Of a DNA stretch of 64,000 bases, positions 1-64,000 are shown piece after piece. The number at the start of each line of letters is the position of its first letter. Positions within the stretch are counted from its first letter, which is position 1. The notes beneath the pieces are model-generated. The model was given only the letters and a program-made list of their open reading frames with translations, searched no databases and was not told the DNA's origin. This DNA is from Sabellastarte sp. h YS-2021. Its lineage: Eukaryota; Annelida; Polychaeta; Sabellida; Sabellidae. The position numbers and the translations under genes were made by a program. Where the stretch lies: NCBI GenBank assembly GCA_964017235.1, contig OZ024932.1, positions 81,719,451 to 81,783,450 of the forward strand, read 5' to 3'.

Positions 1-1925
1 AGAAGCAAAAGAAGGATACTACTAGTTCAAAAGACGATGAACTCGATCTTTTAGGTGATGAGGGCGTGGATTCATTTACTGGATCTCATGCAGACCTTGA
101 GAGTGCTACAGATAACTTATTTACCTCACCCCCGCGTCCTCAGCCCCTACCCTCCACTTCATTGTCTATCCAACACCAGCCAAAACTGTCCCATCCACCC
201 CAGGTACTGCCTTACAGCAGAAGATTGAATCAAATTTAGAAAAATCCTTGGGTAACACACTTAACATCCATTTACAGCAGCAAATGGGTTCTTTCCAGGC
301 ATCTATGTTAGAAGCTTTCCAGTCTCTCCGAGACGAATTGACAATTAAAAAACAAGCAGAGGTGGATCAGACCTCGGCTTCAGCTTCTTAGCCTGAACGC
401 TCCAATAGTGCTGTTAATCTGGACCTACCCCCTCCGAGACCTAGAACTACCTCACATGTCGAGGAAATGGAAGTGGACTATGGTCTTGCACTTCCTCCAT
501 GTCTCGTTTCTGACCTTCATAACGCATCGAATCAGAATTCTAATCCATCCGAGGAGCCTTTTAAGAAGGCCTCGGATAGACCTAAAAACACTCTCACAAA
601 AGGCATGATGTTGAACCGAGGTCTGCCTTGGATCAATACTATGATGAATCCGATGAAACTCAGATTTCATCTTCTAAACCCAAAAAACATGCTGACAAGA
701 GTAGACATAAAGTCAGGTCCAGATACATGTCACCCTCTTCAGAGGAGGATCCGTTCTCTGTAGCCAGACACAGGTCTTCTAAGCCCTCTGGGGCTCAGCC
801 CTCTGGGGCTCAGCCCTCTGGGGCTCTCTCTGACCAAGACCAACCTCAACATGATCCAGACTCCCCTTATTATAGGGAAGTAGCTCTGTCTGACGTTCCC
901 TCCCAATACGCTGAAGAAGTGGACACCTTCAGGCGCATTCTTTCACTCCCTGATCCCAGGGAGTCCATGCCTAGGTCCTCAACTTCAGTCATGGGTCTGG
1001 ATGATGAAAAAGGCCGTCAGGAACTCAGACCTAGAGGTCCTTCCTCTATGCTCCCACTCAGTTCAGTTATCAAAGATGTCTTTGATAAGTTTGAACATGA
1101 TTTCCAGGCCGCTAATTTACCTGAGGGTAAATACATCAAACCTCCTCCTTCCTCTGCAAAGTGGTACAAGGTGGGGCAACCCTGTTATGAGGAGAAAATA
1201 AAAGAGTTGAATACAGATTTTGCAAAAATCTGAATACAGATTTTGCAAAAATCTGTATTACTCCTAAACCCTCTGGGGCTCCTATGGGCAAGGTTCCCCT
1301 ACCAGTTCTTAAGGAATTGGAATACCAAGCTAGGCAAAATATTTCCACGCTCAACTTTACTGCTGCCTTTGCCAAGACTTCATCTTCTTGCAATGCCACT
1401 CTTGAAAAGTGTCAACATAGCCTGAAGTCAACCTTTAAGAGGGTTAAGTCTCAGATCCAGAAAGGTGCCAATCCTGAGAAAGCAGCTAAACGTGGATAAG
1501 AGCAGGCCTGTGATAAACTAAAATTTATGGAATAAGACTGTTCTTATTCAGCAGAGAGCTCTTACATGCCTCAGCAAATCCTTAGCCCATATACTCCAGA
1601 GGGAGCTATATACTATGGGTAACACCGGCTTGCTAAGGCGCGAAGCCGAAATGACCCTTTTGCAACCACATCTAGGGGAAACGAGATGCCAAGAACTCAG
1701 GAACTTGCCTTTTTGGCACTCCTCCTTGTTCAAGTCTCAACTTGTGAAGGAGGCAGAAGACTTCCTCCTCAAAAAAGGGACCTCTAAAGACTCTCCGGGT
1801 TTCGCACCCTATCAAAATAAGCCCTTTCGTGGTCCCCACAACAAGAAAAGTGGCTCCTACAGGAAACGCCTGGGGGCAACTCCTTACAAAGCAGTAACCA
1901 ATTGTTTTCCTCAGGTAGGGGGAAA
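1..1925 (+). pseudogene. Gag-like region of the old DIRS element
   Basis: The translation is rich in Ser, Pro, Asp and Lys, as in the first ORF of the copy at 43048-45144. A shared feature is a segment ending in a K-W-Y motif (SSAKWYKVG here, SQAKWYGFV there). An in-frame 15 bp unit repeated about three times near 784-826 gives a Pro-Ser-Gly-Ala-Gln repeat. The role is presumed to be nucleoprotein packaging. The region is fossil and continues past the left edge. Confidence 0.65.
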
Positions 1926-1979
1926 CTGAACTTCAGAGGCTCCAGGGGCCATTTTCGACCCCACTCTAGGGGACGAGGG

Positions 1980-3430
1980 TGTGGAAACCCCTCCCCCCAA
2001 TTACTCCTTAAAAGCCTCCCTCAGTCCACCAATAGGAGGTCGACTCCGTTCTTTCAGAAGAGACTGGCAAACAAACAAATGTTCATCCAACGTGTTAAAC
2101 ATTATCACCAATGGCTACATACTGCCATTCCTTTCAAAACCAAGTCTGTTCAGATTCCCTCTGATTCAGTCAGAATACAAGGCCCGTCAAAAAGACCAAG
2201 CTCTGGCAACTTGTATCCAGTCTCTTCTGTCAAAGAACACAATAGAAAGGGTGGAAAATGTAAAATCTCTCAGGTTTTACAGTTGCCTGTTCCTAGTACC
2301 CAAGCCTAACCAAAGGTGGAGGCCAGTACCTAAGCAGGCTCAACACTTTTCTACACATAGAAAAGTTCAAAATGGAAACTCCAGAGTCCATCAGGACCTC
2401 CCTGATTCCAGGGGAATGGGTATCGTCGATAGACCTATCAGTGGCTTACCTTCACATCCCCATCCACCCAAACTCAAGGAAATACCTAAGGTTTACCACA
2501 GGTTACAGGTGTTTCAGTTCGCCTTCCTCCCGTTCGGACTAGCCACAGCCCCCCAGGTCTTTACAATGATTGTAAAGGAAGTGAAGCTAATGGCCCTCTC
2601 TAGAGGACTCAGACTTCACCAATACCTGGACGACTGGCGGCAGAACCCCGCAAACATGATGAAAGGTGCAGACCTTCATCCCAAAGACCACAGTATCCAA
2701 CTCTTTACAGATGTCTCAAACGAAGGTTGGGGTGCTCACTTAGATGAAAGTTCTACAAAGGGTCTGTGGTCAGACCGGGAAAAGGCTACACATAAACATT
2801 CTAGAGTTGAAGGCGGTCTTCCTAGCCCTTCGAAGCTTCAAGGACCAGTGCCAGAACCAAACAGTGCTAGTTACAACGGACAACTCAACAGTGGTAGCCT
2901 ACATAAACAAACAAGGAGGAACTCACTCAGTAGAGATGTGCGCTCTCCTGTGGAAGATCATGACATGGTGCCATCACCATCACATAACATTAAAAGCCAG
3001 ACACATTCCAGGGTGTCTGAATATGATGGCCGACCTTCTGTCCAGGTCAAACCAAGTTCAGTCAACAGAATGGTCACTGCATCTGCAGGTGTTCAAACAG
3101 ATCTGTCAAAAGTGGTTCACTCCTCATGTAGATCTATTTGCCACTCATCTGAACTACAAACTTCCACTGTACGTATCTCCTGTCCCGGATCCAAATGCTT
3201 GGGACATAGATGCTCTGAACTTAAACTGGACGGGTCTCACAGCCTATGCTTACCCTCCGACGGCTCTCCTTCACAGGGTGATCCAAAAAATCAATTGCAT
3301 GATCATTGTAATAGCCCCAGCCTGGCCAGGGATGCCCTGGTTTTGGAACCTAGTACAGCTCTCAACAGAGATCCCTCTACAACCCCCAATGTCAACAACT
3401 CTTCTCAAACAATTCCACAATTAAGTGTTC
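1980..3430 (+). pseudogene. Reverse transcriptase and RNase H region of the old DIRS element
   Basis: Recognisable reverse-transcriptase motifs include LPFGLATAPQVF and the catalytic-loop motif YLDDW. RNase H motifs follow: a T-D-V-S-N-E-G-W-G-A-H block and, later, a TTDNSTVVAYIN block. Both match the younger DIRS copy in this window motif by motif. The region is degraded and not expected to be functional. Confidence 0.85.
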
Positions 3431-3559
3431 CACAGCAATCCACAACATCTCAACCTCCACTCCTGGTGTCTAGGAGTGGACAGCTCCAAGAACAAGGCTT
3501 CTCTGTGGAGGTGGCAGAGAGAATTTCTGCCCCTCAGAGGTCATCAACAAGGACCATCT

Positions 3560-4425
3560 AAGTCAAAGTGGGTCCTATTTGAGAAATGGTGCAGAGAAAA
3601 TTTGGTGGATTTTTCCACTTCATCTGTGAAACAAGTCTCAGACTTTTTCATGTACCTGTACCAAGATCTAAACAGGCGCCCCTCGACCATTGATGGTTAC
3701 AGGACGGCCGTTGTTGACACTTTGGGCCTAACGGGCCATCATGTTGCACAAAGTTCAGACCTTCACAGGTTACTCTCCAGTTTTCACAGGGATCGTCCAA
3801 AAAGTTCCATGAATCTTCCAAAATGGAAGCTTTCTGTTGTTCTCAATGAGCTCACAAAAGCACCCTTTGAGCCTATGAAAGACACAGACCTCAAATATCT
3901 TACTCTCAAAACTGCTTTCTTGCTAGCTTTGGCCTCCGGCAAGCGCCACAGCGAAATCCATGCCTGGGTTGCAAACAAAGTATCTAATCTAGGCCAATGG
4001 GAAAAGGTTGCCTTGTTCCCTTCTTCTGACTTCATAGCCAAAAACCAACTAGGAAGAGAAGGTTCTCTAAAGTGTGTCTCCGGTGACTATTCCTGCTTTG
4101 ACTACCATTGTGGATAGACAATTCAAAGAAGACAGGACCTTGTGTACCATGCGGGCCCTGAGGTACTATTTGGATTGAACCAAAGACCTGAGAGGGTCTC
4201 GATCCCTCCTTTTCATCTCCTTCAAGAAAGGACACACCTCAGACATCAGAGCCGCTACTCTTTCTTCTTGGTTGAAACAAACCATTCTACTTTGTTATAA
4301 ACAAGCAGACCAACAAGCATTGGACTTGGTCCAAGTTAAAGAGCATGACATTAGGGCCTTCGTGGCCTCTAAGGCCTTTTACGGTGGGGTATTGGTGGAC
4401 CAAAATCATGCAAGCCTACAAATTT
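3560..4425 (+). pseudogene. Tyrosine recombinase region of the old DIRS element
   Basis: The motifs DGYRTAVVD, SSFHRDRPK, LTKAPFEP and LALASGKRHSEIHAW align with the recombinase region of the younger copy (DGYRSAIAD, DSFHRDRPK, LTKAPFEP, LALALGKRRSEIHAW). The last contains the first catalytic Arg of this integrase class. The region is broken and incomplete at its 3' side. Confidence 0.85.
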
Positions 4426-4429
4426 TTCT

Positions 4430-5672
4430 CAACAATGAAAATCTTAAATATCTCAAAAACGATGCAAGAGCGATTTCAACAAAATTTTTGACCCCCAGAG
4501 TATTCACAGAGTGACCTGGTGATTTTCCCCCAAAGCAGTTCGGGGGCCATCTTGTAATTCTGTGTAAAATGCAAAAATGCCTTCATCTCGTAAACGGTGC
4601 GAGATAGAATGATTTTGGTTAAATTGCTGACACCTCCCCCCTGCCAGGATGCTCACAGAGTCAACTGGCAAGTTTTCCCCAAAAATGTTTTCATGCCATT
4701 TTTGGTGGCCATCTTGAATTTCTGCGTAAAACACAAATACTCATTTATCTCCGTAACCATGTTAGATAGAGCAATTTCAGGAAATTTTTGACCCCCAGGG
4801 AATCCACACAGTCAACTGGGGACTTTCCCCAAAAATCCATTTCCTCACAATTTTGAATCTCTGCGTAAAACCCAAAAACGCATTTATCTCAGAAACGGTG
4901 CAAGATAGAGTGATTTTGATGAAATTTTTTACTTGTAGGGTAACTGCAAAAGTCATCTGGCTACTTTTTGGTTTGCCATCTTGAATTTCTGTGTAAAATG
5001 CAAAAATGCATTTATCTCGGAAATGGGGTGTGATTTCAATGAAATTTTTGACCCCCAGGGTATTGGCAGAGTCAACTGGCAATTTTTCCCAAGAATTGTT
5101 TTCCCGACATTTTTGGCAGCTATCTTGAATTTCTGTGTAAAATGCAAAAACCCAGTTATACGGGAAACTGTGAGACAGAGCGATTTCAGTGAAATTTTTG
5201 GCCCCCCTGGGTATTCACCGAGTAAAATGGCAATTTTTCCCAAAAATCATTTTCCTGCAATTTTTGGGGGCCATCTTGAATTTCTGTGTAAAATGCAATA
5301 GCACATTTATCTCGGAAAATGTGCCAGATAGAGTGATTTCAACAAAAATTTTTCCCACCATTTCTGGCAGCCATCTTGAATTATTGCATTAAACGAAAAA
5401 GCGCATTTATCTTGGAAATGGCATGAGATAGAGCAATTTTGACGAAATTTTTTATCCTCAGGGTAGAGTCATCTGGCATTTTTTACGGCCATCTTGAATT
5501 TCTTCGTAAAAGGCAAAAATGCATTTATGTCTTAAACCTTGCATTTTTGCATAAATGGAAAAACATTAAACAGAGGAACATAATCATTCCGACACAATCA
5601 TTAATGCTCATTGGGACGCTTTATTTTTGCTGTACAAAAACAATTTCTTTTTCTCTTGCAAAGCAATGCTCG
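4430..5672 (+). mobile_element. Tandem-repeat element (169-bp family), likely Helentron-like 3' end
   Basis: About eight degenerate units, 105-165 bp apart, each carry a GATAGAGCGATTT-like box, a GAAATTTTTGACCC box and a GGCCATCTTGAATTTCTG box. The array is followed by GGGACGCTTTATTTTTGCTG and the hairpin TTGC-AAA-GCAA. This matches the 3' end at 21601-21674, though the last bases are CTCGA where that copy has CTCTAGT. The element abuts the broken DIRS copy. No 5' hairpin is recognised, so the 5' side is probably truncated. Short ORFs over the array are artefacts of the repeat. Confidence 0.6.
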
Positions 5673-5675
5673 AAT

Positions 5676-5993
5676 TTTTTTATATTTTTGTTTCCTTAAG
5701 AAAACATATACAATAAGGTTCAAAACACTGGCACAATATTCAAAGCATATGTTTTTATGTAATACATATATATTGCCTACCTATAATTCTCTGTGACACA
5801 TTTTTTGTCTATTCATTTCAGTGAAACCTAGTTTGTTTTGTAATAATATTATTTCCATACCTACCTATTTTCACTGTTTCACCTACCAGTTTTTGCTGGC
5901 TCAGAGTGAAAAAATGGCATATTTTCCTGATACATATTGTTGTTCAATTAGATTTTGCCCCACTTTCCATCTTTTATTGAATTTTGTTTCAGT
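5676..5993. other. AT-rich stretch with nothing recognised
   Basis: No gene, terminal repeat or array unit is visible. It separates a tandem-repeat element from a short tandem duplication. Confidence 0.5.
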
Positions 5994-6155
5994 CTGGTTT
6001 ATAATGGCTAAAGTCTTTTTTGGAGGAAATATATATTTATTTACAGTTATATTTGGCACAGCAAAAGATATAGCCTGGTTTATAATGGCTAAAGTTTTTT
6101 TTTGAGGAAATATATATTTATTTACAGTTATATTTGGCACAGCAAAAGATATAAT
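5994..6155. repeat. Two-copy 81-bp tandem duplication
   Basis: The unit begins CTGGTTTATAATGGCTAAAG and ends in GGCACAGCAAAAGATATA. The copies differ only by a few bases in a T run, so the duplication is recent. Confidence 0.9.
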
Positions 6156-6177
6156 TTTGAACAATGATAAGTATACA

Positions 6178-6235
6178 ATTTAGGGATCAGAAAACCAGGC
6201 AAATAAGTATAAAAATTAGGGGTCAGAAAACCAGA
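6178..6235. repeat. Two-copy 37-bp tandem duplication
   Basis: A TTAGGG(A/G)TCAGAAAACCAG unit occurs twice, 37 bp apart, just after the 81-bp duplication. Confidence 0.7.
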
Positions 6236-6563
6236 CAAGGTCATTATCAATGACTGATTTCATACAAACTTTAAACATGTTTTACCAACTTTCATCATTT
6301 ACATCAAATTATAAAGACCGGTAATGCGCAGTGAACGAAAACCCGTCTGTGCACATAGAATCAGCACGGAGTAAAACCTCCAATAACGGCCGGCTGAGAA
6401 ACGGAAGTGCTGTTTTGATTGCTCGATTGTATGTCGATAGTAAAATTGTCTGCTTTTACAAGAGTGATCATGCATTCAAAACAATATGGCGGCGTCCTTG
6501 TTTGTGTCACCTCGTAAAAATAAATAGATATTTCTTTCAACCAGGTAGGCCAGTCTTTATAAT

Positions 6564-6722
6564 AGTAATAAATACCTCATGCTCGGGCGTTTGTTACAGG
6601 ATATACGCCCGGCAAAAATTCCTTAATAATGCCAGAGCGCCTAACGGTGCTCTGGCATTATTTGGAATTTTTGCCGGGCGTATATCCTGTAACAAATGCC
6701 CGAGCATGAGGTATTTATTACT
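6564..6722. mobile_element. Foldback (long hairpin) element
   Basis: Two ~75-nt arms (6564-6638 and 6649-6722) are near-perfect inverted copies around a 10-nt loop. The outer arm starts AGTAATAAATACCTCATGCT and the inner arm ends GCCAGAGC. Only a G/A difference and a small indel were seen between the arms. It has no coding capacity. It may be a MITE or foldback element, or a hairpin RNA source. Confidence 0.85.
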
Positions 6723-7000
6723 ACAATCATTTTTGGACCATATTTCTTAACATACAAGCTCATCAGCTTCATACTGCATGAATATTTTGTGAAAATCTTT
6801 CCTACCATTTGGTGACTGAAATATAGTTCTAACATAGAAAGCCCTTGACATTGTAAAAATTGTGTTTGTTTTATATTTATTGATGAAGCTTTTGATCATA
6901 ATTTTTACTCTTATGATTATCAACTGTCATCACTCATACAGAAATGTATAAAATCTTAACTTCTATATGAGTGATGATAGATCCATCTGAGTTAACTATA

Positions 7001-7223
7001 GAGTAAGAAATCTAAAATTCGCCAGGAATCTACAATTCGCCACCTCTAAAACCTTACTTAATTTTATAAAAAAAATGATTTTTTGTCTTAAAATTGGTAT
7101 TTTTCAGTTCAGAAAGCTTTAATTTACTGTGCATTAAACCAATCTCATCTCAATTCATTTATTTGAGAGTATTTTCACATGTGGCGAATTTCAGATATGT
7201 GGCAAATTTTAGATTTCTTACTC
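7001..7223. mobile_element. TA-flanked MITE, copy 1 (mariner-like)
   Basis: The terminal inverted repeats begin GAGTAAGAAATCTAAAATT and contain the box AATTCGCCA. Both ends are flanked by TA, the target duplication of Tc1/mariner elements. The interior is non-coding and AT-rich. A second copy lies in the opposite orientation at 19682-19907. Confidence 0.8.
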
Positions 7224-7345
7224 TATCTCCCACACATTCAATTTCACTGTTGTCCCAGGTACGCAGAAAGAGGGGATAGCTTGATAATTGAAATTGTACC
7301 AAAGACAGGAATTTAAAATGTACATTTGAGGTTGGTTGTTGTTTT

Positions 7346-8500
7346 TTTGTCAACTGACTTGTCAGTCAGCTGACATTATGGCATCACTCTGCAGTGTCCA
7401 TATCCACGTCCGTGTGAACAACTTCTCCTCTAAAACAACAAGGCCTAGAGATATGCTGTCTTTTTAAAAGATATCTTATCTATCGAGGATGAAAAAATGT
7501 TCAAGGCATGCAAATCTTTCTGTTAGTCTGTATGCTAGAGCCATTACAAAGGAGGTAAACGCACCAAAAATTTCAACACTTTATCACAATTTTCTCATTG
7601 ACTAATATTGCAAGGATTTCTCTCATCTCTTGCATATATGTACTAGGTCACAAATAGATTCCCTTGTGTGAGTATCAAACCTGGATCTGTCTTAATTTTT
7701 ATGAATTTTTAAAAATAATTTTAATGCATTAAAATTAATGAAATCGTGTACTAAATCATTTATTTTGTCATTGACTGTTGCAGGGATTTCTCTCTTATCA
7801 TTATGGCATAGCTGTGTAATAGCTATTCTCAGGTTCTCACTGTTGAGTGAATCACTTGGAACTTGAAAACTATTGCAATTAAAGTATTTTCCATAAATGT
7901 GTTGTTCACCTACTTCTGGGTCAGCTATAACATAGTAAAATTGTAGACCTGTAGGTCATGGCATAGCTGAGCCATGGCTACTTTCAGGTTTTCACTGTTG
8001 AGTAAATCAGTTGTAACTTAAAAACTATTGCATTTAGAGTATTCTGTTTAAATATGTTGTTCACCTACTTTTGGGTCAGCTATAACATAGTGAAATTGCA
8101 GACCTGCAGGTTGTGGCATAGCTGAGCAGTAGCTTCTTTCAGGTTCTCACTGTTGAGTAAATCAGTTGCAACTTGAAAACTATTGCATTTAGAGTATTTT
8201 CTTTAAATATGTTATTCACCTACTTTTCAGTCAACTATAACATAGTGAAATTGCAGACCAGTGGCTCATATCATAGCTCTGCAATAGCTACTTTGAGGTT
8301 CTCACTGTTGTGTAAATGAGTTGTAACTTGAGTATTTTTTGTAAATATGTTAAACTTAATCACCTACTTTTTGATCAGCTATAACATGGTAAAATTGCAG
8401 ACTTGTAGCTCTTTGCATAGCAGACCAAAAGCTATTTTGAGATTCTCACTGTTGAGTAAATCAGTTGTGACTTGAAAACTATTGCATTTACGGCATTTTT
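7346..8500 (+). mobile_element. Tandem-repeat element, 155-bp family (copy 1, 3' truncated)
   Basis: The 5' end has a hairpin ACTGAC-TT-GTCAGT followed by the palindrome GTCAGCTGAC. A ~370 bp head follows (CAAGGCCTAGAGATATGCTG and onward) that is repeated at the start of the element at 31791. Then come about five units with a 155 bp period, each with TGTTGAGTAAATCAGTTGTA, AACTATTGCATTTAGAG and CACCTACTTTTGGGTCAGC boxes. No 3' terminus is recognised. Confidence 0.65.
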
Positions 8501-10025
8501 GTTTTAAACATCTTTCATTATACGGATAACGTAATAAAAGCTGCGTTGAGATTTCTTCTATTTGGCTGACTGCTGTAATACATTGCAATTGAATAAGTAA
8601 AAACTTTGTCATCAGAATACCAACCTTTTCTTTATTTTTACAAGATTGTCTAGTTAAATTCAAAGTCAAATACCAGTATTTAATTTTCAAGCTTTTTTTG
8701 AAGGTGTTATTTTTTACTGCAAATCCTATTTATAGTACAATTAGATGTAATAAAGAAAGTTTAGATAGCCTTGCAAACTTCCTTTATAGTACATTTTTTT
8801 TTTAAAAGTTTAGCTATATGTAATAGAATACATAATATTACACAAATGCTGCTAGTGAATTAGGAAATTTATTCCATCCATCACACCATTATCAAAATTG
8901 AATACTGAATAATTGAATAATTAAAATTTGCTTTTGTCAGCTTTACAAAAAACGATTGAAGTGGGCTGTGAAAATACTATTTACATATATCTGGAACAAT
9001 GCTGAAAGGATAACAATGTATTATGTTGAAGTGAGCATTGATAATGCATTCAATTAACCAGAAAGTGATTATTTCATACTAGGCTAAATCTCTTATAAAT
9101 GGTATTAGAGGTATAAGTGTGTGTGCAGATTTTGATAATGTAATCCTGAGAGCCAAAATGTGTGGGGAATGCTTTTATAATCTACTTTGTAAGTAATGGT
9201 AAGAGTTGGTATTATTCTGTGATACATCTTTGATATTGTATTTAATTTATCAGAAAAACATGGTTAAACATAAGAAGGCCAAACCATTGATGTTATGCAC
9301 TGAAAGAATATATATATAAGAATAAAAATAATAACCTTTTTCTTGTAATATTCATGTAATATGTTTGCATTTTTTATCTGTAGCAGAAGTCGTGTATGTT
9401 TTGAAAAAAAAAACCTTGAAAAAATAATGTCTTGTTTGTTTTATGTGTAGCTTTTTGTAGTATATGTGTACCAACAATATTTGTAATAATTCACCACATT
9501 TTTGTGATTGTGTTAAATCCTAATAATAAACATTTACCTTAAAACTATGGCTAGCTGTAAAAGGAAGAAAAAAAATAAGTTCTAAATAAATTTTTCTTAC
9601 ATACATAAAAAATTACAAATTTTGGGAAAAAAATGAAATTACAAAAATTACATTTTCTGTATCCTTGGTTGGCTTTTAAAAAAACTCAAATTTCATTTCA
9701 AGTGTAATTCCTATATTATTATTTAAATTTGAATTTCGTTCCAATCCATATTTGATTCTCAGCAAGATGTCACCAATTCCAGTTACAAAGTGTGAGTTTC
9801 AGAAAAGAATTAGATTGATAATAATCACAGAAAATTTCAAACTGAACGTTAAACTCAGTCTCAAACTGAAACTTTAAACTCGGTTCTGTAAGTCACTTGA
9901 ATAATGTTCAGTAAGTCACTTGAATAATTCAGTAAGTCACTTGAATAATGTTTTAGTAAGAGCTCATAGAAAGAATTTACTGCATATTTTTTAGCCAGGC
10001 GAGTTGATTGCCCCTGTATTTTCAG
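8501..10025. other. Unique AT-rich sequence upstream of the first visible exon
   Basis: Presumed intron of the exchanger gene; no array, terminal repeat or further exon is recognised. It ends in a pyrimidine-rich tract and TTTTCAG acceptor. A short direct repeat near its end is listed separately. Confidence 0.5.
9888..9950. repeat. Short 21-23 bp tandem repeat, three copies
   Basis: GTAAGTCACTTGAATAAT occurs three times with spacings of 23 and 21 bp, about 75 bp upstream of the exon acceptor. Confidence 0.85.
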
Positions 10026-10126
10026 CTTTAAACCTCCAGAGTGATGTTGCGGGGGCAACATTTATGGCAGCTGGTAGTTCTGCCCCAGAATTAGCCACTT
10101 CTGTTATAGGTGTTTTCATAACCAAG
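10026..10126 (+). CDS. SLC24-type Na+/Ca2+-K+ exchanger, exon with alpha-1 repeat (first half)
   Basis: The exon encodes L-N-L-Q then [18 protein letters not shown] and [11 protein letters not shown]. This is the signature of the alpha-1 repeat of NCKX (SLC24) exchangers, plasma- or organelle-membrane proteins that export Ca2+ and K+ in exchange for Na+. The Glu of the SSAPEL motif corresponds to the residue known in this family to coordinate Ca2+/K+. A pyrimidine-rich tract and TTTTCAG precede the exon and GTGAGC follows. It starts with two bases of a split codon. An alternative acceptor at 9994 would add [10 protein letters not shown] in frame, but that does not resemble the family's usual residues here. 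Earlier exons (start, first membrane segments) were not found and probably lie upstream. Exon identity is secure; SLC24 subtype is not resolved. Confidence 0.92.
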
Positions 10127-10668
10127 GTGAGCAGTTTGTTATTCAAAATTTTCATTCATATTTCATAGTAACATGTTTAAATCCCATTAAATTTTATTCA
10201 CAAACTATCAAAACAATGCTTCTGCCTACTCAACAGTTTATGTTGCTTTTTAGAATTAGATTAAGGTGTTATATTTATGAAAAGTACAGCCACACAATAA
10301 CTTTGCATGAGGATGATGTATGAAATTAATTTGATGAAAGAGTACTGCACTTAGAGGAAGGCTTTTGACATAAAAGTGATTCATTAGATTGCTTTACCAG
10401 TATGTGTCTGTCACTGTAGCATTATTTATCAGGTGTTTCCCTCAGTTGTCAGGTGTATAAAATGTACAGTATTAGGAAGATGGAGGTTTGCAACAGAAAT
10501 TCTGATTGCTTTGTCACAGGCTGCAGGATTAAACTCTCATGTTTTCTGTATTTTTATCACAACTCTAGATATTTATGAAATAATTCCAATTAGAAGTAAT
10601 TGACTACATCCTTAACTTTAAATAATTTTTCTACCTCCTCTTCCTGACTCTCACAGGATGGAAAGCAG

Positions 10669-10975
10669 CCGGGCTGTATTTACCAAAGGGATTGGCGAAA
10701 GATCAGCAAAAAATTAGCTTAAGTTAATCCAAAAATCGGATTAAGATTAAGGTTTGTATTCACAAAGAAGTTGAGCTCATTCTTGGATTCACTTTTGGAT
10801 TAACTTTGATAAACCTATAAAAACAGATTAACTTTTGGTTAAGTGGCTACAATTAATCCGAAAATTAGCTTACCTTTTGTGAATACTGATTTAATTCAAA
10901 GATTAGCTAAGCCATTTTTCCATAAAAATTAGCTAATTTTTCACTTAACTCAATCAACCTTGTGAATAAGGGCTC
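10669..10975. mobile_element. MITE-like repeat in intron (GTATTCACAAA type), copy 1
   Basis: The ends read GGGCTGTATTTACCAAAG and, inverted, CTTGTGAATAAGGGCTC. The interior is rich in repeated TTAGCTTA/TTAATCC motifs in both orientations, so it can fold extensively. Boundaries are approximate and no clear target duplication was identified. Confidence 0.5.
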
Positions 10976-11299
10976 AGTGTCCCCTTAACACATTTCAGGT
11001 CTATTATTTTAAAATCTTTTAGTCTTCTGTGAAAAGGTATTTATAAGACACCAATTATATATGTGGGAAACAAAATAAAGCTGAACCTTCTTCAGTCCAG
11101 TCTAAAGAGACAAGAAAAAGAAATTCTAGTTAACTGTAAATTTGATATTACTGAGTAAATGTTTCTAGGAAAAGGTGCCCTAAGAACCTGGATTCGTATT
11201 CCAGGGAGACCTTAGCAAAGTGTTAGGCATTGCACTTTGGTATAAAAATAGAGCAGAGTTATGGCAAGGGATGGCCCAAGATTATGAATAGATGGCCCT

Positions 11300-11752
11300 T
11301 GGGCCGGTATTCACAAACATGGTCAGTGAAGATCAGATCAAATCTGAACCAAAAACATAAACTTTTGTGTAGAATATTGGATCAGCTTGGATTCCTGTTC
11401 ATGAATCATGTGATCTGATTCTTGGATTAAATTTTGAATTAACTCTGATCCATGCTCTTTGTGGATTAACTTTTGGATCAAGATGGATCAAAAATGGCTG
11501 TTATCTCAGGGAAGAAGATAAAGCTTTAATTTGTCACTACAGAGGCAGAGGGTATGAAATGGACCCTTTTGATATCCTAAGTGATGAAGAACCCTATCCA
11601 AAAAATGCGACAGGTATAAAAACAGATCAAATGTTTAATCATTTCAGCTCAACAAATCTGTTCTATGTGAATACCTAATTTGTTCCACTGGCTCACTTGA
11701 ATTTTTTCTCCCAGAGTTGATCTCATCTTAATCCATGTTGTGTAAAGGGACT
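11300..11752. mobile_element. MITE-like repeat in intron (GTATTCACAAA type), copy 2
   Basis: The left end GGGCCGGTATTCACAAACAT is partly mirrored on the right by ATGTTGTGTAAAGGGACT. The interior has repeated GATCAGATCAAATCTGA and TTGGATTAA motifs. It is related in layout to the repeat at 10669 but diverged. Superfamily unknown. Confidence 0.45.
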
Positions 11753-11945
11753 GATATTTCACAAAGTGTTACTAAACACGGATTGAAAATGCAAAAGCAA
11801 TAACAGAAAAAGGTGGTTTACAATTCACAGAGGTTTGAGCTTATTGTACAAGATTTACACTGACATTTACTTTATTCACCATAATACAGTTTTGTATGTG
11901 AATAATGAAATTATTATAAAAATGAAATGTAAATTTATTCCACAG

Positions 11946-12032
11946 GATGACATTGGCCTGGGTACAGTGGTGGGTTCAGCTGTGTTCAACATCATGTTTG
12001 TTATCAGTATCTGTGCACTATGTGGAGGTATG
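11946..12032 (+). CDS. SLC24-type exchanger, exon with second half of alpha-1 repeat
   Basis: This 87-base exon (29 codons, phase 0 at both ends) encodes DDIGLGTVVGSAVFNIMFVI and SICALCGGM. It matches the GTIVGSAVFNIL segment of NCKX proteins, the membrane helix that pairs with the previous exon's helix to form the alpha-1 ion site; the Asn of VFN is conserved there. The acceptor is CACAG and the donor GTGAGT. It joins in frame to the preceding exon across a 1.8 kb intron. Confidence 0.93.
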
Positions 12033-12939
12033 GTGAGTATAAAGCAACTAGGTCACACTTACAAGAGAGCAGCACAGCTTTCCTCCATCATGGAGTTAAG
12101 AGGTAATCATGTATATTATTGAACATTGTTTAGTTAAATCAAAAAAGCACCATAAACAGACTTCTAATTGCCTAAGTATTACAGATAACACTGGGTAATT
12201 TTCAGTAGGAATAGGCTTTTATTCTTTTGACCTGTTCTTTAGTTCTGGAACAGGTTTGCATAACGGAGTTCCACTTGCAAAGTTTGACTTTATATTAGAG
12301 AGAAAGTGCTGCCATATTGAGTAGCCTCTAAAATTTAAAGCCTCTCTGGATGTAGTTAATGGATGGCTGATTCACATGGTTAAAGGTTATGATGATTATG
12401 TGGTTATCACCTGCCTGCAATGTTTACTCCAGTCTCACCAACACACATATGATTGATTATCTATCACAGTTGTTCTGGGCTCTCTTGTTGGAATTTATAG
12501 TATACTTAGTAAATGTCAATCTCAAGATGTTGTGCCTTTCCCTCTTACTATTGAAAGACAAATTCTGTGGAAGGACCAAAACTGGTAACTTTTGTTTTGA
12601 GTGTCTTTTTTGTATCAGATGGCGTAATCAGAAAGCAAACCTGCGTAATAGTGCTTATTCATCAGTTTTTGTTGGAAAGGTACTTGGATTAGTTTACGAT
12701 CATACACTTTTGCAATGACTACTCTGTTTGCCATCCAAAAGTAGGGCACATTAACAAAACTGAAGTACAAAAACATTGGTGTAGGGATACACATTATTTT
12801 TTCTGAGTAGACAAACTTTCATTAATTGACTATTCAAATTTGAAGGCATATTGAAGGCTAATGAAAAATTTAAAAAAAATGTGAAAGAATTTATAAAAAT
12901 TATTATTATATATTATTTATATAAATTAATTTGCTATAT
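12033..12939. other. Start of the 23.5-kb intron, nothing recognised
   Basis: Unique AT-rich intron sequence. A 109-residue open frame at 12389-12718 has no domain, no splice logic and poor composition, and I treat it as chance. Confidence 0.5.
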
Positions 12940-13130
12940 TTTGGTTCACATCCCAAACCTCTAATCTTGAACCAATAATTGGTGAAGTATTAGCACCACT
13001 GAACCAGGGGTTCAAAGTCCAATTTGACCGCATCAAAGTATTCCAAGCCCATGATTTCCTACAGGCTGATTTCAGATCCCAAACCCCTATGGCCAATAAA
13101 ATGTGACACATAGGTATTTTCCAGTTTGAT
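12940..13130 (-). repeat. Single reversed fragment of the 147-bp tandem-repeat family
   Basis: Read on the minus strand it contains GGTTTGGGAT, AGGAAATCATGGGCTTGGA and a TCAAATTGGACTTTGAACCC-like block. This is the order seen in the units at 33640-34230. It is an isolated, diverged monomer with no visible element ends. Confidence 0.6.
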
Positions 13131-13310
13131 CAACTCTGTTTGACTTTAATTAAGTGGTCTAAGGTAAAATCTGACTGCACCAAATGTGGTGGCATAACAG
13201 CATAATCCAATATGTCCACCTAATTACAGTTATGGTAAAAGCTAAAGTCATTCTGGGTACGTAGGGGCTTTATATGGCTGGTAACTTTAACATTACTCAA
13301 AATGAGTAAA

Positions 13311-13332
13311 TTTATTTATTTATTTATTTATT
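13311..13332. repeat. (TTTA)n microsatellite
   Basis: About five TTTA units in a row. Confidence 0.9.
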
Positions 13333-13429
13333 CGTACAGTAGTACAAAGAACAAAAAGAGAGAGAAAAAATGTTATACAGCTGGATATTAAGAAATAGTA
13401 ATTAACACTTTTTTACAAAATGTAACTCG

Positions 13430-14513
13430 AAAAATGCGAATTATCTCTAAAAGTATTGCAGATAGCCAATTTTTCTCAAATAACTCATTCACCTACTTTT
13501 GGGAGAGCTTTCACTTGGTGAAGTTTCAGACCCATAGCTTATTATTCACCTACTCAAAATGAGTAAATGCTAATTATCTGTAAAAGTATTGCGGATACCC
13601 AATTTTTATCAAATAACTCATTCATCTACTTGTGGGAGAGCTTTCACATGAAGTTTCAGACCCATAGCTAATTACTCACCTACTCAAAATGAGTAAATGC
13701 GAATTATCTCTAAAAGTATTGTAGATAGCCAATTTTTCTCAAATAACTTGTTCACCTACTTTTGGGAGAGAGCCAATTTTTCTCAAATAACTTGTTCACC
13801 TACTTTTGGGAGAGCTTTCACTCCGTGAAGTTTCAGACCCATAGCTAATTACTCACCTACTTAAAATGAGTAAATGCTAATTATCTGTAAAAGTATTGTG
13901 GATACCCAATTTTTATCAAATACTCATTCATCTACTTGTTGGAGAGCTTTCACATGTGAAGTTTCAGACCCATAGCTAATTACTCACCTACTCAAAATGA
14001 GTAAATGCGAATTATCTCTAAAAGTATTGCAGACAGCCAATTTTTCTCAAATAACTCATTCACCTACTTTTGGGAGAGCTTTCACTTGGTGAAGTTTCAG
14101 ACCCATAGCTTATTATTCACCTACTCAAAATGAGTAAATGCGAATTATCTCTGAAAGTATTGCGGATACCCAAGTTTTTGCAAAACACAAAAATGCTTAT
14201 ATCTCGAAAACCGTGCTAGATGGAGCGAACTCAACAAAATTTTTGACCTGCTGGGTATCTCTGCAGAGTAGCCATGCCAATTTTCAAAATATTTTTGTCT
14301 CACCAAATATGGCGGACATTTTGAATTTTCGAATTTTTTGCAAAACACAAAAATGCTTATATCTTGAAAACTGTGCTAGATAGAGCAGACTGCGCTGACT
14401 TTGGTTGCCACAACAGTATAAGGCTAGAAACGAAGCATTTTCTTAATACTTTAGCACTCACCTTTATATCCTTTTCGGGACGCTTATCTTTTTTTTGCGA
14501 GCGACCCTCTAGT
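13430..14513 (+). mobile_element. Helentron-like tandem-repeat element, 5' truncated (135-bp then 169-bp units)
   Basis: About five units of the 135-bp family (GAGTAAATGCGAATTATCTC, TATTGCAGATAGCCAATTTT, CACCTACTTTTGGGAGAGC) are followed by about two 169-bp-family units (CTTATATCTCGAAAACCGTG, GGCGGACATTTTGAATTTTC). The 3' end has CGGGACGCTT, then TTGCGAGCGACCCTCTAGT, ending CTAG-T. The last ~180 bp are nearly identical to the 3' end of the element at 25209-28736, so the two are sister copies. No 5' hairpin is present. Confidence 0.75.
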
Positions 14514-14613
14514 TTAACTTTGAGATTTGTGGGCAATAACTTAAAGAAGGCTCCACAGATTTAAATCTTATTTGGTATGTGAGTGTAACTGGTTGTCAAG
14601 GTGTGGCCCATTT

Positions 14614-15110
14614 TAAGGTGACCTTAAACTCCTAGTGAAAACATAATTATATTGAATTTAAAGTGTTTCATTTCTGGAGAATCTTTCCAAACTGCATGAC
14701 AGATTTCATTTAAATTTGGTATGTTGATATATCTAGTAGTGAAGGTGTGCCCTATTTTAAGGTGACCTTAAACTCTCATGTGTAAAAGAATGTTACTGCG
14801 CTCAAGTTTTTCTATGGATCCACAAAGTATACCAAAAATGGCATGACATATTTGATCTATCTTTTGCACGTACATGTAAGTGATGTTACAGAAATGCCCT
14901 AACACTACAATGAGGTGACCTTAAACTCCCAGTAATAGCACAATTATAATTACTTTTCTTTTAAAATTTTGGCTAATATCTTTAATTTTTTTGCAATGGA
15001 TTTTAAGCACATTTAAATTTTGGATATAACTAACATTTAACTGAGTCTGCATGGTTAACGTGACCTTAAACTCTCAATATTTGCATTGACTTACATTCAG
15101 TTTAAGGTTA
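14614..15110. repeat. Degenerate ~145-bp repeats with AAGGTGACCTTAAACTC box
   Basis: The box GGTGACCTTAAACTC recurs near 14615, 14759, 14913 and 15059, spacings 144-154 bp. Sequence between boxes is strongly diverged. It is probably an old array of the same general kind as the GACCTT-rich arrays at 36463-37640 and 56030-56510. Confidence 0.6.
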
Positions 15111-15335
15111 AGATAAATATTTATTATATTTTAGCAATATTAAAGTGGTAGTTGAGAGTTTTCATTTAAATTAAATATGTACACGTATCTAGAGCAAAAC
15201 AAATCTTTATTGTAAAGTTACCATGAAAACCTGACAGTTAAAGAAATGAGTTTAAGGTTGCAGCTTATTTTAAGTGTTATATCAATCCTGCCGGACATGG
15301 ATATTATTTTATCTTTCCCTCTGAATCACCCTTAA

Positions 15336-15815
15336 CCCTTTCGCTACTGAAGGAACATTATTCCACCAGACTGTAGCCATATGACGTCATATCACGTCAG
15401 AAACGGCAATGAAGTAAAATAATAACTCACTACCTTATGCACTTTATTTGCGGTATTTTTCGGCATATTTCATTAGGAATTGATGAAAGTCGAATGGGAA
15501 AATTCGTGGGAATTCCCCAAATAAAAATAACTATGAGTAAACAATATGCAGGTATATGCGGTAAATACGGCAATATATACAGAAACCAGTAAAAATAGGT
15601 GAAATGGTGAATTTTTTTTTAAAATATAGCATAACTTTCATATAAAATACTTAAAAAATCGGTTTAATAGTGATACACCAAAGAAAACGTATAACAGTAC
15701 ACTGAAGGGAGAGAAGAAATATATATTATTGCCGTCGACCCTTGGTCGACAGACATGGTCCCCTGTAATACACATTGATGTCGACTGCTAGTCGACAGAC
15801 ATGGTAGTGAAAGGG
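15336..15815. mobile_element. piggyBac-like MITE with TTAA target duplication
   Basis: The ends are CCCTTTCGCTACTGA and, inverted, TAGTGAAAGGG, immediately flanked on both sides by TTAA. TTAA duplication with CCC-starting ends is the hallmark of piggyBac. The 480-bp interior has no transposase. Near the right end a GTCGAC-N5/6-GTCGAC block followed by AGACATGGT occurs twice. Confidence 0.85.
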
Positions 15816-15899
15816 TTAATTGCTGCTCATTTACAGGCACAGTTTTTACAGGTGTCAGCTAAATTTGGTGTGGAGGTTTAATGGCATGAGAATTTGTGT

Positions 15900-16440
15900 G
15901 TGATTGCTTTCTTGGCAATATCTGGCAACAAGTATTGCTGTGGCAACACTTTTTCATGTTTTTTGGGTTTAAAAAACATTTTGGGGGTTCTTTGGTTTCC
16001 AAACCCCTGCATGGATTGGAGCTGATAATCTTTTCAACAATAACTGGAAACAAGTATTGCCATGGCAACAACTTTTTTCTGTTTCTTGGACTTACAAATA
16101 TTTTCATGAGTTCGTTGCTTTCCATACCCCTGCACAGATTGGAGCTGATTATTTTTTTGGCAAAACCTGGCAACAAGTGTTGCCATGGCACACTTTTTTA
16201 TGTTTCTTGGGCTTAAAAATCTTTCTCGGGATTCTTTACATTCCAAACCCTTGCACAGATTGGAGCTGATTAGTTTTTAAGCAACACCTGGCAACAACTG
16301 TTGCCATGGCAACACGTTCTTTCTGTTTCTTGGACTTGTATTTTTGTGGGTTTTTGTATTCCAAACCTCTGCATGAATAGGATCTGGTTAGCTTTTCAGC
16401 AATATCTGGCAGCAAGTGTTGCAATTTCTCTGTTTCTAGG
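15900..16440. repeat. Array of ~122-bp units with GTTGCCATGGCAAC palindrome
   Basis: About five units each contain GGCAACAAGTGTTGCCATGG, CTGTTTCTTGGACTT and CCCTGCACAGATTGGAGCTG. The unit shares the CCATGG palindrome and the CCCCTGCA...GAGCTGATTA order with the 156-bp arrays at 35768 and 50412. It looks like a shorter relative of that family. No terminal hairpins are seen. Confidence 0.8.
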
Positions 16441-16444
16441 TTGT

Positions 16445-19400
16445 GGATATAAAAAGAAGACCTGTATGGTAAAGTGACCTAATACTCCACAAGATTAGAC
16501 AATGATCTTGCTCATTTGCTCTCCCACAAAATGGTGGACAAATCTAAGTCCTTCTTTCCTCCATGAAGAGAGGAGGTGGACAAATATACGTCCTTCTTTC
16601 CTCAATGAAGGGAGGAGGAAGACAAGACCCATCTTGCATAATGCATTAACTTGTATGGTCAGATGACTAGCAGTTTAAGTGGTTCTATTTTTCAACAAGG
16701 TTGGGCTTCACCATTGCTCAAGCCTTCTGAAAGATCGTCTGGATCTTCAAAAATACTGCCAGTCAGCCAACTATTTTCGTCTATCCAGCATAATTTTTGT
16801 CCTTTCGAATATCATCCGCTTCAGTCTTCAAGCAAAGCTGGTGACACAATACAATTCTAATGAATTCTTGTTTCTTGCTGTTTCTAAATTGGAAAGAGTA
16901 ATAAATTTTAGCTTTCTGGAAATTTGGCCTCTGTATTATGACAGTAGAGAGCCAGCCTTGCATCTCTTTTCTATTTGCAAATTGAATCAAACCTCCAGGT
17001 TGCCTCCCTGTAAGCTATAACAATAAGTCAGTTTTGTTATTGATAAACTTCATTGAGAGCATCTTTTTAAAGAACATCTTGAAAGCTCACATTATTCTTT
17101 GAAAAGGGTTGGTTTTCTCCAAAGACCTTATAAAGTAGCCACATCCATATACAGTATTGCAAAAAAAAAAAAACCTTCTTTAAAGGCGTAAAAAGATTGC
17201 ACCCATGACCGAATGAGATGAATTATATACTGTGCTGAAAAGGCTTATTAATGAGTTATAATCTGCAAATCCACAAATAGGGCAATATTGTTATTAAACT
17301 TAGCAATTTTTGTTCTTAATAATACAATATGTTACCTAAAGGGAGGTATTTAGACAAATTATATAAAAGAAAAGAAATCTACTTGATTCATTTTGAAATT
17401 CATTCTGTGAAACACAATACTTCTCGCATTTTTATTGGCAGTTTTCATAAGATTCAGATTAAGCTTCAGCTGCAACATAATTCAATATAATTAAATAACA
17501 CAGATGTTCAAAGGTTTTATAGGGGAAAATGTATATATGTGTGAAACTGAATTGGTTTCTTGTTAGTTTCTCACCCTGCTTACTACTGTTTACTACTGGA
17601 CTTATTGTGGCCAGCATAAATAATCTAAAAAAAATGTACATACCCATAAAACCATTTTCTATTTCTTAATCTATAACTTTATAAAAAAACAACCAGTCAA
17701 ACGTGTCTAACAAGCTTGTGACTAATAGCAATATTTTATGAAAAATAATCAATTATGTTTTAAAATGTGAGGAGTATAAAACAAAGTATAATTCTTCATT
17801 ATCATGTGACAAGTCTGAAAAATACTTGAGTGAGCACATACTGATATTACTTTCTGTATTCCTTTATTTGATTAAAATTTTAAAACTTAATTAAATGGCC
17901 CATTTTGCCAGTAAATTGCACTTTGGAATTTACTTATTACAGATTAGTCTTGTTGAAAAACAACAACTGAAAATGGGCTAGACTTAGCTTGCTGCTGATT
18001 GCAATACTTGGGTTAATGCCCACAGGCAAGTCCCATATGTTTCAGGAAGGCTTAGACTTCGAGTAGTATTTCATGTAAAATTAATGCTGTAATACCAACT
18101 TAGTAAGGGATAGTTTTGAAGAGGTAGGATGAAGCTATTGATTCCATTATCCATTATACTGGCTAACTCTGCTTTTACTCAGGCTGTGGGGGTGGTCTAA
18201 CCTTTTCTGCAGGCGCAGCTGTCATTTATAATCAGTATCTAGAAATATGCTAGTTAATAGTGATATGTGAAACAGATCTTGAATTGGTTTTGATAACTAA
18301 CTTAATTTCATAGTAATTCTTACAACAAACATTATTAAAAGATGTAACAATATAATATTTTTGTAAAAGCACGAAAATGACATCTGTTTATATATGGTGA
18401 TTTCTCCATTACCATTATTTAGGTTTTAATGAATTGTATATGGTTAAAAAGTTCAGAATCAAACCTTTCCAATGGTATGTAAGATGTCCTCAGTAGATGG
18501 AGGTAAATATCTTTAATTTGAAGAATTCATCACCGTGATTTCATTTTAATGGGCATGTGTTGGTGTAAATGGGAGGATATGAAGGGATAGGGGTTTCAGA
18601 CAGACTTTTGTATTTGTTAATGTGAAATTAAAAGAATATGTGTAAAATTATTCAATCAGTCACCTTTCATGTGGTATCAGTTTGCATGGCTTTGACTGCT
18701 AATGGTTTCTTTGTATCAGTGTTTTCATCTTATTGAAAAAAAAACCAAGCAATATTAAATCTGTTTACAAATAAGGAAGTTATAGTTTCAGAAACAAGAA
18801 CATTTTTAGGCTGTAGATTTAAAAAAATAAAATGGCAGGTTTAACCCACAAGCTTTGTCAACAAGCATTTATCCACAAGGAGACATACACTGATACAAAC
18901 TACAACAGCTTGTCTGAACATGGTTGATGTACACTGGAATGGAAATCATAACCTCAGAGGTTGGATTCAAATGATTAAAAAATATGTTTACCTTCCCCAC
19001 AGACATCTTGCTTTAATATATGATCATTGAGCCACCATAGTCACCCCATCCCCATCTCTTGTCTGGTACGTCATGGCTATATGAATGGACTAACTCTGAT
19101 TTGATATGTTTATGGATAGTAGCACCATAGAGTCTGTCAGAGCAGGGAGATAAAGCACTACAAAACTTCTTATTAGATGAAATTTGATTTGAAATCTAGA
19201 GAAACACTTGAAGACATCAGACAAGATTTATGAACATTCATAGGATAGGAAGATTTTGTTCAGATAGTAGAAGGTTTGTGAAATATAAAAGGTAATCTAA
19301 GTTAAGGAAAATATCATTTTGGGGTTGTAAAATTTATTTTGTGAAATTGAATGAAATATACTCTATGGTAACTTTAACCCCTAAAATGCTGGGACATTAA

Positions 19401-19680
19401 CACTGGTTCCACTTATACCTGTATTCAACTTACACTTGTTGTAGTTTCTAGAGAGTGTACTTTACCATCTAAAACACAGAGGGTCTGCTTATACTTTCTC
19501 ACATACAGTGAAGAATTATCACAAGCTTTTGTTTAATTTTCTTCAAGTTTTTCCTTGATTTAAACGCAGGGGTTCAGTGGTTTATAAGTTTAGTATTAAT
19601 AATCAGTTGATTGACACATCAGTGACCATGCATTCAGAGGCAACTCAATTTATGATTTAACTGAGAACCTGCCCTGATAT
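16445..19680. other. Unique AT-rich intron
   Basis: No array, terminal repeat or supported exon was seen. A direct repeat of GTGGACAAAT...GTCCTTCTTTCCTC occurs around 16530-16610. Small open frames near 16651-17020 lack any recognisable domain. Confidence 0.5.
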
Positions 19681-19681
19681 A

Positions 19682-19907
19682 GAGTAAGAAATCTAAAATT
19701 CGCCACATATCTGAAATTCGCCACATGTGAAAATACTAATAAAATATATGAATTGTGGTGAGATTTGTGGAACGTATAGTAAATTAAGGCTTTTTGAACT
19801 GAAAAATGCCATTTTTTAGACAAAAAACAGCATTTTCTTCATAAAATTAACTAAGGTTTTAGATGTGGCGAATTTTAGATTCCTGGCAAATTTTAGATTT
19901 CTTACTA
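19682..19907. mobile_element. TA-flanked MITE, copy 2
   Basis: Same element as at 7001-7223 but inverted: the left end here carries the AAATTCGCCACATATCTG order that is the reverse complement of copy 1's right end. TIRs are GAGTAAGAAATCTAAAATTC and, inverted, TTTTAGATTTCTTACT. TA flanks remain, though the right-hand terminal base has changed. Confidence 0.8.
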
Positions 19908-20539
19908 TAGGTTCTATCAAAAGGAATGTAAAAGTTTCAATTCTGACTTGATTCAGGAACCCTGACAAGGCTAGATGTGAAGCTGTCAAACTGTGCATGT
20001 AGTCAGAGGTTCTGCTGTTGATTCAATTATAAGATTGTTCAGGTCACATTATATTTCTACTTGGCTCAGTTAATTGGAACTAATTTGCACCCGAACCACT
20101 AGTAAAGTAGATTTTAGATATAGAGTCAAGAAGCTATTAAAGAAAATTGCATTTGTGGGGAGTTTTTGTTATATCCCATCCTAACGTACTTTTGAAGCAT
20201 TTATAATATCTGTTTTGAAGAATATTGAAGACTTACATCAGCATTTAAGTATTGTAGACTGCAGTTCAGGAAAGACTGGAATTTTATGAAACCAGGTCAT
20301 TAGTGAATTTCTTTGTGGGTTAAATATAAGACTTAGTGTCAAAGTCCAAACTTGCAATCGAATAGATGATGTAAGGAGTGACTTGAAAACCTGCTAAGTT
20401 TTTTTTGTTAATTCCCTCTCTTTAAAGAGCCATAGAATTGTTAAATACATGGCAAAAAAGTTAGCTTTCAGTTATATGTTTGATCTTACACATTTCATAT
20501 TTCAGTCCATCAGAGTTCAAAGTTAGGATGTGTCCATTC
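19908..20539. other. Unique AT-rich intron
   Basis: No gene, repeat unit or terminal structure recognised. Confidence 0.5.
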
Positions 20540-21674
20540 AGCAGCCAGTAGTGGCACTGCAAACTCCTGCATTTTCTATTGCTCATAGCTCAGCAACCAC
20601 TGGGCAGATTCTCTTCAAATTTGGCACATGTATGTAGTGGCCCTGGGAAATTTCTGATTATGGTGTCATGCCATTTCAGCCAATCAGTGAAGTCTTGTAA
20701 CCAAAAACGTGTTTTTAAAATGGGTGTGCTTGTCTGGATAATAAGTTAAAAAACGCTTCACCTATTCACATGAAATTTGGCAAGTAAGTTTGTTATATAG
20801 ATGTTTGAAATTCATTAACTTGAGGAATTGATCTGATACTAAATGGTTGAATAAGTAATGATTAACTAAATGCCACAATTTTGGTTAACTGTGAAAATGA
20901 AAAATCTTTAATACCTCAGAAATGGTGCAAGATAGAGCGATTTTGATGAAATTTTTGGTCCACAGCACCTTTTGCCGAAAATCGTTTTTGGTGGCCACAT
21001 TGAATATCTGCATGTGAAAAAAACACAGTATCTCCCAATTGGTGCGAGTTAAAGTGATTTCGACAAAAGGATATATGCAGAGTCATCTGGCATTTTTTGC
21101 CATATTGATTTTCTATGTAAAGGTCAAGAACACATTTATCTCAGAAACGGTGTGAGATAGAGCAATTTCATTGAAATATTCCCCCCCCCCCCCCAGGTAT
21201 ATGCAGAGCAATCTGCCAGTTTTTGCCCAAAATTGTTTTTCCAGCCATTTTTGGCGGCCACCTTGAATTTTTTAGTATAACACATTTATGTTGGAAATGG
21301 TGTGAGATAGAGTGTTTTGACAAAATTTTTTGAACCCCAAAGGTGTACAGAGAGTCAGTTTCCACTTTTTTGCACATATCGTTTTGCACATATCTGAAAT
21401 TTTTGGCGGCCATCTTGAATTTCTGCATAACTTGCAAAAATGCATTTATCTCTGATATGTATAGGCCCATAGGCTATACACAGAGTCATCTGTCACTCTT
21501 TCAAGAAAGCATTTTCCTGCCATTTTTTGCAGGCTGGTTAAATTTTTGCATCAATGGAAAAGCATATTAAACAGAGCAAAATAGTCATTTCAATAAAATC
21601 ATTAATGCTCATTGGGACACTTGTTTTTGCTGTGGCAAAACAATTCCTTTTTCTCTTGCAAAGCAATACTCTAG
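20540..21674 (+). mobile_element. Helentron-like tandem-repeat element (169-bp family)
   Basis: A head with CATAGCTCAGCAACCACTGG and TTCAAATTTGGCACATG is followed by about five degenerate 169-bp-family units with GAGATAGAGC, GGCGGCCATCTTGAATTTCT and ATTTATCTC boxes. The 3' end has the hairpin TTGC-AAA-GCAA and stops at ACTCTAG, followed by T. The 5' limit is approximate. A C14 run interrupts one unit near 21181. Confidence 0.7.
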
Positions 21675-22884
21675 TTTTATTTATCTGGAGTTTTTTGCTG
21701 CCATGGTTTGTGCTTATAACTTTTATCTTGTACTCTTATTCAGAACATACAAATTCTTCACAAACTCGAAGTTGCAAATAATTTTGGTCCTGTGAATTGG
21801 GTTTCTTTTCTTTTGAAATAAGCACTTGAAGGTTTCTGTATTACCAGGGAGTTAAACTCTGTTTTCATGAATATGCACTTATTATAACATAGTAAAAAAA
21901 TTGTATGTGGTATATGTCAGTGGAGCAGTTTCAAGTGTGTTGTTAAGTAAGTGTTTAATATCTACCACTGATGACCTTTTTGCTCAGTCCAGTGCACATG
22001 ACTAAGTTTGGGGCCTCTATGGAAATAAGGACTTTCATCCATTAAAATGTGTCACAAATAAGTGTGCAGTGTAATTTCAGTAGGTCAACCATTTCACTAC
22101 CAAGATACAACATAACCAAAGCATATGATTTTCTATTTATAAAGAAATACAGTTGAAGAATGCAATAACCAAGAATCATCTCAGAAAGGAACCCCAATTA
22201 GTTCAATTTACCAACCTATTTCTATTCAACAGCCTTGAAACTTGATTAAAGCAATCCATGAGGACAAAGAAGCCAGGATTTGGCTGACGGATGTTTAATC
22301 AGTGGAGTTTGGCAAGTGAGGGTTTGGTGGAGGTGGAATATATTCTGTACATAAGGTGCATTGGATCATTGCCCATTTTTAAAGAAATTCACTTGTCATT
22401 TCACAGAACTCACACAAACAATTTTTGCAATCCCTGTGCCAATTTATGGTGGGAAGTAACAACAATAACTTGGGTGCATGCCTCTTCATAGAAGTCCAGG
22501 GAAGCGTTTAATATTTAAAAATAGTAAACTGGTGTCAAGGACATAAAGGAAATGAGATAGTGAAAATTGTTTTCAACAGCACAAGCAAGGACAGTTGGTC
22601 ACATTTCTTAACAATCTTTCTTAAGAAACTTTACACATGGTCTCTTCTTATAATAGCCTATGTGAACATGCTCTGCCACTATGCTGTTTTATTTATTGTA
22701 TTAGATTCATTTTTGTATTTTTTATATTTTTTAATTTATATTTTTTTGTATTTTTTTTGTATTTTTTATATTTTTATTTTTTTTAATATCCATTTATGTA
22801 CTTTTGATGCAATATAGTAACATAGAAAAATGATATTTTTATTGATGGGTTAGGTTGAATATGTATTTCTGTGGCTGAAGTAGG
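21675..22884. other. AT-rich intron with T-rich low-complexity patch
   Basis: Mostly unique; 22690-22800 is a T-rich run of TTTTTATATTTTTT-like sequence. No gene seen. Confidence 0.5.
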
Positions 22885-23505
22885 ACAAAATGCCGGTGGA
22901 CATAATGCCAGTGGACAAAATGCTGGTCAAAATTGCACAGGTGGACAAAATGCCGGCCGGGTTTGGGGCAGGGTGGACAGAATGCCGGTCTCTAAAAAAA
23001 CTTTTAATTAGTTCAGTTTCATAGTAAATCCCAGTATTTTAATATGTTTCAATCTAAAACATGAAGTATTTTGATATAAATGTTACTTCATATCTTCTTG
23101 TTTGTATAGTTATATATGCAACTAAGTTTTACACAGAATAGTTTCTTTCAAGTACTATTAATATTACTTAACCTAATTGGGCACTTGAAAATAAAGCAGA
23201 AATGACCATGGTCTCTTGAAAAGTGCTCTGAAACTTGACCAAAAGAAAATTAAGAATCATACTTCTTTGAAACCTACTCAGGAGCAACTGCAGGTGTTAC
23301 CACTCTGTATAAAATGCAATAAGGTGACTAAGGAATATTCACCAGTCAAAATCCATTCTCTGTAATCTGGTTCTTTAAAGAAAGTACTCGGGTAAAGTGT
23401 AAATTGATGAAACCGGCATTTTGCCACCCTGACCAGAAACCAGCCGGCATTTTGTCCACCTATGCAAATTTGACTGGCATTTTGTCCACCTGCTTTTGTC
23501 AGTGC
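22885..23505. mobile_element. Foldback element with repeated GGACAAAATGCCGG motif
   Basis: The left arm (to ~23000) carries several copies of GTGGACAAAATGCCGG, and the right arm (~23408-23505) carries them inverted (CCGGCATTTTGTCCACC). The arms align: the pair joined by TCAAAATTGCACAGGTGGAC on the left mirrors GTCCACCTATGCAAATTTGA on the right. The ~400-bp interior is AT-rich and non-coding. Ends and target duplication are not resolved. Confidence 0.8.
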
Positions 23506-24937
23506 ACCCAGTTAATCATAAAGGAGCAAACCAAAAGACACCTTTTATACAAAATGACTAAATGACTATACTTTCGTATATCTTGCAGAATAAACCTCAT
23601 TTTCTAATTCTGGGAGGTTAATATGAGTGATTTTTTTCTGAAAGAAATAGATATATAAAATGAAAATTCATCAAAAATAATAATCAGTAGGTTGACACAA
23701 ATTGACATGTCTATTGTACAATCTTAACAAAAGCAAGACTTCATCTGCTGGTGTGAAAAAAGGGGTATTTATGAATTGTTTACTGTCACAAGGGGTAATT
23801 AGAGTTTTCAGAATGAACAATGATTATTGATGTTCAACCAATTTAGAGTATATATATATGTACATTTTGTTGCTTATAGTTCACAGCTCTGCTTTTGAGG
23901 CACATCAATAGTGGTGTGATTCAGAGACTATTTATGTCATTTAGTCTGCATAGTGATTGCTGAGATAAAAAAAAACTATTCTGACACAGTGCGAAACAAG
24001 TGCATAAAATAAATAGAATAGCCAACCTGATGGATGTATTTACACACCATTATCTTGTGTTCAATGACATATTGTTATGCTATTGATTGGAAAGGATTCC
24101 ATGCTGGTGATAAAGGTCAACATTTGAACAGAATTTTGAAATTTGACTAATTTTGTTGAGTTAGGATTTCAGTGTGATGTTACTTCTGTGTGTAAATTCT
24201 AGATGTTGTCGGCCCTCCTGTGTTTGTAGTCTGTCACTTCAATCTGTGGAAAAAAAATTTAAACTTTCAGAAACTTTATCTGAGATTGTATATTAAACCT
24301 TGCTATAAGTTTGTGCAGAGCAGTGTCAGTTGAAATGTCACCATTGTAATATTCTTGCTATCTGTCAATTTTGACTATAAAGTTTCTGTATTTGATCACT
24401 TGGAGGCTTCAAGTCAACAATATCTGTCACATCAGCATTATAAACATGGTCTATATCACTCAAGCCAGAGAAGGCTCTCTTTCCTGTTTTAAAAAAACTC
24501 TAATATAGGGGAGCTCATGTGGGTGATACACTATGCAAGGAAGTTTTGTACTACACAATTTGCGTAACAAAAAATATCTCTCACTTCAGTAATATTGTGT
24601 CCTCATATTGCTGTACGTGCATTATTGAAATGAAACTTGCTTTTCTTTTAGATGTGCATATAGGCTATATAAACCAAAAATTTTGACAACTACACAACAA
24701 CACTAACATACAAATAAGGAATTATTGTGATCGCTTAAGTTTTTGATACAAGATAATTCAGTCATCATTACATTTCTTCCCTAGTAATTAAGTGTTCTCT
24801 GTTCAAAACTTAAAGACTTTTCACAACATTTCTATTTGCATTGGATTTTTTTTTTGATCAAATATTATTACCAAAAAATCTAAAGAATTGGCTTACATCA
24901 TTGTGAACCAGTGAAAAAGGACAATACTTGATATACT
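23506..24937. other. Unique AT-rich intron
   Basis: No exon, array or terminal repeat recognised. Confidence 0.5.
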
Positions 24938-25208
24938 AGGATAACTTCCCAAATGACATGTACAGAAAATAAAATAATATCTAAACGAATGAAGATAACA
25001 ATATTATACAAGTGCCTATTATATTGTTAATCTTCATGAGTGATATTTTTTTTTGCTGTATATGTCTAATGAAGGATGTTTTACTTTTATTATCCACCAT
25101 TTTTAATGATTTCTGAGTAAAATTAAGCTATATTAAAGACATAATACAAAAAAACACTGTCATATACACAAATGAATATAAAAACTTGAATTCTTAACTT
25201 GTAATTTT
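24938..25208. mobile_element. Palindromic repeat family, copy 1, left part (interrupted)
   Basis: It contains a diverged palindrome around AACAATATTATACAAGTG...AATCTTCATGAGTG, then the terminal box TTTTATTATCCACCA (25085-25099). The matching right part, with TGGTGGATAATAAAA at 28961-28975, lies beyond the 3.5-kb element inserted between them. The complete copy at 62744-63260 shows the uninterrupted order. Confidence 0.8.
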
Positions 25209-28200
25209 TATGTCAGCTGACTTGTTAAGCGTCCCGCAAGGGACGCCTGTTTGTGTATGGGAGAGCTTCAGGCTCCGCCGGCTCCGCCGGCTCCGCATTT
25301 TGTTTTCCTTATAACTCTGTAACCGTTAGGCGGATTCTTTTCAAATTTGGCAGGTTTAGGCAGTAGCCTTGGGGAATTTTTTTGAATATGCTGCAGTGAC
25401 ATTTCAACCAATCAGAGAGGTCACATGACCAAAAATGTCTTTTTTCGATGGGGAAGCTTGTCCGGATGATAACTTGAAAGGAATTTTATCAATTCACCTG
25501 AAACTTGGCAAATACATTCATTCTATTAAAATCTGGAAATCATTAGATTTTGGCATTGATTGGTCAAGAAATGGCCGAGTAATTAATGATTAATTAATCA
25601 TTACGAATTTTCCAAATAAGGAAAACACAAAAATGCTTATATCTGGAAAACCGTGCTAGATAGAGCGATTTCGACGAAATTTTTGACCCGCAGGGTATCT
25701 CTGCGGAGTAGTTTTCCCAATTTTCAAAAAATTTTTGTCTCGCCCAAAATGGCGGCCATTTTGAATTTTCGAAATTTTCACAAAAATGGCAAAGCACAAA
25801 AATGCTTATATCTCGAAAACCGTGCTAGATAGAGCGATTTCGACGAAATTTTTGACCCGCAGGGTATCTCTGAAGCGTAGTTATCCCAATTTTCAAAAAA
25901 TTTTTGTCTCGCCAAAAATGGCGGCCATTTTGAATTTTCGAATTTTTCGCAAAAATTGCAAAACAGAAAAATACTTATATCTCGAAAACCCTGCAAGATA
26001 GAGCGATTTCGACGAAATTTTTGACCCACAGGGTATATCTGCAGAGTAGCCATGCCAATTTTCAAAAAAATTTTGTCTTGCCAAAAATGGCGGCCATTTT
26101 GAATTTTCGAATTTTTGCGCAAAAATTGCAAAACACAAAAATGCTAATATTTCGAAAACCGTGCTACATAGAGCGATTTCGACGAAATTTTTTATCTTCA
26201 GGGTATCTCTGCAGAGCAGCTATCCCAAAGAGCTTTCACTTGGTGAAGTTTCAGACCCATAGCTAATTGCTCACCTACTCAAAAAGAGTAAATGCGAATT
26301 ACCTCTAAAAGTATTGCAGATGGCCAATTTTTCTCAAGTAACTCATTCACCTACTTTTGGAAGAGCTTTCACTTGGTGAAGTTTCAGACCCGTAGCTAAT
26401 TACTCACCTACTCAAAATGAGTAAATGCTAATTATCTCAAAAACTATTGCGGATACCCAATTTTTATCAAATAACTCATTCATGTACTTTTGGGAGAGCT
26501 TTCACATGGTGAAGTTTCAGACCCGTAGATGATTACTCACCTACTCAAAATGAGTAAATGCGAATTATCTCTTAAAAGTATTGCAGATAGCCAAGTTTTC
26601 TCAAATAACTCATTCACCTACTTTTGGGAGAGCTTTCACATGGTGAAGTTTCAGACCCATAGCTAATTATTTACCTACTCAAAATGAGTAAATGCTAATT
26701 ATCTGTAAAAGTATTGCAGATACCCAATTTTTATCAAATAACTCATTCATCTACTTGTGGGAGAGCTTTCACATGGTGAAGTTTCAGACCCATAGCTAAT
26801 TACTCACCTACTCAAAATGAGTAAATGCGAATTATCTCTAAAAGTATCGCAGATAGCCAATTTTTCTCAAATAACTCATTCACCTACTTTTGGGAGAGCT
26901 TTCTCTTGGTGAAGTTTCAGACCCATAGCTAATTACTCACCTACTCAAAATGAGTAAATGTGAATTATCTCTAAAAGTATTGCAGATAGCCAATTTTTCT
27001 GAAATAACTCATGCACCTACTTTTGGGAGAGCTTTCACTTGGTGAAGTTTCAGACCCATAGCTAATTACTCACCTACTCAAAATGATTAAATGCGAATTA
27101 TCTCTAAAAGTATTGCAGATAGCCAATTTTTCTCAAATAACTCATTCACCTACTTTTGGGAGAGCTTTCACTCTGTGAAGTTTCAGACCCATAGCTAATT
27201 ACTCACCTACTCAAAATGAGTAAATGCGAATTATCTCTAAAAGTATTGCAGATAGCCAATTTTTCTCAAATTAATCATTCACCTACTTTTGGGAGAGCTT
27301 TCACTTGGTGAAGTTTCAGACCCATAGCTAATTACTCACCTACTCAAAATGAGTAAATGCGAATTATTTCTAAAAGTATTGCAGATAGTCAATTTTTCTC
27401 AAATAACTCATTCACCTACTTTTGGGAGAGCTTTCACTTGGTGAAGTTTCAGACCCATAGCTAATTACTCACCTACTCAAAATGAGTAAATGCGAATTAT
27501 CTCTAAAAGTATTGCAGATAGCCAATTTTTCTCAAATAACTCATTCACCTACTTTTGGGAGAGCTTTCACTTGGTGAAGTTTCAGACCCATAGCTAATTA
27601 CTCACCTACTCAAAATGAGTAAATGCGAATTATCTCTAAAAGTTTTGCAGATAGCCAATTTTTCTCAAATAACTCATTCACCTACTTTTGGCAGAGCTTT
27701 CACTTGAAGTTTCAGACCCATAGCTAATTATTCACCTACTCAAAATGAGTAAATGTGAATTATCTCTAAAAGTATTGCAGATAGCCAATTTTTCTCAAAT
27801 AACTCATTCACCTACTTTTGGGAGAGCTTTCACTCTGTGAAGTTTCAGACCCATAGCTATTTATTCACCTACTCAAAATGAGTAAATGCTAATTATCTGT
27901 AAAAGTATTGCGGATACCCAATTTTTATCAAATACTCATTCATCTACTTGTGGGAGAGCTTTCACATGGTGAAGTTTCAGACCCATAGCTAATTACTCAC
28001 CTACTCAAAATGAGTAAATGAGAATTATCTCTAAATGTATTGCAGATAGCCAATTTTTCTCAAATAACTCATTCACCTACTTTTGGGAGAGCTTTCACTT
28101 GGTGAAGTTTCAGACCCATAGATAATTATTCACCTACTCAAAATGAGTAAATGTGAATTATCTCTTAATAGTATTGCAGATAGCCAATTTTTCTCAAATA

Positions 28201-28736
28201 ACTCATTCACCTACTTTTGGAAGAGCTTTCACACACGAAAATGAAAAATTGTGAATATCTCGGAAAAGCTATTTCTTCCGCTTTAATGCTCGGCGGGAGA
28301 TACACACAGCGGCAGTGGTCTTGACAAAAATTTTTGTCTCCCCAAAAATGGTGGCCATTTTGAATTTTCAAAGTTTTTGCAAAACACAAAAATGCTTATA
28401 TCTCGAAAACCGTGCTATATGGAGCGAACTCAACAAAATTTTGGACCTGCTGGGTATCTCTGCAGAGTAGCCATGCCAATTTTCAAAATATTTTTGTCTC
28501 GCCAAATATAGCGGACATTTTTAATTTTTTTATTTTTTGCAAAACACAAAAATGCTTATATCTTGAAAACCGTGCTAGATAGAGCAGACTGCGCTGACTT
28601 TGGTTGCCACAACAGTATAAGGCTAGAAACGAAGCATTTTCTTAATACTTTAACACTCACCTTTATATCCTTTTCGGGACGCTTTGTTTTTGCTATACAA
28701 AACATTATCTTTTTTTTTTGCGAGCGATCCTCTAGT
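25209..28736 (+). mobile_element. Helentron-like element with 135-bp and 169-bp arrays, nested
   Basis: The 5' end has the palindrome GTCAGCTGAC and the hairpin GCGTCCC-GCAA-GGGACGC. A GC-rich head (GGCTCCGCC repeats) and a head block with TTCAAATTTGGCAGGTTTAG follow. Then come about four 169-bp units, about fifteen 135-bp units, and about two more 169-bp-type units. Near the 3' end CGGGACGCTT (28675-28684) is the inverse of the 5' AAGCGTCCCG, and the element ends TTGCGAGCGATCCTCTAG followed by T. Asymmetric terminal inverted repeats, a hairpin-like 3' end and CTAG-T suggest a non-autonomous Helitron2/Helentron. It carries no transposase and is inserted in a palindromic repeat (see 62744-63260). 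Confidence 0.8.
26230..28230. repeat. 135-bp tandem array, about 15 units
   Basis: The period is about 133-135 bp. Each unit has TACTCA-AAA-TGAGTA (a 6-bp-stem hairpin), TATTGCAGATAGCC, CATTCACCTACTTTTGGGAG and a CTTTCAC-TTG-GTGAAG inverted repeat. Central units are nearly identical, so the array has been homogenised recently; edge units are more diverged. There are no spacers, so it is not a CRISPR array. Confidence 0.95.
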
Positions 28737-28985
28737 TTTAGTTGTTTCTATATAGATTTTTATGCAACAAAAAGGAGCAGAAGTGCTATAAAAATATCTT
28801 TCCAGTAACATATAATATATATTTATAGGTTACATAGTTTCTGAGATATTAGTGAAAAACAGAAGTTATGGACACTTATTATCCATGGTATGGAGGTGCT
28901 GTTGTATACAAAAAATATATCCCACTCTATATATCCCCTAAATAGGTCATCTACAGTGCATGGTGGATAATAAAATGTCAGATTT
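28737..28985. mobile_element. Palindromic repeat family, copy 1, right part
   Basis: TTTTATGCAACAAAAAGGAG, AGCAGAAGTGCTATAAAAAT and ATGGTGGATAATAAAA match, in order, the right half of the intact copy ending at 63260. It is separated from its left part by the 25209-28736 insertion. Confidence 0.8.
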
Positions 28986-29412
28986 AGGGACAAATTCAAA
29001 TATATTTAAATAATACAATTATATATACAATATACTTACAGTTTTCATTTTTTTTTTCAATGTACAGAATATTAACCATCAATGTATTTTTGGTTAAGCC
29101 CAGTTTACATTAGGCATTTAGATAACTTTTAATGTCTTTATACTTGCAAGTTATACCAAAATAAGAGCACTCAGAGAGCACAGACCTCCAACTGGCCAAG
29201 ACACATGATAATAAGTAACTGAGAAAATGTGGATCTTTGATTTTTTTTTTTTTTTTTTTTTGCATCCAGACAGTGATCCAAATCACTTCCAAAATTTAAA
29301 TTTTGGGATCTAAGTTGGCCCAAGACCAATCTTCTGATTTTTTTTTCATGAAAATTCAAGCAGTAGTAATTGCGTAATCCTGCCAAAAACAAACAGACAA
29401 ACAGTAATCATA
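28986..29412. other. AT-rich intron with a long T run
   Basis: Contains a ~23-nt T run near 29240. No gene or array unit recognised. Confidence 0.5.
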
Positions 29413-29576
29413 CAGTAGAACCTCTATCATCTGACCCTCTATTATCTGAATTTTCAAGTATCCAACCTCAAACCCACTCGCTCAACTCCATTTAAACCTG
29501 TTATTTTAAGCTTTCTTTTTTAAATCCAACATAATTGTCACTCCGTTATCAGGGTCAGATAATAGAGGTTCTACTC
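29413..29576. mobile_element. Tigger/pogo-like MITE
   Basis: The terminal inverted repeats are CAGTAGAACCTCTATCATCT and, inverted, CAGATAATAGAGGTTCTACT, flanked by TA on both sides. CAGT-G/A-GAACCTC...TTATC ends are typical of pogo/Tigger elements. The element is 164 bp and has no coding capacity. Confidence 0.85.
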
Positions 29577-31069
29577 TAATACCTCCTTGGTGGGGGTAAA
29601 AATCCACTTTGATCCTTTGAAGTAAGTAAAGTTAATCTTGATCATTATTACTGTTGTGTTGATGGTAGAGATACAATACATAATACCGTTAAACTTGGTT
29701 AAATTGACTCTTCAAGGAAAAAAAACACTTTTAAGCAACTTAAGAATTCCAGATAGCTGAGTTGAGACCCAATCATACTTCTCTGGTATATCTCTGATAA
29801 TTTGTAAGAAACTTAAGAATTCAAGGTAACTGAGTATAGGCCCAATCTCACTTCTCTGGTATATCGGATACTTCTTTTATTGGATGCAATTTTTGGATTG
29901 GATTACCTTAAAAGCAGTTATTTCTATCAGTTTCAAAGGTTATTATTGCTAATTTTCCTCAAAACACACCCCATGTTCATGTGTAATTTGTACAAAATGT
30001 ATACAAACAGACAGACAAATTGATGTAACGAAAAGCAAATACTTGAACCTGCACTTCTGTTGAAGATACTATTTAAAATTATTAAAATGCCATCATATCC
30101 CCGAGGTCACCAATTAGAGTGTGTTCTGCACAGGACATAAATGTCACTATATAAGGTTGAGTTATCAGGACTGCATAACATGTTAATTGTGTATAGGATA
30201 CCTAGTCTTTGCTTTAGGCTAATGCATGTCAGACATGGTGTTGCAACAGACTTGTTACAAGTGAGGATTGTCAGTTGACCCCAATGGGTCATTTCTAATG
30301 TATCTTTCTGGTTCATTTCAAATAAGAAGGATAAGTTATAAAAGCCATTGTGGTGATAACTTTCATCATCAGCTACACACTGTGACATATTTGTGTTTAT
30401 CATATACATAACATAGGTATATTAAAGTACAAGTCTGAACTAGTTTCATGGAAAACTACATCATATGATGCTTAATTGTATTGTGTGACAAGAGAAACCC
30501 ACATCAGGCCCTCAATTTTCAATCATAAAATACATGTACAATATTGTGATTACATGTCAAGACCATATCTGTATATCTGTTTGAAATAAAAACAAGAGGA
30601 CAATAAATATATGCTGATCCAATGCCTACCATAAGTTTGTTGTACAACCATATGGTATATTGTCTGACATTTTGTGAAAATATAAATCATACAACATCTG
30701 TTATAAACAGTCTTATTAGCATAAAATTCCACTCAATTAGAGTAAAGTTAGGCAGTGTTGAGTAGTTCAGCATATGTGTAGATGGTTTCAAATTTCCTGT
30801 AAATCAAACAAGCAAACTTTATCTGTAAGACTGTCATGTCACAGAGTGTCAAAAACATAATGACATACATTGTATCAAGTCAATGAATTATGAGATATAT
30901 AATAGAATATCTTTCATAATTTACCAGCATAAATAACAACCATATGTTATTTTGGTCTGCTTCTCATATATCTGCTACTCAGATATTGCGCTGAGTATAA
31001 ATACATAATAATAATAATAATAATATACAAAGGAATAGATCATTCTAGGTCCCCTATAAGCATGCAAAA
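29577..31069. other. Unique AT-rich intron
   Basis: Nothing recognised except a short (TAA)n run at 31003-31024. Confidence 0.5.
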
Positions 31070-31540
31070 TTTAACCTATGACCTCTTCCTTCAAGGTCAT
31101 GATGGGGCTCCAAACATCAGCGTATTGGTTATTTTCCCTACATTTTTTTATATTTTCATGTACAACTCCTTTATTATTAGTAGAAGGGTTCATGATGTGG
31201 GAATCTTATGGTGGGACCTAGTTTGACCTTTTAACTCTTGCTTCAAGTCAAACTATGGTTACATACCCAAAAGGCCAGAGATTTCCTTTCACAAGTGATA
31301 ACCTAAAATGTAAAAATAAAGTTCAGACATGTTCAAATTTGATAAGTGGGAATACACGGATAAAGTTTCAGAGCCTATTTTTTTTTTTGGCCTCGTCCTT
31401 CCACTGTAAGTTAATGACAGCCTTGTAAAGGTAAAATTTGGGGCATTACTTTAAATTTTAACCTCTTTCTTCACAGTCATGAATAGCCTCTAAAATATTA
31501 CCATGTCGGCCTTTTTAGGCGCAAGCTGTAGTGATGCTTG
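31070..31540. repeat. Degenerate GACCTC/TTCAAGGTCA repeats (147-bp family relatives)
   Basis: Boxes such as ATGACCTCTTCCTTCAAGGT, ACAACTCCTTTATTATTAG and TTTTAACTCTTGCTTCAAGT recur at roughly 140-170 bp. The order (CTC-TTATTATT, GGTT, TTGACCTTT, TTCAAGGTCA) is that of the units at 33640-34230. Boundaries are vague. Confidence 0.5.
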
Positions 31541-31597
31541 CACTTCTGGAGAACATTTTTTTTGTATTTTTTATATCACTGAACTTTTATGAAGTGT

Positions 31598-31665
31598 GGC
31601 ACTGAAGTTAAGTAGCAATAGACTATATTAGCAATTGGATGGGTGACTGTCCGAGTTTTAGGCCA
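31598..31665 (+). repeat. 5S-rRNA-like fragment (SINE3-like or 5S pseudogene)
   Basis: GAAGTTAAGTAGCAATAGAC and, after a gap, TTGGATGGGTGACTGTCC follow the order and spacing of the internal promoter of eukaryotic 5S rRNA (GAAGTTAAGCA...box A, TTGGATGGGTGAC...box C). The 5' half of a 5S gene is absent and the middle is diverged, so this is not a functional 5S gene. A 5S-derived SINE (SINE3 class) head or a dispersed 5S pseudogene would both fit. Confidence 0.6.
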
Positions 31666-31790
31666 GGTATGGGATTTATCTGACTTGGAATTAGTTTTTG
31701 TCACAAGACTTAAATTCTACAGCACTACTCATGTCTCTGATGGTTCGCACATATAGACCGAAACACTTTTTGGCCTTGTTTCCTATATTT

Positions 31791-34499
31791 TTATGTCGTC
31801 TCTCTGCGGCGTGGGCGTACGCGTATGCGTCCGCGTGAACGTCTTCTCCTCCAAAGCTACAAGGCCTAGAGACATGCTGTTTTTTTAAAAGATACCTTAT
31901 CTATCGAGGATGAAAAATTGTTCAAGGCATGCAAATCTGTCTGTTTGTCTGTTTGCTAGAGACATTATAAGGGAGGTACCCCCACCAAAAGTGTGAAAAT
32001 TTCAACACTTTATCACAATTTTCTCAGTGACTATTGCAGGGATTTCTCTCATATCTTGCATATATGTACTAGGCCAGAGGTAGATTCTCTTGTGTGAGTG
32101 TGAGACCTGGATCTGTCTTAGTTTTTTTTTAATAAATTTTTTTAATAATTTTTAATGCATTAAAATTCATGAAATCATGCACTAAATCACTTATAACTTG
32201 AAAAGTGTTGCATTTAGAGCATTTTGTTAAAATATGTTATTCAGCTACTTTTTTTAGAGCTACAACATGGTGAGTAACTTGGGTGTCTATCTCAATAGCT
32301 AAGTGAGTAATAGCTACTTTTGGGCTTTTCAGTAACTTCCATCATGAGTAAAATCACTTGTAACTTGAAAACTATTGCATTTAGAGAATTTCGTATAATT
32401 ATGTTATTCAGCTACTTTTGGGTCAGCTATAACATAGTAAAATTTCAGACCTGTAGCTCATGGCATAGCTGAGTAATAGCTACTTTTAGGTTATCACTGT
32501 TGAGTAAATCACTTATAACTTGAAAACTATTGCATTTAGAGTATTTTGTTTTAATATGTTATTCCCCTATTTTGGGGTCAGCTAAAACATAGTGAAGTTC
32601 CACACCTGTGGATCATTGCATAGCTGAGTAATAGCTACTTTGAAGTTCTCACTGTTGAGTAAATCAGTTGCAATTAGAAAACTATTGCATTTACAGAAAT
32701 TTGTGTAAATATGTTATTCAGCTACTTTTGGGTCAGCTATAACATAGTGAAATTACAGACCTGTAGTTCATGGCACAACTGAGCAATAGCTATTTCCAGG
32801 TACTGTATGTTGAGTAAATCAGTTGTAACTTGAAAAATATTGCATTTGGAGTATTTTGTTAAAATATGTTGTTCACCTACTTTTGGGTCAGCTATAACAT
32901 AGTGAAATTACAGACCTGTAGCTCATGGCACAACTGAGCAATAGCTATTTTCAGGTACTGACTGTTGAGTAAATCAGTTGTAACTTGAACAATATTGCAT
33001 TTGGAGTATTTTGTTAAAATATGTTGTTCACCTACTTTTGGGTCAGCTATAACATAGTGAAATTACAGACCCATAACTCATGGCATAGCTGAGCAATAGC
33101 TATTTTCAGGTTCTCACTATTGAGTAAATCAGTTGTAACTTGAAAACTATTGCATTTACAGTATTTTGCTTAAATATGTTGTTCACCTACTTTTGGGTCA
33201 GCTATAACATAGTAAAAATTCAGACATGTAGCTCATTGCATAGCTGAGTAATAGCTACTTTGAGGTTATCACTATTGAGTAAATCAGTTGTAACTTGAAA
33301 ACTATTGCATTTAGAGTATTTTGTTTAAATATGTTATTCACGTAATTTTTGGTCAGCTATAACATAGTGAAATTGCAGACCTGTATGTCATGGCATAGCT
33401 GAACAATAGCTACTTTCAGGTTCTCACTGTTGAGTAAATCATTGTATCCACTGTATAGCCGCAGTGTGTAGAAAGATTTCACCATTACTGCTCTAATGAA
33501 AAAAAAAATATTATAGCTACCCTTCTCAAGTTTGCAGGATATATTAACAACCATAAAATGTTGCCTGGGAATATTTTTGGCCTCATTTTGAAAAACAAGA
33601 TGGTCACCACAGGTGTTTCTTTGTCAGTCATGAAAAGTGCTTATATCTCTCTTATTATTGGTCCTAGAGGTTTGGGATGGTAAACCAACCTGTAGGAAAT
33701 CATGGGCTGTGAATCTTTTGGTGTGGTCAGATTTGACCTTTGATTTGACCTTTGGCTCCTTCAAGGTCAAACAAGGATAGCCAAACTTGAAAGTGCTTAT
33801 AACTCGCTTATTATTGGTCCTACAGGTTTGGGATGGTAAACAGTCATATAGGAAATCATGGGCTTGGATTATTTTGGTGTGGTCAGATTTGACCTTGGAC
33901 TCCTCCTTCAAGGTCAATTGAGGATAGCCAAACTTAAAAGTGCTTATAACTCGCTTATTAATGGTCCTAGAAGCTTGGGATGGTAAACCAACATATAGGA
34001 AATCATGGGCTGGGATTCTTTTGGTGTGGTCAGATTTGACCTTTGGACCCCTCCTTCTAGGTCAAATGAGGACAGCCAAGCTTAAAAGTGCTTACAACTC
34101 GCTTATTATTGGTCCTAGAGGTTTGGGATGGTTAACCAACCTATAGGAAATCATGGGCTGGGAATGTTTTTGTGTGGTTGGATTTGACCTTGGACCCCTT
34201 CTTCAAGGTGGAACGAGGATATTGCATTTGCAGTATTTCTTTAAATATGTTTTAACCTACTTTTTACACTTAAACAGTTACCTTGTTACTTTCCTTCATA
34301 ATACCATTTGCAGGGCACAACTTTCTTGTCCTTTTCTTCTGTCAGCTTCGGAATTTCTTTCCAACATGCTGTTCAGTTACCATTTACTGTACTTCTGTAC
34401 AGCACTTTCCCTGATAATTATGCATTCCTCTCATTATCACCTTCACAAATCAAAAACACTAAGCTGACACAGTGCCCGTTCACGGGCACTCTCCTCTTG
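31791..34499 (+). mobile_element. Tandem-repeat element, 155-bp then 147-bp arrays
   Basis: It starts TTATGTCGTCTCTCTGCGGC with a CpG-rich ACGCGTATGCGTCCGCGTG stretch. Then comes a ~370-bp head nearly the same as that at 7372 (CAAGGCCTAGAGACATGCTG). About eight 155-bp units follow, then an abrupt change to four 147-bp units (CTTATAACTCGCTTATTATT, GGTTTGGGATGGTAAACCAA, GGAAATCATGGGCTGGGA). The 3' end has a strong hairpin GTGCCCG-TTCA-CGGGCAC, then TCTCCTCTTG. AGCTGACAC just before the hairpin is inverse to the GTCAGCT of the sister copy's 5' end. Helentron-like by plan, with CTTG instead of CTAG. Confidence 0.7.
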
Positions 34500-35081
34500 T
34501 TTATATTTTCATTTATAACTCCTCTATTATTGGCTGAATGGTTTGGAATGTTGCATCAACTTATAGGAAATCATAGGCTGGAAATCTTATGGAAGGGTTG
34601 GAGTTGGATTTGACCTTTTGTTCAATGTTAAAGGGAGATTACCATTTACAAAGCTTTATATCACCCTGCTTATTGCTCCTAGACTTTCATTGCACTTCAG
34701 CATGTCCCATGAAGGGATCTGTTGAGTCAAATTGATACAGTTTCTAGTTACAAACTAAAAGTTGAGCAGAGTGAAAAAGGATATAGTGGTAATTCTGTCT
34801 GAAAAACTGATATTTGACTGCATAAAAAATTTATATGACTGTAAAAGTCATGAAAATTTGTTCTTGTGGGAACCTTGGAAATATATTGATTTGGGTTCAT
34901 TATCGTTTCCAACACATGGTAAAGGTAACATCACAATGGTTAGTTGGAGAGGATGGAGGAGAGCAGTGCATACTAATCAGTCAACATTAGACACCAGCAA
35001 GCTACTACCAAACTTTCCCGCTTGAGGTCAGACTGAGAATTGAACCCAGGATCAGAGAGATGGGAGGCTGTTTAATGTTTA
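34500..35081. other. Partial 147-bp repeat unit, then unique sequence
   Basis: 34500-34620 reads ATAACTCCTCTATTATTGGC, GGTTTGGAATGTTGCATCAA and AGGAAATCATAGGCTGGAAA, a diverged 147-bp-family monomer. The rest is unique. 35020-35060 on the minus strand has a GGGTTCAATTCTC box-B-like motif but no box A, so I do not call a SINE. Confidence 0.45.
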
Positions 35082-35330
35082 TATATTAGGAAAACTTCCT
35101 GAATGATATATACAGAAAAAATATATCATGAATGAAGATAACAATATTACATGAGTGTGCAGCGTGAGTATTGTTAATCTTCATGAGTGATATATTATTT
35201 TCTGTATATGTCTAATGTTGGATGTTTTACTTTTATTATCCAGCATTTTGTAAGATTTATCAGTTAAATAAATGAATATTTAATGAGTGAATTTGAAAGG
35301 GGCTGTCAAAAGGCATGGGCAACAAAAATA
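35082..35330. mobile_element. Palindromic repeat family, copy 2 (fragment)
   Basis: AGGAAAACTTCCTGAATGAT, AACAATATTACATGAGTGTG, TTAATCTTCATGAGTGATAT and TTTTATTATCCAGCATTTTG align with 62735-62960. The right half with the inverse terminal box is missing. Confidence 0.8.
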
Positions 35331-35533
35331 AATGGCTAATGGCTAAGCTTGAATTGCAGGATAGCAGTATCTTGTTATTGGTACTGTTGACATTTTTAGG
35401 TTTTTCTAGATTTTGAACAATTATTTCCATGACATAGTGAAACTCTAGCCCTTAAGCAAATACACAAATTTTACATTTCTCTTAGTTCTTGAAATGTTTT
35501 CACTGTATTACACTGAATAAATGTTTTTATCAG

Positions 35534-35634
35534 GTGGTGTATTTGCACTGGTGGCCAATGTTCCGTGACTGTGTCTTTTATACCATTAGTATTCTGGCAT
35601 TGGTGGTGATGATATTGGATGAACAAGTGCATTG
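35534..35634 (+). CDS. SLC24-type exchanger, exon after alpha-1 repeat
   Basis: The exon encodes VVYLHWWPMFRDCVFY then TISILALVVMILDEQVHW. This matches the conserved NCKX segment L-x-W-W-P-L-x-R-D-x-x-F/Y-Y-T-I-S and the following membrane helix ending in D-E-x-x-x-W. The acceptor is TTTTTATCAG and the donor GTAAGT. It ends with two bases (TG) of a split Trp codon, completed by the first base of the next exon 20.2 kb away. Confidence 0.93.
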
Positions 35635-35767
35635 GTAAGTTCAAGTCTCTTTGATGTTCCTGTGCATTTGAGTTCTTAATAACAGTTTAATGAAAATTAC
35701 ATCCTTTCAATATGATCAAATATTGAAATTAAACTATGTTTTAAACTCCAGAACATATAGGCTGTAG

Positions 35768-36462
35768 TTATAGTCGTCCCCTGCGCTGCCCATGCGGCGG
35801 CAGTGGGCATAAAACTTGTGGGTGTTCCACAGCCTAAACCCCTGCACGGTTTTTCACCAAATTTTCAAGGTATATTTACCCCAAGAGGATCTAGAGCTGA
35901 TTAGATTTTGGGGGTATCCAGTAACAACTGTTGCCATGGCAACACTTTTAAGATTTTCAAGTCTTAAAGTTTGTGGGTGTTCCACAGACTAAACCCCTGC
36001 ACAGATTTTCCCCAAATTTTCAGGGTATGTTTACCCCAACAGGATCTAAAGCTGATTAAGTTTTTGGGGGGTATCTGGTAACAACTGTTGCCATGATAAT
36101 ACTTTTAGTATTTTTGGGTCTTAAAGTTTGTAGGTGTTCCACAGACTAAACCCCTGCACAGATTTTCACCAAATTTTCAGGGTATGTTTACCCGAAGAGA
36201 ATCTAGAGTTGATTAGGTTTTGGGGGGTATCTGGTAACAACTGTTACCATGGCAACACTTAGATTTTCAAGTCTTAAAGCTTGTGGGTGTTCCACAGCCT
36301 AAACCCCTGCACGGATTTTCACCAAATTTTCAGGATATGTTTACCCCAAGAGGATCTAGAGCTGTTTAGCTTTTTTGGGGGTATCCGGCTACCAGATTTT
36401 CGGGTCCTAAAGTTTGTGGGTGTACCAAAGCCTAAACCCCTGCATGGATTTTTACCAAATTT
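35768..36462 (+). mobile_element. Tandem-repeat element with 156-bp CCATGG units, 5' end and about 4 units
   Basis: The 5' hairpin region CCCCTGC...GGCAGTGGG matches that at 50416. The head GCATAAAACTTGTGGGTGTT leads into units with CCCCTGCACAGATTTTCACC, AAATTTTCAGGGTATGTTTA, AGGATCTAGAGCTGATTAG and GTTGCCATGGCAAC, spaced 156-157 bp. It is cut short where a different array element begins. Confidence 0.75.
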
Positions 36463-37640
36463 CACCCTTAAGGGTTGTCGGGGTATTGTCTTCACCCATG
36501 GTGTCCGGATGGGCAGCGGGAAAAAGTTTGTCAAGGCCTGTATCTCAGAAACTGTAAGGTGTAGGAAGTTGATACTTGGTAGGGACATTGGTTAGGGGGT
36601 GCAGGTGTGCAATGTCATGGTGTGACCTTGATTTGACCTTTGCCTTGCTGTAGTGACCTTGACCTATAAAATCTTGTCTGGGCTATATCTCAGAAACCGT
36701 AAGGTGTAGGAAGTTGATACTTGGTAGGGACATTGATTAGGGGGTATAGGTGTGCAACGTCATGCCGTGACCTTGATTTCACCTTTGACCTTGCCATAAT
36801 GACCTTGACCTATAAAATCTTGTCTGGGCTATATCTCGTATACTGTAAGCTGTAGGAAGTTGATACTTGGTAGGGACATTGGTTAGGGGTTGCAGGTGTG
36901 CAACGTCATGGTGTGACCTTGATTTGACCTTTGAGCTTGCCTTAGTGACCTTGACCTATAAAATCTTGTCCGGGCTATATCTCAGAAAGCCTAAGGTGTA
37001 GGAAGTTGATACTTGGTAGAGACATTGGTTGGGGGTTGTAGGTGTGCATTATCATGATGTGACCTTGATTTGACCTTTGACCTAGCCATAGTGACCTTGA
37101 TTTTGAAAATCTTGTCCGGGCCATATCTCGGAAACCATAAGGTGTAGGAAGTTGATACTTGGTAGGGACATTGGTTAGGGGGTGCAGGTGTGCAACGTCA
37201 TGGTGTGACCTTGATTTGACCTTTGAGCTTGCCGTAGTGACCTTGACCTATAAAATCTTGTCTGGGCCATATCTAGGAAACGGTAAGGTGTAGGAAGTTG
37301 ATACTTGGTAGGGATATTAGTTAGGGGATGTAGGTGTGCATCATCATGATGTGACCTTGATTTGACCTATGACCTTGCAGTTATAACCTTGACCTATAAA
37401 ATCTTGTCTGGGCTGCATCTCAGACACTGTAAGGTGTAGGAAGTTAATACTTAGTAGGCACATTGGTTAAGGGGTGTAGGTGTGCAACATCATGGTGTGA
37501 CCTTGATTTGACCTTTGAGCTTGCTGTAGTGACCTTGACCTATAAAATCTTGTCTGGGCCATATCTCGGAAACTGTACAGTGTAGGAACTTGATAATTGG
37601 TGGGGACATTGCTTAGGGGTTGTAGGTGTGCATCATAGTT
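36463..37640 (+). mobile_element. Tandem-repeat element, regular 146-bp array inserted in the previous element
   Basis: The start has the palindrome ACCCTTAAGGGT then TTGTCGGGGTATTGTCTTCA, similar to the sequence at 61294. Eight units follow with an almost constant 146-bp period: ATATCTCAGAAACCGTAAGG, TGTAGGAAGTTGATACTTGG, TAGGGACATTGGTTAGGGG, TGACCTTGATTTGACCTTTG and GTGACCTTGACCTATAAAAT. No 3' hairpin is recognised. The very even spacing suggests a young array. Confidence 0.75.
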
Positions 37641-37903
37641 TTTAGTTTACTGATTAATGCTGGCATCTTTCTATTGAATTGTCTTGTTTTAATACTTTAT
37701 CATTGCATACATTTTGTTTCTCTTAGATGTTGTTTTCTCTACTTAAACATTTTTTATATCTTAATATAACTGACACTGGTCTGAAAGTATCCCGATCTTT
37801 GTACTGTTTCAGTGTTTCGCTACTTCTATATCTCTATATCACATCTTTAATGCCAAATAGGAGGGTCATCATATCAAAAAGGGCGTATATCTCCCTGGTA
37901 ATT

Positions 37904-40208
37904 GTATCCCCGACGCGAAGTGGGGATACTATGGATTCATCATCGTCGTCGTCCGCGCCCTCGTCCGCGTCCGCGTCCGCAGAGATTTCTTGTTAGCGAC
38001 CTACACTCCAGATTTCTTTCCACATTTCTTTCATATTTGGCGGGTGGCTTGATACGGTAGAGGACTCGCCACCCTATCTTTTTGGTAGGGTTTATGTCTA
38101 AATTAGGCCTGTGGTAGACAAAAATGTCTAAAATGTGGAATATTGCTTGTTAGCGACCTACAGTCCACATTTCTTTCCAGATTTCTTTCATATTTGGCAG
38201 GTGACTTGGTACGCTAGAGGACTCACCACCCTATCTTTTTGGTAGGCTTTATGTCCAAATTAGGCCTGTGGTAGACAGAAATGTCTAAAATGCATTAAAA
38301 TGCATGAAATCATGCACTAAATCACTTATAACTTGAAAAGTGTTGCGTTTAGAGCATTTTGTTAAAATATGTTATTCAGCTACTTTTTTCATAGCTACAA
38401 CATGGTGAGTAACTTGGGTGTCTGTCTCAATAGCTAAGTGAGTAATAGCTACTTTTGGGCTTTTCAGTAACTTCCATCATGAGAAAAATCACTTGTAACT
38501 TGAAAACTATTGCATTTACAGAATTTCGTATAAATATGTTATTCAGCTACTTTTGGGTCAGCTATAACATAGTAAAATTTCGGACCTGTAGCTCATGGCA
38601 TAGCTGAGTAATAGCTACTTTTAGGTTATCACTGTTGAGTAAATTACTTATAACTTCAAAAGTATTTCATTTAGAGTATTTTGTTTCAATATGTTATTCA
38701 CCTATTTTCGAGTCAGCTATAACATAGTGAAGTTCCACACCTGTGGCTCATTGCATAGCTGAGTAATAGCTACTTTGAAGTTCACACTGTTGAGTAAATC
38801 AGCTGTAATTGGAAAACTATTGCATGTACAGAAATTTGTGTAAATATGTTATTCAGCTACTTTTGGGTCAGCTATAACATAGTGAAGTTTCAGACCCGTA
38901 GACAATTACTCGCCTACTCAATATGAGTAAATGCGAGTTATCTCTAAAAGTATTGCAGATAGCCAATTTCTCTCAAATAACTCATTCACCTACTTTTGGA
39001 AGAGCTTTCACATGGTGAAGTTTCACATCCGTAGCCAATTACTCACCTACTCAAAATGAGTAAATGCGACTTATCTCTAAAAGTATTGCAGATAGCCAAT
39101 TTTTCTCAAATAGCTCATTCGCCTACTTTCGGGAGAGCTTTCACATGGTGAAGTTTCAGACCCATAACTAATTACTCACCTACTCAAAATGAGTAAATGT
39201 GAATTATCTCTAAAAGTATTGCAGATAGCCAATTTTTCTGAAATAACTCATTCATCTACTTTTGGGAGAGCTTTCACTTGGTGAAATTTCAGACCCGTAG
39301 ACAATTACTCACCTACTGAAAATGAGTAAATGCGAATTATCTCTAAAAGTATTGCAGATAGCCAATATCTCTCAAATAACTCATTCACCTACTTTTGGAA
39401 GAGCTTTCATATGGTGAAGTTTCAGACCCGTAGCCAATTACTCATCTACTCAAAATGAGTAAATGCGAGTTATCTCTAAAAGTATTGCAGATAGCCAATT
39501 TTTCTCAAATAACTCATTCACCTACTTTCGGGAGAGCTTTCACTTGGTGAAGTTTCAGACTCGTAGCTAATTACTCACCTACTCAAAATGAATAAATGCT
39601 AATTATCTCTAAAAGTATTGCAGATAGCCAATTTTTCTCCAATAACTCATTCACCTACTTTTGGGAGAGCTTTCACTTGGTAAAGTTTCGGATCCGTAGC
39701 TAATTACTCACCTACTCAAAATGAGTAAATGCGAATTATCTCTAAAAGTATTGCAGATAGCCAATTTTTCTCGAATAACTCATTCATCTACTTTTGGGAG
39801 AGCTTTCACATGCTAAAGTTTTTTTATGAATTGTTTAAATAATTTTTAATGCATTAAAATTAATGAAATCATGCACTAAATCAATTATAACTTGAAAAGT
39901 ATTGCATTTAGAGCACTTTGTTAAAATATGTTATTCACCTATTTTTTCCATAGCTACAACATGTTGAGTAACTTGGATGTCCATCTCAATATCTAAGTGA
40001 GTAATGGCTACTTTTGGATTTTTCACTAACTTCCATCATGAGTCAAATCACTTTTAACTTTTGCAATACATACCAGACTAAATAAAACAATATCACAATT
40101 TAGTAAAAAATATTTAATATATTGCATATTGATAAATTAAACTATGTTGCTTGGCCTTTGTCGGTGGATACATCCTGCATCTGTCCACAGATGCGTCCTT
40201 TTTCTAGT
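37904..40208 (+). mobile_element. Helentron-like element with mixed 155/135/155-bp arrays
   Basis: The 5' end is a hairpin GTATCCCC-(10 nt)-GGGGATAC (37904-37911 / 37922-37929). Next are a TCGTCGTCGTCCGCG-type GC-rich stretch and a two-copy ~157-bp head (TTAGCGACCTACA(C/G)TCCA). The array then runs as 155-bp units, about seven 135-bp units, and 155-bp units again. Near the 3' end GTCGGTGGATAC is an imperfect inverse of the 5' GTATCCCCGAC. The hairpin GCATCTG-TCCA-CAGATGC (40177-40194) follows and the end is TTTCTAG, T. A related empty site exists at 51598. It fits a non-autonomous Helitron2/Helentron. Confidence 0.85.
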
Positions 40209-40430
40209 TGTTTCTTGGGCTTCAAAATATGAAAACTATTTTTAAGAAATCATGGCCTGTGAACCTTTTGCAGAACGTCTTGTGGGTTCTCTATACTTCT
40301 TACAACAGAAGTTGTTCCTAAAGTTTTCCCAAATCTCAATGTTTTTGGCCATTTAGCTGTACCTGCTGGCTGGGGTTCTTGCCTCCCAAGGCCGGCTATT
40401 TTTGAATGTTGTTTTAGTCTATATTTATCT
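40209..40430. repeat. Dispersed repeat flanking the element, paralogue of 51598-51790
   Basis: TTTCTTGGGCTTCAAAATAT, CTTCTTACAACAGAAGTTGT and AGCTGTACCTGCTGGCTGGG occur in the same order at both sites. The left-hand continuation of this repeat is at 37848-37904, on the other side of the inserted element. Confidence 0.85.
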
Positions 40431-40508
40431 TTGTAACATTTGCCTAAAATGTAAGATTAATATGTGAAAATCAGTCCATTTAAGTAGCACTGAGTTAAGC
40501 AGAACTCA

Positions 40509-40634
40509 CCTTAACTAAGTTTAAGTATCCCTTAACTAAACATAAATAACCCTTAACTAAATGTGAGTATCCCTTAGCTAAACATAAATAACCCTAAACA
40601 TAAATAACCTTTCACTAAATATAAGTATCTCTTA
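40509..40634. repeat. Minisatellite, CCTTAACTAAACATAAATAA-type units, left block
   Basis: About six diverged units of CCCTTAACTAAA(C/T)(A)TAA(A/G)TA(A/T). The array continues at 50098 after the Harbinger transposon, which shows that the transposon landed inside it. Confidence 0.85.
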
Positions 40635-40868
40635 TGCAGTGTTTCCACTTGAGCCGACCCTGTAACCAACGCTACGACCCTAGGGTTGGTTGCAAAAGTC
40701 GTAGAGTTGGGAGAAAAAGCGCGGGAAAATGGTGGGTCGGTTATGAAATCCCGGACAGGACAGTAAAGTTACAGACAGGTCGTAATGGCCATCCCGACAA
40801 GCCGTAGGGTCGGGGACGTTTTTCACACAGCCTGTCGTAGAACTTCTACGACAAGCCCTAAACCTCTA

Positions 40869-40940
40869 ACAGACAAGCCGGATCACAAACAGACAAGCCG
40901 TGAAGACAAACAGACAAGCCGTAAAGACAAACAGACAGGC
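40869..40940. promoter_or_regulatory. Subterminal repeats, probable transposase-binding sites (left)
   Basis: ACAGACAAGCCG occurs three times exactly (40869, 40889, 40910) and once as ACAGACAGGCC. Inverted copies CGGCTTGTCTGT lie near the right end. Symmetric placement suggests binding sites for the transposase or its partner; function is inferred. Confidence 0.6.
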
Positions 40941-41020
40941 CTGGAGCATGTTTCCGACCCTTCCTGACAGGACTGATTGTTTTTGTGGTTCGGGATCCAG
41001 AATCGGGATTCATATCACAC

Positions 41021-41030
41021 TATATAAACC
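41021..41030 (+). promoter_or_regulatory. TATA-box-like promoter element of the Harbinger transposase
   Basis: CACTATATAAACCCC lies about 130 bases upstream of the transposase reading frames, in the right orientation. Confidence 0.5.
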
Positions 41031-41149
41031 CCCTCCTCTGTGATATGCCATTCATTACACACTTCAAGGATGACAGGAACACACCAAGAGCAACTGATAG
41101 ATCACTTGAGGGTTTTTTTGGTTTTTATTGAGTTTAATTTTTATTTTAC

Positions 41150-42498
41150 TTGATATTTTCAAGGCACAAAAGACAGCAGAACCCAGCACCTGCCCATCCA
41201 GCATCACCATCACCCCCACCCCCAGCACCCAGAAGGAGAAGGAAGCCACAGAATCCATGGGTCCTTCCCTGGATACTCCAGAGAGAGGAGAGAGGTTGCT
41301 ACCGAACACTCCTGGATGAGCTAATCACTACTGACGTACCAGACTATGGAAATTTCACCAGGATGGAGCCAGCATTTTTTATTTGATTGAAGAAAGAATC
41401 ACCCCCCACCTCAGGAAGTCATTCACCAACTTCAGGAAGCCACTGGAAGTCGGAATGAAACTGGCAGTTACTTTGAGACACTTATCCACAGGGGAAAGCT
41501 ACACTTCACTGCAATACCACTGGAGGGTTGAAAGATCGACCATCTGCAAGTTTGTCCCCCAGGTATGCAAAGCCATTTTGAAGGAATTTCAACAAGATTA
41601 TCTGGTGTGCTCCACTAATCCTGAAGACTGGAAGAAAATTGAAGAAAGATTTAGAAACAGATGGAATGTCCCCCATGCAGTCGGTGCATTAGATGGAAAA
41701 CAAATTGCTATCAAGAAGCCCAAGAAGTCAGGCAGTGGATATTTCAACTACAAGGGCTACTTCTCCCTGGTACTTTTGGCTTTAGTCGATGCAGATTACA
41801 AGTTCCTGTGGGTCAACGCGGGGGCCAGTGGGTCATCATCTGATGCACAGATTTTCAACCGCAGCAAACTGAAAAGAAGAATTGAGAATGGAACCATGGG
41901 ACTACCACCACCTGAACCACTTGGACCTGGGGGGCCAGATCTACATTACTTCTTGCTGGGGGACGACGCCTTTGCCCTGATGCCTTGGCTGGTCAAGCCT
42001 TACAGTAGACGTCAACTGACCAGAGAAGAGAGAATAGCTAACTACAGGATATCCAGGGGGAGGAGGGTGGTCGAGAACTCATTTGGTGTACTTGTCAAGA
42101 GATTCAGGGTGCTGTTGACCACCATGGAACAGAGGCCAAAAGTAGTCAGAGACATTGTGTTAACATGTGTGGTACTACAGAACATGTTAAGAAGCCATCA
42201 GGGGGGAGCAGACAGACCACCCACTCCAGCTGACAACATACAACCACCACAGGGGGACCAGGGGAAACAGAGACATCAAGAGAACTTCAGAAACCCATTG
42301 AGGGAGGCCAAACATCGAGACCTACTGAAAGACTACTTCAATCACGTGGGGCGCTGGCTGGGCAGGAGGACAGAGTTTAAGAAGACTGAGGGCAGAAGAC
42401 TGAGGGGGAGAAGATGCTGTCATATATCAGTCCTTTTCAGGACTACCCAAATAATCCAAGAACTTTTATTTAGCAAAGTGTTGCCTCCCCAAAAATAA
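41150..42498 (+). CDS. HARBI1-like (PIF/Harbinger, DDE_4) transposase with one frame break
   Basis: The main frame (41383-42498, 371 residues) has a helix-turn-helix-like segment (TSLQYHWRVERSTICKFVPQ). The catalytic triad follows: Asp104 in GALDGK, Asp194 in LLGDDAFAL and Glu231 in RRVVENSFG, so D-37-E spacing as usual. The conserved family N-terminus (Arg-rich stretch, WVLPWILQ, YRTLLDEL, NFTRMEPAFF) is encoded just upstream in a different frame, ending at 41386. The switch falls in a run of six T near 41375-41380; a one-base change there would explain it, and a sequencing slip is also possible. No convincing ATG precedes the upstream part, so the true start or a first exon is unclear. Cut-and-paste transposase acting on the surrounding TIRs. 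Confidence 0.88.
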
Positions 42499-42688
42499 AC
42501 TCCAACTTTCCAACTATTTAATTCAAATTCAATTTCACCAAAAATATTCCCCATCACAAATACCAACCCATCCCACACTCACTTGAAAAATTTAAATTAT
42601 ATCACTTACAGATTCAAACCCAGGTCCTCACTCAACAAAGTTGCAATCCCACCCAAACATGACCTGGCTTTATTCTCTGAAAAAAATT

Positions 42689-42888
42689 ATTTTATTGCGT
42701 TAATACATCCTATCCAATGGACAATTGCTTTACCGGTCGTCACAGACCGGCCCGCCAAACGACAGAAAAAGTCGCCTTCTATGAGTGCATAATGCCCCCA
42801 CAAGCTGGCCGGTCCCATTGTGCACTCACCAGGTGGCGTGTCGTACTTCCTTCCTGTCTAGACAGCGTGACGTCATAGCATCTTTTTC
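42689..42888 (+). repeat. Left inverted terminal repeat of the DIRS element
   Basis: From CCTATCCAATGGACAATTGC through GTCGCCTTCTATGAGTGC to TGACGTCATAGCATC it is the reverse complement of the right end. The outermost ~20 bases (TTTTATTGCGTTAATACA) differ from the right end and instead match the internal complementary region. Confidence 0.95.
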
Positions 42889-43047
42889 GTTTGGCGCATG
42901 CTTTGTGTACACAGAGTTTTTTGCACAGAAATTTATCTTCAGATAATCACATACATTGGTGAGAATTGTTTTCAAAACTTATTGTAACTTTATTCTGGGA
43001 GTCTATAGAACGTTTTGGAATAATTTATATTTTGCCATCAGATCATT

Positions 43048-45144
43048 ATGTCTTCTCCGGGCCAGAAGCATGGTAGCTGTGGCCATATCATGGCTAGTTT
43101 TGACAGCCATTGTTTCTGCGCACGTTGCAGAGAGAAGGGAAAAGGTACAGACCCCTGTATTAACCATAATGATTGCCAGGCCTGTAATTCTTTGACTGAG
43201 GAACAACGCGTTCAGTTGTCTACCCCCAGTTATCGATTAAAGAAGGAAAAGCGTGACTTAAAGAAGTCTTCTGATACTCCCATCAAGGAATCTGACAGTT
43301 CCACCCTCATCGACCCGTCCTCTGTGACAGTAGTGGGGGCTGTGGACGGCCAGGGGATGACTCAGTCTCCTGGTTCAGGTTTATCTACAAAAAAGAAGAA
43401 GTCTACATCTACTGAGAAGAAAGTTTCCTCTTCTAAACATGCTAAGTCTTCAGAGAAGCCGGTTAAGTCGCCTACCCCTCACAGATCCTCAGCTGACGCA
43501 AGGATTGATGAGCTGGACCAGAAATGGTCCGATAGGTTTAACAGACTGGAGGCTATCTTGCTTGCAAAGACTGTGGATAATGAACCGACCTTCTCAACTG
43601 TTAAAGTAGCTCCCACTACATCAGCTCCGGCTGGTATCTCCAAGTCAACGGAACCCTTCATCCGACCATCAGATACTGTTCAGACTTCAGATTTGGCCGG
43701 TAGCCACAACTCCCCTCAGAGTCAGGCCACCAACAAGTCGCTTTCTTACGCTTCTGATAGCCAACGCCCATCTACCTCAGATTTGCATGGTGTATCTCAG
43801 ACTGCTTGCAGAGCTCAGTCGACCAGTAAGTCGCGTAAGGAGAAATCTGTCACCGACCGACCCTCAGACCTTGCTGGTACCGACCCACCACCCTTTCAAC
43901 AGGTTTCCAGCAGGTCGTCCTCAGCACTGACCGGCCGACAAAGCCCACTGGCTATGGATACTGATTCCGACTCTGATTTCTCTGATCAACCGCCAGTGGA
44001 CCTCTTTGTTGAAGAAGGGGAGTTGTCCGACCAAGACCCGGATGCTGTTTCTGCCGACCCCGACCAGACCCTCTCAGAGGACCAGAACTATAGAGAAACT
44101 ATGAGAGGGATCAGGTCCTACATGGGGTGGTCGCATATACCTGATATGGACATAACGGCTGCTACATCCGACGACAACCCTTTTGCTGGTCCACAGTCAC
44201 AGCCTACAGGAAAGGTCCCCATTAAAATGCCAACCGACGAGTGGTTGTGCAAGAAAATGGGAAAGCTAAACCTGACTCTAGTGGAGGGTTACCCCTCATG
44301 TAGCTCAGAAGCGGGAGGTCTGTTAAAGGACCAGTTTGTTAAGCCGGCACGTTCACAGGCAAAATGGTACGGCTTTGTATCTGATCAACAGAAAAGTGAC
44401 ACTGGTACTGAGAAAACTGTTACCTCTTGGAATACAGACGCCTGTAAGGTCAACAGTACTTATAGCCGTATTGCTAAGGCAGCAGGTGTGTCCTCTACAC
44501 CACCAGCCTCCCGACAAATCTCTCAGGACAACCTAAGACGTTGGGAAAAGTCGGCAAGGGAAGCTTCCACCGTATGTAACCAGGCTGCTGGCTTCAACCG
44601 GTGTTTGTACAGAGTTCAGGATAACATGAAAACACAGTTAAAGATCATCAAGACGGACATGGCCAAAGGGAAGTCGTCCTCCAAAGCAGCTGGCGCAGCC
44701 GACGAGCTGCAATTTTTTATGAACTTTAATGCTAGTATTACCCAGGCCATGGCAAAGACTCTGGAGCATCTGAGTGACTTTGTTTTTGTGACAGTGGCCA
44801 ATACGACCTTGACTCGCAGAGACTCTTATTTGTCGCATCTCAAAGCTGGTATCAAACCAGACACCCTAGCCTCTCTCAGGACCGCACCTCTCCACATTTC
44901 AACACTTTTCCCTGATGAAGCCCTCAGGCAGGCAGAACAGGACATTGCCTCTTTTGAAAGCAAGGGTCAACATCAACCAGGGAAGAAAGGTCGGTTCCAC
45001 CCCTATGATCGTCCTGACAAGCGTGGGGATAACAGAAAACAGGAACGACCAGCATGGAAAAACATTGGACAGGGCAAGAAAGCTAGGGGCAAGGCCTCCT
45101 ACTACTCTTCGAGACCGGCCAAGGGCCAGCAGTCTTACAAATGA
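43048..45144 (+). CDS. Gag-like protein of the young DIRS element
   Basis: 698 residues from an ATG. The N-terminus is Cys/His-rich (SCGHIMASFDSHCFCARC, then CINHNDCQAC), probably a zinc-binding module. A long Ser/Thr/Lys/Asp-rich middle follows, then a more structured part from about residue 390 (KMPTDEWLCKKMGKL, RSQAKWYGFV, NLRRWEKSAREAS), and a basic Gly/Lys/Arg-rich tail suited to nucleic-acid binding. It overlaps the start of the next frame, as is common in DIRS elements. Presumed to form the nucleoprotein particle; no enzyme motif is present. Confidence 0.85.
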   Translation: MSSPGQKHGSCGHIMASFDSHCFCARCREKGKGTDPCINHNDCQACNSLTEEQRVQLSTPSYRLKKEKRDLKKSSDTPIKESDSSTLIDPSSVTVVGAVDGQGMTQSPGSGLSTKKKKSTSTEKKVSSSKHAKSSEKPVKSPTPHRSSADARIDELDQKWSDRFNRLEAILLAKTVDNEPTFSTVKVAPTTSAPAGISKSTEPFIRPSDTVQTSDLAGSHNSPQSQATNKSLSYASDSQRPSTSDLHGVSQTACRAQSTSKSRKEKSVTDRPSDLAGTDPPPFQQVSSRSSSALTGRQSPLAMDTDSDSDFSDQPPVDLFVEEGELSDQDPDAVSADPDQTLSEDQNYRETMRGIRSYMGWSHIPDMDITAATSDDNPFAGPQSQPTGKVPIKMPTDEWLCKKMGKLNLTLVEGYPSCSSEAGGLLKDQFVKPARSQAKWYGFVSDQQKSDTGTEKTVTSWNTDACKVNSTYSRIAKAAGVSSTPPASRQISQDNLRRWEKSAREASTVCNQAAGFNRCLYRVQDNMKTQLKIIKTDMAKGKSSSKAAGAADELQFFMNFNASITQAMAKTLEHLSDFVFVTVANTTLTRRDSYLSHLKAGIKPDTLASLRTAPLHISTLFPDEALRQAEQDIASFESKGQHQPGKKGRFHPYDRPDKRGDNRKQERPAWKNIGQGKKARGKASYYSSRPAKGQQSYK

Positions 45145-47437
45145 CAGTTATTGTGTAAACAGTTTGACAGGTAGACTGCTTGCCGGGAGCACAGTTCACA
45201 GAAAAACAGACACTTTTGTAAACTTAAATGTTGTGCCTCGTGTTCATACTGCGCCCGGGCATTCGCAAAAGAAAGAAATAAGTCCCGGGGCAGCAGTTTG
45301 TTTTTCTCAGAACAATTACAAAATAAAATCTGTGAAACTTGCTTCTTGTGTCACCCCATTATCTTGTGTCAAATCTGTGGTAAATGTCAGAAATGTTGTC
45401 ACAAATCCCCCTGTAGGGACCAGACTTCAAAACTTTTGGCAAGTTTGGCATAACCTGGGGGCCAGCCCCAAAATAGTCCAGATCTTAAAGGAAGGCTACA
45501 CTCTCCCCTTCCAGAACAGGCCCCTACTGTCAAGGCACCCTACGGTCATAAGCCGTTATGTGAACCGCCACAGGAACAGCTACCTGTCGGAGGCTTTGCA
45601 TCAGCTTATTTCCAAAAATGCAGTCGAACGGGTGCAAAATCCAAAATCTCTAGGGTTTTTCAACAGACTTTTCCTAGTGCCAAAACCCAACAACAAATGG
45701 AGACCCATTCTAGACCTAAGCAAACTGAATCTTTTTCTCGGGGTGGAGAAATTCAAAATGGAAACACCGGAAACCATCAGAACTTCCCTGCAACAGGGGG
45801 AATGGGTCACCTCAATAGACTTCAAAGACGCCTACTTCCACATACCAATACAGGAACAATCCAGAAAATTTCTGAGATTTCACGCCCAAGGTCAGACATA
45901 CCAATTCAAGGCCCTGCCCTTTGGTCTGTCCACAGCACCCTTGGAGTTCACAGTGGTAGCCAAGGAAGTCAAGCTAATGGCCATACACAAGGGTATAAGG
46001 ATCCACCAGTACCTAGACGACTGGTTGGTGAGAGCCAAGTCCCACCAAGTCTGTCTCCAGCATACCAAGGACCTGCTGAAATTATGCCAAGACCTGGGCT
46101 GGATTGTCAACTTAGACAAATCAGAGCTGGAACCGAAACAAGTCTTTGACTTCGACCAATTCGACCTCAAAGCTGGTCGGGTCCGACCCACACCAGAACG
46201 GTGGCAGAATCTCAAAGCCAAGATTCAAGCTATGCTAGCCCGGCCTTCCTGTCCGGTCCAACAGTTCATGTCCTTGATAGGTCTCCTAACGGCCACAGAA
46301 AAGCAAGTTTATCTAGGCCGACTACACATGAGGCCTATTCAGTGGCACCTGAAAAACAGCTGGAGAGTACCGGAATCACTAGAAAAGGTGATTCCAATAC
46401 CCACTTCTCTTCACCCCCATCTAGAATGGTGGTTAGAAGAAGACAACGTGCTACACAGCCAACCGTTACACCCACTAAAACATGCTCTGCAGATCTTTAC
46501 AGACGCATCAAAAGAAGGGTGGGGCGCTCACTTAAACGAGCACACAGCCAGAGGCGTCTGGTCTCTACCAGAAAGCAGGCTACACATAAATTATCTAGAG
46601 TTGAAGGCAGTCCTTCTAGCTCTAAGGGAGTTTCAGCAACACGTAGCAAACCGAGTAGTCCTTGAAGCTACAGACAACACCACAGTAGTGTCTTACATAA
46701 ACAAGGAAGGCGGCATGAGGTCAGGCCCACTCTGTGCCCAACTGTGGAGAATTTTGACATGGTGTATGGTAAACCAAGTTACCCTCAAAGCCAGGCACAT
46801 TCCAGGCCGGCTGAATGTGGTAGCGGACAAACTTTCCAGACTAGGCCAGATTATTCAAACCGAATGGTCTCTCCTCACAGAGATTTTTCAGACCATATGC
46901 GTCAGGTGGCACCAACCTCAAATAGACCTCTTTGCCACGAGGTTCAACAACAAACTCCCTCAGTTTGTCTCACCAGTACCTGACTCCCTGGCCACTGCAG
47001 TCGATGCACTCAGCCTGCCATGGGAGGATCTGGATGCCTATGCCTTCCCACCAGTAGCCATCTTGGGCAAAGTAGTGCAGAAGCTACTAGACTCCCCAGG
47101 CAACAGGATGATCCTGATTGCTCCAGGTTGGCCCAACATGCCTTGGTTTTGGGACCTAGTGGACATGTCCAGCCAAATCCCATTGAGTCTGCCCAACCTA
47201 CAAAACCTTCTGACACAGCCTTTCAACCAGACCCCTCACAGAAATCTGTCAGGGCTAAATCTCCATGCATGGCTCCTAGAGCCTCAGCAATCAAAGAGCA
47301 GGGCTTCTCTGAGGCAGTGGCGACAAGAATTGAGGCTCCTCAAAGAGGATCCACCAGATCAGTCTATGAGGCAAAGTGGGCCATTTTTACAAAGTGGTGC
47401 CTCACTAATAAGGTGGACTTCGGGGCTCCCCCTGTAA
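44915..47437 (+). CDS. Reverse transcriptase and RNase H of the young DIRS element
   Basis: 840 codons are open; the true start is uncertain because the first ~200 overlap the gag-like frame. RT motifs: LFLVPKPNNKWRPILDLSKL, TSIDFKDAYFHIPI, LPFGLSTAPLEFT and YLDDW. RNase H motifs: QIFTDASKEGWGAHL, LELKAVLLAL, EATDNTTVVSYIN and KARHIPGRLNVVADKLSR. It copies the element RNA to DNA. Translation is probably through overlap or internal initiation, as in related elements. Confidence 0.93.
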   Translation: MKPSGRQNRTLPLLKARVNINQGRKVGSTPMIVLTSVGITENRNDQHGKTLDRARKLGARPPTTLRDRPRASSLTNDSYCVNSLTGRLLAGSTVHRKTDTFVNLNVVPRVHTAPGHSQKKEISPGAAVCFSQNNYKIKSVKLASCVTPLSCVKSVVNVRNVVTNPPVGTRLQNFWQVWHNLGASPKIVQILKEGYTLPFQNRPLLSRHPTVISRYVNRHRNSYLSEALHQLISKNAVERVQNPKSLGFFNRLFLVPKPNNKWRPILDLSKLNLFLGVEKFKMETPETIRTSLQQGEWVTSIDFKDAYFHIPIQEQSRKFLRFHAQGQTYQFKALPFGLSTAPLEFTVVAKEVKLMAIHKGIRIHQYLDDWLVRAKSHQVCLQHTKDLLKLCQDLGWIVNLDKSELEPKQVFDFDQFDLKAGRVRPTPERWQNLKAKIQAMLARPSCPVQQFMSLIGLLTATEKQVYLGRLHMRPIQWHLKNSWRVPESLEKVIPIPTSLHPHLEWWLEEDNVLHSQPLHPLKHALQIFTDASKEGWGAHLNEHTARGVWSLPESRLHINYLELKAVLLALREFQQHVANRVVLEATDNTTVVSYINKEGGMRSGPLCAQLWRILTWCMVNQVTLKARHIPGRLNVVADKLSRLGQIIQTEWSLLTEIFQTICVRWHQPQIDLFATRFNNKLPQFVSPVPDSLATAVDALSLPWEDLDAYAFPPVAILGKVVQKLLDSPGNRMILIAPGWPNMPWFWDLVDMSSQIPLSLPNLQNLLTQPFNQTPHRNLSGLNLHAWLLEPQQSKSRASLRQWRQELRLLKEDPPDQSMRQSGPFLQSGASLIRWTSGLPL

Positions 47438-48320
47438 CCTCAATCGCCGACTTCCTTCTCTATCTTTTTCAAGATAGGAAGTTACAGCCCAGTACCATTG
47501 ATGGGTACAGATCCGCCATTGCTGATAAGCTAGGGAATTCCTCTCTTAACATCAGCAAGGATGAAAATCTCACTCGTCTCCTGGACAGTTTCCACAGAGA
47601 CAGGCCTAAAGGTCGGAGGGGCATTCCTTCTTGGAACCTCTCCCTGGTTTTACACCAATTGACCAAAGCACCTTTTGAGCCTCTTAGAGACTCCTCCTTG
47701 AAGCTTTTGACCTTCAAGACGGTTTTCCTCTTGGCCCTTGCCTTGGGCAAACGTAGAAGTGAGATTCATGCTTGGCAAAACAGGAACATCAGGCACCAGT
47801 CTGACTGGTCAAAAGTCTCCTTGTACCCCTCACCCAGCTTTCTCTCAAAGAACCAGCTGGCCAAGGAAGGTCCAGAGCCCCTACCCTGGACAAATCCCTC
47901 AAGTCTGACAGGTCCTCTGCCCAGTCAGAGCCTTGCGCTACTATTTGGACAGGACCGCAGACCTCAGGCAGAATAAGGAGTTAGTTTTTGTCTCCTTTTA
48001 AGAAAGGGTTTGACAAAGATATCTCCCCTGCCACTATCTCCTCATGGATCAAGCAAACTGTGATCCTATGTTATGAGCTCTCGGTCCAAGAGTCCCACTC
48101 TCTACATCAGGTCAAGGCCCATGATGTCAGAGCCTTTGCCGCTTCTAAAGCCTTCCAATCGGGAGTCTCTCTAGAACAAATTCTGTCAGCTTGCCATTGG
48201 AAGTCGCATAACACCTTCACACAATTCTACTTGAAGGATGTGGCTTGGGCTGACTCAGAGCTCTACCACCTGGGCCCTGTAGTGGCTGCACAGCAGATCC
48301 ACCAACAGCCCAAAATGTAG
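47270..48320 (+). pseudogene. Tyrosine recombinase region of the young DIRS element
   Basis: Family motifs present: DGYRSAIADKLGN, LDSFHRDRPKGRRG, LTKAPFEPL, FLLALALGKRRSEIHAW (first catalytic Arg), KAHDVRAFAASKAFQSG (H-x-x-R box) and SHNTFTQFYL (nucleophile Tyr context). This enzyme integrates the circular DNA copy. The region overlaps the end of the RT/RNase H frame. It is close to whole, with about one break. Confidence 0.88.
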
Positions 48321-48669
48321 AGGAGATCTGTACATATGTAAATATTTGTAAATCTGTATATATTGCACATATAGCTAAGAAAAGCACAAAAAAAAAACAA
48401 AAAAAACTCTGACGTGCTTCCTTCGGGAGGTTTATTTCTATGGGACTGAACTCATCCCTCTCTTCCCCTACCTCAGAGCAGGTCTGTTTAAAAAAGGGGG
48501 GGGAGGTAGGTCGGTTGGAACTGGTTAGCCGGTTTCTGTTAACCGACCTTAGCCTTTAAGGGTTTGCTGACCTCAGGGTCCACCCAGGCTTCCATCAAGT
48601 TGTTATTTCTCATTTTGAGTTCAATTGAGTCCCTAGTAACTTACCCGCCGACCAAGCGGTAGTTATTCA

Positions 48670-48765
48670 GCAATTGTCCATTGGATAGGATGTATTAACG
48701 CAATAAAATTGCAAATTTAATAAGTAAATTAAATTTTTATAAGTTAATACCCTATCCAATGGACA
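48670..48765 (+). repeat. Internal complementary region (ICR) of the DIRS element
   Basis: The first half, GCAATTGTCCATTGGATAGG and onward, is the reverse complement of the outer left terminus. The second half, ending GTTAATACCCTATCCAATGG, is the reverse complement of the outer right terminus. The two halves meet at the AATAAAATTGC join, as a circle-junction template should. In DIRS1 this region is thought to template completion of the ends. Confidence 0.95.
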
Positions 48766-48827
48766 CACAAGACCCTCCCACCGACCCCGCTATCAGCTTA
48801 CTAGGGGTCTAATAGGTTTAGACAACG

Positions 48828-49052
48828 GAAAAAGATGCTATGACGTCACGCTGTCTAGACAGGAAGGAAGTACGACACGCCACCTGGCGAGTGCACAATG
48901 GGACCGGCCAGCTTGTGGGGGCATTATGCACTCATAGAAGGCGACTTTTTCTGTCGTTTGGCGGGCCGGTCTGCGCCGACCGGTAAAGCAATTGTCCATT
49001 GGATAGGGTATTAACTTATAAAAATTTAATTTACTTATTAAATTTGCAATTT
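48828..49052 (-). repeat. Right inverted terminal repeat of the DIRS element
   Basis: Inverse of the left repeat, including GATGCTATGACGTCACGCTG and GCACTCATAGAAGGCGACTT. The last ~45 bases (TTATAAAAATTTAATTTAC and on) are unique to this end and mirrored in the ICR. Confidence 0.95.
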
Positions 49053-50097
49053 CCAAAGTGGTATTGAAAAAAAGTTTCCCCAAAAATAATTGGAAATATT
49101 TCCAGCACAGAATTTACAAGAATTGAAAAAAAAATGCTAGTTAATGTGCAAAACAAAATTGTACAAGCTTTGCAGTCCCACTGAAATAATTTGTTTTTTT
49201 TTTCAATTTATCAATCCATTGCCACTCACATTTTTGTAAATTTTGTTAGGCCTCACGTTTGTTGGTGTGTCAGTGTGGATGTGGCTTTTTATTTTAAGTG
49301 GGGTTTTGGGAGACTTAAAATAAAAGTGAAACGTCACAGAACAGATTTCACTCCCAACCAGTCCAGCTTAGCTCAGTACTTAAGCTAATTTCCAAAAAAT
49401 AAAAACCTAAAATCAAAGCTGCACACCAAGTTGTCTCTCGACAAGTCAAGACCAAGTATACGCAGATTGTCTACCAACTCGCCTTTTTATACCCACAGAC
49501 TTTGAAGCCAACAGGCCGTAAGACGCAAAAATATTGCCGGCCTGTCGGTTACATTTCCCGGCTTGTCTGTTAGTGTTACAGGCCTATCGGTTATTGTTTA
49601 CGGCTTGTCTGTTTCAGTTTACGGCCTGTCGGTTACAAATTTTCCCAACTCTAGGACCCAGTCTGTAAAAGTTACCAACTGGCCTCTAAACTTTAGAGAC
49701 CTGTTGGGAACAGTTACGGACAGGCTGGCTAAAATTACCGACTGTACGGTAACACTTCCCGTACGGTCGGTGAGTCATCACATACAGTCTGGAAGTCCAT
49801 ATTTGGGACAAGCTGGATACTTGTTACAGACAGGCCTGTTTGATTAACCAATAAGCTGGGAAGTGTAACCGACAGGCCATTAAGTTAACCGACAGGCCTG
49901 TTGCTAGGGGGCTGAAATTAGGGTCGGATACAAGGGTCGGGAACGGTCGTAGAAATATCAAACATGTTTGATATTTCACAGACTCTCCCCGACAGGCTGG
50001 TAACTTGCAACCGACACTAACCGACCATGTAAACATTGGTCCCGACCCTCCAAAAATGCATAGTTACCGGCCTGTCGGTTTCAGTGGAAACACTGCA
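49053..50097. other. Right part of the Harbinger transposon, subterminal repeats
   Basis: No Myb-like or other second gene is seen. From about 49510 to the end there are many GGCCTGTCGGTTAC, GACAGGCCTG and CGGCTTGTCTGT (49559, 49601) motifs, inverse to those of the left end. Together these form long, imperfect subterminal inverted repeats. Confidence 0.7.
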
Positions 50098-50250
50098 TTA
50101 ACTAAACATAAATAAAAAAGAACTAAACACAAGTTCCCTTAACTAAACATAAATAACCTTTAACTAAACAAGTATCCCTTAACATAAATAATCCTAAACA
50201 TAAGTAACCCTTAACTAAACATAAGTATCACTTAATATAAATATAAGATT
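50098..50250. repeat. Minisatellite, right block
   Basis: Units CTTAACTAAACATAAATAA and variants continue the array at 40509-40634. The block starts with the TTA target duplication of the Harbinger element. Confidence 0.85.
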
Positions 50251-50411
50251 AAAATGCAATCTGCCCTTTTAAGCAGAATTCCCCTGAACTCAAAGATAAA
50301 TTTCAGGTGCTCAGAGGCCATATTCCACTTAAATTTTACAATTTTTCCCCGGAAATGATACGTGTTTACATATGAGCAACATGGTATATTTTTAACCCCA
50401 GCCTTATGGGC

Positions 50412-51413
50412 CTTATAGTCATCCCCTGCGCCGTCTGGGGGGGGGGGGGGGGGGCTTCGGTGGCAGGGGGCATAAAGCTTGTGGGTGATCCACAGCCTAA
50501 ATCCCTAAACAGATTTTCACCAAATTTTCAGGGGATGTTCACCCCAAGAGGATCTAGAGCTGATTAGGTTTAAGGGGGTATCTGGTAACAACTGTTGCCA
50601 TGGCAACAATTTTAAGATTTTTAAGTCTTAAAGTTTGTGGGTGTTCCACAGACTAAACCCCTGCACAGATTTTCACCAAATTTTCAGGGTATGTTTACCT
50701 TAAGAGGATCTAGAGCTGAGTAGGTTTTGGGGGGCGACCCAGTAACAATTGTTGCCATGGCAACACTTTTAAGATTTTTAAGTCTTAAAGTTTGTGGGTG
50801 TTCCAAAGACTAAACCCCTCCACGAATTTTCACCAAATTTTCAGGGTATGTTTACCCCAAGAGGATCTAGAGCTGATTAAGTTGGGGGGGGGGGGGGGGG
50901 GGGGGGGTATCCAGTTACAACTGTTGCCATGGCAACACTTTAAAGATTTTCGGGTCTTAAAGATTGTGGGTGTTTCACAGCCTAAACCCCTGCATGGATT
51001 TTCACCAAATTTTCAGGATCTAGAGCTGAGTAGGTTTTGGGGGGCGATCCGGTAACAATTGTTGCCATGGCAACACTTTTAAGATTTTTAAGTCTCAAAG
51101 TTTGTTGGTGTTCCACAGACTAAACCCCTCCACAAATTTTCAGGATATGTTTACTCCAAGTGGATCTAGAGCTGATTAGGTTTTGAGGGGTATCCAGGTA
51201 GGACTGTTGCTATGGCAACACTTTTAAAATTTTCAGGTCTTAAACTTTGTGGGTGTTCCACTGCCTTAACCGATGCATGGATTTTCACCAAATTTTCAGG
51301 CTATGTTTACCCCAAGAGGATCTACAGCTGATTAGGTTTTGGGGGGTATCCAGTGGCAACTGTTGCCATGGCAACACTTTTAAAATTTTTGGGTCTTAAA
51401 GTTTGTTCTAAAA
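50412..51413 (+). mobile_element. Tandem-repeat element with 156-bp CCATGG units
   Basis: The 5' stem CCCCTGC...GCAGGGG encloses a G run and leads to GCATAAAGCTTGTGGGTGAT, the same head as at 35768. About six units carry CACAGATTTTCACCAAATTT, AGGATCTAGAGCTGATTAG and GTTGCCATGGCAAC. A second G run of ~24 lies in one unit near 50884. No 3' hairpin is recognised, so it may be truncated. Confidence 0.75.
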
Positions 51414-51539
51414 TCTTTAATGTTTTCTGTAACCTAAAGTATTGCAGCTAGCTTATCAGATTTGCATAAAATGTAAATGGATAAGAAAGCTTGCCTGAGA
51501 GTAATTGTGTCATTATGTTGGAAACAAAATGGTCACCAT

Positions 51540-51790
51540 ATCACATCTTTAATGCCAAATAGGTGGGTCATCATATGAAAAAGGCCGTATATCTCCCTTA
51601 CAATTGTTTCTTGGGCTTCAAAATATGAAAACTACTTCTAAGAGATCATGGCCTGTGAATCTTTTGTAGAAGACTTTGTGGGTTCTCTATACTTCTTACA
51701 ACAGAAGTTGTACCAAATCTCAATGTTGTTGGCCATTTAGCTGTACCTGCTGGCTGGGGTTCTTGCCTGCCGAGGCTGGCTATTTTTGTT
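51540..51790. repeat. Dispersed repeat, uninterrupted copy of the site hit at 37904-40208
   Basis: CACATCTTTAATGCCAAATA, GGCCGTATATCTCCCTTAC, AATTGTTTCTTGGGCTTC and CTGTACCTGCTGGCTGGG run on here without interruption. At 37848-40430 the same order is split by an element between AATTG and TTTCTTGGG. Confidence 0.85.
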
Positions 51791-51794
51791 ATTA

Positions 51795-53274
51795 TGTCCA
51801 CCCACTGGGGGGTGGACATATTATTTTTGCTTTTTCCGCTGTCCGGCGTCTGCCGTCCGGTGTCACACTTGGTTTCCAGACATTTTAGGCAACAGTTGTT
51901 ATCCAATCTTTACCAAATTTGGCATGCAGGTTTATTGGGTTAATAGCTTGTATGGGATTGCTTTTGGTGATGATAGCTCTATAGCTAACTGAGTAATAGC
52001 TACTTTGCTACTTTTGAGTATCTCTTTGGTTTCCAGACATTTTAACAAATGCTATTAAGCCTATCTTTCTGAAATTTGGTATGGAGGTTCATTGGGTTAA
52101 TAGCTTGTATGGGATTGCTTGTATGGGGAATTGCTTCATAGATCAGTGAGTAATTAATTAAATAAATGAGTAATTGGCTATTTTGAGTACTGAAAAAGGC
52201 AAATGTGCTCATATCTCCTAAAACCATGTCAGATAGCGCGATTTCGTCGAAATTTTCGACCCACAGGGTATCTAAGGAACGTAATCTTTGCAATTTTCAA
52301 AAAATTTTCCCCTCCCCAAAAATGGCGGCCATTTTGAATTTTTGAATTTTTCCCAAAAATGGCGAAACTCAAAATTGCTTCTATTTCCTTAACCGTGCGA
52401 GATAGAGCGATTTCGTCGAAATTTTCGACCCACAGGGTATCTAAGACTTGGCAATTTTCAAAAAATTTTCCCCTCCCCAACAATGGCGGCCATTTTGAAT
52501 TTTCGAATTTTCCCCAAAAATGGCAAAACACAAATTTGCTTCTATCTCCTTAACCGTGTGAGATAGAGCGATTTCATAATGTACTCTTTGCAATTTTCAA
52601 AAATTTTCCTCTTCCCACATATGGCGGCCATTTTGAATTTTCGAATTCAAAATTGATTCTATCTCCTTAACCGTGCGAGATAGAGCGATTTCGTCGAAAT
52701 TTTCGACCCACAGGGTATCTAAGAAATGTACTCTTGGCAATTTTCAAAAAAAATTTCCCTCCCCACATATGGCAGCCATTTTGAATTTTCGAATTTTTGC
52801 CCAAAATGGAAAAACACAAATTTGCTTCTATCTCCTTAACCGTGCAAAATACAGTATTTCGTTGAAATTTTCGACCCATAGGGTATCTAAGAAATGTACT
52901 CTTGGCAATTTTCAAAAAATTTTCCTCTTCCCAAAAATGGCGGCCATTTTGAATTTTCAAATTTTTGCCAAAAATAGAAAAACAGAAATTTGCTTCTATC
53001 TTCTTAACTGTGTAACATAGAGTGACTTCGTCAAAATTTTCGACCCAACCAATGCAAAAAGGCATGAAGCTGAAATAATTAACATGTACACTAATAAATA
53101 TTTAAGCATCATTGATATATTTTACAAATGAAACAGGGTCTTGTAAGACTACTGTACAATTTTGGCAAAAGGTTCATTGGGTGGACATTACACATGATAA
53201 TGTGTGTTCTTCTGTGCTCTCCTATTTCTATTCATATGTCGCAGCTACTATCAACAGGGCGTCTTATTTCTAGT
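51795..53274 (+). mobile_element. Helentron-like element with 169-bp-family units
   Basis: The 5' hairpin is ATGTCCACCC-(5 nt)-GGGTGGACAT, then a GC-rich CCGTCCGG stretch. A ~147-bp head occurs twice (GGTTTCCAGACATTTTA, AAATTTGGCATGCAGGTTTA, GGGTTAATAGCTTGTATGGG). About five 169-bp-family units follow (CTATCTCCTTAACCGTGCGA, GATTTCGTCGAAATTTTCGA, ATGGCGGCCATTTTGAATTT). Near the 3' end GGGTGGACATTA is the inverse of the 5' motif, followed by the hairpin ACACAT-GATA-ATGTGT, and the end is TTATTTCTAG, T. Non-autonomous. Confidence 0.82.
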
Positions 53275-53302
53275 TGATTGCATCAGAATCAGTGTTTTAA
53301 TT

Positions 53303-55769
53303 AAGCGTCCCTGAAAGGGCGCTTATTTGTTTTCGCCTCAGTTTCCACGCCGCCACCGCCGCCGCCACTGCCGCCGCCGCATTATGGTCTCCCTTGAATA
53401 TCTCCCTTATTATTAGAAGGTTTCAAACCATATTTGGCAGTTATATACCATGGGAAAATTTTTCTGCATGCTTAAATTTGACCTTTATGAAGGTCACATG
53501 ATCAAAAACTATTTTTTGAAGTACACCCCCGTCATCACAGTTCAGGAAAAACTACTTGCTACAGAGCCTTATAATTTGACACACCTGTTCATACTATCGA
53601 AAACGCGAGCTGATTAGATTTTGGGAGCAATCCCTTGAAAAATGTCTCATTTATGAGTGATTTTCTGACACCTTCCAATCTGAATGCCTTAAATTTAGAC
53701 CAACCCCCCTATTATCTTCTTAAGTATTTCATTTAGAGCTATAAAATGTACTGGGAGGTAATAGGAAACCATATGTGGACAGTCTAAATAGCCGGTCAGT
53801 TTTACCCCACGGCCCCCCCTTATGGGTCAAACTGGGGTCATAAAATAGCTGATTTTGAGTTTTTGCCTTATATCTCCTTTATTGTTGCTTTTATAGCTTC
53901 AGAATGTATTAAGAGGTATTGGGAAAGCATATATGGAGAGTCTAAATAGCCGGTCAGTTTTACCCCCCGACCCCCCCTTATAGGTCAAACTGGGGTCATA
54001 AAATAGCCGATTTTGAGTTTTTGCCTTTAGCTCCTTTATTGTTGCTTTTATAGCTTCAGAATATATTAAGAGGTATTGGGAAAGCATATGTGGAGAGTCT
54101 AAATAGCCGGTCAGTTTTACCCTCCTGACCCCCCCTTATGGGTCAAACTGGGGTCATAAAATAGCTGATTTTGAGTTTTTGCCTTTATCTCCTTTATTGT
54201 TGCTTTTATAGCTTCAGAATATATTAAGAGGTATTGGGAAAGCATATGTGGAGAGTGTAAATAACCGGTCAGTTTTACCCCCTGACCCCCCTTATGGGTC
54301 AAACTGGGGTCATAAAATAGCTGATTTTGAGTTTTTGCCTTATATCTCCTTTATTGTTGCTTTTATAGCTTCAGAATGTATTAAGAGGTATTGGGAAAAC
54401 ATATATGGAGAGTCTAAATAGCCGGTCAGTTTTACCCCCCGACCCCCCCTTATGGGTCAAACTGGGGTCATAAAATAGCCGATTTTGAGTTTTTGCCTTT
54501 ATCTCCTTTATTGTTGCTTTTATAGCTTCAGAATATAGTAAGAGGTATTGGGAAAGCATATGTGGAGAGTCTAAATAGCCGGTCAGTTTTACCCCCCGAC
54601 CCCCCCTTATGGGCCAAACTGGGGTCATAAAAAGCTGCTTTGGAGTTTTTGCCTTATATCTCCTTTATTGTTGCTTTTATAGCTTCAGAATGTATTAAGA
54701 GGTATTGGGAAAGCATATGTGGAGAGTTTAAATAGCCGGTTAGTTTTACCCCCCGACCCCCCCCTTATGGGCCAAACTGGGGTCATAAATAGCTGGTTTG
54801 GAGTTTTTGCCTTATATCTCCTTTATCGTTGCTTTTATAGCTTCAGAATGTATTAAGAGGTATTGGGAAAGCATATGTGGAGAATCTAAATAGCTGGTCA
54901 GCTTTATCCCCCGACTCCCCTTTATGGGTCAAACTGGGGTCATAAAATAGTTGCTTTGGAGTTTTGCCTTATATCTCCTTTATTGTTGCTTTTAGACCTT
55001 CAGAATGTATTAAGAGGTATTGGAAAAGCATATGTGGAGAGTCTGAATAGCCGGTCAGTTTTACCCCCCCACCCTCCCTTATGGGCCAAACTGGGGTCAT
55101 AAATAGCTGCTTTGGAGTTTTTGCCTTATATCTCCTTTATTGTTGCTTTTATAGCTTCAGAATGTATTAAGAGGTATTGGGAAAGCATATGTGGAGAGTT
55201 TAAATAGCCGGTCAGTTTTACCCCCCGACCCCCCCCTTATGGGCCAAACTGGGGTCATAAATAGCTGGTTTGGAGTTTTTGCCTTATATCTCCTTTATCG
55301 TTGCTTTTATAGCTTCAGAATGTATTAAGAGGTATTGGGAAAGCATATGTGGAGAATCTAAATAGCCGGTCAGCTGTATCCCCCGACTCCCCTTTATGGG
55401 TCAAACTGGGGTCATAAAATAGTTGCTTTGGAGTTTTGCCTTATATCTCCTTTATTGTTGCTTTTAGACCTTCAGAATGTATTAAGAGGTATTGGAAAAG
55501 CATATGTGGAGAGTCTAAATAGCCGGTCAGTTTTACCCCCCCACCCTCCCTTATGGGCCAAACTGGGGTCATAAATAGCTGCTTTGGAGTTTTTGCCTTA
55601 TATCTCCTTTATTGTTGCTTTTATAGCTTCAGAATGTATTAAGAGGTATTGGGAAAGCATACGGTGTAGCTTTGTGCATTCTTAGCTTTACAGCATGCTT
55701 ATTAAAACCACAAAGCATTTTAAACTTTAAGGGACGTTTCGCTTTTGTGAGCAAAAGCATTCCTCTAGT
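53303..55769 (+). mobile_element. Helentron-like element with a 157-bp array
   Basis: The 5' hairpin is AAGCGTCC-CTGAAA-GGGCGCTT, then a GCCGCC repeat stretch and a head with CATATTTGGCAGTTATATAC. About twelve 157-bp units follow: GCCGGTCAGTTTTACCCCC, AAACTGGGGTCATAAAATAG, TTATATCTCCTTTATTGTTG and TATTAAGAGGTATTGGGAAA. Near the 3' end GGGACG (55731) echoes the inverse of the 5' GCGTCCC. The hairpin GCTTTTG-TGAG-CAAAAGC follows and the end is ATTCCTCTAG, T. It starts only about 30 bases after the end of the preceding element. Confidence 0.85.
54630..55570. repeat. Higher-order repeat: a ~472-bp trimer present twice
   Basis: Three consecutive variant 157-bp units (including CTTTATCGTTGC, TCCCCCGACTCCCCTTTATG, CTTTTAGACCTTCAG) recur as a block 472 bp later with very few differences. 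For example, CTTTATCG lies at 54821 and at 55293. Confidence 0.85.
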
Positions 55770-55830
55770 TAAAGTTTTTTTGTCTAAAATGTGATCTTAC
55801 TTCAACAGTTTAAGTTTTGTTTATTTTTAG

Positions 55831-55945
55831 GTATGAAGCTTTGTGTCTGCTATTGCTGTATGTTTTGTACATTCTGACAATGGTCATCAATACCAAACTA
55901 GAAGCATGGTTTGTGTCCAGATTTTCATGTTTTGGATATAAGGAG
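55831..55945 (+). CDS. SLC24-type exchanger, exon with membrane helix before the loop
   Basis: The first base completes the split Trp codon. The exon then reads YEALCLLLLYVLYILTMVIN and TKLEAWFVSRFSCFGYKE. It matches the NCKX order W-(W/Y)-E-x-L-x-L-x-x-Y-x-x-Y, the helix that precedes the large cytosolic loop; the helix runs straight into a basic/aromatic stretch. The acceptor is TTATTTTTAG and the donor is most likely GTACAC at 55946. It lies 60 bases after the end of the preceding tandem-repeat element, so that insertion comes very close to the splice acceptor. Confidence 0.92.
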
Positions 55946-56029
55946 GTACACCTTTACAATACTGTTTTTATATCATATATACATATTTCAGTGTCGATTG
56001 ATATTGGTTCTTACAGGGAAGCAGTTGTG

Positions 56030-56510
56030 GATGTAGTTGCGCAGTGTCATGGTGTGACCCACGTGTGACCTTTGACCTTTGCTCTGAAGACATGGACTTA
56101 GAAAAATTTCTGAATTCGGACTTAATAAGTCACATCCAAGCCAGATCTCCACAATCGAAGAAGTTGTTCAAACTTGGCAGGGATGTTCCTTGTGGGATGT
56201 AGATTTGCAATATCATGTTGACCTCTGTGTGACCTTTGGCCTTAATTCCATGCTCTTTAACTTAGATATCCATACCAGATCTCTGCAACTAAAAAGGTAG
56301 AAGTTCAAACTTGACAAGGATGTCCATCATATGATGTAGCTGTGCAATGTCATGGTTTGACCTTTGACCATGGCTCAAAGAAACATTTTTAGAAACATCA
56401 TGTGCAGGGTGAAAGAATTTCAAACCTGGCACAGATATTCATTGAGAGATGTAGTTATGTAACCTCATGGTGTGACCTTGCTATGACCTTCAACCTTAGC
56501 TCTATAGGCA
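56030..56510. repeat. Degenerate GACCTTTGACC repeats, about four units
   Basis: TCATGGTGTGACC-like boxes recur near 56047, 56211, 56349 and 56464, with AAACTTGGCAGGGATGTTC-like boxes between. They are related to the regular 146-bp array at 36463 but strongly diverged. They fill most of the short intron before the last visible exon. Confidence 0.65.
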
Positions 56511-56983
56511 TGTTTGCAACATTTTTCTTCTTTCACAAAGTTATATTGATTGCCATAACTAATTGTACTTTTACCAAATTGTGCTATATCCATTTAAAGC
56601 TGTACTTCTGTTTCAGGTAATTACTTTTATAGCTTCATAAGTTTTAGTTACACACACATTAATGCTCCCATTGAGCATTAGTTTACATTAATGTTCCCTT
56701 TGAGCAATAATTTTATAGAAGTCAAAGTATGGCCAACTATTATGACATCATCAGTATATGTTAATGCTCCAGTAATATAGCTTTATTTAGCAATAAGTTT
56801 GTGTTTAATATTTTCATTTTCCAAATTTTGTGGTATTATTATTGTAAAACTCTTACATCACAGTTGTACTTTATGCCCTATGTCAGAACTCAACACTTGT
56901 GGTTCCAATATGCATGCAGATGCATTTCAAACATTTTCATGTTGAGTTTTAAAGTGATACGTTTGTGGTGACTTGCCTTGCAG

Positions 56984-57110
56984 GTAGATAACCAGGGAGA
57001 CTCTGACAAGAGTGAAGCGACTCCAGTCAAAGACAAGAATGTTACTCAGACCAATCACAACACGTTTGAACAAACTGACACAGAAAGTGAAGGGGAAACG
57101 TCAGGCCTGG
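56984..57110 (+). CDS. SLC24-type exchanger, exon in the cytosolic loop
   Basis: The exon encodes VDNQGDSDKSEATPVKDKNV then TQTNHNTFEQ and TDTESEGETSGL. It is hydrophilic and rich in Asp, Glu, Ser and Thr, as in the poorly conserved, acidic loop between the two halves of NCKX proteins. The acceptor is CTTGCAG and the donor GTAAAT. The frame continues in phase 0 from the previous exon and ends one base into a codon. Assignment rests on splice sites, phase and position rather than on sequence conservation. The loop's remainder and the alpha-2 half should lie beyond the window. Confidence 0.75.
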
Positions 57111-60100
57111 GTAAATAATTAAAACTGTTCATATCAGATTAATGCAACATTAATTATAAGTTTGGAAACCATTTAAACTGTTTCATTGGATAATTTGGCA
57201 CACATCTGCAATTGCCATTTGATTAGCCATGTGCCAGGTTAGAGCACTGATGTGGTAATTTTTTTTCATTTTTGCCCCTTGAAAAAGCTCCCTAAAAGTT
57301 GAATTAGTAGGCTGTTTTTGTGTTAAATATATTTTTAAGTTGCACTTGTGTCAGATCATACTTCATTTAAATAAAGTTCACAATAAATTAAACCATAGAA
57401 TTGCTAATAAAAAGTTAGTGTTCTGGTCATGCCAGATTTTTAAGCCAAGCAGCAAATATATCATTATTGACCAACACGTAAGCATACAAACATCCCAAAC
57501 TGAGCGCTGATAATATTGGATGTAGATAACTGTTGTACATGTACATATTAGTAAAATCCAACTCCTTATTTGGAAATATATTTTGAGATATATTTGCAAC
57601 TTTTTTCTGTTAGGATGTTCAGGGATGTCTTTTCTGTTGGTGATATACCTTGGTTGTAAACGGCAGTTAAAATTAAAGCAATTAGAAAAATTAAACATGA
57701 AATTTAAATTGTCAGAATGAGAGTAAATGTACAAATTAGGTTTGTGTCTAAAAGGATTCACTTTCACTGTATTTGAGGTTTTTAAAAATATTTACCCAGT
57801 AAAACTTCATTCAAAATGTCCCTTACATAGCCTTGATAACTAGTAAAAATTTCCTGTTAAATCTCTTTGCATGTAGTTGTATTCTTCCCCCCCTCTCAAT
57901 GTTGCATATCTGGTAATAGATGGAATTCTTTTCTATTTGTTGAATAACCTTCAGCAGGTGGCATTTCTTTGCATATGTAGAGTTTTTGTTCCCAGCTCAG
58001 TACATCATACTTTAAGTAGATTCTGCCTAAGTAGAACTAGTTGCAAGCTGAATTCAAGCATGAATTCAACTTGTTTTCAGGTTCCGCCATCAGAAAATGT
58101 ATTTTTATGTCCCACTGGCCTACCGGGTGGGAGATTATAAAATGCAGTCTCTTCGTGCATGGGTCAGTGTGTGAGTTTCGCCATGTTTTATAATTTTGCT
58201 AATTAATTGTTTTAAAACTACATGTATATGGCTGATTTCATATATATTTACTTTGTGGATGACCAGTGTAATTTAGGCCCTAGGAAAATGTCCATGTTGT
58301 GGTAACCTTATATTTCACAAGATAAGCTACTGTAATTAATGCTACTTGCTACAGTTATCACTCCAGGATGGACCATAGGAATACCTGACAGATAATTATT
58401 AATTACTGCCATGACAACTGGCCTTGTAGATATAAATGGAATACAGTCATAGTTAGAACCACTTCATTAATACATCAGAGGTTCTAGCTATACAGAGTCT
58501 ACTGTAGGTGTCCCATGCTGAAGGGAAAAGTCTGGACTTGATTTCCTCTTACTGTACGTAGCCATGTGCTTGTATTTAGCTTGTGGATATAGATTGTGGT
58601 AAAAGAATTCAAACTTTATAGTTAAAGAAGGAGGGTTTCCTGTGTACAGCTTATGGAATATAGCTGGTGGGTATGGCTTGCAGCTTATGTTTCTTTTTCG
58701 AGCAGTGACTAAATTTTCATGCAAGCCACAAGCAAGATAGGACATATATTCTAGAGATATTTAAAATTATTTGCTCTTAATATTTTCATCTCATTAAACC
58801 ACACACAATGGTGAAAAATATGAAAATCTGACCACAAATAAGGAAGGTACAATCATTTACAGAAATCTTATTATCTATGTTAATTTATATTGCATCAAAA
58901 TAAGACAACTATACATGTAAGCCACACCTGCAAGCCCTTACCATGGATATGTACACTTATTAGGCATCTACCTTTCCACACACCCCAAACAGCAACTTTA
59001 TTGTGGGTATCACAAGCCTTTGAATTTTCTTGTAACATATATACAGTTGAACCGTGTTAAATTTTGAAAGATAAAATACTTTAACGTAACGAGGAATTGT
59101 AGATAACAAGGAAATATCAATGGAAGAGATCCTCTAAGGAACTGACATTCTCTTCTCCCAAAAAGGAATCACTTCATGACAGAGTTTTATTTTCAGTGGT
59201 CTTTGGTTGTAATTTAATGCTATTTGTGTGCACACAATACAATAGAAATGCCTTAATTTCATATTGTATATTTTTTCTGATAGAAATCCAAGGTAAGACA
59301 GCAGACATACTGTAGTTGAGCATTGTTGCGTTTTGTTGGTGGTTTTCATATATTCATAAAGCGTTGTTGTGCATGTGTGTTTGAAACTCCAATTATACAG
59401 GGTGGAAACAGTGGTGCTTGCATTTCAGTAAACTCAAGCTTATGGTGTGACCCTTGTAGCATGAATAATTGAAAACTGTGTTTAACTGTTGACAAGAACT
59501 AGGCTTGTAAAAGGAGAAAGAGGCACTAGAGAGTATGCTGATTACATGTGAATGTACGGATAATATGTAGCTGTCTTACAAAACTAGATACATGTACTAA
59601 CTTACCTGACCTAAAGTTACCTGTATACAACAACACCCAGTTGTGTGAATGAAAGAATAATGATTAATTCTTAATATAAACAGTTTATGTTATTTCACTT
59701 TTTTCAAATCAAATAATTGAAACAAGTACTCTGAACACACTTTAGGGAGAAGAGAAAAGCTTTTACTTTGCTGATAATTACAGATAACAGGGAGGAAGTC
59801 CGATTGAACAGGCGCTGGGCGTTTAATGGTTAATGTTTTATAATCGGTAAACTTCTATAATAAACTCAGAACATGTAATATATAGTGAAAAAAGTGAAAC
59901 ATATATAAATCTAAACAATTATAATCAAAACATCTTAAAGAAATCACTTTAAAACTTTTTCACAAAGCTCTCCCTGATTGCATGCTTCTGCTTTAAAAGG
60001 CTTTGGCTGTGTGTATTAAAATGTGATCAAAACGATAGTTATTGTAACTGAGCCACCTAAGTTTTAAATGAACTAGGTTTCATTTTCACAGGTTATGCTT

Positions 60101-61290
60101 ATTAAATATTATATTTCACAGTTGGGTGCCACAAAAAGATGGACAGATAAACTCCCATTGCCTTATAATGGGTTCATGGTATATATATATATTATGTACA
60201 ATAAATGTCAAATATTACTGATCCATTGACACTGTAAATATGTCTGATACTACACAAGCTTTTTGAAATATATTTGTCTCTTCTGTCTAATAAATTGTGG
60301 ATATTTCAGCAGATTATGCAATCCTGTATTATTAGCCATAGATTTATTCCTTCTTTGATACCAACATCCCAATCTTTATACAGCCTTGTTGTTTGTGTGA
60401 CAGAAGGCAAAACAATATATTAATTCATTTAATTTTACATAAAATATTGTCCCTTATGTTTTGTTGCTATCTGATATGTATAGGTTGTTGTAACTCGTCT
60501 TATCAAGCATTTTTACAGGATATAGCCGATTTATTTTACAGTTCTTCAAAAAAAGTCTTTAATTAACCAAAGAGTCATAACCCTATTAATTGCAATTGTC
60601 AGAATTTCACCATAATCAGCAATTTGAAACAAGTAAAGAATTATATTCATGGTTGATGTGTGATATCTGAAAAATAACCACCCTGTATATTTGTGTCACT
60701 GCATGCATAGTTATGATACGTGGTTCTCATCTTCATTGTGTTAATAGTTTCATTTGTTTATTTCTGTGATTGCCATTGTAATATGCTCTTTTTTATTTCT
60801 CCTTTTCAGTGTCATTATTTACTGGAACCTTTGTTTTCCAAGGTTTTATGAAAAGGTCTCAACATTTCCCAAGGTTATTTTTCAACTTAAATTTTATGGG
60901 TTTTTTTTTCCTCAATTAAGTTAAAGTAGCAGAACTTATACTTTAGGAGGCAAAATACATGAAGGCAAAGTACATGTCATATTTGAATTTTCCTGTTCAT
61001 ATCGCAGAAATAAGCCATTATATATTCTGTAGTTTGGGTAAGTATTTCACCAAGAAATCTATTGACTTTTAATAAATTGACGGTATTCAGAAAATAATTT
61101 AGCACCAATCTTGTACATCTATTGACATTACTCTTCATGCTCTTAAAATATGTATTGTTATTAAACTAGATAAGATGTACAAAAATGTCAGAACTCTATG
61201 AAATGTTTTAATCTAGTGTCAAGTGAGATCCCTGTTTGATCTTTAAAAAATGTTTTTACTGAATTAATCCCCATGATTTTGAAAATAGGT
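57111..61290. other. Long AT-rich intron, mostly unique
   Basis: No further exon is supported. A lone 5'-end-like hairpin lies at 58103-58190. The 129-residue minus-strand open frame at 57378-57767 shows no domain and is treated as chance. Confidence 0.5.
58103..58190 (+). mobile_element. 5'-end fragment of a Helentron-like element
   Basis: TTTTTATGTCCCACTGG-CCTA-CCGGGTGGGAG forms the same kind of 5' hairpin as at 51795, followed by a short head (GCAGTCTCTTCGTGCATGGG). No array follows, so this appears to be a relic. Confidence 0.5.
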
Positions 61291-61530
61291 TTTTACCCGA
61301 CATCCTTTAAAAAAAGGCTGAGTGGGTGTTGTTTTCACCGATGGCATCTTGTTTGGCAGGCGGGCGACAGGAAAATCTGGTCCATACTTTTTATTAGAAA
61401 CTGTGATGTATAGGATGTTCATACAGGGGTGAATGAAGGGGGGGGGGGGGAGGCATTGGAGGATGTAGATGTGGCCTTGATTTAACTTTGAACCTTGCTG
61501 TAGTGACCTTGACCTTTGAAATCTTATCCA
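61291..61530 (+). mobile_element. 5'-end and single unit of the 146-bp array family
   Basis: ACCCGACATCC...AGGCTGAGTGGGTGTTG and TTTTCACCGATGGCATC resemble the start at 36463. A diverged unit follows (AGAAACTGTGATGTATAGGA, TAGTGACCTTGACCTTTGAA). An 11-13 nt G run interrupts it. Confidence 0.55.
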
Positions 61531-62734
61531 GGCTATTAATAAATAGATAAGTTTAAAAATTTTACAGCTTTATATCTTTAAGTTTTAAACTTAATGCTCT
61601 CGTCTTCCTTTTAAATTGTCTTGTTTCGATACTTTGTCCTTGCATACATTTTCTCTTTCATGAGTTATTTCTTGTACACCTTTACATAACTTATGCTGTT
61701 TATTCTGAAAGTCTCCTGCCTTTTTTTCTGTTTCATCTCTTTTGTATATGGTGTCCAACACCATTTCCCCAGGCTGTGGGGTACCAACATCTTTAATGCT
61801 ATTTTCGACCAATTGCTTGAAATGGTAATTTAAATTTATAATATTTATACTTTGCTCCAGTTTTACAAGTACTTGATGAATTTGGATAGCAAGTAAAAGT
61901 GTGTACAACTAAAATTCTCCTATTAAGTCAATACGAATGAGGTGGTATATCAACCAATACCTCTGAAATAGAATTATAAAAATAAACTTTAGAAATTCAT
62001 ATGTCTTTAAATGTATGAACTGCTCTTTCAGCAACATTTTTTTTTCAAACAATCCCAAGTGTGTATGAAACAGGTACCTTTGATATAACTCAGTTCTGTG
62101 TTGGTCATTTACTGCAATAATTAAAACCATCAGTTAAGACAGAAGTGACACTCGTATCTCCTACCTTTGGTTCAGTGGGTAGAAATCTTGCTGCCGGTAG
62201 CAATTGAAATAGTTTCTGTACCTACCATTCGTCATGTTAGTTTTCAGACCGGAATCTAAACCAATTATATGTCTGGTTTCTTCTTTTATCTGTTACCATC
62301 ATTTCATGACAGTAATTTTATGAATTGCTTCTTGAAATGTGTCAGTTTAAGATTCTTTGATTCTTTACTCACAATCTCTATTGTGTTTGTCTTGATTTAA
62401 GTTCAACAATTTCAGCCTTGTATATCTTGTACATGTTACTTGACAATAATTGTTTTATCAGTTATGTTACCTTTCCCCCGAATAACTGTGACTGTTAATC
62501 TATTTGTTGTAGCTTCATGATTTTGGAGAATTGATTTTTACCTCTGTTTTCTTTTTTGCCGTTTTTTTGTGTTGATTTTCCATTATTTTTTTTCACAATT
62601 TTAATTTATGTTGTTTTTTTTCTTTCAGCAAATCTGTATATATGTTCTATTTTGCTATATGTTTAACAGAACCATAGTTTGTTTAGTTTAACATTTGCAT
62701 TATAATATTTGTGCTGGATTAGGCTATATTTTAA
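61531..62734. other. Unique AT-rich intron
   Basis: No exon or repeat recognised. The small minus-strand open frames at 61591-62130 have no recognisable domain. Confidence 0.5.
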
Positions 62735-62743
62735 TAAAATAGG

Positions 62744-63260
62744 AAAACGTCCCGAATGACATATACAGAAAAAATATATCACGAATGAAGATAACAATAT
62801 TATACGAGTGCGAAGCACGAGTATTATATTGTTAATCTTCATGAGTGATATATTTTTTCTGTATATGTCTGATGAGGGATGTTTTACTTTTATTATCCAC
62901 CATTTTGTGTGATTTATGGGTCAAATAATATGAATATTTAATGAGAAAACGTGAAACAGACTGTCAAAAAGAATGAGCAACACTGAATATAAAACTTCAA
63001 TCTTTACCTTGCAATATCTCAGTCATTTCTGCATGGATATTTATGCAACATACATGAGCAGAAGCGCTAGAATAACACCTTTCTAATGATATATTATACA
63101 TATTTTTAAGTTACATACTTTCCGAGATATTGTTCAAAAACCGGAAGTTAATCACACTCAATATCCATAGTACCGGGGCGCCGGTGTATACAAAAAAAAT
63201 ACATCCCGATCTGTATTTCCCCGTATTTAGGGCAAATACGTCGCGTGGTGGATAATAAAA
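62744..63260. mobile_element. Palindromic repeat family, copy 3 (most complete)
   Basis: The left part (62744-62884) is a ~140-bp imperfect palindrome running from AACGTCCCGAATGACATATA through the centre CGAGTGCGAAGCACGAG to ATATGTCTGATGAGGGATGT. It is followed by a unit bounded by a perfect 15-bp inverted repeat, TTTTATTATCCACCA (62888-62902) and TGGTGGATAATAAAA (63246-63260). A CpG-rich GGGGCGCCGGTG lies near the right. No coding capacity. The class is unknown; it is mobile by inference from three dispersed copies. Confidence 0.8.
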
Positions 63261-64000
63261 TATACAGATAATCAGCTAACCAATAAAATAAATCATACAA
63301 TTGTCTTTCAGTCTGTGTATCTTTCAAGATATATGTATCTTCTTCAGACATCAAAGTTATTGAAAAAAATTGGTATTTTTAATACTCAACCTAATAACTG
63401 CCAGCTGTAGATGAAATAATAATTTTTTAATCCTGCATATTAATATAATTTGCAACAAATAAAAATTTAAATCTATGCATTAATATGAAATGTAGATATT
63501 TTGTTAAACTTATTCATGAACAAATTTAAAACCATATTTACAAAGTTTCCAGAAGAAATTGTTAAGGAAATTGCATAGTCATGATATTCTTTCTAAGATT
63601 TTGTGATAAGAGATTTTTTGTGAGACAATATGAAGTTTTGTACTAAAATTTTGGAGAAAAAGCACACACAGACTCACATTTGGATATGAATCTAAACTAA
63701 TGTACTAGTGCACTTACTTCACACATTAAGATGTATGGAGAAGCTTATTTTAAGCAGTTCAATCTGACCCTATAGTACTGAATTTACTCAGGAATGAGTA
63801 ACCGAGACATTTATCTAACCAATACTGTCATCAAATCTTGAGAATATTACAAGACAAATCTAGTGTGTGATTTATATAATGCCAGTGCGAAAGAGTAGAA
63901 AATATGTTTCATCTGTGGATAAACTAGTAATTGACCTGTTCAAACAAAGGCAGAAATTTTAAATCTTCAGAAGAATCAGTAGAAAATCATGGATTTTTTG
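63261..64000. other. Unique AT-rich sequence to the window edge
   Basis: No exon, array or terminal repeat recognised. Confidence 0.5.

Follow-up and report, generated by a model that had tools for sequence, protein, structure and literature searches.

Four repeated elements (elements 1 to 4) in a 64,000-nucleotide stretch of the Sabellastarte sp. genome, here called the window (C6:81719451-81783450), are very probably (probability about 0.9) non-autonomous rolling-circle transposons of the Helitron2/Helentron type. They are described as HINE-like rather than HINE because A, the Helentron found in the same genome, has other ends. Each element consists of a 5'-TT and hairpin arm, a left module containing a microsatellite and further sequence, one or more satellite-like arrays, an inverted copy of the arm, a stem-loop (clear in two of the four) and CTAG-3'. 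The original prediction, made from the window, had pointed to this class from the CTAG-T ends, the asymmetry of the terminal inverted repeats and tandem cores like those of the bivalve pearl elements, and this assignment is supported; such cores are also described for the oyster Cg_HINE elements in the available text of PMC7492417.

Terminal structure of elements 1 to 4

The terminal plan is real, and all four elements, which lie on the forward strand, have a 5' hairpin, an inverted 3' copy of the 5' arm and CTAG followed by T, as predicted. Element 3 is a complete non-autonomous element running from TT to CTAG (51792..53273), supported by copies sharing both ends. It has a 5' hairpin with the arm ATGTCCACCC (51794..51819; DNA fold -10.9 kcal/mol, z -5.3), a core of 161-168-bp tandem units (type b, TRF; 52212..53047), the subterminal inverted copy GGGTGGACAT (53179..53188), a predicted stem-loop with a 6-bp stem (53190..53205) and, from both sequence and copies, a CTAG end (53270..53273) followed by TT. 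Element 4, also complete and non-autonomous (53301..55768), starts 27 bp downstream of element 3, with a hairpin formed by the arm AAGCGTCCC (53303..53324; z -5.1), a CGC-rich microsatellite in the left module (53348..53378, TRF), a core of 157-bp tandem units (53755..55661, TRF), a stem-loop (55741..55758) and a CTAG end placed from copies (55765..55768), again followed by TT. Its 3' inverted copy (55731..55739) is GGGACGCTT in genome copies and GGGACGTTT in the window, where one change leaves only GGGACG.

Element 1 (37902..40207), supported by an empty site and by two more copies read through, sits inside another repeat. It contains a 5' hairpin (37904..37929; z -3.9), a 133-bp core (38851..39821, TRF), the inverted copy GTCGGTGGATAC (40160..40171), which differs from the 5' arm by one indel, and a 3' stem-loop (40177..40194). 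Element 2 (25225..28735), delimited by 3' matches, core matches and comparison of its left module with that of element 4, has a hairpin (25227..25248; z -4.3), a 133-bp core (26229..28232, TRF) and the inverted copy CGGGACGCTT (28675..28684). Some predicted coordinates needed adjustment: the hairpin of element 2 begins at 25227, with TT at 25225, and not at 25209, and that of element 3 begins at 51794. The predicted inverted pairs are present in all four elements but are not exact in elements 1 and 4.

The DNA folding z-scores of the 5' hairpins range from -3.9 to -5.3, with at most 1 of 200 shuffles folding as well. Three clear 3' stem-loops had been noted; those of elements 1 (z -2.8) and 4 (z -2.3) are clear, but the 3' tails of elements 2 (z -1.4) and 3 (z -0.5, though the 6-bp stem is present) fall within the shuffles. 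Subterminal inverted repeats (subTIRs) are found near both ends of all four elements, and an inverted partner accompanies the subTIR at the 5' end. The arms, of 9-11 bases, are at or under the 11-bp family rule in the accessible portion of PMC4067079, and the last 60 bases share 48-65% identity in pairwise comparisons of the four, under the 80% subfamily rule.

The position of the arms bears on whether the elements could be MITEs of a cut-and-paste (DDE) transposon. The bivalve pearl elements were formerly called MITEs, the inverted arms here lie close to both ends, TT could formally be a 2-bp duplication and a Harbinger-like ORF (named by eye) is present in the window at 41383. The arms are, however, asymmetric, lying 2 bases from the 5' end in every element and 29 (element 4), 36 (element 1), 51 (element 2) or 85 (element 3) bases from the 3' end; the 5' arm by itself forms a hairpin, all four elements end in CTAG, and the same plan is carried by A, a RepHel element. 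A DDE origin is thus very unlikely.

In elements 1 to 4 and A, the 5' arm pairs with both its hairpin partner and its 3' copy, in some cases imperfectly, and these five families have four different arm sequences in which both pairings are kept. The available text of PMC3627910 proposes that, when the two arms pair, the 5' hairpin is opened and the end point fixed. Judged from the arm sequences, the conservation of both pairings fits this proposal, and in elements 1 to 4 the end would likely be signalled when the 5' arm pairs with its 3' copy. Rep/helicase supplied in trans by a coding relative may nick at the ends, after which one strand would be peeled off or copied, possibly through a single-stranded or circular intermediate, and pasted into A^TT.

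Boundaries in genome copies

In the window sequence by itself the terminal plan hardly exceeds chance, and the case rests on genome copies. A window-only count required an exact 10-base arm, a hairpin of 7 bases and either CTAGTT or CTTGTT. It gave 4 hits, where 100 Markov sequences averaged 0.63 such hits, with no more than 4 in any one; of the four elements, just 2 and 3 are represented among the hits. A looser window search with an 8-base arm (66 rows; mean 29.8 and maximum 49 in 30 controls) was discarded, as some of its minus-strand rows were artefacts.

Copies were sought across the 1.79-Gb genome, the candidate numbers of the first-look searches not being confirmed copy numbers. As the prediction required, copy matches terminate at the proposed ends, at both for elements 1, 3 and 4 and at the 3' end for element 2. 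For element 3, which was searched without flanks, the best 40 of 5736 candidates were scored and gave 51 matches; the element is present end to end at 90-100% in six places, the window counted. The copies L002-L006 and L008 have both ends in common and unrelated flanks, with TT-ATGTCCACCC at the 5' end and CTAG|TT at the 3' end, the latter located in 7 of 8 loci. For element 4, scoring covered the best 40 among 2476 candidates. Thirty loci were fetched, one being the window, and the 5' end was placed by pattern in 26 of them. All 39 non-self 3' matches halt 2-24 bases past CTAG (best 40 of 689 scored), and the eight element 4-type 3' ends listed all read GGGACGCTT, the search pattern having already required GGGACG.

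Among the 40 scored 5' matches of element 1 (the best of 2497 candidates), 35 start 3-9 bases ahead of the hairpin and none starts inside it; the remaining five, which start further out, are the window itself, two composites and two longer matches. Two element 1 copies (L103/L105 and L104/L106) were read end to end, at 3017 and 3013 bases; their final 70 bases are 93-94% identical to element 1 and close with CTAG|TT. The copy search for element 2 covered the 3' end, where all 39 non-self matches halt 3-15 bases past CTAG (best 40 of 260 scored), and its 5' end was placed by the hairpin and the left module of element 4.

Target and empty sites

The T predicted to follow CTAG proved to be TT, in 25 of 25 rows representing 23 distinct places (three rows are one element 3 locus). 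On the 5' side, 27 element 3 loci were tried; one (L078) escaped the pattern and by eye also has A, and the base ahead of the T-run is A in 25 of the other 26 and G in one. The T-run is of two bases in 24 of these places and three in the other two, and by hand count TNATT is present at 18 of the 26. For element 2 in the window, G stands before TT. The 5' flanks of element 4, with T at -5 in 26 of 26, were left out of the target rule because the query held flank and the list was chosen by score; the element 1 5' list carries the same bias.

Relatives spanning the junction were found for three of 17 joined flanks tried locally, and empty sites are known for four insertions, two of element 1, one each of elements 3 and 4 and none of element 2. 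The host repeat of element 1 is uninterrupted at window positions 51538-51717 (89.6% over 182 bp), the element 3 copy in L006 has uninterrupted relatives within L006 itself and in L015, and the element 4 copy in L015 has one in L006. The element 1 copy L104/L106 lies within a 133-bp core, and, once the 5' TT is left out, its joined flanks are identical over 70 of 70 bases to window positions 26637-26706, in the core of element 2. Site length is recovered when TT...CTAG is taken as the element, with one extra base remaining in L015. Entry is therefore at A^TT with no duplication when TT is counted as element; the absence of a target-site duplication (TSD) is a convention, since a 2-bp TT duplication is indistinguishable from TT as part of the element. 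The empty sites of elements 1, 3 and 4 accordingly show insertion in TT without a TSD, with TT being either element or duplication.

It might be argued that these are satellite arrays spread via recombination or circles, the ends being mere conserved edges, as the monomers of 130-170 bp are satellite-like and array length is unequal among copies of one family (2.0 versus 5.0 units). Sharp ends at unrelated sites and the empty sites, one matching at 70/70, require base-precise insertion, and the empty sites of elements 1, 3 and 4 therefore refute the simple form of this explanation, which is extremely improbable; recombination could still contribute to the change in array length.

The target also touches on canonical Helitron1, with an A^T target and a CTRR end. 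The CTAG 3' end fits CTRR and A^TT contains A^T, so that both of these features are present, but the 5' end is TT with a hairpin and not TC, and subterminal inverted copies exist. In the available text of PMC3627910 Helitron1 is without a 5' hairpin. Assignment of elements 1 to 4 to Helitron1 has hardly any likelihood beside the Helitron2/Helentron type.

Cores, left modules and nested insertions

The cores had been described as unrelated-looking, each paired with its own ends, and neither description survives comparison. Elements 1 and 2 share a core (84.3% over 1325 bp), elements 2 and 3 share another (73.0% over 588 bp), and the 5' arm and left module are common to elements 2 and 4. Element 4 gave no match at E 1e-6 to 14 other modules of the window and A. 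Element 2 shares pieces with elements 4, 3 and 1 and is therefore a mosaic, made up in order of an element 4-type left end, an element 3-type core, an element 1-type core and its own right end.

Homology between left modules was assessed for ten family pairs, with the microsatellite left out and 1000 shuffles. Elements 2 and 4 are the sole pair beyond all shuffles (0 of 1000 as good). For element 3 and A, element 2 and A, elements 1 and 2, and elements 2 and 3, respectively 4, 5, 14 and 37 shuffles per 1000 were as good (uncorrected), and similarity was not significant in the other five of the ten pairs. The block CA[AT]ATTTGGC is present in the left modules of all four elements, and A has a weaker version of it.

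Nested insertions into cores were observed as single cases, which give no rate. A lies inside an element 4-like core and, by eye, element 3 lies within an A-type unit (L092) and element 4 within 147- and 146-bp units (L027 and L031). The composite of element 1 and its host repeat recurs, the element 1 3' end having the same flank in six other places (84-93%), two of which also have the 5' junction (89%); in one further place the 3' end occurs without the host-repeat flank (97%).

Element A, a coding relative

The Pfam Helitron_like_N profile gave 24 matches from 36 candidates, and around one of these (L045) the domains Helitron_like_N, DUF6570, PIF1 helicase and Exo_endo_phos were identified. 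By eye, the Rep matches at L042, L044, L045 and L047 are near-identical. The scores for A are 1.2e-25 for PF14214, 2.9e-28 for PIF1 and 5.1e-5 for Exo_endo_phos, the last at 23.6 bits being just below the curated Pfam cut-off of 24.5. The domains were read on two overlapping loci, with frames agreeing by coordinates, and there is a 2245-aa open frame. With Rep, PIF1 helicase and a C-terminal endonuclease, A is a Helentron by the definition in the accessible part of PMC4067079, and it has the plan of elements 1 to 4, core included.

The ends of A are placed where copies diverge, after GACCCTCTTG on the 3' side (L063, L065 and L066) and ahead of the arm on the 5' side (L067 and L068), the two points being about 12.3 kb apart. 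The 5' arm, which folds (z -4.0), is GGCGGGTTGCG in L068 and five derivatives, and in the L045 copy the outer 5' arm carries one change; the inverse of the arm, CGCAACCCGCC, is 25 bases from the 3' end. No fold beyond shuffles was found in the 3' tail (z -1.1). The left part contains a GTCC/GTCT microsatellite together with an approximately 168-bp tandem array, and there is a second 5' end inside it. A terminates in CTTG, compared with CTAG in elements 1 to 4. Of L063, L066 and L065, two have TT after CTTG and the third has TA. On the 5' side A is flanked by a T-run. An element 4-like sequence beside A (L067/L063) was considered as a link between the families and rejected, being an older element that was the site of the insertion of A.

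With the 3' 123 bases of A as query, the best 40 of 1336 candidates were scored; 33 of these 40 (A included) match at 100% over 123 bases and the other seven over 122. Five of these copies, all from the identical set and so not a random sample, were fetched. All five keep the ends of A, 5' hairpin included, and part of the array, and none has a match to the RepHel coding region of A. In three derivatives the internal 5' end of A is joined to its last 162 bases through TTAG at one junction, and two different junctions are seen in L100 and L098. The derivatives are 593, 769, 1085 and 1396 bases long, and that in L098 is 1888 counted from the internal 5' end, its true length being greater. A thus combines subTIRs with non-autonomous derivatives bearing the same ends, by which a Helentron is recognised.

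The autonomous partner anticipated by the prediction was accordingly found for the fifth family, A, but not for elements 1 to 4. The 24 Rep matches, seven downstream stretches and one extension were searched with short exact strings and yielded no RepHel element bearing the ends of these four; the arms of the four families are absent from L039-L075 as fetched, and among the 24 Rep matches ends were determined for A only. In L071 a decayed element 1-type monomer follows the endonuclease; it is surrounded by other repeats, and a link was rejected. No other kind of transposase sharing the ends of elements 1 to 4 was seen in a non-systematic look within the fetched sequence.

Relation to known systems

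Elements 1 to 4 are best filed as new HINE-like, tandem-repeat-carrying families, like Cg_HINE of the oyster Crassostrea gigas. The available text of PMC7492417 describes 11 Cg_HINE elements, some with related flanks and unrelated arrays or with two arrays in a row. By described anatomy, not by sequence, they resemble elements 1 to 4 in having a 5' subTIR with inverted repeat, a microsatellite, one or more satellite-like arrays, a 3' subTIR and a palindrome, in that kinship of flank and array do not always go together, and in T-rich/TT insertion without TSD. By contrast, both the CTAG ends and A^TT are stated explicitly here, and the fifth family, A, has both coding and short members; no autonomous Helentron could be tied to the oyster elements according to the same portion of text.

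As far as PMC4067079 could be consulted, Helentron/HINE/DINE-1 elements resemble A in RepHel with endonuclease, in subTIRs and in deletion derivatives that retain the coding element's ends. The ends of elements 1 to 4 differ from those of Helentron/HINE in being CTAG and in the preference for A before TT; in that source Helentrons prefer TT, and 5' TT, 3' CTAG and A^T are features of the proto-Helentron of Phytophthora infestans. Helitron2, in the accessible text of PMC3627910, resembles elements 1 to 4 in its hairpin-forming 5' arm 0-2 bp from the end and in a 3' arm upstream of a hairpin; its 3' ATIR is about 20-30 bp from the end compared with 29-85 here. It differs in the target of a Chlamydomonas element, TTTT^T/C, and in that no tandem core is mentioned in that text. 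FoHeli1 and FoHeli2 of Fusarium oxysporum likewise have Helitron2-type ends, and their insertion after TNAT (before T in the legend, before A in the text) is resembled by the TNATT of element 3 sites; they are fungal, and neither an endonuclease nor a tandem core is mentioned in the available portion of PMC5148889. A literature search found no paper on the families of elements 1 to 4, which does not prove them unpublished. The parts worth keeping are the A family and the combination of CTAG and A^TT in an animal.

It is possible, if doubtful, that elements 1 to 4 represent an animal lineage with Helitron1-like chemistry (CTAG, A^T) and Helentron-like ends, for which satellite cores act as mutual landing sites. 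AATT-bearing monomers would then catch insertions, nested composites would spread and ends would come to be paired with cores in new ways, making the satellite core a target and exchange platform rather than idle filler.

The available text of PMC7492417 left open which coding elements mobilise tandem-repeat HINEs. Family A shows both sides in one genome, an array-bearing coding Helentron and short non-coding derivatives. The array in the left part of A and the derivatives that keep both array and ends suggest that, the order of events aside, a satellite core can come by inheritance from the coding element rather than by later capture. The exact insertion sites make the A^TT rule testable and show how satellite-like DNA scatters through the genome.

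Beyond elements 1–4, the four non-autonomous HINE-like elements of the window, further 3′ ends were found. At 13432–14512 the 133-bp core, an array type common to elements 1 and 2, is followed by a right module (the 3′ part) of the element 2 type, with CTAG/TT at 14512. As no 5′ end was seen upstream of this core and right module, they probably represent a truncated element of the element 2 right-module type. An additional 3′ end at 21600–21674, with GGGACACTT and CTCTAG/TTTT, is 76% similar to the last 60 bases of element 2 and looks like the plan of elements 1–4. The tandem-repeat listing contains extra arrays of 146–157 bp (7803–8490, 32345–33446, 33633–34221, 35816–36385, 36541–37632 and 50473–51406), which are perhaps the cores of additional elements of this type; those starting at 35816 and 50473 share 86% similarity across 549 bp.

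Other reading frames in the window were named by eye. Those at 43048–47976 and at 1981–3561, the latter incomplete, look like the reverse transcriptase/RNase H and tyrosine recombinase of DIRS-type retrotransposons, and a 371-aa frame at 41383–42498 resembles a Harbinger (HARBI1-type) transposase.

In the left modules of all four elements 1–4, a CA[AT]ATTTGGC block lies close downstream of the microsatellite. A weaker form occurs in the left module of A, the 12.3-kb coding Helentron of the same genome, and the block is possibly a leftover of a single ancestral left module.

At least three RepHel lineages beyond A (loci L069/L070, L071, L072 and L075) have, by eye, an endonuclease-like tail; their element ends were not found in the loci examined. 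The A element in L067 has consecutive 5′ ends at ~2387 and ~2987, as does L100, a short derivative, at 745 and 1505. The inner 5′ end of A is the junction position in three short derivatives. Consecutive 5′ ends of this kind have been described for tandem Helitrons in which the inner copy is without a 3′ end.
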